DNA of 64,000 nucleotides, from assembly GCF_021155765.1 (NCBI RefSeq), contig NC_060107.1:12262501-12326500 (forward strand), read 5' to 3'. Shown in pieces: positions 1-64,000 of this stretch (the stretch's first letter is position 1; each line of letters opens with the position of its first letter). The notes beneath the pieces were generated by a model. That model was not told the DNA's origin and made no database searches. It was given only the letters and a program-made list of their open reading frames with translations. This DNA is from Diprion similis. Its lineage: Eukaryota; Arthropoda; Insecta; Hymenoptera; Diprionidae. The position numbers were made by a program, and so were the translations under genes.

Positions 1-3000
1 CGCTCATACAAATCAATTCGGAGCCCAGAAATTTTCGGCTCCAAAAATCGCAAAAAAAGTAAGGCTAACCCCTTTGTATTTTTGGCGAAAATTTCGACGA
101 CTTTGAAAAGTGCTGCAATTAATTCTGTAGGGCACTATTCCGACGCAATTTTGCGAGAGGAATCGATTAGGCGCAGTCCCAATACGCTGCGAGCAACAGA
201 TCAAAAGTTACAGCAGAAAAACTGCAGATTTTCATCGTCATTTCTCTGCTGTTGGTCCTACGCTTTTTTAAATGTGTTTTTTGAGTTCCTGGGGTTCCAA
301 TTAGCCTAGAAACGCTCATACAAATTAGTTCGGAGACCACAAATTTTCGGCTCCAAAAATCGGAAAAAAAGTAAGGCTAACCCCTTTGGATTTTTGGCGA
401 AAATTTCGACGACTTTGAAAAGTGCTGCAAATAATTCTTCAGGGCACTATTCCGACGTAATTTTGCGAGAGAAATCGATTAGGCGTAGTCCCAATACGCT
501 GCGAGCAACGGATTAAAAGTTACAGACAAAAAACTGCAGATTTTCATCGTCATTTCTCTGCTGTCGGTCCTACGCTTTTTTTAATGTGTTTTTCGAGTTC
601 CTGGGGTTCCAATTAGCCTAGAAACGCTCATACAAATCAATTCGGAGACCAGAAATTTTCGGCTTCAAAAATCGCAAAAAAAGTAATGCTAACCCCTTTG
701 GATTTTTGGCGAAAATTTCGACGACTTTGAAAAGTGCTGCAATTAATTCTTGAGGGCACTATTCCGACGTAATTTTGCGAGAGGAATCGATGAGGCGCAG
801 TCCCAATACGCTGCGAGCAACGGATCAAAAGTTTCAGCCAAAAAACTGCAGATTTGCATCGTCATTTCTCTGCTGTTGGTCCTACGCTTTTTTTAATGTG
901 TTTTTTGAGTTCCTGGGGTTCCAATTAGCCTAGAAACGCTCATACAAATCAATTCAGAGACCAGAAATTTTCGGCTTCAAAAATCGCAAAAAAAGTAAGG
1001 CTAACCCCTTTGGATTTTTAGCGAAAATTTCGACGACTTTGAAAAGTGCTGCAATTAATTCTTTAGGGCACTATTCCGACGTAATTTTGCGAGAGGAATC
1101 GATTAGGCGCAGTCCCAATACGCTGCGAGCAACAGATCAAAAGTTACAGCAGAAAGACTGCAGATTTTCATCGTCATTTCTCTGCTGTTGGTCCTACGCT
1201 TTTTTTAATGTGTTTTTTGAGTTCCTGGGGTTCCAATTAGCCTAGAAACGCTCATACAAATCAATTCGGAGCCCAGAAATTTTCGGCTCCAAAAATCGCA
1301 AAAAAAATAAGGCTAACCCCTTTGTATTTTTGGCGAAAATTTCGACGACTTTGAAAAGTGCTGCAATTAATTCTGTAGGGCACTATTCCGACGCAATTTT
1401 GCGAGAGGAATCGATTAGGCGCAGTCCCAATACGCTGCGAGCAACAGATCAAAAGTTACAGCAGAAAAACTGCAGATTTTCATCGTCATTTCTCTGCTGT
1501 TGGTCCTACGCTTTTTTGAATGTGTTTTTTGAGTTCCTGGGGTTCCAATTAGCCTAGAAACGCTCATACAAATTAATTCGGAGACCACAAATTTTCGGCT
1601 CCAAAAATCGGAAAAAAAGTAAGGCTAACCCCTTTGGATTTTTGGCGAAAATTTCGACGACTTTGAAAAGTGCTGCAATTAATTCTTTAGGGCACTATTC
1701 CGACGTAATTTTGCGAGAGGAATCGATGAGGCGCAGTCCCAATACGCTGCGAGCAACGGATCAAAAGTTTCAGCCAAAAAACTGCAGATTTGCATCGTCA
1801 TTTCTCTGCTGTTGGTCCTACGCTTTTTTTAATGTGTTTTTTGAGTTCCTGGGGTTCCAATTAGCCTAGAAACGCTCATACAAATCAATTCAGAGACCAG
1901 AAATTTTCGGCTCCAAAAATCGGAAAAAAAGTAAGGCTAACCCCTTTGGATTTTTGGCGAAAATTTCGACGACTTTGAAAAGTGCTGCAAATAATTCTTT
2001 AGGGCACTATTCCGACGTAATTTTGCGAGAGAAATCGATTAGGCGCAGTCCCAATACGCTGCGAGCAACGGATCAAAAGTTACAGACAAAAAACTGCAGA
2101 TTTTCATCGTCATTTCTCTGCTGTCGGTCCTACGCTTTTTTTAATGTGTTTTTCGAGTTCCTGGGGTTCCAATTAGCCTAGAAACGCTCATACAAATCAA
2201 TTCGGAGACCAGAAATTTTCGGCTTCAAAAATCGCAAAAAAAGTAAGGCTAACCCCTTTGGATTTTTGGCGAAAATTTCGACGACTTTGAAAAGTGCTGC
2301 AATTATATCTTTAGGGCACTATTCCGACGTAATTTTGCGAGAGAAATCGATTAGGCGCAGTCCCAATACGCTGCGAGCAACGGATCAAAAGTTACAGACA
2401 AAAAACTGCAGATTTTCATCGTCATTTCTCTGCTGTCGGTCCTACGCTTTTTTTAATGTGTTTTTTGAGTTCCTGGGGTTCCAATTAGCCTAGAAACGCT
2501 CATACAAATCAATTCGGAGACCAGAAATTTTCGGCTTCAAAAATCGCAAAAAAAGTAAGGCTAACCCCTTTGGATTTTTGGCGAAAATTTCGACGACTTT
2601 GAAAAGTGCTGCAATTAATTCTTTAGGGCACTATTCCGACGTAATTTTGCGAGAGGAATCGATTAGGCGCAGTCCCAATACGCTGCGAGCAACAGATCAA
2701 AAGTTACAGCAGAAAAACTGCAGATTTTCATCGTCATTTCTCTGCTGTTGGTCCTACGCTTTTTTAAATGTGTTTTTTGAGTTCCTGGGGTTCCAATTAG
2801 CCTAGAAACGCTCATACAAATTAATTCGGAGACCACAAATTTTCGGCTCCAAAAATCGGAAAAAAAGTAAGGCTAACCCCTTTGGATTTTTGGCGAAAAT
2901 TTCGACGACTTTGAAAAGTGCTGCAATTAATTCTTTAGGGCACTATTCCGACGTAATTTTGCGAGAGAAATCGATTAGGCGCAGTCCCAATACGCTGCGA

Positions 3001-6000
3001 GCAACGGATCAAAAGTTACAGACAAAAAACTGCAGATTTTCATCGTCATTTCTCTGCTGTCGGTCCTACGCTTTTTTTAATGTGTTTTTCGAGTTCCTGG
3101 GGTTTCAATTAGCCTAGAAACGCTCATACAAATCAATTCGGAGACCAGAAATTTTCGGCTTCAAAAATCGCAAAAAAAGTAAGGCTAACCCCTTTGGATT
3201 TTTGGCGAAAATTTCGACGACTTTGAAAAGTGCTGCAATTAATTCTTTAGGGCACTATTCCGACGTAATTTTGCGAGAGGAATCGATGAGGCGCAGTCCC
3301 AATACGCTGCGAGCAACGGATCAAAAGTTTCAGCCAAAAAACTGCAGATTTTCATCGTCATTTCTCTGCTGTTGGTCCTACGCTTCTTTTAATGTGTTTT
3401 TTGAGTTCCTGGGGTTCCAATTAGCCTAGAAACGCTCATACAAATCAATTCAGAGACCAGAAATTTTCGGCTCCAAAAATCGGAAAAAAAGTAAGGCTAA
3501 CCCCTTTGGATTTTAGGCGAAAATTTCGACGACTTTGAAAAGTGCTGCAATTAATTCTTTAGGGCACTATTCCGACGTAATTTTGCGAGAGAAATCGATT
3601 AGGCGCAGTCCCAATACGCTGCGAGCAACAGATCAAAAGTTACAGACAAAAAACTGCAGATTTTCATCGTCATTTCTCTGCTGTCGGTCCTACGCTTTTT
3701 TTAATGTGTTTTTTGAGTTCCTGGGGTTCCAATTAGCCTAGAAACGCTCATACAAATCAATTCGGAGCCCAGAAATTTTCGGCTCCAAAAATCGCAAAAA
3801 AAGTAAGGCTAACCCCTTTGTATTTTTGGCGAAAATTTCGACGACTTTGAAAAGTGCTGCAATTAATTCTGTAGGGCACTATTCCGACGCAATTTTGCGA
3901 GAGGAATCGATTAGGCGCAGTCCCAATACGCTGCGAGCAACAGATCAAAAGTTACAGCAGAAAAACTGCAGATTTTCATCGTCATTTCTCTGCTGTTGGT
4001 CCTACGCTTTTTTAAATGTGTTTTTTGAGTTCCTGGGGTTCCAATTAGCCTAGAAACGCTCATACAAATTAGTTCGGAGACCACAAATTTTCGGCTCCAA
4101 AAATCGGAAAAAAAGTAAGGCTAACCCCTTTGGATTTTTGGCGAAAATTTCGACGACTTTGAAAAGTGCTGCAAATAATTCTTCAGGGCACTATTCCGAC
4201 GTAATTTTGCGAGAGAAATCGATTAGGCGTAGTCCCAATACGCTGCGAGCAACGGATTAAAAGTTACAGACAAAAAACTGCAGATTTTCATCGTCATTTC
4301 TCTGCTGTCGGTCCTACGCTTTTTTTAATGTGTTTTTCGAGTTCCTGGGGTTCCAATTAGCCTAGAAACGCTCATACAAATCAATTCGGAGACCAGAAAT
4401 TTTCGGCTTCAAAAATCGCAAAAAAAGTAATGCTAACCCCTTTGGATTTTTGGCGAAAATTTCGACGACTTTGAAAAGTGCTGCAATTAATTCTTTAGGG
4501 CACTATTCCGACGTAATTTTGCGAGAGGAATCGATGAGGCGCAGTCCCAATACGCTGCGAGCAACGGATCAAAAGTTTCAGCCAAAAAACTGCAGATTTG
4601 CATCGTCATTTCTCTGCTGTTGGTCCTACGCTTTTTTTAATGTGTTTTTTGAGTTCCTGGGGTTCCAATTAGCCTAGAAACGCTCATACAAATCAATTCA
4701 GAGACCAGAAATTTTCGGCTTCAAAAATCGCAAAAAAAGTAAGGCTAACCCCTTTGGATTTTTAGCGAAAATTTCGACGACTTTGAAAAGTGCTGCAATT
4801 AATTCTTTAGGGCACTATTCCGACGTAATTTTGCGAGAGGAATCGATTAGGCGCAGTCCCAATACGCTGCGAGCAACAGATCAAAAGTTACAGCAGAAAG
4901 ACTGCAGATTTTCATCGTCATTTCTCTGCTGTTGGTCCTACGCTTTTTTTAATGTGTTTTTTGAGTTCCTGGGGTTCCAATTAGCCTAGAAACGCTCATA
5001 CAAATCAATTCGGAGCCCAGAAATTTTCGGCTCCAAAAATCGCAAAAAAAATAAGGCTAACCCCTTTGTATTTTTGGCGAAAATTTCGACGACTTTGAAA
5101 AGTGCTGCAATTAATTCTGTAGGGCACTATTCCGACGCAATTTTGCGAGAGGAATCGATTAGGCGCAGTCCCAATACGCTGCGAGCAACAGATCAAAAGT
5201 TACAGCAGAAAAACTGCAGATTTTCATCGTCATTTCTCTGCTGTTGGTCCTACGCTTTTTTGAATGTGTTTTTTGAGTTCCTGGGGTTCCAATTAGCCTA
5301 GAAACGCTCATACAAATTAATTCGGAGACCACAAATTTTCGGCTCCAAAAATCGGAAAAAAAGTAAGGCTAACCCCTTTGGATTTTTGGCGAAAATTTCG
5401 ACGACTTTGAAAAGTGCTGCAATTAATTCTTTAGGGCACTATTCCGACGTAATTTTGCGAGAGGAATCGATGAGGCGCAGTCCCAATACGCTGCGAGCAA
5501 CGGATCAAAAGTTTCAGCCAAAAAACTGCAGATTTGCATCGTCATTTCTCTGCTGTTGGTCCTACGCTTTTTTTAATGTGTTTTTTGAGTTCCTGGGGTT
5601 CCAATTAGCCTAGAAACGCTCATACAAATCAATTCAGAGACCAGAAATTTTCGGCTCCAAAAATCGGAAAAAAAGTAAGGCTAACCCCTTTGGATTTTTG
5701 GCGAAAATTTCGACGACTTTGAAAAGTGCTGCAAATAATTCTTTAGGGCACTATTCCGACGTAATTTTGCGAGAGAAATCGATTAGGCGCAGTCCCAATA
5801 CGCTGCGAGCAACGGATCAAAAGTTACAGACAAAAAACTGCAGATTTTCATCGTCATTTCTCTGCTGTCGGTCCTACGCTTTTTTTAATGTGTTTTTCGA
5901 GTTCCTGGGGTTCCAATTAGCCTAGAAACGCTCATACAAATCAATTCGGAGACCAGAAATTTTCGGCTTCAAAAATCGCAAAAAAAGTAAGGCTAACCCC

Positions 6001-6240
6001 TTTGGATTTTTGGCGAAAATTTCGACGACTTTGAAAAGTGCTGCAATTATATCTTTAGGGCACTATTCCGACGTAATTTTGCGAGAGAAATCGATTAGGC
6101 GCAGTCCCAATACGCTGCGAGCAACGGATCAAAAGTTACAGACAAAAAACTGCAGATTTTCATCGTCATTTCTCTGCTGTCGGTCCTACGCTTTTTTTAA
6201 TGTGTTTTTTGAGTTCCTGGGGTTCCAATTAGCCTAGAAA
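1..6240. repeat. Higher-order block of the satellite, 12-monomer (3744 bp) offset
   Basis: Monomers starting at 1 to 2185 match those starting at 3745 to 5929 one for one, including private variants: ttagttcgg and ggattaaaag in the second copy, gtaatgct in the third, ggatttttagcg in the fourth, aaaaaaaataagg in the fifth, and aattatatc in the eighth. The one difference I noticed is cttgaggg against ctttaggg in the third copy. The correspondence breaks in the ninth copy (2497 against 6241). So a segment of about 2.5 kb was duplicated at an offset of 3744 bp, probably by unequal exchange. Basis is direct comparison of diagnostic positions by eye; a full alignment was not made. Confidence 0.85.
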
Positions 6241-7800
6241 CGCTCATACAAATCAATTCGGAGACCAGAAATTTTCGGCTTCAAAAATCGCAAAAAAAGT
6301 AAGGCTAACCCCTTTGGATTTTTGGCGAAAATTTCGACGACTTTGAAAAGTGCTGCAATTAATTCTTTAGGGCACTATTCCGACGTAATTTTGCGAGAGA
6401 AATCGATTAGGCGCAGTCCCAATACGCTGCGAGCAACAGATCAAAAGTTACAGCAGAAAAACTGCAGATTTTCATCGTCATTTCTCTGCTGTTGGTCCTA
6501 CGCTTTTTTTAATGTGTTTTTTGAGTTCCTGGGGTTCCAATTAGCCTAGAAACGCTCATACAAATCAATTCGGAGCCCAGAAATTTTCGGCTCCAAAAAT
6601 CGCAAAAAAAGTAAGGCTAACCCCTTTGTATTTTTGGCGAAAATTTCGACGACTTTGAAAAGTGCTGCAATTAATTCTGTAGGGCACTATTCCGACGCAA
6701 TTTTGCGAGAGGAATCGATTAGGCGCAGTCCCAATACGCTGCGAGCAACAGATCAAAAGTTACAGCAGAAAAACTGCAGATTTTCATCGTCATTTCTCTG
6801 CTGTTGGTCCTACGCTTTTTTAAATGTGTTTTTTGAGTTCCTGGGGTTCCAATTAGCCTAGAAACGCTCATACAAATTAATTCGGAGACCACAAATTTTC
6901 GGCTCCAAAAATCGGAAAAAAAGTAAGGCTAACCCCTTTGGATTTTTGGCGAAAATATCGACGACTTTGAAAAGTGCTGCAATTAATTCTTTAGGGCACT
7001 ATTCCGACGTAATTTTGCGAGAGAAATCGATTAGGCGCAGTCCCAATACGCTGCGAGCAACGGATCAAAAGTTACAGACAAAAAACTGCAGATTTTCATC
7101 GTCATTTCTCTGCTGTCGGTCCTACGCTTTTTTTAATGTGTTTTTTGAGTTCCTGGGGTTCCAATTAGCCTAGAAACGCTCATACAAATCAATTCGGAGA
7201 CCAGAAATTTTCGGCTTCAAAAATCGCAAAAAAAGTAAGGCTAACCCCTTTGGATTTTTGGCGAAAATTTCGACGACTTTGAAAAGTGCTGCAATTAATT
7301 CTTTAGGGCACTATTCCGACGTAATTTTGCGAGAGGAATCGATTAGGCGCAGTCCCAATACGCTGCGAGCAACAGATCAAAAGTTACAGCAGAAAAACTG
7401 CAGATTTTCATCGTCATTTCTCTGCTGTTGGTCCTACGCTTTTTTTAATGTGTTTTTTGAGTTCCTGGGGTTCCAATTAGCCTAGAAACGCTCATACAAA
7501 TCAATTCGGAGCCCAGAAATTTTCGGCTCCAAAAATCGCAAAAAAAGTAAGGCTAACCCCTTTGTATTTTTGGCGAAAATTTCGACGACTTTGAAAAGTG
7601 CTGCAATTAATTCTGTAGGGCACTATTCCGACGCAATTTTGCGAGAGGAATCGATTAGGCGCAGTCCCAATACGCTGCGAGCAACAGATCAAAAGTTACA
7701 GCAGAAAATCTGCAGATTTTCATCGTCATTTCTCTGCTGTTGGTCCTACGCTTTTTTAAATGTGTTTTTTGAGTTCCTGGGGTTCCAATTAGCCTAGAAA

Positions 7801-10800
7801 CGCTCATACAAATTAATTCGGAGACCACAAATTTTCGGCTCCAAAAATCGGAAAAAAAGTAAGGCTAACCCCTTTGGATTTTTGGCGAAAATTTCGACGA
7901 CTTTGAAAAGTGCTGCAATTAATTCTTTAGGGCACTATTCCGACGTAATTTTGCGAGAGAAATCGATTAGGCGCAGTCCCAATACGCTGCGAGCAACGGA
8001 TCAAAAGTTACAGACAAAAAACTGCAGATTTTCATCGTCATTTCTCTGCTGTCGGTCCTACGCTTTTTTTAATGTGTTTTTCGAGTTCCTGGGGTTCCAA
8101 TTAGCCTAGAAACGCTCATACAAATCAATTCGGAGACCAGAAATTTTCGGCTTCAAAAATCGCAAAAAAAGTAAGGCTAACCCCTTTGGATTTTTGGCGA
8201 AAATTTCGACGACTTCGAAAAGTGCTGCAATTAATTCTTTAGGGCACTATTCCGACGTAATTTTGCGAGAGAAATCGATTAGGCGCAGTCCCAATACGCT
8301 GCGAGCAACGGATCAAAAGTTACAGACAAAAAACTGCAGATTTTTATCGTCATTTCTCTGCTGTCGGTCCTACGCTTTTTTTAATGTGTTTTTTGAGTTC
8401 CTGGGGTTCCAATTAGCCTAGAAACGCTCATACAAATCAATTCGGAGACCAGAAATTTTCGGCTTCAAAAATCGCAAAAAAAGTAAGGCTAACCCCTTTG
8501 GATTTTTGGCGAAAATTTCGACGACTTTGAAAAGTGCTGCAATTAATTCTTTAGGGCACTATTCCGACGTAATTTTGCGAGAGGAATCGATGAGGCGCAG
8601 TCACAATACGCTGCGAGCAACGGATCAAAAGTTACAGCCAAAAAACTGCAGATTTTCATCGTCAATTCTCTGCTGTTGGTCCTACGCTTTTTATAATGTG
8701 TTTTTTGAGTTCCTGGGGTTCCAATTAGCCTAGAAACGCTCATACAAATCAATTCGGAGACCAGAAATTTTCGGCTTCAAAAATCGCAAAAAAAGTAAGG
8801 CTAACCCCTTTGGATTTTTGGCGAAATCTTCGACGACTTTGAAAAGTGCTGCAATTAATTCTTTAGGGCACTATTCCGACGTAATTTTGCGAGAGGAATC
8901 GATGAGGCGCAGTCACAATACGCTGCGAGCAACGGATCAAAAGTTACAGCCAAAAAACTGCAGATTTTCATCGTCAATTCTCTGCTGTTGGTCCTACGCT
9001 TTTTTTAATGTGTTTTTTGAGTTCCTGGGGTTCCAATTAGCCTAGAAACGCTCATACAAATCAATTCGGATACCAGAAATTTTCGGCTTCAAAAATCGCA
9101 AAAAAAGTAAGGCTAACCCCTTTGGATTTTTGGCGAAAATTTCGACGACTTCGAAAAGTGCTGCAATGAATTCTTTAGGGCACTATTCCGACGTAATTTT
9201 GCGAGAGAAATCGATTAGGCGCAGTCCCAATACGCTGCGAGCAACGGATCAAAAGTTACAGACAAAAAACTGCAGATTTTCATCGTCATTTCTCTGCTGT
9301 TGGTCCTACGCTTTTTTAAATGTGTTTTTTGAGTTCCTGGGGTTCCAATTAGCCAAGAAACGCTCATACAAATCAATTCGAAGACCACAAATTTTCGGCT
9401 CCAAAAATCGGAAAAAAAGTGAGGCTAACCCCTTTGGATTTTTGGCGAAAATTTCGACGACTTTGAAAAGTGCTGCAATTAATTCTGTAGGGCACTATTC
9501 CGACGTAATTTTGCGAGAGAAATCGATTAGGCGCAGTCCCAATACGCTGCGAGCAACGGATCAAAAGTTACAGACAAAAAACTGCAGATTTTCATCGTCA
9601 TTTCTCTGCTGTCGGTCCTACGCTTTTTTTAATGTGTTTTTTGAGTTCCTGGGGTTCCAATTAGCCTAGAAACGCTCATACAAATCAATTCGGAGGCCAG
9701 AAATTTTCGGCTTCAAAAATCGCAAAAAAAGTAAGGCTAACCCCTTTGGATTTTTGGCGAAAATTTCGACGACTTTGAAAAGTGCTGCAATTAATTCTTT
9801 AGGGCACTATTCCGACGTAATTTTGCGAGAGAAATCGATTAGGCGCAGTCCCAATACGCTGCGAGCAACGGATCAAAAGTTACAGACAAAAAACTGCAGA
9901 TTTTCATCGTCATTTCTCTGCTGTCGGTCCTACGCTTTTTTTAATGTGTTTTTCGAGTTCCTGGGGTTCCAATTAGCCTAGAAACGCTCATACAAATCAA
10001 TTCGGAGACCAGAAATTTTCGGCTTCAAAAATCGCAAAAAAAGTAAGGCTAACCCCTTTGGATTTTTGGCGAAAATTTCGACGACTTCGAAAAGTGCTGC
10101 AATCAATTCTTTAGGGCACTATTCCGACGTAATTTTGCGAGAGAAATCGATTAGGCGCAGTCCCAATACGCTGCGAGCAACGGATCAAAAGTTACAGACA
10201 AAAAACTGCAGATTTTCATCGTCATTTCTCTGCTGTCGGTCCTACGCTTTTTTTAATGTGTTTTTTGAGTTCCTGGGGTTCCAATTAGCCTAGAAACGCT
10301 CATACAAATCAATTCGGAGACCAGAAATTTTCGGCTTCAAAAATCGCAAAAAAAGTAAGGCTAACCCCTTTGGATTTTTGGCGAAAATTTCGACGACTTT
10401 GAAAAGTGCTGCAATTAATTCTTTAGGGCACTATTCCGACGTAATTTTGCGAGAGGAATCGATGAGGCGCAGTCACAATACGCTGCGAGCAACGGATCAA
10501 AAGTTACAGCCAAAAAACTGCAGATTTTCATCGTCAATTCTCTGCTGTTGGTCCTACGCTTTTTATAATGTGTTTTTTGAGTTCCTGGGGTTCCAATTAG
10601 CCTAGAAACGCTCATACAAATCAATTTGGAGACCAGAAATTTTCGGCTTCAAAAATCGCAAAAAAAGTAAGGCTAACCCCTCTGGATTATTGGCGAAATC
10701 TTCGACGACTTTGAAAAGTGCTGCAATTAATTCTTTAGGGCACTATTCCGACGTAATTTTGCGAGAGGAATCGATGAGGCGCAGTCACAATACGCTGCGA

Positions 10801-12480
10801 GCAACGGATCAAAAGTTACAGCCAAAAAACTGCAGATTTTCATCGTCAATTCTCTGCTGTTGGTCCTACGCTTTTTTTAATGTGTTTTTCGAGTTCCTGG
10901 GGTTCCAATTAGCCTAGAAACGCTCATACAAATCAATTCGGAGACCAGAAATTTTCGGCTTCAAAAATCGCAAAAAAAGTAAGGCTAACCCCTTTGGATT
11001 TTTGGCGAAAATTTCGACGACTTCGAAAAGTGCTGCAATTAATTCTTTAGGGCACTATTCCGACGTAATTTTGCGAGAGAAATCGATTAGGCGCAGTCCC
11101 AATACGCTGCGAGCAACGGATCAAAAGTTACAGACAAAAAACTGCAGATTTTCATCGTCATTTCTCTGCTGTCGGTCCTACGCTTTTTTTAATGTGTTTT
11201 TTGAGTTCCTGGGGTTCCAATTAGCCTAGAAACGCTCATACAAATCAATTCGGAGACCAGAAATTTTCGGCTTCAAAAATCGCAAAAAAAGTAAGGCTAA
11301 CCCCTTTGGATTTTTGGCGAAAATTTCGACGACTTTGAAAAGTGCTGCAATTAATTCTTTAGGGCACTATTCCGACGTAATTTTGCGAGAGAAATCGATT
11401 AGGCGCAGTCCCAATACGCTGCGAGCAACGGATCAAAAGTTACAGACAAAAAACTGCAGATTTTCATCGTCATTTCTCTGCTGTCGGTCCTACGCTTTTT
11501 TTAATGTGTTTTTCGAGTTCCTGGGGTTCCAATTAGCCTAGAAACGCTCATACAAATCAATTCGGAGACCAGAAATTTTCGGCTTCAAAAATCGCAAAAA
11601 AAGTAAGGCTAACCCCTTTGGATTTTTGGCGAAAATTTCGACGACTTCGAAAAGTGCTGCAATCAATTCTTTAGGGCACTATTCCGACGTAATTTTGCGA
11701 GAGAAATCGATTAGGCGCAGTCCCAATACGCTGCGAGCAACGGATCAAAAGTTACAGACAAAAAACTGCAGATTTTCATCGTCATTTCTCTGCTGTCGGT
11801 CCTACGCTTTTTTTAATGTGTTTTTTGAGTTCCTGGGGTTCCAATTAGCCTAGAAACGCTCATACAAATCAATTCGGAGACCAGAAATTTTCGGCTTCAA
11901 AAATCGCAAAAAAAGTAAGGCTAACCCCTTTGGATTTTTGGCGAAAATTTCGACGACTTTGAAAAGTGCTGCAATTAATTCTTTAGGGCACTATTCCGAC
12001 GTAATTTTGCGAGAGGAATCGATGAGGCGCAGTCACAATACGCTGCGAGCAACGGATCAAAAGTTACAGCCAAAAAACTGCAGATTTTCATCGTCAATTC
12101 TCTGCTGTTGGTCCTACGCTTTTTATAATGTGTTTTTTGAGTTCCTGGGGTTCCAATTAGCCTAGAAACGCTCATACAAATCAATTCGGAGACCAGAAAT
12201 TTTCGGCTTCAAAAATCGCAAAAAAAGTAAGGCTAACCCCTTTGGATTTTTGGCGAAATCTTCGACGACTTTGAAAAGTGCTGCAATTAATTCTTTAGGG
12301 CACTATTCCGACGTAATTTTGCGAGAGGAATCGATGAGGCGCAGTCACAATACGCTGCGAGCAACGGATCAAAAGTTACAGCCAAAAAACTGCAGATTTT
12401 CATCGTCAATTCTCTGCTGTTGGTCCTACGCTTTTTTTAATGTGTTTTTTGAGTTCCTAGGGTTCCAATTAGCCTAGAAA
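7801..12480. repeat. Four-monomer (1248 bp) higher-order unit, three copies
   Basis: Four variant monomers recur in the same order at 7801-9048, 9673-10920 and 11233-12480. The first has a plain core with tttttcgag; the second has cgacttcgaaaag; the third has agtcacaat, tcaattctc and tttttataatg; the fourth has gcgaaatcttcg with agtcacaat. The spacers between them are one or two further monomers (9049-9672 and 10921-11232) that resemble the second type or a gtgagg type. This is a typical higher-order repeat produced by unequal crossing-over or rolling-circle amplification. Confidence 0.85.
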
Positions 12481-12792
12481 CGCTCATACAAATCAATTCG
12501 GAGACCAGAAATTTTCGGCTCCAAAAATCGGAAAAAAAGTAAATCTAACCCCTTTGGATTTTTGGCGAAAATTTCGACGACTTTGAAAAGTGCTGCAATT
12601 AATTCTGTAGGGCACTATTCCGACGTAATTTTGCGAGAGGAATCGATTAGGCGCAGTCCCAATACGCTGCGAGCAACAGATCAAAAGTTACAGCAGAAAA
12701 ACTGCAGATTTTCATCGTCATTTCTCTGCTGTTGGTCCTACGCTTTTTTAAATGTGTTTTTTGAGTTCCTGGGGTTCCAATTAGCCAAGAAA

Positions 12793-14664
12793 CGCTCATA
12801 CAAATCAATTCGAAGACCACAAATTTTCGGCTCCAAAAATCGGAAAAAAAGTGAGGCTAACCCCTTTGGATTTTTGGCGAAAATTTCGACGACTTTGAAA
12901 AGTGCTGCAATTAATTCTGTAGGGCACTATTCCGACGTAATTTTGCGAGAGGAATCGATTAGGCGCAGTCCCAATACGCTGCGAGCAACAGATCAAAAGT
13001 TACAGCAGAAGAACTGCAGATTTTCATCGTCATTTCTCTGCTGTTGGTCCTACGCTTTTTTAAATGTGTTTTTTGAGTTCCTGGGAATCCAATTAGCCAA
13101 GAAACGCTCATACAAATCAATTCGGAGACCAGAAATTTTCGGCTCCAAAAATCGGAAAAAAAGTAAGGCTAACCCCTTTGGATTTTTGGCGAAAATTTCG
13201 ACGACTTTGAAAAGTGCTGCAATTAATTCTGTAGGGCACTATTCCGACGTAATTTTGCGAGAGGAATCGATTAGGCGCAGTCCCAATACGCTGCGAGCAA
13301 CAGATCAAAAGTTACAGCAGAAAAACTGCAGATTTTCATCGTCATTTCTCTGCTGTTGGTCCTACGCTTTTTTAAATGTGTTTTTTGAGTTCCTGGGGTT
13401 CCAATTAGCCAAGAAACGCTCATACAAATCAATTCGGAGACCAGAAATTTTCGGCTCCAAAAATCGGAAAAAAAGTAAGGCTAACCCCTTTGGATTTTTG
13501 GCGAAAATTTCGACGACTTTGAAAAGTGCTGCAATTAATTCTTTATGGCACTATTCCGACGTAATTTTGCGAGAGGAATCGATGAGGCGCAGTCCCAATA
13601 CGCTGCGAGCAACGGATCAAAAGTTACAGCCAAAAAACTGCAGATTTTCATCGTCATTTCTCTGCTGTTGGTCCTACGCTTTTTTTTAATGTGTTTTTTG
13701 AGTTCCTGGGGTTCCAATTAGCCAAGAAACGCTCATACAAATCAATTCGAAGACCACAAATTTTCGGCTCCAAAAATCGGAAAAAAAGTGAGGCTAACCC
13801 CTTTGGATTTTTGGCGAAAATTTCGACGACTCTGAAAAGTGCTGCAATTAATTCTGTAGGGCACTATTCCGACGTAATTTTGCGAGAGGAATCGATTAGG
13901 CGCAGTCCCAATACGCTGCGAGCAACAGATCAAAAGTTACAGCAGAAGAACTGCAGATTTTCATCGTCATTTCTCTGCTGTTGGTCCTACGCTTTTTTAA
14001 ATGTGTTTTTTGAGTTCCTGGGAATCCAATTAGCCAAGAAACGCTCATACAAATCAATTCGGAGACAGAAATTTTCGGCTCCAAAAATCGGAAAAAAAGT
14101 AAGGCTAACCCCTTTGGATTTTTGGCGAAAATTTCGACGACTTTGAAAAGTGCTGCAATTAATTCTGTAGGGCACTATTCCGACGTAATTTTGCGAGAGG
14201 AATCGATTAGGCGCAGTCCCAATACGCTGCGAGCAACAGATCAAAAGTTACAGCAGAAAAACTGCAGATTTTCATCGTCATTTCTCTGCTGTTGGTCCTA
14301 CGCTTTTTTAAATGTGTTTTTTGAGTTCCTGGGGTTCCAATTAGCCAAGAAACGCTCATACAAATCAATTCGGAGACCAGAAATTTTCGGCTCCAAAAAT
14401 CGGAAAAAAAGTAAGGCTAACCCCTTTGGATTTTTGGCGAAAATTTCGACGACTTTGAAAAGTGCTGCAATTAATTCTTTATGGCACTATTCCGACGTAA
14501 TTTTGCGAGAGGAATCGATGAGGCGCAGTCCCAATACGCTGCGAGCAACGGATCAAAAGTTACAGCCAAAAAACTGCAGATTTTCATCGTCATTTCTCTG
14601 CTGTTGGTCCTACGCTTTTTTTAATGTGTTTTTTGAGTTCCTGGGGTTCCAATTAGCCTAGAAA
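12793..14664. repeat. Three-monomer (about 936 bp) higher-order unit, two copies, TAG-to-AAG variants
   Basis: Monomers at 12793, 13105 and 13417 are repeated at 13730, 14042 and 14353. Shared private variants are aattcgaag with cagaagaactg and ctgggaatcc in the first, and ctttatggc in the third. Copies from 12481 to 14042, plus that at 9049, carry ttagccaag instead of the usual ttagcctag. This removes the stop codon and lets one plus-strand frame run through monomer borders (12562-13689, 375 codons). One copy has an extra T (13417, 313 bp) and one lacks a C (14042, 311 bp). Confidence 0.85.
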
Positions 14665-15498
14665 CGCTCATACAAATCAATTCGGAGACCAGAAATTTTC
14701 GGCTTCAAAAATCGCAAAAAAAGTAAGGCTAACCCCTTTGGATTTTTGGCGCAAATTTCGACGACTCTGAAAAGTGCTGCAATTAATTCTTTATGGCACT
14801 ATTCCGACGTAATTTTGCGAGAGGAATCGATGAGGCGCAGTCCCAATACGCTGCGAGCAACGGATCAAAAGTTACAGCCAAAAAACTGCAGATTTTCATC
14901 GTCATTTCTCTGCTGTTGGTCCTACGCTTTTTTTAATGTGTTTTTCGAGTTCCTGGCGTTCCAATTAGCCTAGAAACGCTCATACAAATCAATTCGGAGA
15001 CCAGAAATTTTCGGCTCCAAAAATCGGAAAAAAAGTAAGGCTAACCCCTTTGGATTTTTGGCGAAAATTTCGACGACTTCGAAAAGTGCTGCAATTAATT
15101 CTTCAGGGCACTATTCCGACGTAATTTTGCGAGAGGAATCGATTAGGCGCAGTCCCAATACGCTGCGAGCAACGGATCAAAAGTTACAGACAAAAAACTG
15201 CAGATTTTCATCGTCATTTCTCTGCTGTTGGTCCTACGCTTTTTTCAATGTGTTTTTTGAGTTCCTGGGGTTTCAATTAGCCTAGAAACGCTCATACAAA
15301 TCAATTCGGAGCCCAGAAATTTTCGACTCCAAAAATCGCAAAAAAAGTAAGGCTAACCCCTTTGGTTTTTTGGCGAAAATTTCGACGACTTTGAAAAGTG
15401 CTGCAATTAATTCTTTAGGGCACTATTCCGACGTAATTTTGCGAGAGGAATCGATGAGGCGCAGTCCCAATACGCTGCGAGCAACGGATCAAAAGTTA

Positions 15499-15619
15499 GA
15501 ATTAAAAATAGAAAGACGCATTTTTTAAATTTTCCTGCTACTGATCTCCGCCTCGCAATTTCTTTACTGTAGGTCCCACTGTATTCAAACTTTTCCATCG
15601 TAGCTTGAGAGACGATATC
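15499..15619. other. Edge of the satellite array, transition DNA
   Basis: Identity to the monomer stops at 15498. A short stretch near 15556-15585 (atttctttactgtaggtccc) still resembles the monomer segment atttctctgctgttggtcct, so a decayed monomer piece may persist past the edge. Nothing else is recognisable. Confidence 0.4.
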
Positions 15620-16630
15620 GATGAGCGTTCGGGACGTCCAAAAATAGCAACATCTGACGATAATATCGCGAAAGTTCATCAAACGATGTTAAGGGGTTAC
15701 ATCTAGTCATCGGCCGAAAAAAAGGCGTATTTTGTCATTTTTTGGGGGGGAAAATGGTTACAGGTTTCGAATTTTTCTTTCCATAGTAAGGGGGATATCT
15801 TTGAGTATGTTTTAGAATTTTTCCATTGGAAAAATTAATAAATGGTAATTTTACAGTGTATCCGTACGGACGCTGTTCAAAAAAGGCCTTCAGCGGTGAC
15901 CACTGCAACTGCCGAACCAATCATCTGAAATCAAATAATCAAACAAATTTAGTTCTCTGTATAGTATTATCTAGTCTTTAATCTTAGGATTTGACAAAAT
16001 ATGAATTTTTGAAAAAATGGTCGCTAATCGAAAGTGGTACTCCAAATTCCGGTCAAAGAATCACTCTATTTTCCTTGATATTGAAAAAAGTATGAATGGA
16101 AAAAAAATCCTCCCATTAAAGACTGCCTTCAGATATAAAAAAATGTATGCAAAATTTCAGACAAATCGTTCCACTCGTTTTTGAGATATCGTGGTCACAG
16201 ATTTCTAAACGAGAGTCGAAATAAAGTAAGAAAGATAGCACAGGCTGTGAATACATCTAAAGACCGTGTTTGTCACGTATTGAATCAAGCCTTAGGCATG
16301 AGTAACCTGTTTGTGCATTGGGTGCCGCCTGTGTTCACGTTCAACCAAAAACTTGTTTGAATGAACATTTCCAATGCTCTGTTGACGCAGTTCGGGTGCA
16401 ATAAAACACAGTTTTGGCGCCAATTAATTACTGTACACGAAACTTGGATATACCTTCATACACTTTAACCAAGAGTACAGTCAAAACAGCGGATTGCGAA
16501 GGGAAAATCAGCTTCAAAAAAACAAAAACTGTTTTTTCGGCTAGGAAAGTGATGGTGATTTTTTTTTGGCATAGTTGAGGACTCATCTTAATCGATGCTA
16601 TTTTATTTTGTAGGGCAAAATGCTCGCTGC
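15620..16630 (+). mobile_element. Degenerate mariner-type transposase remnant, split by an insertion
   Basis: Two blocks translate into mariner transposase sequence. Block one (15620-15700) reads DERSGRPKIATSDDNIAKVH, matching the linker between the helix-turn-helix motifs of mariner transposases. Block two starts at 16226 with VRKIAQAVNTSKDRVCHVLN, then LGMSNLFVHWVPP, and later ITVHETWIYLH, QSKQ, KGKSASKKQK and FWHS-GLILID. The order and spacing are those of the family. The copy is dead. Block two has in-frame stops (TGA after NQKLV). The first catalytic Asp of the D-E-T-W motif is His (16436-16438), and FWDS reads FWHS. The family is known to catalyse cut-and-paste transposition at TA. The 15701-16225 stretch between the blocks is not transposase. 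I could not define terminal inverted repeats. Confidence 0.8.
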
Positions 16631-16639
16631 TACTTCAAA

Positions 16640-18453
16640 GTCGTTAACTCCTCGAGCCTCCTTTTAGTGAATGCCACATGTAGACCTTAGAGCATATAAT
16701 ACATAAAGGTAACCAAACCTATCCTGTCCCATAAACGGTGAGTGAAGAAAGGATAGGTATCGAAGCTTGAGTACCTTTCTCTCTCACAAAATGTGATTGG
16801 CCGGTTTAAAATAGTCACGTGGCTATGTCAGAACTGCACCAAGCGATGCGATAAGGGAGCAGACTGCGGAAATAGAAAATGACAAATCAAATTGTTCGAG
16901 CGTTAATTTTCACAAGGAAGGGATATTAGAAACTGTATGGGTCAGGTTACTGTTCACATTCCCTTCGGAATCAGTTTCTCACATATATTTGATATTACAC
17001 AGATTACCAGCGATACACGAAATACGTTCCTTTCAATCATGAATAAGTATTATATAATATAAGCGCTAACCAGTAATTCCTCCATGTTTATTCTTAATTA
17101 TCGCTGATATTGAGTTTTCATTAAACATAAGTACTGATAATATATTTATTCTAAGTGCTCAGTTAGTAGCGATATAAGTAAAGTAAGGTACTAAGTTAAG
17201 TGTACAGTTTAATAAACTATGGTCAAAGTGCCATTGTATGAATAGAACTATCATGTTTTGGCACAGTTAATGCATTAGCACATCAATGATTTCTTCAAAC
17301 CCAAAATCTCAAAAATTCGATCCAAATACCAAATTCGTAAAGCAATTAGTTCTCTTTCGAACAAAAACTATCCTTTTTTGTTACAATTTTATTGTGATGA
17401 ATTCTTAAGTGTAAATTTAATATAATATGCTAATATAGAATTGCATTCGGTTTTGAGTTTTACGAGATATTAAATGGGACAATATCGGAAGTCATACATT
17501 TTCTTTACAGTTAATTTTTTCATTGAACATCATCTGCAGTTCCAACAAAAGACTAACGATAAAGTAATTGAGCTCGTAAATACTAAACAATCAACTTGTT
17601 ATGTACAACAGCATGATATTTTTTTAATTGCAGGCATTAATGAGTATCACATTTACATATGGACTCATTAAAATAAAGTTCAAAATTTACCGATAAAAAA
17701 TGAGTGAAAAATATAAACCTATATATTGCGATGTTATAAACTTGTAGATATTTTCTGTGCAAATACGTGGTGAAGGGGCGGATATTATATGTATGGATAT
17801 GATATCCACCCATGAGATAATTGATCGTAAAAATGTATGACCCTGACTACAAATGTAAAATGTATATTTTCAGACGATGAATCATTTTCGTTGACTACTT
17901 TGTTGAATTGAAGGAAAAACAAATGAACTGATTTCGCAATAATTGATATTTGCAAGCTCAGTTTAATAAATATTTGTTGCGTTAATAAGTCTCTTGTTTC
18001 TATTTACAGTATTGATTTCTCCTTCCATATTGTGCATTTCATATATTGCAGCCGTATGGATGCTAAGATGGTGAGAAATGACTATATAATCTTCCGATAT
18101 CTTATATGCTCTGCTTTTTACAGCGGTTTCAATATGACCAACGTTTTGTTCAAAACAGCATGAGAAGTTAGTGGAAACAGTACTCTAAGCGTATTTTAGA
18201 CGCACGGTACCTCGCAAGGTACGAAGACTTGTCAATATTCGCAAGATTTGCTGACAGATCAGTTTCTTAGGCTCTATATGTACAGTTGTCAAGATAATAT
18301 CTGTTATACTTTGAAAATTGTTTTTTTTTTAATGTAAAATGTTCAAAACAATCGGGGTACAGCGCTTTTCATAGAATAGAACGTTTACTTGACTTTATTA
18401 TTTTCAGTATACACAAAAATTAACAACCGTTTTTATCAAGTTATCACTGAAGT
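16640..18453. other. Intergenic, nothing recognised
   Basis: AT-rich DNA between the mariner remnant and the GDPGP1-like gene. I see no convincing exon, RNA gene or repeat. The last few hundred bases should hold the promoter and 5' UTR of the downstream gene; no clear TATA box was found. Confidence 0.5.
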
Positions 18454-19932
18454 ATGTCGGAGGTCAACGCAATTACTAAATTTCCGACATTCCAGTACGA
18501 AGACAAAGACTTCAACTTTGTCGTCACGGCGGGTCACGGATTAAAATCCAGATTTGATTCGCTCCTCACAGAGAAATGGAAAGATGCAAAAGAAAACGGA
18601 ATATTGTGGATGAATTTAAACATTGCAAAAGAGAGAACTTTGCCAGGAAATTACGGTCTCCTAGTCCAAGTAAGTTTTCTGACAAAAAAGTATAACTTGC
18701 AGGTGCAAATATCATTCTATACTTCGAATCATTTACTTGATTTCACACAATACATGTTAACATACACTGCAGCTGCATCCGGATAAAGGGAAAAAACGAC
18801 GCAAGCTCCAAATTATCAAGTCGATATTACAACCCTTCGATTCCAAGGAATTCAATTTTGCGAATTTGCCAAATGAGGAGATCTTGTTTGACGTTGGCAA
18901 TGGAGATGGGAATGATATCGTAGCTGTGAACGTCAGCCCTTCTGGAAACTACCACAGCTTACTGATTGTCGAGCGATTTAAATGCTTACCGCAAAGAGCT
19001 ACCAAGCATAGTATCAGAAAAGCTGTTGATTTGATGCTCCTGAGTAACTCACCGTAAATACGATGCTGCGTCATGTGTTATTATTTACGTCCAGTTACAG
19101 TGTTAATTAAAATTGCATGTACACTCGCGTTAATCATCGAAGCTAAATTTACGAACTGAGGCTATCTTATTTCCATTTTCAGGTACTTCAGAATAATTTT
19201 CAACAGTTCATGTGCGCGTGCATCTATCAATCACTTACACTGGCATTTGTACTATTTGAAACGTGACATGCCGCTTGAATCCATAGTGAGTGAATTTTTT
19301 TGGCCTTAATGAAATTTGACAATAAGTACCATTTTGGTCGGAACGAATAACAGGTGTTCGATAATTTCAGAAACTCGACCATCTTCGAGGTCCCGTGTTT
19401 ATGCTGAAGGAATTTCCAGCCAAAGGATTTTGCTTGAAGTTGTCCTCATTTTCGGATTCCAACGCGATCTGCGATTTAGTTTCGTGGACGTACCTCATCA
19501 TAGATTGTCTCCACAAGTCCGAAATTCCTTACAGTATCTACTTAACCAGAGCCAAGGAAAATGTTGGCGATAAAGCTTATGAGGATATTCGGGTTTATAT
19601 TTGGGGACGAAAGCCTGAAACTGTGGTGACAAACCGCCACGATTTTGTGCCATCTGTGTGCGAGTTTTTCGGACATTTCATAGTCACAAGTAAGTATTAT
19701 AAAGATAAGACGAATGTTACTTGTGACGATTAGTCAGGAGCATTCAGATTCTATTTTATTTCAATCTGGTATGCTATTTTCTTATTTACCAGGTCGACAA
19801 TTGTACGACGACTTAACCGAAGAATTGGCGGATGAAATTTTAAACGACCTCACTTCAGACAGCTTCTTGGCTGTGAGAGATCATGTATTAGGAATGGATC
19901 TGAATGGGAGGGGATTGGTAATGACTCTATGA
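18454..19932 (+). CDS. GDPGP1: GDP-D-glucose phosphorylase (GDPGP1-like)
   Basis: Family enzymes split GDP-glucose with phosphate into GDP and glucose 1-phosphate in the cytosol, removing a mis-made sugar nucleotide. Exons: 18454-18669, 18773-19053, 19183-19285, 19371-19689, 19793-19932, all with GT-AG borders, giving 352 aa (the human protein is about 385). The start gives the family N-terminal block SRFDSLLTEKWKDA followed by LPGNYGLLVQ, then NVSPSGNYHSLLIV and the HIT-like catalytic signature HLHWH at residues 183-187. The C-terminus contains the family block YDDLTEELADEIL. Four introns are short (80-130 nt). A poly(A) signal AATAAA lies at 20257-20262, about 325 nt past the stop. The gene converges on the cuticle gene on the other strand. 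I see no truncation or frameshift. Family assignment is strong; enzyme activity is inferred. Confidence 0.9.
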
Positions 19933-20262
19933 ACAAAATTAAGTGGAAACGAGGTTCCTGTAACATCCCATAATATTGCGCAGTAACATTCTTTGTAACG
20001 CACTTGCAACATTTGCGCAACATCTTGGTAACCACGAAAGCACCCCTCATTCACATTTCATTTGTAACGTTTCAGAACATCCCAATAACAGAAACTATAT
20101 TTCAACGACGTTTACTAATAGTTTGATTAAAATCCCTAATGTCAAATTTCTCTGGTGTTTTTTGTGTTCTGCAAAAATTTCAACAATATTTATATATTCC
20201 AATAGAATCTTACATATTTCTATTCTAGTTCTATTATAACGAAATTTGTATATTTCAATAAA

Positions 20263-21114
20263 ACAAAACGTAGTACATGAAATTTTTTGGATATAGTTAA
20301 TAACGTTCTTTCGTTTTATGTCAAGAACACTGAGATATAGTAATAGTGGAAAGCGCACTGTGCACAAGAGATGGGTCGCCAGTCTATCTCCACTATCACG
20401 TATATTCCAGTTCCTAGCATTCTTTTTTTTCGCTCAAACATTATAATCACAGTTGTTGTGTCAGGCGAGACTAACGTGTCACGTAGGCACTTATTATGGG
20501 ATTTTCCTATCAATAAAGTGCGCGGAGTAAAATTTATCGTATGAAACCTACCATATTTATAATAGTAAGTCCAATGAAATTTGTGTTTGAATTATAATTC
20601 ATGTTAAATTCGTTCTAATATTTCATTGGTACTCGTACAAAACGTACGCAAGTCGAACTACCATATTTTTTCTGTGGGTTGTACGATAAACTTTTCTCCT
20701 TGCATTAGTACATAAATATGGAAGCCTACCGTAATATACAACAACGAACCGATAACTATGAAACAATTTGAAATCATAAATTGAGAATACGTCATAATTG
20801 CGATACACATTGTAAAACGTATAAAACAAGATTTCGCTGTAGTGAGGAACTAATTAATGAAGACATAAAATCGAGAAACAGGAGATGATTATATTTGCAA
20901 AATACATTGCAAAATCCTACTTCAAAACCAAACAATCATGCACTTTGGATCCACGCAGATTTTTGAAAAAATATATCCATACAAATTTCTGCATTCGTAT
21001 TTTAATATTACATACTTGTTACATCGACTGAAGAAATCTTTGCGACTTGATATTTAGGTAAAAGGTAGATATCCAAAAACTGAGGCATTCGGTGTTTACA
21101 AAAAGTATGCACTA
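20263..21114. other. Intergenic between two convergent genes
   Basis: AT-rich spacer between the poly(A) signals of the plus-strand GDPGP1-like gene and the minus-strand cuticle gene. A second AATAAA on the plus strand occurs near 20511. No gene seen. Confidence 0.5.
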
Positions 21115-21346
21115 TTTATTCATACACAATACTCTGTAACATGGCTTGCACAGCACGTCCCAAACGTACTGTATAAGCTTACAATTAAATAAAGAACTCG
21201 AAATAAGTGATAGCAGAATCAGATACTGTCGTAGTATAATTTGAGCAGAAGTTCCTCTAAATTTATGAATCGTTACACGCTACAGCTGCAGTCTACGCTC
21301 TTTCAGTGATCATATTCAATTTGAGTCAAACAAGACTGCACGTCAT

Positions 21347-22785
21347 TTACTTAGGCAAATGCTGGGCAACAGGCCGGAAGCCGTCCTTGTCAGCTACGTA
21401 GGTTACCACATAGGTTTGCCCATCGAGACCAACGAAGGCGAAGCTGCCCTTTACAACCAAACTCTCTTCGTCGGTTCCCTCGTTCACCAATTCAGCTGTT
21501 TCTTCTTTTTTCTGGCCATCGCTCAACTCGTAGCTGTATTTGTAACCACTGACTCCGATGTTGTTCTGTTCTTCCTGTTGCACGATGGTTACTTCGTTCG
21601 GACTGCCCTGCGGCGCCGACACTACCGTCCCCAAAATAGCTGCGAAGACGAGAATCTGAAAATCAAAATTGCCCCGTGCTGCACAATCAGGTGGTACCAT
21701 AACTACATTTCGGACCCTGGAATTCACAAGCGGTTACCTGGCGGTGATAAATGTGCCAGACTGACTGTCATGACCGCCGTGTTTAACCCTTTGAAGCAAA
21801 CATTTTTTTTTTTTTTTTTATCAATTTATTTTTATGTTTGAAATATTTCCGTGAAACTTCATATAAGTCCAGGGGTTTTTGACAGCACTGATAACGAATC
21901 CGACATTACATTCTGAAAATGTGAACAATTGTAGGCCGCCATATTGAATTCACCAGCTTGGATGAGGAATTTTGAAAATTTAATGTCAGATTCGTTATCA
22001 ATGCTCCCGAAAATCACATGGTATTGATTTTTAAGAAAAAATTCTGAAACGTTTCGTGAGAGATGTATTTCTCCGAAAAAATCACTTTTTGTTTGTAATT
22101 ATTTCTCTATAAAACAATAACAATAAATATTTGTTTTTGATGGATAGTTTTTTTATATTCCGTAACATCTCAGCTACCAACAAAATGCAAAAGACTCGAC
22201 AGAAATCCGTTAATTAGAGAATAAGTTGCCGAAAAGTAATGTAATTTAGGTGGTACTTCTCAGGGACCACCATGACGCAAAGGGTTAAAGTTTGAACCAA
22301 TTTTTCGGCCCATGTTTTACTTTAGATTGAATCAATGTCATAAAAAGAAGCTAAATTTTGTCAACTGAGCATTCTACTAAACGTCAGAAATTAGTTGAAC
22401 AATCAACAATCTCGTTCTTGAACACGGAATTCAACATAAGTTTGCCGTAGGTGGAATCGAGTTAGGTTATCATGTCAATTTTTTTCCAAAATGGTGGACG
22501 GTCTTTATCATGGCGGGAAATTTAAACCAGCCTCCAGAGACAGTAGAGTTTAAGCAATCGTCTTAGCATGAATAATATTCATTCTCCTGTATAAAAACGA
22601 TAGAATAGCGCCGATGTGATCTAACGTGTCACAAAATGTCGTCTACACTTCCACTGTGTTGAGTAATAATATAAATTTCGAGAGAGTGCTATAATCCTAT
22701 TATCCCAGAAGTGGGAATGAAGTTTGACTAAGGATAAGAATCCACCCCATTTCACGTAATCGATATCACCCACCGCTATCTTCAT
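21347..22785 (-). CDS. Larval-type cuticle protein, RR-1 chitin-binding (CPR family)
   Basis: Secreted structural protein of the cuticle; the RR-1 Rebers-Riddiford domain is known to bind chitin. Two exons on the minus strand: 22785-22774 (only four codons, MKIA) and 21655-21347, joined phase 0 across a 1118-nt intron, giving 106 aa. Residues 1-18 (MKIAILVFAAILGTVVSA) are a signal peptide. The mature protein has YKYSYELSDGQKKEE, a conserved ELVNEGTDEE segment, GSFAFVGLDGQTYVVTYVAD and DGFRP, which is the full RR-1 consensus. Splitting the signal peptide by an intron after a few codons is typical of this family and supports the tiny first exon. TATA box and initiator lie upstream (separate entry). 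The poly(A) signal AATAAA (minus strand) is at 21115-21120. Confidence 0.93.
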
Positions 22786-22903
22786 GATTAGACTGTTTTC
22801 TCTCGGTCCTAGCAGGTTTTCTTCTCGCAAAGATATTTCCTTGTATAGAATAGCGGCGACGATTATAACAAATCTCGGAGACCAGGATAAGTAATAAACG
22901 TGG

Positions 22904-22937
22904 AACTGATGATGCACTTTGCGAGTCCCTTTATATA
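22904..22937 (-). promoter_or_regulatory. TATA box and initiator of the minus-strand cuticle gene
   Basis: On the minus strand TATATAAA occupies 22937-22930, and an arthropod initiator TCAGTT occupies 22909-22904 with its A at 22907, 30 nt downstream of the first T of the TATA box. This predicts a 5' UTR of about 122 nt before the ATG at 22785. Spacing and motifs are seen directly; use as the start site is inferred. Confidence 0.75.
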
Positions 22938-25900
22938 GCCGGAAAATTGTCCTCTTCGCCTTACCCCTTCTTACCGGTTTCTGCTGGAAAAATGCGACAT
23001 TGCAAGGACAGTGTGTATCTTCGCTAGATGCAACGACGCGACTGCATTGATGAACATACATACGCAAAGGTCCGTGAGGCCAACGAATCAGAAAAATATT
23101 TCCGATCAGGTCAGAGTTAACATTTTGCGTTGAAAATTATTTTCCGCACCGAATTTAACTCAGCTAGTTATCTAGTTTCAATAGCATTTTTGAACGTACC
23201 AACGTTTTATAATTTTATGCTCATATACAAAGCAAAAAAAAAAAAATACAAATATATATATATATATTATATATATACATATCACCTTAAATATTTGTAT
23301 TGATCATTTGAGCATCCAAGAACTTAGTCGACAAGTAATAGCTGTATTTAACTTTCACCGGTTCTCGAGAAGAAAGGTTTGATGTATTGTGAAGATCTCA
23401 CGTGGCTCTGATTGCTCGCGGGCATTATTACCTGAAAAAATGCTACATTGTATGTACACCGCAAATATTTCTATCTCGATTTATGATTATGAATTTTATG
23501 TTAATGAGAATTTATTGCAAGTTGTACTTCCGATGGTTTTAAATTCAATGTCTGGTTCTTGCATAATTATTTTGAAAATGCAAGTTTGTTTATGGACTTA
23601 TATTAATAATAAACCCCTCGAGTGTATTTTAATTGGAATTCTTCTCAGTTATTTACACCCGACACGCACGAATGGGCTATAAATCTCATTGTCAGTATAA
23701 ACTACGGGAGGCGACGCGACGTCTTCCAGCAAATTGTGAAAGTATAATCTGCAGTTTGATCTTTTCGTACCACGCATGGACCAAAATATATTCAGTTAAA
23801 AGGCTGACAATTTATGTCCAGGTCAGTCTTAAATCTTGAAAATTTTTTACATGAATACCGCGAATTTAATGCACAAGGCTTTACAGGTAATTCGGTACAT
23901 GTACCCAATGAATGAGCGAATTGTACGCTAAAAGAATGGCTAATTTCGAGGCCCTTGGAGTCGGCAAGTGTGTCACGTTGTCGCTGGGGTGAATGAAAAT
24001 TAAAAATATGCGCTCGCACCTGCGCGAAAATCGGCAATATTAGATCAGGATCCTTGAGGACACTTTCGCAGAAACATTGCAGCAACGTAACTTTGCAAAG
24101 TTTTAACATGTTTCAGTGAGCAACATTGCAGCAGCTTGTCTTCAAAGGGTTTAAAATGATGTTCAAGTTTCTACAATGTCGTAAGTGCAGTTTATGCCTC
24201 TCATTCGCAACGCATTCTTCCACACGTACTTCAGGCATTGAGTGGTCTGCATGACGTGGAAAGAGAGACGAACAGTACCGTTGCGCAAGATCGTCAGGCC
24301 CCGCAAAATGGGCCTCTGGACTTACGTTGCAAGACACGAGATATTCCTCAGGCGCATCTTCAAATGGCAAGGTCATATTCGACGTTATGTCAGCGAGGTT
24401 GTTTCGTACCTGCACGAAGCCAGTCTAAAACTAAATGTCACAATCAATTAAATCGTTGATTTGGGCCCGTTTACTTGCGAATTGCCGTTTGTTCTCTTTT
24501 TCAAACATCTTTGATTTCAGTCAAGGAGCCTCGACAACATCCACATCGAAAATGTCATGTGGCTTTCAAGCAATTCAAAAATTTCAAGAAGATGCGGTAA
24601 TGACTCTCCATATTGTTTAACAGATTCCGTAATTTATTTATCCTTCATTCCACTTATCATTATACTTCTCTGCATACATCGGAGTCGGAAAACACATGTG
24701 ATTGATACCGCACATCAATCGTTAATCACCACTCATATTATTTCAGGTAATTAAGGTATAATAATCAGGACATAAACCGGTTAGCTTTGCTGCATTTCTA
24801 TCTCTCAAATGCATCTGAGTGCATCCGCAATTTGTTGTTGTAATTTTTTTAATAGCTACACAGTACAAGAAAAAAAAATAGCGAGTATTCTGAAACACGG
24901 CTTTGATCTACTATATTTATTCTAATATAATTCTGAAGGAAAGACTTTTTTTTCATTAATACAGAATCAGCTCAAGAAATCAAAAGTTTTATGTAGAAGA
25001 AAGACTTTTTTATTTTGCGATTAAGCAACATTGATAATAAAATTTTGTTCATTCTCCGTAACTGATTTTGCGAAAAGATCGGCAGAATATAAAGTGTGCT
25101 ATTTTCTTCGTTGTATTATGCAATCATTATCGCTTTTTTATATAATATGTATAAAAATATATGTGTTACAACGCCGCCATTTATGACTCATTAATCAAAT
25201 ATAGAGACACAGCGGCAATTATTTTGCCGTATGAGTCTCCTTCGATTTTGTGTCAAGTGTTACCTCGCAAAGTAAAAGCATTTTGCAGTCTTGTCAGTTC
25301 TAGGTAACAGATCAGCAGTCAATTTGTAATGGAATAAAAATTTTCTGCTAGTCATGTCTATTCATCTATTAAATTTCGCAATTATATTCATGAACGTAAA
25401 TTTATAACACATATCTTCTCGATTGGAATGGATTTCGTTACTGCTGGCCAAAGTTTAAAAAAAATCTTGCATAATCATTCAATTTTTTATTCGCAAAGTT
25501 TAGTACTTATTAATGTCACATTTCGATAAAATATTATAAATACGAAGAACTGTATGAGAAAATTACTCAGGCCTCAATTATTTTACTGAAAATTCATTGA
25601 AAATTGTTCAAAAATTGATAAACTCGACTTGAGAATTTTATGAATTAATTCAGGCAGTGTGATTGATTAGTATTGGTGTATTGCAGGCCATAAATTTTCC
25701 TCACCTTCTTAGGCGATGGATTTTTTACCTTTTTTTCCATACCTGCCGGCAGAGTTCGTGTCATCTATTGCCGCGTTCAGTGTCGCAATGGATTTAGCTG
25801 CCTGCTGAAAGGTCGTCTAGTCACATTTGCAGGTGACCTCAGCAGCCATTCTGCAGAGGAAAAGTGAAGTCCACGTATCTTAGCAACACAACCACCTGAG

Positions 25901-27537
25901 AAAGTGGACAGAAATTATGGATAAGTGGTTTAAAAAATGCAGCTTTATTTTCTCATTCTCGCTAAATGTGATAATTGAATTTCAGACCACTAAGAAATGC
26001 TTCAAGCGTTTAGAAACTCAGCATCTTGAAAGGTATCCAAATCACGCTGACCATGCAACCAGTCGAAATTCAACACGTGACGAGTTTTAAATAGAACCTT
26101 TCCGCTAGATAGATGTAATCGATTCCGTTGCAAGGATCGTGTAATGTCATTTACATACCTGCATTAATCAGTAACGGGTTTTCAACTGGGAAGGAACGTC
26201 GTTAGAAAAAAAAGTTCTAACCTTCGATTTTTTTATTTTCTAATGACCCTGCTTTCTGCGTCTAAAGAAAAACCAAAACGTAACAGATCGTTGACTTTTG
26301 ATGGAATGGAAGTACACTGGCGTTAATGAAAAGTATAACTGTCATCGAAGTCTGAAATATTACTCAAATTGCGTAATTTTGAAAAGTTTGAAGTATTCCA
26401 GATACCTTAATTTCGCAATATTTCTGTAATGTTGCATACACAGTTTTACAGAGAGTACAATAACGCAAATTGCAATATAATTACTACAATATGGTTAGAA
26501 TATTTCGTCCTCCAATAGGAAATTGGAACATTATCACATTATATTGTCAGTGATTTGAACGTATGCATAAAATTTTAATGTTCCTATAACGCGGGAGCTG
26601 GAATTTCAATAAATAAATATGATAGCCATTTGTCTACAGTATCGCGGGCTGAGAGTCTAATAAAATGCTAATGAATACCATCAAGAGCTATGCTTTTAAC
26701 ACGAAAATTAGCACGACAGTTTCATTGGATTGAAATGGAGAGCTGCTTAACACGTTCCTATAATATGCAGAATTGAATAATTCCATATGCATGAAGCAAT
26801 CGCCAGACTTATAGGAAGCTGTTTTATCACGGTGAGCATGTAGGCTGAAATTGCCTGCAGCTCCTGAAGAAGATTTTCTCCGGTATGCAAACATTTCGTC
26901 AATACGTATCGTGATCTACGTGCAAGGTTATATAACTGGACTTTCTTCTGTGTCAGCGTATATTCGTTTAACGATTATGTTACCAAGAGAGATCGTTCGA
27001 TGTCGCGGTGATGTCGAGTGGCTTAATGAATTCACCAATACTGTCAACGCATTTTTGTAATTACTGAATTCACGCCCCGAATTGAATGGAATGTCGAAGA
27101 TTTTTCCTTGCTTGATAATTTCCATTTCGGTCAAGTAATCGGGTTGAAGTTTAATCAGGAAAATAAAATGAACGGGTAGAATTTTGCAATAGCTACTAAA
27201 TGATAATCATGAGAAATGTCTATTTCTAATCTACTATTTCAAATCATTTGCGATTATTTGATCTAGTTTTTTTTCATTGCTATCAAGTGATAAATTACCA
27301 ATCCATCGAACGGACCAAATGATCAATACCCGAATAATCGATGGTGCGAATTTCTATGTCCCCGAATATTATTGCAGGGTAACGGTAATCGGCGGGCATC
27401 GGGAAGCCCAGAAGTCTTCTTTGTAGGAAGTGTAAATGTATGTTTCGAAATTTTATTGCACCACAAGTAGTAGGCAAAGCCTAGAGGTTGCTACCGATGG
27501 TCGAAAAGTGGGGACAAGATTTTGGGTCTACTAGGAG
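22938..27537. other. Intergenic between divergent cuticle genes
   Basis: About 4.6 kb of AT-rich DNA between the two cuticle promoters. It holds a TA dinucleotide tract (about 23246-23280) and a piece of the dispersed repeat with aacattgcagcaacgtaac (about 24060-24140). It also holds an isolated open frame at 24242-24451 that I could not connect to splice sites or to a family. No supported gene. Confidence 0.5.
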
Positions 27538-27575
27538 TATAAATAATCGGCAAAGAAGATTTGTCTTCACAGTCT
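27538..27575 (+). promoter_or_regulatory. TATA box and initiator region of the plus-strand cuticle gene
   Basis: TATAAAT lies at 27538-27544, with tcttcacagtc about 30 nt further on (around 27569) as likely initiator. This predicts a 5' UTR of roughly 50 nt before the ATG at 27618. Same arrangement as the other cuticle gene. Confidence 0.7.
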
Positions 27576-27617
27576 GATCACAGATCACAAGACACAGTCC
27601 CAAATTCTACCGACAAC

Positions 27618-28389
27618 ATGAAGATGGTGCGTTCAGTAATCGTGATTCACACACATAAATATAACCAAAATCGAGCTCTTCATCATTCGGTTCAAGCTAC
27701 TTAGAACAGACTTCAAACTAATCATATTTTCACAAAAGCTACAAAAATCTGTAAAATCTTATCGACGATAAAATTTTTCGTTATTACAAACTGTTCAAAT
27801 TGATTCAATCAAGTAAAGATTATTTATACATTGATTTGACCGGTACTGCAGATGTATTCATTAGAGTAATTCATTTGAAGATACAAGAAGCTAATCAAAG
27901 TGATAAAATGAGCTATGAAGTTTAATTTGAAAAACACTCAGAGTCGATGAAAAAACGTGTTTGAATTATTTTATCTCCGTGTTCGACATTGGCAGAAAAT
28001 CGCTTTTTACTGTAGATCCATGAAACTCGAACGTGGTAGTAACAATTGGTAATAATTTGACCCATTGTGCGTTTCAGATAATCGCCTTCGCCGCCCTTGT
28101 GGCCGTCGCCATGAGCGCTTCAATCGATGCCGACCGCCTGGCTACGATCCAGGCTGAAGACCCCCAGGACAACACCGGGTTCTCAGACTACAAATATGGC
28201 TACCAACTATCGAACGGTGCGACCAGACAGGAGTCCGGCCAGCTGGTGAACCCCGGCAGCGAGGACGAGCACTACAATGTCGTTGGTAGCTACTCGTGGG
28301 TCGACCCGGTCACCAACGTGCAGTACGCCGTCAGATACACCGCTGACAAGGATGGTTTCCACCCCGAGGGCGACCATCTCCGAGCCTAA
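27618..28389 (+). CDS. Larval-type cuticle protein, RR-1 chitin-binding (CPR family)
   Basis: Secreted chitin-binding cuticle protein, paralogous to the gene at 21347-22785. Exon 1 (27618-27626) encodes only MKM; exon 2 is 28078-28389; the 451-nt intron is phase 0. The 106-aa product starts with a signal peptide (MKMIIAFAALVAVAMSA). It then has DNTGFSDYKYGYQLSNGATR, ESGQLVNPGSEDEHY, GSYSWVDPVTNVQYAVRY and TADKDGFHPEGDHLR, the complete RR-1 consensus. Codons in exon 2 are GC-richer than the surroundings, typical of a highly expressed gene. AATAAA lies at 28407-28412, only 18 nt past the stop. TATA and initiator upstream are clear. Confidence 0.94.
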
Positions 28390-28412
28390 TTTTCCGCCAT
28401 GTAAACAATAAA

Positions 28413-30431
28413 AACATGTGCAGAATTTAAAAACCGATTTTCGTCATTTCGACTTCCCGCTTCGGTGTTTTCAGAGAAAGAGAAAAGAGGACAAGGAAAT
28501 TGGTCATTGGAGTAATCCCGATCACGAAAAGTTGAATTTTCACTATATTTCCACGTTTTTGGGGTCTGAAGAATCATCTTCGTCGGTTTTCCCAGTACTT
28601 TTGCGATCTATTTCCTGTCTGGTGATATCTGGGGAATGATTTTGGTTTCAATCGACGCGGCTCTCCTAACCTTAAAACTGATTGTGAGTAGAGCTTGGAT
28701 CTGATCGGTTCGGTGATTTTCGAGTTATTCCAATAACAAGATCGAACAAAAATTCAAATGACAATGTGTCGAGGACGAGTCAATGGATTTTTATCATCTT
28801 AACTCACAACTGATAACATTTTGGACTGATGGGTGCGTTATTTCTCAAGCTATTGCGAATACAAATATTTTAAGATAATCTTACATGATGATATGTCGAG
28901 AACGGCTCGAAGAATATTGATGATTTTCGTCTCTCAGTGATACGGTTTTTTTTAAATTCGAAGTGGTTAGATCTTGGGTCGAGTATAAGGTTCAACAGTA
29001 TTTTAGTTGTTCAGAAAATCGATCTAAAATTTAATGAATGCGATATCTCGGCATCGTTTCAACGAATTCTTATGATTTTATGACTTATGATGACTTTAAC
29101 GCGACAGAGTCTACAATAGACTTCGCAATTTGATCTACTAAGGATGTCAATTTCGTGTGGACTGAACGTTGATCGTAAGCATTTCTTACCCGTCTTACCT
29201 ACTAGATAGTGCGGTATTCGAAAATCACTGATACATGTACGATAGGTACATATAAAATAGGCATTATATAATCGATGATTAAAGCAAGAGAGTTATATTA
29301 GACTGCACCATGGCCTTGACAATGGTGCGCTTTATCACGCAATGGGTTTACTTTCCAACGATCAGACACGTTCGAATAGCTCGTAGTTAGAAAGGTGCAC
29401 GTGTCGACTGAACCCTGCCCACGCATTTGGCCAGCGATTAATGGGACTAATTAGATCTCAAGTTTCATCACTTTCTTCCTTAGGTTCACGGGCATCTTAT
29501 TCATAAAAGTTTCATCATGATCTGCGGGGAAGGATAAATTCAAAACAGCTATCGGAAGTCCATGAATCTTACGCTACACACTGGGGTCATAACAACCCCA
29601 CGGCATGTCTATCGTAAATTCCACATAAAAACCATCCAAAATAATCTGAATAATGAAATATCGCAAAAATCGTTAATTCATTCTTTTTACAAAAATTCAA
29701 CTTCAATACCTTTTTTCGTCTCGCAATATCTGCATATTTTTTTCTTACATATCTGTATTGGAAATTCAGTGAGTTACGATATTTTGATTAGAATAATCTA
29801 TTTTCCGGTATTTTGTTGCTTTATGAATTTATTTTCATATTCAAAATTTTAATTTCCCTTGAAATATAATAGTTAAGAATATCTCAGAATTTTTTTCAAG
29901 TTATTTGAATCGATATATATCCGTTTCTGCGTGATTAATGATCTTGCGTGTGGGGTCTCTAGCGACACCAGCGTGACACCAGTGTTATACAGGTGGTGTA
30001 CAGACTAGAACTCTCATTCATTCCAGCCAGGACGATAGCTATAGTGTTGAGTGACGTGCTTCGATTACATGACTCATTCAATGTTTGCCGAACTGAAACG
30101 GTTTAAGTTGTAAGATAGTCGCTAAAAGCTAAATGTACATAGTATGAGAGTGTTAATGATTTTAATGGACTTGAGTAAACCTCACAAGTTGGTAAAAAAA
30201 CTGTTAGATTTTAACGGTAATATGAATATGGAGTAGAAAGTCAATTTAAACTTTTAGAAAGTTATAATGAAAACCGTTTTTTTGCCCGATGTTAGATCCT
30301 CCAATTCATATGATAGGTTATGTTGTCCTGCTACTGATGAGGCTCTTTTTTTACATCCATCGATAATCGTCGTTGCTACCTGCATCACAGCCATGACGTA
30401 ACGTTCATGTCATCCCATAATATCTCCTCTG
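28413..30431. other. Intergenic, nothing recognised
   Basis: AT-rich DNA downstream of the cuticle gene. I find no exon, RNA gene or clear repeat in it. Confidence 0.45.
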
Positions 30432-30599
30432 AACAACATCGGAAGAGACGATTCCAACTTTGGTTACGCACTCTCCGACAGTCACGTTAGGCGAGAGTTT
30501 AACCAGGCCAAGAACGCTGATTCCAAAAATGAGATACTTGCTGTCGAAGAGGACTTTTTTCACGTTGACCCTGAGTCGATGATGAAAGTCAACGATAAT
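30432..30599 (+). pseudogene. Decayed RR-1 cuticle protein fragment
   Basis: The plus-strand frame from 30432 reads NNIGRDDSNFGYALSDSHVR, then REF-Q--N--S-NE---V and ends HVDPES. It lines up without gaps to the functional neighbour at 28390-leftwards (NTGFSDYKYGYQLSNGATRQ ... VDP): shared Gly-Tyr, Leu-Ser, Arg-x-Glu, Gln, Asn, Ser, Glu, Val and Val-Asp-Pro at the same spacings. After VDP the chitin-binding half (YxVxYxADxxGF) is lost. No signal peptide exon was found. I read it as a relic of a third cluster member. Similarity is weak enough that chance is not excluded. Confidence 0.45.
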
Positions 30600-32289
30600 T
30601 GTTTATTTTCATTCGGCATTTACTGCGCTTGCAAATTTAGTGGTAGATTGTCCCGTGACTTTTTGAAATGTCGTAACTCGTGAGTTTGCTCATAATCAAA
30701 AACATCAACGACCTTTTCGATCGCGCATTGGACGATGTCTGTGATTGTTTAAACTTTGAAAAGATATGCATCATTGCTATTCTGAAAGCTTCAAGTAGTT
30801 CGCTTCTCAACACTGCACGTTGCATATAGCTTCTTGACCTTTCTCAAAATCGAGGTTCTTAAACACATATTATATGTATATGACATTCCACTCCAAACTG
30901 ACCTACGTCTGACGTCCATTATCGATGATTTTTTTTATTCTTAAGTATGGTGTACAAAAAGAACATCTTTCATCGGGTCTTAGATTTTTTGGTCCACAGG
31001 TTTTATTTTACTGCTCCTAAAACATGGAAACCCAATTATAGAATCGAGAGCCCAATCAATTGGCTTCAAGTTTTTCTTATAAATTCTTTGTTACACAGCA
31101 AAAATTTTGAGAGTAAGGTGAAAGTGGGCAAGGTTTTGGTTTAGAAGCTGCAGTGATTAAAAAACAAATGATTGAAAAGTGAGAAACATCGAATTAAATT
31201 TAAATTTTAAAAATACAAATTCGTGTTCTATTCGATTTGTCTTCATTTCCATTTTGGTCTAAAAATATTCGTTCGTTAACAAATAATCTATCTAAGTCAT
31301 TCCATTTAAGCTATCGATTCGATAATTGGGTTTTCATGTTTCAGCAAGTAGTGAAATCAAATCCGTGGTCTAAAAAATTTTAATCTCAGTGAAAGATGTT
31401 TTTATACAATACAAAAAATCGCCGATGAGGAGGGTCAGATGTAGATCGGTTTGGTGTGGAATGCCTCATATATAATTAAGGAATACCTCTAAGCTATGCT
31501 AATTTTCATAAATTAAGTTCATGCGTGTATAATGTAATATTGTGATGAGTTGAAAGTCGAGCTGGAGTATGGATGTAAATGTAAGCATTACTGGAATCCT
31601 TGGATTTTTACTGATATTAGCAGTTGCGTAATTCATACCTTGAAGACCATAAAAGAAGAGTTCGATATTTATACTTACAAGGAACATCAGTTTGGTGGTC
31701 CCCTTCTGATTTCGTTGAGACTCATGTATGTTATAGAACATTGAAAACTGAGAGACACGATTTTTTTTATCTGCGGAAAAACGATTTAGAGGGGTGAAAA
31801 CGATCCCCAAAAATGGGGACCCAACGACGTGATTTCCTGATGCGTGTGATGCATTTTTGCTATTTTCAAAGCTCAATAAATTATGGCATTAATACCGATT
31901 TACAGGAGACTTTTAAGACTAATTGGACTTTCGGGAACTCGAATAAAACAGCTAGAACGCCGTACTATCAACACCTACGGAAGTAGGACTAAATTTTCTC
32001 ATTTTTTGGTTCTAAATTTCGTAAAGTTAAAAAAAAAAAGAAGAGACAAAATTTTCTCGCTTGTCGAATGGGTCTCGCAAATGCGTATTTTAATCGAGTT
32101 GAGACTCTTCTCAGTTATTGCCCTTCTCAAAATAACCCAGTTGATATCGGTGTATTTTTATTTTTTTATTTTTGTAACACTTATCGTTAGTTGAAAATCA
32201 AAAGCCATGATCATCCTTATGGTGTTTCATTGACTAAAAATCATTTGTTCCCAGCATCTTATGAAATTTCCTCAACTGTCATGTGTAAA
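30600..32289. other. Intergenic, nothing recognised
   Basis: AT-rich spacer between the cuticle relic and the Helitron-like element. No exon or known repeat recognised. Confidence 0.45.
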
Positions 32290-32748
32290 TCTCTTTATAT
32301 ATAAAAATCCCGTGTCACGATGTTTGTTTACAATGAACTCCAAAAACCCTGAACCAATTTTGATGAAATTTCGCAAATGTATATTTCTTGGTTCAACTTG
32401 AGAGGCAGGATAGTTTGTATCCGGATAAGTGACTCTCAATATTTTTTATTGCAACTTTAAGGACTGTTCATAGGACTAAAGGGTAGTAAGTCATTTACAA
32501 GTTCCGTAAGTGTTTAATAGGTGGCGGTGTAAGTTAATCTGTCGAGTTCCATGAGTTTTTAATAGATGGCGGTGTGAGTCAATCTATTGACATCTGTATT
32601 AAGCATCTATCACCGCACTCAACATCCTGTTTTATCTAGTTTGTGTAAGTGTTTTTCATATAGTTGCATATCGGGGGCTTAGATTAGGTTCGGCTATAGG
32701 TTAGGTCATGAAGTTTGTACGAGGACGAAGCCGCTACGGGTCAGCTAA
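32290..32748 (+). mobile_element. Non-autonomous Helitron-like element, 459 bp
   Basis: The left end TCTCTTTATATATAAAAATC is followed by cccgtgtcacgatgtttgtt and ctgaaccaattttgatgaaa. The right end is acgaggacgaagccgc, tacgggtcag and CTAA. These are the hallmark ends of insect Helitrons: 5' TC, 3' CTRR, and the gacgaag-cgc subterminal block. The element lies between an A (32289) and a T (32749), as rolling-circle insertion requires. No Rep/helicase is present. Inside are two imperfect direct copies of a segment ending aatag(g/a)tggcggtgt (about 32494-32590). A shorter inverted copy (catctatcaccgcactcaac, about 32604-32623) follows. Confidence 0.75.
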
Positions 32749-33283
32749 TATACTATATATTTAATAGTATGTATAGCTTATCAAAATATAAATACACCCT
32801 AAAGGATCAAGTATTGATCGACAAAATCTGTTCTCTGCTTTATTGTCCCAGATAAGGTTACAGTCCTTGAATGTTGAGCAATCCAGTAAAATTTTGAGCT
32901 CACAAATGTTAATTTCGTCAATTTTCACGAAATATCTGATTAATCCCATTTAGTTTGGCATGACTTATCTTGTCTTGCGTCGATTCTGCAAAACAAAAGC
33001 GCGAATTTTTACGAAACTCAAACAGCTTATTGTTGGTTCATAAATAACAATAAATTGAATTCTGTAAGTACATTAGATATCAAAGTTAAAAATTGACTAC
33101 TGCAAAGTCACCGACTAAATGTTCGATTCTATCTTTGCAATTTGGCGTGAATTGTATCGAAATAAATAATAATAGTAAAAATCACAGTGTAGACCAGCTC
33201 AGTTACATAAACCTGCTACCATATTATCGCTAATCCAGGTTTGCAATATATTAGTTATATAATCGTATGGAGTCGCATTCGCC
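32749..33283. other. Probable 3' UTR and spacer of the PxDNIG-repeat gene
   Basis: Sequence downstream of the minus-strand stop at 33284. A minus-strand AATAAA at 32844-32839 would give a 3' UTR of about 440 nt. Nothing else seen. Confidence 0.4.
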
Positions 33284-35921
33284 TCATTGATATTGACAGT
33301 CGAACAATTCTCTGAACCGTTCACTTCTAACTACCGACAGATAGTAAGACAGCAAGAAATGCAAGTATAACAAAAGTACTGTAAGTTTACTGACAGTTTG
33401 AAGCGTTGCAGCTGGCTTTCCGGATAAATGCGATGGTGATTTTGGCGACGAGTCGATCTTCTTTACCGTTTGAGACTGTACAAAAGATTTCAAAGGATTA
33501 TGTTATAAAGTAATAAGATTAGAACAAATTCATGTGGATTACTTTCCTCGGACAGATGCTAATTAATGACACTAAAGGATTAATGTAACATATCATACCT
33601 TTACATTCTGAGATGCCAACGTTTTTGGCCCACTCGATCGACTCAGAGATTTTGCTGAAACGGAATGTACGTTTCACAGTATGCAATATTGTGGAAATAT
33701 TTCTGAAATATCAATATTTTGCAACGACAGCTTCTAGAATCATTGCATCAATATTGCTTTTTGTATATGCAAAAAAGTAAACACCAAAATGTTTCTACTG
33801 GGTACGTGCAACATTTTGGAAACGTTGCTGGAATGTTTCTGAAATATTTCGTAATGTGTCTGAAAGATTTTTAAATTTGCAAAGTTACGTTACTAAAATG
33901 TTTCAAGAATGTTACGCCCGAAATTTTTCAATGTTTGCCCAGTCGCGTTACTACGATGTTTCTGTAATATCGCACAAATTATGTCAAATATTGCGAAAAT
34001 TGCAAAATTACGTTGTTGCAATGTTTCTGCATTATAATATGCAGTTTGGTTCTAAAATCTGTTCCTCTGTAGTCAAGTTTCTGTTCTTACGCAAATGGCA
34101 ACAGGAGAAGCCGATATTATCCTTAGGAACGATTGGCCTCCGTGGTTGTGTTGGGTCGTGTTTTGGTCTTCGAATGTTGCTAATTCCGATGTCTGGCAAC
34201 TGAAAAATATTGCAAGTATCAGCTTTAACAGTAATTAAACAATAAGAGGACAAAAAGCATTCAATTGATAATTACTACTACAAAATGGGTATAACAGTGA
34301 AAACTTTCGTACCGTTGATTTGAACCGCGTTTTTCCACTTGGCACGATGCGTTTCTCAGATTCCCCTATAAACAATTATGAATTAACTGCCGATGTCTGT
34401 GTGTTCGATAAAAAAATCGGCGCCAAGCGCCATGAGATCGACATCATCAGAATTCTTTTCAAACTGTGAAAATTACCGAAAAAGTCCACATTGCCTTTAG
34501 TCATCATTGATTTAACTCCTTCGATTTTTAACCTTCCACCCGTGTTCGAACGACTTCGAATCTATGTAGTAACAAAATAACGACAATGAGTTAAAAATTA
34601 GCACTAGTAGTTACTGCAATTATGGCGTGTATATAAACGCAGTAAAATTTTCTAAAACCATGAATTTTCATGCGAAGAAAAATTCTTTTAAATGCAAGCT
34701 GTTCGAATTGTGCGAACTATTTTACGCCCAATAAGCAAAAGCGCACACACACCTTGTGTCGTGTCACCTGGCAGCCATCTTCGCCAGCTCGTAATCGGAC
34801 TTGTCTGATTTCCATGTCTTCTGTATGTTGATTATACGCGTGATTAATCTCTATTTCACCAAAACCAAGTTATTTAGACAAGAAATACTCAGTACAGAAG
34901 AAAACCATAAAACTTTTCTTCTATAAATAAAATAGTTACTGTTTATGTGTCGACAGGAATTTTCTAAATTGTCTTCGGGAGCATCACACCTGCCTCTTCC
35001 AGTTATCTTCGTACTCGTGAGTTGTACTTTTTGATTCTCTGGTGAAAGCGAAACGTCCTGTGCGAAGAAAACTCACATGTAAATCAAGAGTTAAATTGAA
35101 GATCGTGATGAAGACCCCAGAAAGAGCGATGGAAAATTGAGCATTCGATATTCTTATAAAAACAACCGTCTTACGTTAAATTTGACATAAGTTTCGTCCG
35201 ATGAGTCGTACTCCGATACTTCTGGAATATCCCGAAGCCTCATGCCTTCGACGCTGGGCAGACAGGCTATTCCAATGTTGTCTTTGGGTCCTGAATATCT
35301 TCGTCTTAGTCCCGTGAATTGCTCTGCATCTGTCAGTTCATTCCCTGAAATAGATATTTCTGAAAACTCGATCTTCAAAGTGCAGCCAACATCGCAGAAA
35401 CATTGCGACGATATTTTGACATCATACTTGCAGCATCGAAATTGTAGAAATATTGCAGCAATATTTCAATTTTCAAAATTCGATTAGAAAGAAAGTACAA
35501 TGCGTTTCGAATATTCGAAAAATTGCAAATTTACTTGGCTGCAATATTTCGGCAATATTTCAAATCTAGCAAAGATACGTAGTTACAATATTTGTCCAAT
35601 ATATCAAACTTTCCAAAATTCATGGCTGCAATGTTCCAAAAATATTTCCAACCCTGCAAAGTTACATAATTACTCCAATGTTTTGGCAATATTTTGTGCT
35701 TTGTGGGATATAAGGTGCGGATAAACAACATTTTTTCATCTAATATATAAAACTAACTTTATGTAGTATTCAGGGTAGTCGGTGAAGAGTAAAGGCATCT
35801 TACCTGCGGAAAACATACAGGAAATCCCAATATTGTCCCGGGGCTGGCAGATGCCACTTCTGAAGTGCACGCGTTTGGAACATTCGATGTCATTTGGCGG
35901 CGCCTTTGCATTTCTCACCAT
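33284..35921 (-). CDS. Unrecognised protein with three PxDNIG motifs and a hydrophobic tail
   Basis: I do not recognise this family. Minus-strand exons 35921-35804, 35344-35175, 34199-34091, 33654-33599 and 33475-33284 have GT-AG borders and matching phases (1, 0, 1, 0), giving 214 aa. The ATG context cacaATGG is good. Exons 1, 2 and 3 each carry one copy of a motif: QPRDNIGISC (26-35), GPKDNIGIAC (58-67), VPKDNIGFSCC (120-130). Residues 76-91 are acidic (RDIPEVSEYDSSDE). The last exon begins with a Ser/Lys/Pro-rich stretch and has a hydrophobic segment at about 182-200 (KLTVLLLYLHFLLSYYLSVV), then RSERFREL, so it may be membrane-anchored near the C-terminus. The stop lies at 33284-33286. The gene lies 370 bp downstream of the WD40 gene on the same strand. 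The phase-matched exons and repeated motif make a real gene likely; exons 4-5 are the less certain part. Confidence 0.7.
33690..34060. repeat. Imperfect tandem repeat of about 43-50 bp, dispersed family
   Basis: Successive degenerate copies of a unit like aaatttgcaaagttacgtt followed by gctgcaatgtttctgaaat lie within introns of the PxDNIG gene. The same unit recurs at about 35390-35710, 37315-37370, 47800-47960, 53200-53530 and 24060-24140. Copies are too diverged to count exactly by eye. Confidence 0.6.
35390..35710. repeat. Second block of the dispersed 43-50 bp repeat family
   Basis: Contains units such as ctagcaaagatacgtagtta, cttccaaaattcatggctgc-like and cctgcaaagttacataatta, each followed by caatatttg/caatgttcc. 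It lies in intron 1 of the PxDNIG gene and ends gcaatattttgtgctttgtg, an ending also seen near 37360. Confidence 0.6.
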
Positions 35922-36292
35922 TGTGCAAAGAACTTAGCGCTGCACTATCCGAATCTCACAAGGGACGACTTCTGCCACTTCGATGTTGGTGATCGATCAG
36001 GATGAGAAGATATTTTCTCTGGAAAATTCTCTTTGACAAAAGTTCTGAAATGAAGTGTGCCGATCATGGAAACAGAATTGACGTAAAGTTGTAACACTGA
36101 AGTAATGCGATTAATCGAAACATTTTGTGACAATTATATATGAGAGTGGCTAACCCTAAAATTTTTCGAATAAATCACGAATAATTATCACTCTGGTAAT
36201 GGTAATTTATTATAAAAAGAGAGCACCAACTTTCGTGCCAAATACTTAATGAAATACATTTACTATGCGGGTCAAAATATCATTTATCCTGA

Positions 36293-38280
36293 TCAACTGT
36301 AATCAGCAAGGCGTATCACAGATTCCATGCCACCGAAGACAATTGCCGACCGATTGCTGTCCAAGGCTACGATTGCTTTATTTACATGAAAGGATCCCAT
36401 TACCTGGATAAGAGTAAAAGAAAAATTGCCAAATACGGTATACTGAGGATAAGAAAACGAGCCACGAGTACTAACTTTTTTATCTTTAAGGCTGATAACT
36501 TCCACAGCACTGGTTCCGGAGCCACCGCATAAAACAGTGTCGCCGTATGGATCGCCGTCGAAGAATTGCACCGCGTAGAGAAACTCGCCGTCAAGTGTTG
36601 TCGGTCGGTTTTGGGGACTGATCGTCTCTATTAGCTTGCCGCTCGTCATATCCCAAAGCTGAAGACTGCCGCTGACGACCCAGGAGCCAGTTAGTATCCT
36701 AGAATCCTACTTAGCGAAATGGAAAACAGAAAAACATTACGGGTTCACTGAGCTGCAATAGTTTCGAAACTTACTCTGACATCTATGGCATCTCCGCAGA
36801 TATGAGGTCCTTTTATGACCCTAACAGATCCCAGGGTTGCTCTGGTGTCCCAAATCTAAGGGCCGATCAATGTGAAAATGATGCGTGATGAGTCGTAAAT
36901 TCATGCCTGAATGATTACCCTGACAGTGTCGTCCCAGCCACCGCTGATGAATACGTTTTGTTGCCCGTGGTGAAACCTCACAGCAAATACTCTCATTCTG
37001 TGATACTTGTTCACCTTGTCCTCTACCACGTCCGCCGCATTTTTTCTGTAGTTCGATATCATCTGGAAGAAATTTGAAGTTCGTAATTTGAGGTCCTTAG
37101 AAAATTGACATTAGAAATCACCTTTGCTGTTTCGATGTCGTATAGTCTTATCGCGGCATCCTTACCAGCTGATACTAAGTGTTCACCGGTAATATTCACG
37201 TCAATTGTGTTTATCTCGTTCTTTGGTTCTGGTGAAATAAATTGAAACGACGATATTGATGATTATCCCAATAGTTGTAATTATAGCTAGTCTGCAAACG
37301 CATGATACCCACAGAACACGAAATATTGCAGTAATATTAATGTTTCAGCAATATTGCGCGCTTTGTGATAACCCAAGGTTTCTCTAACCTACGATAAATC
37401 GAGAGAACTCGTAGGTGTTAGTAGTGCAGGTAAATATATTGCCGCAGGCACTGGACGCGTAAAATATTTCTGTTCGCGACGGATTAAATCGACAACACAT
37501 CACGGGGAATGATGACTCCATACTGCTACGAAGTGTCGCTTTAAGATCACCAGTGTCACCATTTCGGACCTGCGGACACAGAAAATAATGGGTAACTTTT
37601 TTGAAGACACGTCAGAATATTTGAATTCTTCAGGATGCTATCTGCATTCACGATCTAAACGACACATATAACCATTTAAACGATTACTACCTGGATACCA
37701 CCGGTGCCAAATGACGCCGCAAAGACTTCCCCGTTGGGAGAGAACCGTGCGCTGTAAAGGCCGTTGAAGGTTTCCGGAAACTTGACCTCGTTGGTTATCC
37801 GGCAGCGATTCTTCGATTGAGAAACACTGATTCTTGTCTTTTGGAGCCAGGTGTGTCGCCGCTGAAACTCAGCTGCGGTTATTCTCCGGTCGGTGTAGAA
37901 ATTGGGCTGCTTCACAATGGACACGCCCTTCGCTCGTTGTTTGTCCTATCCGAAATTGAAATCAACCCAGCATTATACACCTTGACATGCCGGAGAATGA
38001 AGAAAGTTAGTAAGTCACAATTATTACCTTAGCGTCGCTGGGCTCAGATAAACTCGTCATTTGACCCTTTGATGACTTCCGCGTCTGGACGGCTGAGGTT
38101 TATGAAATGAAAGAAAAGGTCATAGCCCGAGAAATCTGCACGCAGTGCCAACATAACCTGCTGACTGAATTCTATAACCGCTGAAAAAACCGATTGCATC
38201 ATACCTACTTCGGCAACTGGGATCTTGCCATCTTTATGGAGATGATGTTTGGGCTGTTTCCCGGTTAAAGCATCACCCAT
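36293..38280 (-). CDS. WD40-repeat protein, seven blades, family not recognised
   Basis: WD40 propellers act as scaffolds; the partner here is unknown. Nine minus-strand exons: 38280-38209, 38084-38028, 37945-37691, 37569-37389, 37228-37122, 37062-36919, 36855-36775, 36706-36476, 36403-36293. All borders are GT-AG and phases agree, giving 412 aa. The N-terminus (about 120 aa, with a Lys-rich start and RRITAAEFQRRHTWLQ) is followed by seven blade-like units. Blade ends include GIQVRNGDTG, LYDIETAK, VRIWDTR, LQLWDMTSG and VIRLADYS. Typical GH-to-WD spacing and SAGKDAAIRLYD and SGGWDDTVRIWD strands support the fold. Exon 2 (57 nt) is the least certain; an alternative start at MTSLSEPSDAK inside it is possible. 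It is head-to-head with the receptor gene (613 bp between ATGs). A minus-strand AATAAA lies at 36211-36206. Confidence 0.85.
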
Positions 38281-38893
38281 TTTCCGCTGAAATTTTTTTA
38301 CGTTAATTAAGGACGTTTGTACTGATTTTCAGTTAATGCGGGAAAAACAACAGGAAATCCTGGCCCATTATTATAGCCATACAAACAGTTTTGAGTGTTA
38401 TAGGGAAATCCGAGTGTGCTCAAAACGTACTTTATAAAACACCTACCGTCAATCAAGGCTGGTTCATTACGCTCGAGGCTCAAGGCTCAAAGTCAATTGC
38501 TATTGTTGTGACAAAATAAAATTGTGAAAAATGAGAGTCTATATTTCAAAATGAGTTTTTGTAGTCCACATGGACTAATTTTGTATGGTACGTATTAAGA
38601 TGAGCACACTTCTCTTTCCAATTTAGGTGAATTCCAAAATTTTGCATATTAGGCGTACACATCAGTCTGATTTGTTTTTCATTTCTACGTGTGCCTCTGA
38701 TCACGAACTTCACCCGCTGATTCCATAATTAACTCTTTTACAGACACAATTGAGATGGTTGACGACGGTTGTCCAAGGGACAGAGAGAGAGAAAGAGAGA
38801 CAGAGAGATTGGTCAGCGTATCGCACACGTCTGTTAGCAGAACGACAACTGGATGAAAGAACAGTCTAATGACATCGGGCCAACGCTGCAGTC
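38281..38893. promoter_or_regulatory. Shared upstream region of WD40 and nicotinic receptor genes
   Basis: The 613 bp between the divergent start codons must hold both promoters and 5' UTRs. It contains a GA-rich tract (about 38786-38809, agagagagaaagagagacag), a possible GAGA-factor-type binding stretch. No TATA box is obvious. Bidirectional function is inferred from layout only. Confidence 0.45.
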
Positions 38894-41800
38894 ATGACAG
38901 AAAGTCTAGAACGCGTTAGCTTTCGGGCCAGAATTCTGATACTGTACGGAGTATTCAATTTTCTACCGCTCCAACAATGCAGTAATGTCAAACGTGAGTA
39001 CTCTGATCCAAAAAAAACTCAACTTATATTTCCCGGCTTCAATGGAAACAAGCTTAGAGTAATTTTTTACCACTCCAACGGCTGAAGTATTTCTCAACAT
39101 AAATTTTTTCAAATACAATGAAAGAAAATTCTGAAACTGAAGTATTTAATAAGAATCAAGTGCATGACAGTTTAAACTCCGTAGTAAGTTTCAAAAACTT
39201 TGATATTAACCATTTTGTTTCAACGACGGCAAGCCTTCGCGGTTTGTTTTATACTGCGATTTCAAATTTGTATTAATTCGTCCTTGTGGCGGGATATTTG
39301 ATCGTGATAATTTCGTTTTCTTCTTTGGTAACCCCCATGCGTACTGTTATGAGAGTCGTAGATATCACAATTTAGCTTTGATGATGGCCACTTTGCATGG
39401 TCGAGCAAAACGGTCTCTTGTCCTCCAGCCAGTTATCCGACCAGCGATTATCCATTCAAGTGTTCCAATCAGTATAGAGTTGTCTAACAAGGTATCTCTG
39501 TTCAAACACTAGGCAGAAATTGCCGTTCAAATCAAAGAATGAAGTGTGCATCAGTTATTGGATTCGAATATTAATAATTATAACTTTGTGATGACCGATG
39601 AGTAGTAATTTGAGTATTTACTTAATCGAGTTCTCATCACTTGAACTTACAATTAAACACCATTAGCAAGTAGCAAAGACGAAGTTGATAGTCGAACATA
39701 ATAAATTATGATATTTAACTGATCGCACGAAAAATCCTAACATGAAACAAGTGACGGTGACAGATGTGCCGGGAAAGCCAGTGTGGAACGAGACGTGGAC
39801 AGATCACTTGAGAAAAGACCTCCTGCTGAATTATGACAAGTTCGCAAGACCAGCTCAGCACTTCAACACAACGACAGTCACAATTGATATCACAATTCGT
39901 CATGTCACTATTGTAAGCTTGTTCTATCAAATAACAATACCCTTGGCTGAAATTCGGCCCTTCAAAATAGCCAATTGTTGACAAACCGTTGATTGCGTCT
40001 CATTACAGGAAGACCTGAAGTCAATGATGACTGTGTACGCTTGGGTAAAAATGGTATGTTTCGATCCGGATAGATTTTCCTTTCTCAAACAATGCATTTA
40101 CGGTTGTTCTAACTGGCTCGGCAATTTCAGTCCTGGACCGACGACAAGCTTAAATGGAATGCTTCGAACTACGGTGGTTTGACGCACCTTCATCTCGGAG
40201 ATCATGAAGTCTGGCAGCCGGATATTGTTCTCTATAACAGGTACATGCTGCTACTACGACAGGATTGAAAGCATTGACTGCAGTCAATTCATTCATAACA
40301 GCTACTCCGTTTGTTTTGCAGTGCGGCTGGCAGTGCAATTGACCATTACGGAAATACACACTGCATAGTGAGCGAGGATGGAACTGTGCTCTGGGTTCCT
40401 CCGTCGCAATTCATGGTCTTCTGCGACCTCGATTTGCGCTTTTGGCCATTCGATACTCAAGTTTGTTTTCTGAAACTCGGCTCTTGGACATTCGACGGTG
40501 AACAGGTCGACCTACAATTTTCAGAGGTCGAGAATCAGGTTGGTAAACAGAATAATGATGGTTTCTCGTTCTGATGAAACCCTTCTCCCATAGCCAGACC
40601 TTTTGACACGCAACTCCGAGTGGCTACTGAAAGGTTTGACCCGTGAACGTAACGTCGCCTACTATCCATGCTGCCCTGAAGCCTACATCGATGTAACTTA
40701 CAACCTCACCATGCAGAGACAATCCCCGAACTACGCGGCCATCGTAATGACTCCGGCGACTGGTAAGTTTGTTTTTACGGCATGTGCATTGAAAAGTCCA
40801 CTTTTTGTGGCAGTTTTCTTTCCATAAAGTGACGCTTTATAGGGCAGCGAACAAAGTTGCGGAATAAAGTCTTTATTCCGCAGTTTTGATACGCAGTTCG
40901 AAGTGCGCATCCCAAACTACCAAATAAAGTATCTTCGTCGAACAGATCGTGACATAACCTCACTCTTCGTTTTGCTTTTCAATGCCCATACCGTAAAAAA
41001 TATTGTATGTGGCATGCCCGTAAACCGTTTTTTGGCTCGGATAATTTCAGTACTCGCTTCCGGCTCGCCTTCAGCTCGTCCTGAAATCTTTATCCTTGCC
41101 AAAAAAACAGGTGGTTTACGGGCATGCCACATAAATAGCTATTGTTCACACCCTTTGCTTCAGTCATTGAGTCGTTCATTTTACAGCCATCGTGTTCCTG
41201 ACGTTGGTCATCTTTTGGTTGCCTCCTCAGTCAGAGGACAGAATCACGGTCGCGGCTTGCACAATGGTTCTGATATCCTTGTTCCTGATTTATTTCAACC
41301 AGAAGTTACCAGCGACTGCTCATGACACGCCTCTAATCTGTGAGTGTATTAATTCTGAAAGCAAAATCTTTAGGTACTTACAAAATTTCAACTCTTGTGA
41401 TTAACTTTCGAAGATTCGGATTGCACACTCAAAATTCCGAGTTCATTCTTGGGAACTGTGAAGACACTGTTTGAAGAATTGCACAGTAATATTATTTACG
41501 CTAATGATGGTAAATAGGAATAAGACATCCCAATCATGTGGTACAAATGAATTCATGCAAATTCTAATAACACAAGTTACAAGATGAGAACAGTTAAAAA
41601 AAATATTTTATAATTACAATGTTAAAAATAACTAAACTTTGGAGTTTTTCATCGGATATTAATAATTTGGGGCTTTTTTGTGCGCCATAGAGATCTCGAG
41701 AGATCGTCTCAAATTTTTTTTACAAACTGTTATCTCCAGAATTGGTAAAAATAGATTTATGTAAGTGCCGTACAACTAATGTTTGAAAAAAGTTATATTT

Positions 41801-43224
41801 CAGTGCTACGTGGGGGTGAATATGAACGAGCGGTGGTTACGATTGATTTAATAATACATCAGAAATGCTCCCAAGTAATACCGAATGAAAATTATAAAGG
41901 TGACCTACCCTGCAATAATCCAGTAAATGTTATAAATATAGTATATATAATATATGTGATTTCCTGAACTTCTTTCGGACAATTTATGGGGTCTCGCCAA
42001 CGAGAAGAATAAGACAAAAAAATTTGAGAAACGAATGAAAAAATATCAAATTTCAATAGTTTAAAACGTTCTGATTGTCAAATATTCTTTTGAATTATTG
42101 ATGTCTTAGCCTGTGTTATTCAAATTTGCTCAGCGTAATTTATATTACAAAATAGGGAAGTGATTTCATTCCTCTTTACTATCCCTGACGTAAATAACAT
42201 TCCCCTTTCCGCAACTTTTGGTTCTGACTATGGTTCGGCCCTCAACTTTGAGAACAAACCCTAAACATTTTGAGGTCAACACGGAAATGGGAGGGGGGGG
42301 GGGGGGTTGGAGAGCTGTCAACTCACCCCAAAGTTGAAAGTGAATTTCAGAGTCAATTCGCGTTTTTCGTAAGAAAATACTAACACCCGAAATTAGTATC
42401 TCAACCTGGGATGCAAGTTTACCAACCTTACCATTTCAAATTCCTCCACAGTGCATTTTTACAACTGTAGCCTGTACTTGGTTAGTATATCACTGATAAT
42501 CTCGGTGATGGTGATCAATATGTCCAAGAGGTCAAACTCAAGACGGCTGCCCTGGAGAGTAAAGCAGTTCCTAGTAGGTCAGCTGGGGAAAATTCTTTGG
42601 CTCGATGAGATGGTCCAATTGGTGAGCAAGATATGAAGAAGACTAGAGACCAGGAGACCGAACTCCTATTCGAACCCGCAGTTTGAAGTGAATGGCAGCC
42701 GCTTGGCGGTGCTGCTAAGCGTAGAATACTTGCGCAATCCGATACTGCGCATCTCCACATTCATCTGTTTCGAGGTGGGGGGGGGGGCTCGAATTATTTT
42801 GAATTATTTGATTGCGCAGTACCGCATTGCGCAAGTGTTGCGCGCTTAGCAGAGCTGCCAGATACAGACCTACCCCCACCACTAGACTTCGGTCTCCTGG
42901 TCTTCAGTTTTCTTGCAAGATATATTTACCGCATGCAAAATTCCCAGAATTAATAGGTAATTTATAACTTCAAAATAACAGGTTAAAGTACAGAGAGCGA
43001 ATGCTGGCGAGGAGATGCGAGAAGGCAACGTCACCGATGCGAATCAGTCGATTTCCGGAACACTCGGCACTTCTAGTCTCAACGATGGCGACCGGCAGAA
43101 TATCCTCACTCCACCAAAATCCACTCAACTTGAGTGGACTCTGGCTGCCATGGTACTCGATCGAATTGCCTTTTTGTTCTACTGCTTTGTCTTCGTTATT
43201 CTCGCAATACGCTGCTCGGTCTGA
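38894..43224 (+). CDS. Nicotinic acetylcholine receptor subunit, divergent alpha type
   Basis: Pentameric ligand-gated cation channel subunit at the neuronal membrane. Exons: 38894-38993, 39764-39912, 40009-40053, 40131-40240, 40322-40538, 40594-40762, 41187-41339, 42452-42621, 42982-43224; phases agree, giving 451 aa. The first exon encodes a signal peptide (ILILYGVFNFLPLQQC). The Cys-loop cysteines are C169 and C183 (CDLDLRFWPFDTQVC, 13 residues between). Loop C has YYPCCPEAY with vicinal C233-C234, the mark of an alpha subunit. Four membrane segments follow: M1 about 254-275, M2 about 281-302 (DRITVAACTMVLISLFLIYF), M3 about 316-338, M4 near the end (FLFYCFVFVILAIRC). The M3-M4 loop is short (about 85 aa). 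The usual GEK before M2 is replaced by SED, and M2 is diverged, as in the insect-specific divergent subunits. AATAAA is at 43259-43264. Confidence 0.9.
41006..41133. mobile_element. Small foldback element in receptor intron 6
   Basis: Inverted arms tatgtggcatgcccgtaaac (from 41006) and its complement gtttacgggcatgccacata (ending 41133) flank about 75 bp. The similarity continues inward (ttttttggc against its complement). The size and arms suggest a MITE-like insertion, or a stable RNA hairpin in the pre-mRNA. Confidence 0.7.
42291..42307. repeat. G homopolymer run in receptor intron 7
   Basis: A run of more than a dozen G within gggagggg and so on. A similar G run lies near 42776-42787 in intron 8. 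Simple sequence only. Confidence 0.8.
42647..42905. mobile_element. Foldback element with arms of about 100 bp in receptor intron 8
   Basis: The left arm holds agagaccaggagaccgaa, ctgctaagcg, acttgcgcaatccgatactg and cgca. The right arm, read in reverse complement, holds agaccaggagaccgaag, ctgctaagcg, acttgcgcaatgcggtactg and cgca in the same order. The arms cover roughly 42647-42745 and 42805-42905, separated by a short loop with a G run. A foldback MITE is likely; no transposase is present. Confidence 0.75.
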
Positions 43225-43264
43225 GAAAAAATCTCGTTTTACAAAAACAAGAAAAGAAAATAAA

Positions 43265-44392
43265 TATATATAAACTTTAATAATAATAATAATAACGTGT
43301 TGGTCGTTCCACTTCTTTTCCTTCGTTTTCTTCTTATTATTGGAGAAATTTATTCACAGGAATAGTCATAACTGATTATTATTGTATATGAGTGTATAGA
43401 TTATCTGTTATAATATAAATGTTCCTTCTGGTTTATTATGGCTTTTCAGAAAATGCTTTACGACTACTAGAAAATAGATTATACATTATAAAAAATATTT
43501 TTACATCATGCTACATTAAGCAAAGTTAAAAGCTATACAGAGTATAATTAATTCAATAAAATTTATTTTGTTATTGATTGGTTTTTTGATGTGTTTTTTT
43601 CCCCCTCTAATATCGCACAGCTGCTAAAAATACGGTACAACGTTAAAAAGCGTATAAATGGCTAGATAAAATTATAAACAGATGATTAAATGAAATGAAG
43701 ATGTAATGTGAAAATTAGGATCTTCGCAATTGAGAAGAAAAATCTTATTGGGTGTATAGAAGAACAAATATAGATCCCAATTTTCATCTCATTTGTCTTT
43801 TTTGTTCGTTATACTATTATTCTATTTTTTTCTCTTTTTTTTTTTTTTTTCTTTTTTTGGTATGTAAAAATGAGCAATCAAATCTGCAGTATTGAAATAA
43901 ACAATTCACCGACAGCTATTCGCAGAATATAGAAGAGAAAAAATATAATACATAAAAAAATACTCCACCCAATTATGGAGATTAGAAACTTGTATCAACT
44001 TGACATGAATTAAAAAACGAGAAAAAAAAATAGAATAATAATCTACTCTTTGAATAGTCGGTGAAATATTATACTTCAATCTTGTGTATTGTTGATTCGT
44101 TTCGTTTAAATTCGCTTTTTCATTAATATTTTCGGTTTTGAGTTTCTTCTTATAATCAAGCAATTCTGAGTTGCACATGATGGAATGAATTCGAGCATTT
44201 TGCACGGAGCAAAATCTGTTTAAACCAGCCCGTCGAAGGTACGTGAATATGAATCTATATGTACATAAATACGCAGAGTCAAAATGCCGGATGGCTGAAA
44301 ATTTTGACTTATGGACTTGCCCTCTTAATAGTTACAGATAAAGCTTCTTTGGCGAAAGGAATATTTAGGTCTTATCTACGATGCGACAGACT
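43265..44392. other. Spacer between convergent receptor and galectin genes
   Basis: AT-rich with a long T run (about 43828-43850). It should hold the 3' UTR of the minus-strand galectin gene; I could not choose its poly(A) signal. No other gene. Confidence 0.45.
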
Positions 44393-47300
44393 CTAGGGTG
44401 TGTGCGTGACGTAGAGTTCGTATATGACAACGTCACCGCAGATCTTGATGGTGTCGATACTCTCGAGGGAAACTCTATGTCTGAATTCGCCGATCATTTT
44501 GCTCCCCAACCATATAGTATAAGCTTCGTACTCGCACGCCAAGCTGTATAAAAAATCGTACAAGAAATCAGCTGCGAAGAGACTGAAAACAACTTACAGA
44601 TTGATAATTCGAAACAGAATTCTTACGTTAATACGAATTCTCGACCTGGTCCCCAAGACAGAACGCCTTCGTGTCGTTCTTCGTGTTCCCAGCTACCGTT
44701 TTTCCAACAATTCATAACAACGCACGGCTCCGCGCTACCGAAGAGAAACCGAGGGTTCAAGTGCAGCCCGATTTCCGGATGAGGATATATCGTTCGCCCT
44801 TTTTGCAAATTGAGGTAAAATCTGTCGGGAAATAAGAAGATGAGTGATTAATCTGGCTGATTCTGACGCCCCAGCCTATGAATTTTTCGCTCAGATGCGT
44901 TTCAAGCTCAGAAAACATTATTGAATTAAACGATGGCTTTTTTCCATGTTTTATTCAACTGACTTAAAAACTACTGACCCGATCAAATTCCAAATCTTAA
45001 TAGTTCTATATTGAGAAGAGCCGTGTTGATTGGGACCAAAATCATTGAAATTAAGTAACTCAATTTTCCATATTTGGAGGGATTACAATAACTTCTCATA
45101 CAGAAGAGTGGAAGTTAGGAAATACGAAATACACTAAATATTAGATCTTGAGTCTGACTTACGAGTGAGGAAGCAGCTTCAGTCGCCCTTTGACGGATAT
45201 ACGAGTCCCGACTGTGATGCCTTCCGGAATGGAAACGGTGACTGGAATATCCTGAAGATCATGACACACGAGAATTAGCTCGTTTGTGACTTCATTAAAG
45301 CGCTCAATATGATCGGCTCACCAAGTTGTTATTCAACGGTTTGTCGGTAAAAAGTTCGAGGTTGTGTTTCGGCGGGTAAAGTTCTGAGTCTGGGTATTCT
45401 TTGAAGGTCGTCACCCTGGTTCTTACATCTTCGACGTCCCCCTGAACCTGAAGTACGGTCACAGCAGCTAAGGGGATTCGGTATGCGAATGAGCAAAAGT
45501 GCTCACCGTCGATGGCTATCTGCGAAAATACAGGCGAATAGCAATAAGACGTTGAAGAGAGTTTTCGGTTCATTTAACGCATAATCAAGCCTCGGAAAAC
45601 CTCATGCAGACTGTCATGTTTCCATTATGTCACATCGAATTGATTAATGCCAGAAAGGGGTAAGGAACAAAGTTTTTAAAATTAAATATGTGATGGCGTC
45701 GGCCGACATTTTGGTTTCCATCCAAATATGTCACGTAAGAAAAAAATTTGTACCTGGTATTCGTTCGGAGTGCAAAATATCATTAGATGAAAGTAAGTAT
45801 CTCGGTGAAACAGAAATCCGCTCCGGCCGGAAGACGAACATCTTTCTTCTTCCTGCCATTGATTTCGCAGCTTTGAATTCCTGACTACGTAGCCCCTCTG
45901 CAGCCGTGGATTGAAATGTAGAGCCACATTATCCGCAGATGAATTGCACGATAGATTCACCGAAAATCTATCACCAGAAAAAATACTGATATTAACTTCA
46001 ACGTAGCTTTTCGGTCTCTATACGATTTCAGTTTATCCACTTTGCTTTACCATAAATGGAAAAAAAAATTTCACGAGGAGCTGGTATTTTGAGCCGGGCC
46101 ATTGCATCTGCCTATCAGATTTATATTGTTGCAGCTATCTTACGTTTTGATTTTTCAGTTGTTTAATAAATTCATAGGAGCGAGCGTAGAAGTGATTGAG
46201 TGGCGTCGCAACATTCTATGAAAATGATACAGCGAAAATGAATAATCTCCGAAACGATGCTGCGTAGCAGATTGTTTCTTCGAGGTTCGATAATTTATGA
46301 ATAAACGAAGTGCTGAAAATAATCGAAATGTAGAAAAATTTACTTTTTCACGTGTACGTGTCACTTATTTTTCAAACTCAATGATGATAGCCCAATTCTA
46401 TATTCAATGCTGAACACGGATATCCAAAAATGATTGATTTTCATGCAATAATCACACCGTGAAAGAAGAACCTGTAATTTATAATAATTGATTCACGATC
46501 TTATAGAATTCACGAGTCTCGGAGGCTCGCATGACAGTTTTACCGACGGATTTAGTGTATTTGATTGACGTGTACTCTGACTACATACGAAAGTAATTTT
46601 TCCTTGATTTCGATGATTTTTGTGATTTCGTTAAATCCTATTACACATGAATCATCGAATCCAAAAGAAGCAACCCGCTACGCAGCATCGTTTCGGAGAT
46701 ATATTCATTTTCCGTCAAACTGGAACTTCCTGAAGGGATAGAAATCCCCAAGAGAAAAGCGTTGCTTCTAACAATATACCTCCTAATGACGGAGATTCCC
46801 AATAACGGACGCGCACTCTGACGGGGATGCATTTTTCCACGAAAAAACTTCATAAGATACTCTCGTAAATTTCGACGTTAACGCATATATCTTCAAATAT
46901 CGAACTCCACATATCTCAAACGAGGAAAAGGTCTCAACAGCCCCACTCTATACATAATTCTAAACAAAAATACTCCAACACATTTTCATTCGAAGCAGAA
47001 ATAAAGAAATGGCACGGATTCTACGAAATGGTAAAAGTAAATTCGCAGAATTCATGCCACTTCTTTATTTTTGCGTTGAATGAAATTGCAATTGAAATTG
47101 GAGTGTTTGGGTTCAGAATTATGTAAAGAATGGGGCTGTTAAGCCTTTTCGGCGATTGAGGTCGAACGTGACACGTTTGCAAAATTTTCAGCTTGTTCAG
47201 GGTTTTCTGAACTCTTGGCTGTTGATGGGTCGTCGCGCACGTTGGGGTTTGCTACATATGTATATAAATACAGCACATGTGTGCAATAAAAAATGAGCCA

Positions 47301-50248
47301 TTTTCTGCATAACGGAAACTTCTCAATAGCGGACAAGATTTCCGGTCCCGAAGGTGTCCGCTATTGGGAAGTTTCATTGTATAACCAATTCCAGAACTCA
47401 ATATAGGTACACATATGTAGATTCATAAATGGGTTTGATTCAATGAGTGTCTTAGGATAGTCTAGAATATGGTGAGCCAAATAATCACACTGAATCAATA
47501 CAATCCATCAAAGTCTAAGGTGCAGTGGTAGTTACTCGTTGCGAATTTGCAATAAGGCGTTCGAAAATTTTAAACCGACTACTCACCTAATCGCATTGAA
47601 GGGTATGTATCCAGTGATGATTACGGCTGTGCCAGGACTCAAACGAATTTCCTGTCCAGGAGACGAGGGAGACTGAAGCATCGAAACAATGTAATGAAAC
47701 TGAGTTACAAAATGGTGGATGCAATGATGCGAAGAATTGAAAAAAAATGATATCATATTAGGAACACATGAGCCGGTTTGATCCACTCCGAATAATCCCG
47801 CAATATTACGAAAACATTGTAGCAACGTGATTCTGCAAAGGTTCAAACAGTTTCAAATATTCTGCAGTCTGGAAAAATTCCTGAAAAATTTGGATGTCTT
47901 CTTTTTTATGTATACTTGCTATACCGATGAAAAAATTGCAGCTAATTGAAATATTTTTGCAACGTGGCAGCTCCGATTACGATACATAAAATTACATTTT
48001 AGCAATATGGTTTCTGTATGCATAGATTATCCCGAGTGGCAGCAACCGGGTCTCGGGATGATTCATAAGGATTGGTAAGGATCCGTACATAAAGGAGAGT
48101 CAAGGTGGAAATCACGCCCGCGGTCATTGACCTCGGGCCCGTTTAACGAAACTATTCGCATCCGAGCGTAGGGGTGCATTTCTGGATCAGTTTTTTGGAG
48201 CTGTGCGCTCCGCCAGGTCATCCTCGATAGTTTTTCGTACACTCCACGACGGATCCGCAGTGTTTCTGAAAAGCATTGATTCGCATGTTTTCTCTTCTCG
48301 AATGCAGTACAATTTTTCAATGATATTCAATATCCGACTAGGCTATCGAGTTCCGAACTCAGAAGTTAGCAGAGAAGCCTTTTTGTTCACGAAGTGTATT
48401 ATATGTCGTAGGAAAGTAGTGACTTTTATTGATCTAGGAATAGAGTTGCGTGCGTCGCACCTACGACATCGTCAATTTAACACGTATACAATAAGAATAA
48501 CAGTATTCTCTCGTATAAGGTGAGACCATATGCGCCCACTATTGGCCAACTGAAATGATCATCAACACTGTATTTCAGTGACGTTAACCGACAAGTGGAC
48601 ATGTAAAATTGCTTTATGTTGTGCGCTGCGTTTTTTTCCAAACAGTAGAATTATTATTGAGACCTAAAGCCAGGGACACTTACAAATTCTCAAACACCGG
48701 TGATTCTAACTTTTAATTAGAGTATGTAAATTTCAATTATATCCACATGTTTTGCAAATTGCACAAGTGCTAATGCCACGATGAATAAGGGGCGGATAGC
48801 GATGTGATAAAAATAGCCTTTCTGTCTGCGACAAATTCAAACACTGCAGACGGATAATGTGAATACAGAGTACACTTACAGAAATTCATGTACATCTGAG
48901 GATCATCGGGAAAATTCAATTGGAGAAAATTCAATCATTTTTCAAAATCTTCTACGAGCTAGCAGAACTTGACAATTTTATGCACATCGTATTCAATCGG
49001 TTGCTTCGGATTTTGACTGCAATATTGTTTTATCGAAAGACATTCGACGCGCGATTATACCGACGTTCGTTATTACAAAACTACACCAGGGCCGTACATA
49101 TCGAGGAATTACCCCGACAAAAATTAGAATTCAACGCTAGTCTTAAACCATGTACAAAACACTAGTTATCTTCAATTTGTCACGATAAACTATAATATCT
49201 AGAATTTTATTATAAAAAGATATGTCACGTGTGATTGGATATGCGCATCGTATAACACCACTCTTTGATTTGTAAACAATTGATTTGGGAGCGAGACGAC
49301 CCATGATTCATGCTTCTAATTTTGTACCTTCAACGAACACACTTTCTCAATCAAAAACGGTATAGCATAAATTGAAACAAATTAATGATAACCACATCTT
49401 AAAGCGTCAGGATAATTTGATAACATTTACATATAGGTGACCTGACCTGGTGTTAATCATACTCTAAAGCGTCATCATAAGTCGAATAGCATTTCAACCC
49501 GAGCAATGGTCAAGCTTCTCAATAACAAAATAAAACTGACAAGGAGACCGTAGGGTAGTCGGATCTCAGAATATCTCCATACTTATCGTGGAGGAAGGTT
49601 ACCTCTTGACTATTAATCGCAAAAAGCCATTGGGCTAGATAGCAAAGAATACCCGAGAAAAAAAAAAAAAAAAAATGACTTAGAATAAGATTTTTTTTTC
49701 AATTTCAAGTCGAAAACATTGTACCAAAAGACAGAAAAAAGATGCTATCTATGTTTCGGCTCCCAATATTATTATTTAGAGGTACCTCATGGCGATTTTC
49801 TAGTTCCCATACCCGAGATGGAGATATTATGAGACACGATTACCCTACGATCTCCTTGTGAGTATTATATATGAATACATTCGACCATTTTTTACTTGCC
49901 GAGTGTCACGAAAGGTGTTCGAACGAGTTTTGCAAACAGTTGAAGAAGATTGAGAATGTGTTGTGACACTTTCACGAACTTACCCGAGGTTGCTCGACCC
50001 GAACCGATCGTTCGGTGATCAATTTTCGTGGATAAATCCCAGGAAAACAGCATTCGAACCAGCGGCACATCGTGTAAATACTGGCAAGTTGCTGCTAAAT
50101 AACAGAGACGCGTTGATCGGTGTAATTTACTTACTAGCGTGACGGTATCTCTGTCGAACAGCTCGAACCTCTCAAAGGCCTTCGCCTTTCCCAGTCGGAC
50201 GTTAAAGCATTCTACATATGACGGCAGCATCGCCGATTTGCACGACAT
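44393..50248 (-). CDS. Tandem-repeat galectin, two carbohydrate-recognition domains
   Basis: Galectins bind beta-galactosides; insect forms are linked to immunity and development. Minus-strand exons: 50248-50135, 47672-47587, 45967-45754, 45519-45322, 45251-45163, 44821-44627, 44543-44393; phases agree, giving 348 aa, usual for two-domain galectins. No signal peptide, as expected for the family. CRD1: H84-N86-R88 (HFNPR), V95, N97, W104, E107, R109 (WQEEER), then GEHFCSFAYRIPL. CRD2: H254-N256-R258 (HLNPR), VVMN, W278, E281, R283 (WEHEER), then EFRHRVSLESIDTIKICGDV. All canonical sugar contacts are present in both domains. Both domains have a phase-2 intron just before F-x-x-N-L, showing domain duplication. 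The first exon (38 codons, ending DRDTVTL) is assigned from open frame, donor and phase only and is less certain. Confidence 0.88.
46772..47383. mobile_element. Pogo/Tigger-like non-autonomous element in a galectin intron
   Basis: The right end reads gtccgctattgggaagtttc then attg, followed by TA, matching the pogo/Tigger terminal motif CA(A/G)TGAAAC-CCCAATA-CGGACAC in reverse. Just inside is a second copy in opposite orientation (ggaaacttctcaatagcgga, from 47321), so the last 60 bp form a hairpin. The left end (from 46772) is a weaker copy: caatatacctcctaatgacg, gagattcccaataacggacg. No transposase is present. The left boundary is approximate. Confidence 0.55.
47800..47960. repeat. Dispersed 43-50 bp repeat fragment in a galectin intron
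   Basis: Holds cgaaaacattgtagcaacgt, gattctgcaaaggttc and ttgcaacgtggcagct, members of the same dispersed family as at 33690-34060. Confidence 0.5.
48000..50134. other. Intron 1 of the galectin gene, nothing further recognised
   Basis: AT-rich intronic DNA with a poly-A run near 49660. Small open frames here lack splice-consistent context. Confidence 0.45.
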
Positions 50249-50939
50249 AATTACTTCGTAGAAAACACCCACGTCGCCCCGCCACCTCAACACAATGTCA
50301 ACACTGATATTGCCGATATGTTCTGCGGCTGCGTTTGTGCTGCAGTATATTTATTAGTCCAGACTAATCGTGAGCAAGCGGCGCACCATTGAGCATACAA
50401 ATTGTTAGTGCCATGCAAAGGCTGACCATTCGAATTATGCTTGGAAATCGAAGGAACTCTGCTAACGATAAGGCGAATGTTGCACGCTGGATGACTTGTC
50501 ACGAAGTGAGAATAGAACTCTGTAATTCGCACGATCGAAACTCGCGGCGATTGAACGATTCTCACTTCTAGCATGGCTGCATATTGGTTCAACGGCTGAC
50601 AATGAGACGTTCGTAAACAGAGTTTTCCGAACTTCAGAACCACACTCTCAGTGAACTTGGGAGGGATTATTATGCTTTTACTATCGATATGTAGTTGAGG
50701 GGTTATACCAACGATTCAACATTTGTTTAGGTTGGAAAGGTGTGCTCTCGAATCTCGATCGCGTATAAATAGTTTTACACTGATTCTGCTTTTACCTTAC
50801 AACCGTACGGACTGATATCGAGATTAGGTTATACACGAGCGAAGCTGCGTAGTGTACCAAATTTCTTATCTCAAATATCAGACTCAAGCTTATTTTTCCT
50901 ACTGAAAATTATTCCATGATAAATTACATAACTTCTATA

Positions 50940-51117
50940 TTATCATGTAATTTAACATGTGAATACGACTTAATACATAACAAAACACGTAATAAATCAG
51001 AAAAGCATATAGATTTTAATAGGCAGAATACATAAGAAATTCTATGACAAATCATAAGTTTCGGTATGTGATTTGTTATGTATTAGATCGTATTCACATG
51101 TTGAATTGCATGATAAA
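50940..51117. mobile_element. Inverted-repeat (MITE-like) element, arms about 53 bp
   Basis: The left arm from 50940 reads ttatcatgtaatttaacatg, tgaatacgacttaatacata, acaaaacac. The right arm (51063-51117), in reverse complement, reads ttatcatgcaattcaacatg, tgaatacgatctaatacata, acaaatcac. About 90 percent identity between arms, with some 70 bp between them. It lies between the galectin and glycogen phosphorylase genes. Confidence 0.7.
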
Positions 51118-52433
51118 ATGCATCCGAATTTTGGTCACAACGTTAAATAATTTTAATAGTGTTGATAATGAGCCTTATCAACGAGCTTTTGCGCAACTAT
51201 CTATTCAAAACAATTAACCTCTTCATTTTTCAGCAAATTTGAAAAAAAATTGATCATCCAGTTACCAGAGGTCTTTAGAGGTCGTTTTACGTGGGTTTAG
51301 AATTTGAAATTAGGTATTTATTACACAGATAAGATATATATTTCACTTACTTGTATATTGGAAGTAAATTTCAAATTCTCGAAGAAGAGAAGTTGGAAAA
51401 CATGTTCCAAGGGTCGCAGCAAATGGCGAAAATTCTGTAGCAACGATACAATTTATTTTGATAGGAGCAGCTGGCCCACATTCATACGAAAATGGCACTT
51501 GAACACAATGTTAATAATTAACTGATGAATATAATATTTCGATAGTGTATAATTTAACATATAATTATATATATATATATGTATCTATATAACATCATAC
51601 GAATGTGATTTATCCGGGTTGATTGCTTAATCGAAATACCAGCTGTACGAGAGCATTGAAAATTGATGTATACCCTCAGGGCAACAATTAAGTGTAGTAA
51701 ACAATATCCATGTACTAAACACTATAATCCTTAAGTAAGTAACAATACGATCAAAATTTCGTTGCGACAAATTGATTCTGATTTCAATTCATCACTTTTG
51801 AAGATTTGGAAAACTGGTCATTTTATCGCCATGTTTTCAGCAATTCACTATACGACGTAGTTATACAATAAGAGTTACATTTGCAAATTACACATTGATA
51901 GAGAGATTTTATTAGCCCCCTTACTAGATGAGCTACGATACTTTGTGCTTTCTAACGTTTCTCTTCTTTTCATTCATTCGTCTTTTCAACACGTTTCATT
52001 ACTACGTACAACATAAAAAATTTTACTATCAATTGCATTTGCGTCCTTGAGGTACGAATTTTATATATTTAATCATCTAATAACATGCACTGTTAAAATA
52101 TTTGAATAAAAATAAAGTTATTATCTCTGATCAACTGTGTGTTATTTTGAAACTATTATTAATCTTCTTCTCGAAAGTTAACAAATTTCCTTTTATATAC
52201 ACAAGGTATATGCGCGAATAAGGAACTACTAGATAAGAGCTGACACCTGAGAGAATTGGCAACGATCGTTGTTTCTCATCTGCGAGTGTAATCGCGATGT
52301 TGAAAAAGAGACCGCAGTTCAGGTATCGCGGTGTACATACAAAGTGAATGAATGTTTCAGAATTGAACGAGGAGGTGGCAGTCTAGAAAATTCACCGAAT
52401 TTCCCAATCTGTATAGTTGATAATTTTCTTCGT
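51118..52433. other. Spacer and probable 3' UTR of glycogen phosphorylase
   Basis: AT-rich. A minus-strand AATAAA at 51913-51908 could end the GlyP transcript (about 520 nt of 3' UTR). No further gene seen. Confidence 0.4.
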
Positions 52434-55400
52434 TTAAATATCACGTGGCTCATTCGGCGGCGGGAGTTTTTGCCAAGTCGGTTCAACGCCCCAAATCTCA
52501 CGAGCGTATTCTTCGATTGTTCTGTCCGACGAAAACTTGCCCGACGATGCAATATTATGAATTGCCATTTCCACCCACTTGCTCTCGTCCTGAAAATCGG
52601 CGACATTGTGAATTCAGTGTTTACAATGTGTATTCAAAGAAGTGTGATTGGTCTAAACTTGAAGATCGAAATAATTCGGCGATAGCGATTCAGAAACTTG
52701 AAAAATTGAGCATAATGGCGAAACAAGTTACTGGAACTACATATAAACTATTTCAGCAGATTGGTTTGCATGGATTAACAGTGCATTAATCTATAATAAA
52801 TTGAACGGACCTGGTAAACTTTGGAGACAAGATCCTGAGCTTTAATGTAGGCTTCATAATCGGCAAGAAGCAGGAACCTGTCCCACTTCAGCAAAACATC
52901 AGTGATATCCTTGAACTCGTCAGGATTACTTGGACTGAAGAATCCACCCTGAATCTGATCGATGCACTGCTTTGCTTCGGGTAATTTGTTGTAGTAGTCA
53001 TAAGCGTTGTAGCCCTTCCTCTTCAAGTCTTCAACCTCGTCAACTGTCATGCCGAAAATGAAGATATTCTCGTTGCCCATTTCTTCGGCCATCTCGACGT
53101 TCGCACCGTCCAAAGTTCCGATTGTTAAAGCACCATTCAACTGCAACCAAGTTTACATAATATTGAATGTGAATAACTGTAAAAAGCCATAATTTCGGGA
53201 TAATTCTGGAAAAGCAATTATTTTTCTTTCAAACGTCGTGAGATTACTGCGCTATTTCTGCAATATTTCAAATTTACAAAGTTACGTTGTTGAAACCTTA
53301 ACTGGAATATTTCAAGCTTTATTAAATGACGTTGCTGTGCCAAGTTTTCGCCATATTGTAGACTGCAAAATTTTTCTGCATCAATTTTTACTCAACTCTT
53401 CAAAGTCTTCAACAATTTTGTTACTGCAGTCGTGTCGCAATATTGGAAACGTAACAAAATTAGGTTGCTGCAATGTTTTCGGAATATTTAGAACCTCGCA
53501 AAATTACGTTACTGCAATGTTCCCGCAAAAATCTGTGCTGTACACACCATAAACTTCATGTTTCCAGTTCCCGAAGCCTCAGTGCCAGCCGTTGAGATTT
53601 GTTCGCTAAGGTCAGCAGCTGGAATAATCTGTTCAGCCAAAGTGACTCTGTAGTTTTCGAGGAAAATCACTTTGAGCTTATCACCAACGATCGGATCGTT
53701 GTTCACAACATTACCAACGCTGCAAATCAGCTTAATGATCTTCTTCGCCATGTGATAACCAGGGGCAGCTTTACCACCGATCATAATTGTCCGCGGCACA
53801 AATGGCGCCGATGGATCCCTCTTGATTCGATTGTAGAGGGTTATTATATGCAGGCAGTTCAACAGCTGCCTTTTGTACTCGTGAATACGTTTCACCTGAA
53901 CACAAATTGCAAATATTTTAAGATTCCGGCTTCTTACTCCAAGCATGAAAAACCATAATCGCCAACTTGGCTTACCTGAATATCAAATATCGAGGCTGGG
54001 TTAATTTTCACCCCATAATCCTTTTCCAGCAATTGTGCCAATCGCAGTTTGTTCTCCTGCTTGACCTTGTTTATGCTGCGCTGGAAGCCCGGATCCTTTG
54101 CCCACTGTTTGAGCTGTGCAAGTTGGTCCAAATGGACGGTCCATTCGTCTCCAATTTTCTGCAATAGCAATTAGCGTCGCATTGGAAGTAACGTTTAAAT
54201 CATAAGCATTCCTAAGACTGTCGTTATTCACAATCATCTACCTCGGCAATTAGATCAGACAACGTTGGATTGCACAAAAGCAGCCACCTTCTCGGAGTAA
54301 TACCGTTAGTTTTGTTCTGGAATTTCTCCGGTGTCATGGCGTAAAAGTCGCGGAACCTGAAAACAAAAGGGCAGTGAATGATGGCCGTCTGCCGGTGAAA
54401 TTAAAATTCCAACTCACACGACGTCTTTGATGATTTCCGAATGAATGCGAGCAACTCCATTGACAGCGTGGCTTCCAACAATGGAAAGATGAGCCATGTT
54501 GACGCGTTTCTCGCCGTCTTCTTCGATGAGAGACATGCGGCGAATGCGTTCCAAATCGCCGTTGAAGAAGGCCTTGACCTTCTCGAGATGCAAGAAGTTT
54601 ATGTGATAAATAATCTGCATGTGGCGAGGCAGAATGCTCTCCAACAAACTGGTTGGCCAACGTTCCAGGGCCTCTGGAAGAACAGTGTGATTCGTGTAGG
54701 CGCAGGTGCGAACGGTGATGTCCCATGCCTAGACGAAAAGAAAACGGAAATTCACGACCCGAATGCTTCACGGTGCTCCACTAAATCCAGGTTTTTTTTT
54801 TGTAAGAGACTTCACAGTCCAAAATATACCTTTTCCCACGGCAGACCCTCCACATCAAGCAAGACCCTCATCAGCTCGGGAATCGCCAGCGAAGGGTGAG
54901 TGTCGTTCAACTGGATCGCGACCTTATCCGGAAAGGCGTCAAAGTCGGTTCTATGATGATCTCGTGAGCCGAATTTGCTCGACTTGTAGCGACGAATAAT
55001 GTCTTGAAGTGTCGCGGCGCACATGAAGTACTCCTGTTTCAAACGCAGCTCCTTGCCTTCAAAGAAATTATCATTGGGGTACAAAACCCTCGAGATATTC
55101 TCCGCCAAGTTGCGATCGATCACCGCCTGGATGTAATCACCGTCGTTAACTGAAATTGGAACAAAAGCAATATAATAATGTAGGAAATTTGTCTAGAATA
55201 AAAACATCTAATATTGTCATAAAATGAGAGACGTAGCCTGCAATAATGATAAGACTATTTGTATTCAGTGAATGGACGACACTCTCATGACACAATAATC
55301 AGGGAACAGTGTAACCAAAAACTTTCGACAGCCATACGTGAGCTCGTCGACCCAAAAACGGCGAGGAGAAAATTAGTCACGAGGTGACAATTTCATATGC

Positions 55401-58400
55401 AATCAAGTAGCTCCAAGGTGACCCGAAGACAAGTACTCACAGAATTTGAGATTGAATTCAACGGGCGACTTTGCTGACCAGAGCCTTAGAGTGTTAACGT
55501 AGTTGTTGTTGTATCCAGGGATCGGGCTGTCGTAAGGCATGGCGAAGACGACCTAGAAAGAAAAGAAAATTGCAGGTCAGTAACTCTTCAACCGCATGAA
55601 TTTCTGGTTGGATGTCGCAGGAATACACACTTGCGTGTTGACCCATTTCTTTCCTTCGGGGGTGTCGATCACGTGCCCGTAAAAGTTCACTGGAAGCATG
55701 AATTCGGGCCGAGCTTTTTCCCAAGGGTTGCCGTACCGCAGCCAGTCGTCAGGCTCCTCCGTCTGTTCACCGTTCTTGATCTTCTGCGCAAAAATTCCGT
55801 ATTCGTACCTTATGCCATACCCGTAGGCAGCCAAACCCAGAGTCGCCATGCTGTCCAAAAAGCAGGCCGCCAAACGCCCTAGTCCTCCATTGCCGAGTCC
55901 AGCATCCTCCTCAAGCTCCTCCAACTCCTCAATGTTCAAGCCCATCTGCATCAATCATTCAACGGGTCATTACGCAACTTGCGGGGGTCAAATAGACCTC
56001 AATTTCGTTGTTACACTTACGAAAGAAAAACCAAATTTCTGGTACACCCTCAAAGTTTCGGAGGTTACCTTCAGCCAAAGCTTTGAGGATAACCCCGAAG
56101 TCGATGGTTACACCCAACTATTTTTAATTTTGGGTTTAACGCTCAACCCTGAGAATAAGACTGATTTCATGGTTACATCCAATCCTTTTTCAGGGTAGAC
56201 TCTTATTTTATGGGCAACTCCTGAACTCAATGGTTACACCCAACTATCTTAAGGAAGAACTCTCAACATTTCCGGGTTTATTCTCGAGGTTGCTGGTGAA
56301 TTTGTACCACCAATTGGATTCAATTGGGGTAAGCTTTTAAGTTGGGGCTGTATATTTACCCTCAAAGTTAAGCGTGAATTAAAATTTTTCTTTTTCTTAA
56401 GAGTAAAGCTTTCCTATTAGTATTCCTTACTTGGTACATGGCTTCGTCGCAAGCTCCTTGGATCCCCAAGTTGATCATTGTGTTTTGTAGGGATCTACCC
56501 ATGTAGTATTCAAGAGACAGGTAGTAGACCCTCTGGAAAAAAGCAGAAACAAATTTGAAGTCTGTGCACCCAATTGAATATATGTATATTTTAGTCCAAT
56601 ATTTTCTATGATCATCTTAACATCTGACCTACACTACATCGAAATCAAGGCTAATTGTATGCAGTTTTTCACTTGTACATGAATTGTGGATCAATTGTCT
56701 TCTGTTCTAAGAAGCCCTATATTAAGAATAGCCTGCACGATACTCCGATAATGATTATAATAGTCGTCATGATAATTTGACGTAGTTTAACATATTTGCC
56801 AATCAAGAACCGCTATAAACTATTACGCAATTACGTTTATACAGCGTATTAACAGGCTCGGATCGTGCATTACTATTTGTTATAGCGAGGGTTTATTACG
56901 GACGCCAAGTGCATTTGAAAAATCTATCGGGTGTGCAGTGAAATTTTATAAAAAAAATTTATAGAACCAGCAGAAGTGATGGAATAAAGATTATTTTTGA
57001 AATGCACAATTACAGAAGTAATTACGAAAAATATTTTGAAAGCACAGTTTTTGTTTGAGATAGTTCTGAGAATTTTATCCGTTTTATTTTGTTTCTAGCT
57101 TCATTGCCAAATACATGAAAAAGAAATCTTGTCAAAAATTTTTGCGATTTTGATGACCTTACAGTTTTGTAAAACAAACTCATACCAAGTAAACCATCAT
57201 CTCTTCGAACAATTTACAGGGATCAGTTTATGAATTTCATATAATATAGGCATTCGTCGTGGGAAAATTTCCACTTTACATTAAAAGCTGTGCATTCGGT
57301 TATACTCGGGAAACTGGAACCGATCCAAAAACGGTCGGTCGGCAGCTGTTTCAAATTCACAGGTCTTGCCTTTACATAACTTGACAATTCGCGCCGAATC
57401 ATTACATGAAATAAACATGAGAAAAGATATAAAATATTTATTTTTAATCTTTCAACAACTTGTCATTTTTCTGGAGTTACATTTCAATTGAAATATGGAT
57501 AAAATTATATCTATGGTATTCTGTCACTCATTCCAACCATTATTGGACCTATCGCAGGTGTATTAGAAGAGACTGTTGCACCTTGGCACACATTTCGATT
57601 TGTTGTCACACACATTGTGCTGCATGCGATATAGTTATCACAGTTACGTAGACCAGGAGAAGGTAGGGCAGACCCTGTTTATAGTTTTATTTCGTTGCAC
57701 AACCGATGGAAAAAGAACTCAACGCGCTTTTGCATCTTTCTGTAATCCATTCACTCTAATTTCGAGACCACATAAAACCATATCGTATCATTGTAATGGT
57801 TTTTGGAAAAATTCGAGTCACTGTCAGTCACACGTTGACGAAATCTGATAGATGTATATATCACATGTACGCATGTACTAGATCGATTCTATATGATCTA
57901 GTGCGATGCAAACCACGCCTTGTTTCTCGTATATAACTGACAGAGGTTTGACCTTCACGGTTCCGGTCAAGGTCATCGAACTTCAATCCCAACTTGAATA
58001 ATTTTTTCAGAGAAATATATGTGACATAATCGAGTGATCGTGAAATTTGAATTGTGTTGGCGAAAGCTTGCACAGTAATTACAGATCGTCTTGGTGTGTT
58101 AATATTCCTTAACACTTAACGGAAGACGGATTATAATTAGGTATGCGGAAAGTTGTTTACTTCAATAGTTTAATTAATCCCGAATCAGCGCACGTAAAAG
58201 TTCAACGACACGTAATCAGAAGTTAATCGTCTATCATCAAACTCGTATCGCTAATACAGACGCAAATGAAACTAAGTTAATTGATTTGCATAGTACAGAG
58301 TGTAAAATAGATTCCGCGACTTATTGAAAAGGCAATCACCTCAGACAACAGTTATCCTGAAATACCGCATCTTTACCTTCGATCACTGCTAATGGGGTCC

Positions 58401-59861
58401 TAAGTGAGTTTTGACTGTTTGATGACAGTTTGTAAAAAAACTTCCGAGCACCGATCGTTGATCGTTAGTCTAAAGAACGGTTTTTTTAAGACTGTACCTG
58501 CAAGTAGTCCCAAATTTTCGTAAAGTAAATCATGTATCGATACCCTGGCTTTGGTATAAATAAAAGTTACCTCCGTTTAGCATAAATTGCGTGTAATCTG
58601 CATATGCCATCACGTCAACAGAGGAGTTTTATTTTTAACTTAAAATTGGCATCACCAAAGTCAGCATAAACAATTTTGATTGACGACTCGACTGTCAAAC
58701 GCAAGAGAGAGAGAGAGAAGACGTATCCTCAAAAAAGGGCCGAAGCGTATTGTTAGGCCAAAGCGAATGGCTTTTCTTCGCCGATGTAAGGACTTTACCT
58801 GTGTATAATAGTCAGGTAAAACTCCTGGTCAGAGGCACCCATCTGTCTTTCCGAATCGGTTTCTATATGCCGTCAAAACGTATCTGGCTACAGTCCTGCT
58901 GTCGTATCTGTTATAAAATAACTTCTTTCTTATCTATAACGTGGCGACTATCGTGAACTCCGAATGTCACTGTTATTATATGTTTTTCTTTTCCGACTAC
59001 TTTTCCTATACTTATGATTTCCTAAAGAAAAAATGTATTAAGTAAAGTTTGTTTTATCGTTGTGATCTTGTAATGATATACAATTTTACACTAGGAAAGA
59101 GTGCTAGTGACGATTGTGTCACTGTCAATTGTTGTTTGTCACATACGGTTCCTGACATTTGTATTATATTACCGATGCTCTGATACATGTACTTGGCCAA
59201 TTGGCGACCAAGGTCAGGACGGTGTTTTGACTAACGACCTCTTCATAGTTCATAGGGCACAAGTTTAACCGCCCGAATTCTGATCATTAAAGATGTGAAT
59301 CCAACCGAATTTGTGATCTTGAGACTGGCAGGGGGTAGAGAACATCGATCGATCAAGCTTCTTCTAAGACTCTGATAGAAATATATTGAAGAGTAAACGG
59401 TGAGAATGGTGATCTATCCATGAGCCAGATGAGTATTTGTGAGTTTGGTCTGACAAGTCAGGATCATAAGTGAAAACTTTAGCTGTCGATCAAACCCGAT
59501 CGATCAAAACTCCCGATACATGAATGACGAGCTTGGGATTGGGTTTGGATAAGTAGTTGTTAGGATGTTCCACGGTTGAGTTGGTTCTTGGAAATAGATA
59601 AATTGAGGGGATGCTCACCTTGGGGTCCTTTTCGTAGTAATACTGCTGAGTGCGAATCCATCTGGAGACTAAATTGTCCTTGACACTGTGGGCGAGGGCG
59701 AAGTAATAGTCCCTGGATGTGGCGACGTTGCGATCCTTGACAAGGGTGTAGTGGAGGTGTCGGTTGAAAGTCTTCTTGAAGTTAGCAACATTCTCGACAT
59801 CAACGATCTCCCGAACTGATATCTGCTTCCTCTTCTCATGATCCACATCTGACATGGACAT
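52434..59861 (-). CDS. GlyP: Glycogen phosphorylase
   Basis: Cleaves alpha-1,4 glucosyl units from glycogen with phosphate, releasing glucose 1-phosphate; cytosolic PLP homodimer. Minus-strand exons: 59861-59619, 56532-56431, 55945-55631, 55552-55441, 55149-54830, 54728-54418, 54356-54242, 54158-53976, 53895-53548, 53140-52811, 52589-52434; every phase closes, giving 844 aa, the insect norm. The regulatory Ser is S15 ([10 protein letters not shown]), target of phosphorylase kinase in the family. [19 protein letters not shown] is the glycine-rich catalytic loop region. [16 protein letters not shown] and [11 protein letters not shown] are conserved core blocks. [10 protein letters not shown] carries the PLP lysine at K681 (K680 in rabbit muscle enzyme). 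The C-terminus ends [15 protein letters not shown] 3.1-kb first intron separates the regulatory N-terminal exon. No defect seen. Confidence 0.97.
53200..53530. repeat. Dispersed 43-50 bp repeat block in a GlyP intron
   Basis: Fills the intron between the exons at 53895-53548 and 53140-52811 and holds several diverged units such as ttacaaagttacgttgttga and ctcgcaaaattacgttactg. Its right part abuts the donor site of the upstream exon. Confidence 0.55.
55990..56400. repeat. Repeat-rich intron segment of GlyP
   Basis: ggttacacccaactat occurs twice (about 56109 and 56220), with related ggttac-starting units between. The end, accctcaaagttaagcgtga, resembles ccccaaagttgaaagtgaat at about 42327 in the receptor gene, so a dispersed repeat family is likely. 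Confidence 0.5.
56533..59618. other. Intron 1 of GlyP, nothing further recognised
   Basis: About 3.1 kb, AT-rich, with a short GA tract near 58705. First introns of insect metabolic genes often carry enhancers, but no specific site is recognised here. Confidence 0.5.
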
Positions 59862-60011
59862 TTTCCAGTCAGGCTTTATCGCGGTGGCTCGGATTCGGAA
59901 GACGGATCTGCACAGCTCTTAGGTCGGTATTAGATCTGACGCCGCCGACACGCGAGAAGCGAATGATATGCCGGCTAAACCGAGATGGAGACGGTCACCT
60001 TCCGCAAGGTC

Positions 60012-60021
60012 GCGCATGCGC
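60012..60021. promoter_or_regulatory. NRF1/EWG-type palindrome upstream of GlyP
   Basis: GCGCATGCGC, a perfect match to the NRF1 (Erect wing in flies) consensus, sits 151 bp upstream of the GlyP ATG in a locally GC-rich patch (about 59940-60060). It is a plausible promoter element for a metabolic gene; occupancy is inferred. Confidence 0.5.
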
Positions 60022-62816
60022 CTTCAAAGACATCATCGGCTAAAACGTCGCGCGCAAATTCGATGCCACAACTATGACAATGAGAGAGAGAGAGAGTTGT
60101 TACAGACAATTGATGGTGCAGCTCACCAAAACCTAGTGTCCATAGACCGTTACCCATTCCGATAACGTTCGACGGTGATTTTCAAACTGAGGCTAAAGAA
60201 TGGCACTATGAATCGATTATTACAAACTGAACGATTTCGTTTAAATTAAGAAATGTTGTGAGTTTTTCTATTTTAAAGACAAACAGCATTAAATTTTTTA
60301 GAATTTTTCTTTTAACGTTCACTCAAATCAACACAATTTACTTATTGTGGATTGAATTTGGTTAATAGTGCTCATATTTATTATTACACTGAATTGAAAA
60401 TACCTTTTTGCTTCTTTTTCAACCTGCAACGGAAAGGAAAATGCGTTTCTATTTACAGAGCTTCTTCTCCTCTCCAGTTTCATTTGGGCTGCAATCTCTT
60501 GATAGTTAATTTCCAATATAATTTCATTTTGATTATTAACGAGTAAAATAAAAAAATAGAAATACGGCATAGATATAGAAGAAACACTTTCAAACTAAAT
60601 TTTATCGTAGATTTCGGTATATTGAACATCCTATTTTGTGGGCATGATAAATGAGCAATTATTTGCAGATTTATAGATCCATCCGAGAATTATTGTACAT
60701 GTTTATTGCTCTCCACGATCGTTGATTGTGGAAACTCACCGAATGGCAAGATGAAACTAAAACGGTTTCGACATGTTTGCGTTTTTGAAATCATTTGAAA
60801 AAAATTTGACAAGTATCGACAATACGCGATCGGAAAATTCAGCTTTGTGCAAAAAAATCAAATTACACAGTCCAAGGTTGAACAATACCGCGAAATTTTT
60901 TTTCTTCAAATGACCCGAGATCGTACACTTGAACTGTACAATTATATCTTTGGATATTAGAACACACAGCTTACACAGAAAAATCAACTTATTAGGTACG
61001 GTGTATGATAAATATAACAATATGTTATTGCAACAAAAGCAGCGTGAATTCTCGTTACTCAACTATACTAGACTAATTTCGCTCTTCTGCTTTCAGCCGG
61101 TTTGATCTACCACTTAGAACTTTGGATATTTGTATGATATCGCTATATGTCTTAAAGCTTTTTATTCTGTTTCTTTAAATTTGTGAGTAATTTTCATTGG
61201 TGGCTCTTATTAATTTTTAGGTAAAAATATAATCTAAAACGTAAAATATCAAGTAGGAGTTTTGAATTTGTTGCTGTAATTTTGAATTTTAAACTGATCA
61301 CAGTCGGTTAGAATACAACAATTGAGGAAAATGATAAAATACAGTATTGTTATAGAGTTCCAATCTTTTTCCGGATCCGATGTTAAAGTTCTTGACAAGG
61401 TTGTTCGAGCGACCTTAAGTGACCTCTGACAGCCTCGGCTCATCCTCGAGGGATACACCGTTGAATGAATTTCATCGGTTTATGTGACCTGAATATATCA
61501 GTACTTAAATATAGAAATATATTCTAAATTTAATTACTTTCGCTGAATTCAGCGCCGCGTCGCGTTGACTGCGAGAATATAAGTTTGTTGAAACTGCGAA
61601 GAAATGCGAGATCAATTTGTGCGATATTACCAGAGACACAAGATCAAATCACACAAATAGACATCGTTCGTTTTCAACACGCGGGTCATTGCACCCACTA
61701 ATCAGCACTCGACTCCATACTTCTAAAACAAACGTATCAGGCACAAATTGTGCAACAATCTATTGTAAAGTTTATACGCCGAGACTAACGACATTCAAAT
61801 TTCATAGTAGGTGGTACCACAGCCTCCGAAATAAAACGAGTATCTGAAAAGCGATACCCGAAATTGCAGGTTCAAGAATTAGCTTCCTCATAAAAATTTC
61901 AGGATTGTTTTTTTGTTATTCCGTTACCTTTGGAATTACCGATACATATTAAACAGCCGTAGAGAATGAAAAGATATTTTTTTTATACAATAATAATAAT
62001 AATATTAGTAATTGCAGCCATCGTTATTATTAATATCGTTTATTTGTAAATTAATCGTGCAGATGCAGATGCAATAATGAGACGTCAAGAAGCAGTACGC
62101 GCATTACAATGCAAATTCTTATAACACTTTGCTGTAAACTTTTTTTTTCTTTTCTTCTTCTTATTTTTCTTCCATCAAAACACGTGGTCGCAACATTATT
62201 ATACATAAATAGTAAATTAACTTATACATATACATATGTGTATATATATATGTATATATTATAAAGTTGTGTCTTCATCGTTCACAGTAATAAATATATG
62301 TATATACATATGTATATACATGTTTATTTTTTTTCGATATAATTCAGTATTTAATTCATTTATATATTACGTGCGTATAACTATAGTAATATTATTAATA
62401 ATAATAATAATCATTTTCACCATAATTCATAATAATAATAAAAACTATTATCCGCAACGTTCATTATGTAATAAAGATGACGATGATAATAATAATAATA
62501 ATAATAATAATAATGTATATAAGGAAATATATTTACTCGCAAATTTTTCGTTCCTTTCAAATTCATTTTGTTTATTTACTCGTGTTTTCTTTCTCGTTAT
62601 AACAAATAAAACTTGGTGACGCTCGATCGATATATAATATAATGCCTTAACAACTACCGATAAAAATTAGGAAAAAAAAAGAGGAAAAAAAACCTAAATT
62701 TCGTCAAGCGCGTTTACGCTGGATTTCGATCATATAATAAGATGGAAACGTATATATTTAACACAGTTGCGGGCGCGTAGCATGCTGCAAAAGCTTTTCA
62801 TGTATACAACGCGTCA

Positions 62817-62818
<2 letters not shown>

Positions 62819-62857
<39 letters not shown>

Positions 62858-62880
62858 CATATGTATATATATACATATAT
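62819..62880. repeat. TA dinucleotide microsatellite
   Basis: About 17 pure TA units followed by interrupted tatacatacatatg-type sequence. Confidence 0.9.
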
Positions 62881-63338
62881 AAATATATATATAGTGACAC
62901 AATAATCATAATTCTCCTAAGTTTAAATAGCTTCTTTTATTTGCGTAAAAAGGAGTGTACTTAACTTTCTTATATATCATCTTATAATACATGATTATTT
63001 GTTTAAATTTTTTTCCATTTTTTTTTTTCCTCTTCAAGTGGTCGTAATGGTTACGATGAATTTATTATGAGGGATGCAGGGTGGAAAGAAGGAGTAGTGA
63101 GGGAATTTGGTTACAGTGTGTAAGAGTAATAAGAAGTAGGAACGGAGAGTAGCAAGGGAAGAAAGAAAATAAGATGTTTTCGAAGTAGGACAGATAATAA
63201 AATCTGATAATAATAATTTCATCAATTAAAAATTATCGCAAAATTAGGGTTTCTACCCTGTATTAAGGAAGATAAAATCGTTCAAGAAGACATATTGTAT
63301 AATTATTGAAATTATCCCCAACCGCAGTTTACAGCTCT

Positions 63339-63410
63339 CTAATTTTATACACACACACTACATGTACATGTATTGTGTGTGTATAAAATTAGGTATATAT
63401 ATATATACCT
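63339..63410. repeat. Adjoining palindromes (54 bp and 20 bp)
   Basis: Bases 63339-63392 form a palindrome centred between 63365 and 63366 with one mismatched pair: arms ctaattttatacacacaca and complement, core tacatgtacatgta. It is followed directly by the palindrome aggtatatatatatatacct (63391-63410). Simple-sequence derived; could form a cruciform or an RNA hairpin. Confidence 0.85.
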
Positions 63411-63953
63411 ATATATATATAAATATCATGTTTTACCACCATAACAACGAATAAGTGTTGATAATTAATTAATCAATTAATTAATGAATCGCTACGATAC
63501 TTCATTACATGTTATAATTTAATTTTTTCTTTAGTCACATATTCTTCAAGGAATATACATATGTATACATATATTTAGATAACGTATATATGCGCACGCC
63601 GAAAGAACTTTGACTCGGCTGCATTCTTCTTCTGCCCCCCCTCGCCCTCCCCGCCAGTTTTTTCGATATATCAGCATTCGCCTTAATGGGTTAAACCATT
63701 AACGTTTCTCACGAATTTCTTCCTTAATATTATCTTCTTCGATCCACTCTTTTCCTCCATCTACTGCCCAAGCATTGCTGATTGTTCTTGATCGTTGGAG
63801 CCCCAACTTCACGTTTTCCAAGTTCTCTTCCCCGCTTTTTCTCGCACCCGCACATACATTCACACAAGCATACACGCAACACACAACGCACACTTAGCGA
63901 CTCCTTCGTTTGAATTCGCATTCTCGATGAATTATTCTCCCCCCTTCAATTCA

Positions 63954-64000
63954 TTACTCCTCCTTCGTTGGCTCGGACTTCTTGCCAATGGGGATGGCTG
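63954..64000 (-). CDS. C-terminal end of an unidentified minus-strand gene (partial)
   Basis: On the minus strand the window edge enters an open frame ending AIPIGKKSEPTKEE and TAA (63956-63954). The charged Lys/Glu tail and the locally higher GC suggest a real last exon, but 15 codons do not allow a family call. The gene continues beyond the window. Its 3' UTR would run into the microsatellite-rich DNA to the left. Confidence 0.45.
   Translation of the reverse strand, partial: AIPIGKKSEPTKEE

Follow-up and report, generated by a model that had tools for sequence, protein, structure and literature searches.

Why does the same nine-residue peptide recur three times on one strand, inside 1.75 kb, in a region of otherwise dissimilar sequence? 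In the 64-kb stretch of DNA analysed here (the window), the minus strand encodes PRDNIGISC, PKDNIGIAC and PKDNIGFSC, each in its own open segment (Table 1). Together the three copies give the consensus P-[KR]-D-N-I-G-[IF]-[SA]-C, 27 nt apiece, as the preliminary description had reported, and a search of the six frames of the whole window found P-x-D-N-[ILVM]-G nowhere else.

Table 1. Positions of the motif copies, candidate exons and other features in the window.
Feature	Position	Strand	Remarks
Motif copy 1, PRDNIGISC	35817..35843	-	after an ATG, before a strong donor
Motif copy 2, PKDNIGIAC	35262..35288	-	ORF with acceptor upstream and donor downstream
Motif copy 3, PKDNIGFSC	34101..34127	-	ORF with acceptor upstream and donor downstream
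Degenerate fourth copy, PEDNLENSC	34953..34979	-	tied fourth best of the window's six-frame 9-mers
Exon 1	35804..35921	-	ATG; motif copy 1 close to 3' end
Exon 2	35175..35344	-	phase 1 in, phase 0 out; top coding score of the five exons
Candidate alternative exon	34990..35057	-	acceptor 6.5, donor 6.2; inner acceptor at 35038
Candidate exon of 127-aa chain, KTWKSDKSDYELAKMAA	34768..34820	-	in gene-finder chains
Optional exon 4 of 260-aa model	34477..34561	-	in frame
Optional exon 5 of 260-aa model	34313..34365	-	in frame
Third motif exon (exon 6)	34091..34199	-	acceptors 34199 (3.5) and 34192 (6.4); weak donor
Read-through to TAA past third motif exon	34032..34090	-	tail-less C terminus; added to exons 1, 2 and 6 it gives 151 aa
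Exon 7	33599..33654	-	part of 214-aa model; outscored by a different open frame, KISESIEWAKNVGISECK, with the motif-like NVGISEC
Last exon (exon 8)	33284..33475	-	hydrophobic tail frame; a different frame stops at 33387
214-aa model	35921-35804, 35344-35175, 34199-34091, 33654-33599, 33475-33284	-	joined in phase
127-aa chain	35921-35804, 35057-34990, 34820-34768, 33654-33599, 33475-33387	-	preferred sampled chain
AATATTGC / GCAATATT tracts	33691-34060, 35371-35700, 37291-37360, 53231-53540		octamer counts
Insect-cuticle-type chitin-binding ORF	21347-21733	-
Insect-cuticle-type chitin-binding ORF	28024-28389	+
WD40 gene	38280-36293	-	start of second exon approximate
Neurotransmitter-gated channel	near 40.4 kb	+	found via one of two peptides read by eye
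Glycogen phosphorylase	59861-52811	-	ten exons traced, in frame

The frequency with which such a set arises by chance was measured by counting matching 9-mers on the same strand, 60 to 2600 bases apart, in window positions 16001-64000. Here, a match meant seven or more identities in nine, four residues shared in succession and no fewer than six different residues, a triple meant that all three pairs matched, and dinucleotide-preserving shuffles of the same positions served as the null. The real sequence contained one triple, the PxDNIG set, and none appeared in 2593 shuffles. Matching pairs by themselves mean little, because the shuffles average 5.3 per 48 kb and some of the 15 pairs in the real sequence overlap or sit within repeats. 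The motif triple is therefore present beyond chance, and it is unexplained.

Outside the motif, similarity between the motif exons was at background for both protein (P = 0.84, 0.14 and 0.80) and DNA (P = 0.66, 0.21 and 0.62), and the motif DNA itself is identical between copies at 18-20 of 27 positions, indicating that the triple is not a recent DNA repeat. It had been suggested that a short motif is held under selection amid unlike flanks. The triple and the background-level flanks agree with this proposal, whereas the substitution counts between copies (pN 0.12, pS 0.73-1.18) give no evidence of selection: the low pN relative to pS was rejected as such a sign, because copies picked for their amino-acid identity will show a low pN whatever their origin.

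The candidate gene, phosphorylase and the WD40 gene all have introns with degenerate AATATTGC / GCAATATT repeats. Exact octamers number 20 in the window (7 and 13 by orientation, with approximately 2 expected each), 12 of which fall in four tracts, and an array of period 44 lies at 53420-53528 within the last of these. An origin of the motif as a fossil of this intronic repeat was not supported, although the exclusion is not clean: copies 1, 2 and 3 gave P values of 0.23, 0.23 and 0.82 against the intronic tracts and of 0.049, 0.049 and 0.94 against the AATATTGC repeat unit.

We then asked what kind of gene could carry the three copies. Splice-site scores were derived from phosphorylase and WD40 introns, blended with the general consensus. 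The ATG of exon 1 has A at -3 and G at +4, with an in-frame TAA 12 bases upstream, and the exon ends at a donor (CAG/GTAAGA) scoring 7.5; donors this strong number 0.08 per kb of the minus strand. The tandem acceptors of the third motif exon stand seven bases apart, and its donor scores 1.11 versus 3.4-8.0 for 17 known donors. Use of the inner acceptor would change the phase, and the junction with the last base of the previous exon would then read D- or N-IGIS. Codon scores mirrored the composition of the training set, so frame-wise coding scores were used instead. By this measure the motif frame is clear in exon 2 (3.6 versus -12.9 and -15.4) and narrowly ahead in exon 1 (0.9 versus -0.7 and -4.2) and exon 6 (1.7 versus 1.0 and -15.7).

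The preliminary description had proposed a five-exon gene of 214 aa. Its joining in phase was reproduced; its standing as the transcript is challenged by rival in-frame structures, some of them higher-scoring. Optional exons 4 and 5 (138 nt together) keep the frame and extend the product to 260 aa. In a simple exon-chain score, exons 1, 2 and 6 followed by read-through to 34032 (151 aa) reached 8.48, and the same chain with exons 4 and 5 added (197 aa) reached 5.6, compared with -1.66 for the 214-aa model, which is no better than no gene, and -4.5 for the 260-aa model; the read-through segment itself has a coding score of apparently -1.1. The motif copies start at residues 27, 59 and 121 of the 214- and 151-aa models (steps of 32 and 62) and at residues 27, 59 and 167 of the models with exons 4 and 5 (second step of 108). 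The first 132 residues contain 9.8% R and 9.1% P.

All six-frame 9-mers of the window were also ranked by their mean BLOSUM62 score against the three copies. PEDNLENSC, which shares its score with an unrelated peptide at 44738 on the plus strand, begins at 34979 on the minus strand, between motif copies 2 and 3; it belongs to the same ORF as the candidate alternative exon, in the first frame of that segment, but lies past its strong donor. When 13 candidate-exon segments were compared with shuffled peptide in a gapped motif test, PEDNLENSC gave P = 0.0005 (about 0.007 corrected for 13 tests) and NVGISEC, in another frame of exon 7, gave P = 0.0025 (about 0.03 after the same correction). Both peptides need gene structures different from the 214-aa model. 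A loose motif match in a cuticle protein, PQDNTGFSDYKYGY at 28162 on the plus strand, falls at the start of the chitin-binding domain and was taken as coincidence.

The motif triple probably sits in a gene. The likeliest explanation, and one that could equally well prove right or wrong, is a real spliced gene on the minus strand whose repeated motif would act as a multivalent docking peptide for one partner, since a short motif in several copies with unlike chain between them has the look of docking peptides. Such a gene would encode a small R- and P-rich, probably disordered protein with at least three copies of the nine-residue peptide. Every copy would dock onto the same surface of the partner, avidity would come from having several of them on one flexible chain, and the chain between copies would be free to change. 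The steps of 32 and 62 residues approximate one and two steps of 31, as might be expected if the partner offers its binding sites at regular intervals, for example along a filament; this idea depends on the gene model. The absence of the triple from the shuffles, the in-phase joining of exons 1, 2 and 6, the exon 1 donor, the degenerate copy and the unlike flanks speak for multivalent docking, as do the frame-wise scores of the motif exons; the lack of a family match in the libraries searched, the five-exon model's score of -1.7, the region's rank among the tiles and the lack of motif 3 in the sampled structures (both described below), and the resemblance of copies 1 and 2 to the intronic repeat unit speak against it. 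Docking motifs for PP1 follow the pattern RVxF, which KRVHF at residues 16-20 fits; shuffling the protein yields an RVxF-type match in 18% of cases, so this one says little.

The earlier statement that no family is known to carry the motif is consistent with null results in Pfam, NCBIfam, PHROGs, PDB and the viral and prokaryotic contigs. Pfam, searched up to E = 10, returned no family for the 214- and 260-aa models, a 68-aa segment or the 165-, 224-, 87- and 78-aa alternatives; NCBIfam had no match for the 214- and 165-aa models, PHROGs none for the 260-aa model, and PDB (up to E = 10) none for the 260- and 165-aa models or a profile of the three motifs. Searches of the contig collections with the 260-aa model and the 127-aa chain gave 3, 36, 40 and 1 pattern matches, with 0 confirmed by tblastn; these collections are viral and prokaryotic rather than insect genomes, and their negatives say little. 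Rfam, applied to 32500-36500 at gathering scores, had no match, and a literature search for the string PKDNIG found no paper, while further strings turned up a single irrelevant one. Thus, as judged from the libraries named, PxDNIG appears to belong to no described family.

It is also conceivable, if unlikely, that the motif exons are alternatives within a single gene, swapped or skipped to yield isoforms with one, two or three copies. After exon 1, the candidate exon at 34990..35057 enters in phase 1 and leaves in phase 0 exactly as exon 2 does, and so could substitute for it; similarly, 34820-34768 and 33654-33599 add up to 109 nt, the length of the third motif exon, and as a pair they match it in phase. 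A gene finder that samples structures preferred the 127-aa chain, which has motif copy 1 and omits motifs 2 and 3, and this chain was the most frequent sample at intron penalties of -9 and -11; at the mildest penalty the preferred chain also includes a shortened exon 2. The preferred chains contain the exon at 34990..35057, either full-length or begun at its inner acceptor. Among 600 structures sampled at each of three intron penalties, motif 1 was included in 98-99%, motif 2 in 85, 54 and 16%, and motif 3 in none. Neither the 214-aa nor the 260-aa model emerged from any of nine other gene-finder runs, and when all three motifs were forced the best paths took extra exons or other ends. The sampling without motif 3 and the preference for the 127-aa chain count against the five-exon gene originally proposed. 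Against an exchange of exons, each phase match has a one-in-three chance of arising, and the gene finder is crude: the region scored 20.1 against a tile median of 9.2, and at least 25 of 66 tiles scored higher, several of which contain known genes or run antisense to them, including two tiles antisense to phosphorylase (44.7 and 44.2).

A further alternative, which we regard as doubtful, is a protein held by a C-terminal membrane anchor in its last exon, with the motif-bearing part on one side. The five exons are in phase, and exon 8 encodes a 19-residue stretch, LTVLLLYLHFLLSYYLSVV, with a mean Kyte-Doolittle hydropathy of 1.92, followed by a short charged end. In addition, an AATAAA lies 440 bases beyond the exon 8 stop, and none of five signals tried was found within 700 bases past the read-through stop; this placement favours a 3' end beyond exon 8 and does not decide the choice of frame. 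However, hydropathy as high was observed in 112 of 2065 shuffled ORFs of at least 60 aa (5.4%) and in 19 of 218 real ORFs of that size. Of the five exons, 7 (-3.3 over 18 codons) and 8 (-8.0 over 63 codons) rank last in coding score. A different frame does better in each, at 1.6 versus -3.3 for exon 7 and 2.0 versus -0.7 for the opening 27 codons of exon 8, and reading through after motif 3 improves the chain by about 10 units (8.48 versus -1.66). A single C-terminal hydrophobic segment of about 20 residues, as in tail-anchored membrane proteins, exists in just one reading of the last exons. The likely membrane segment noted at the outset is thus weakly supported; a hydrophobic C terminus is unproven and perhaps absent.

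The step lengths recall repeats in known microtubule proteins, among them inner proteins, whose place is the lumen of ciliary microtubules. Microtubule inner proteins with GFG repeats (EFHB, CFAP77) have approximately 31 residues per repeat (PMC10973386), and the Mn motifs of SAXO proteins, spaced at 8 nm, form short helices in which hydrophilic and aromatic positions are conserved (PMC9564825; PMC10973386). The PYG-repeat signature is Pro-Tyr-Gly and the SNYG-module signature is [ST]-N-x-x-[ILVY]-G (PMC10973386). EFHB and CFAP77 resemble the candidate protein in having a short signature repeated in one chain, with steps of 32 and 62 residues here (214- and 151-aa models) versus approximately 31, and the Mn-motif proteins SAXO1, SAXO2 and MAP6 resemble it in having multiple short-motif copies in one elongated chain.

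By analogy with these proteins, the candidate could bind the microtubule lattice along a protofilament, its motif contacting successive tubulin dimers; we consider this quite improbable, even with step lengths near one and two GFG repeats and the 8 nm Mn spacing to commend it (PMC10973386; PMC9564825). The GFG, PYG and SNYG signatures are absent from all five gene models, Pfam and PDB returned no match, and the second step grows to 108 when exons 4 and 5 are included. In contrast to the Mn motif, PxDNIG contains Pro and Gly, and its sole aromatic residue is the Phe of copy 3; the absence of any Pfam family for seven proteins and segments (up to E = 10) is a weak negative on membership among the Mn/SAXO proteins, the motif being so short. 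More of a long shot still is a new repeat class in which PxDNIG would read the microtubule lattice or another periodic partner at approximately 31 residues per copy. The protein would then be a sperm or ciliary component restricted to a lineage of insects, and its copy number would be set via alternative splicing of the motif exons.

Finally, that three unrelated open segments spell similar peptides by chance is very improbable: shuffled sequence does produce similar 9-mer pairs, the motif exons have coding scores close to zero, and usable splice sites flank, on both sides and within the same ORF, 14% of 12140 random open 27-nt stretches, but no triple arose in the shuffles and the three motif exons can be joined in phase.

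The neighbouring genes in Table 1 mark the window as arthropod DNA, in all likelihood insect. The remainder of the window contains other features beside those listed in Table 1. The tenth phosphorylase exon, at which the model ends, is without a stop codon. A satellite array at 1-15498 is composed of 312-bp units (49.7 copies, 96% matches) and contains long open frames that run across several units, for example 403 aa at 12478-13689 on the plus strand; a literature search on 312 bp satellite DNA in Hymenoptera found no paper. A shorter tandem repeat, 45 bp in 1.9 copies, is located at 32500-32585.

Should the locus prove to be an ordinary orphan gene, it would be one among many. If the gene is real, it carries a repeat motif described in no library searched here, within a protein whose other parts are mutually unlike, and identifying what binds it would put a name to a new docking peptide.
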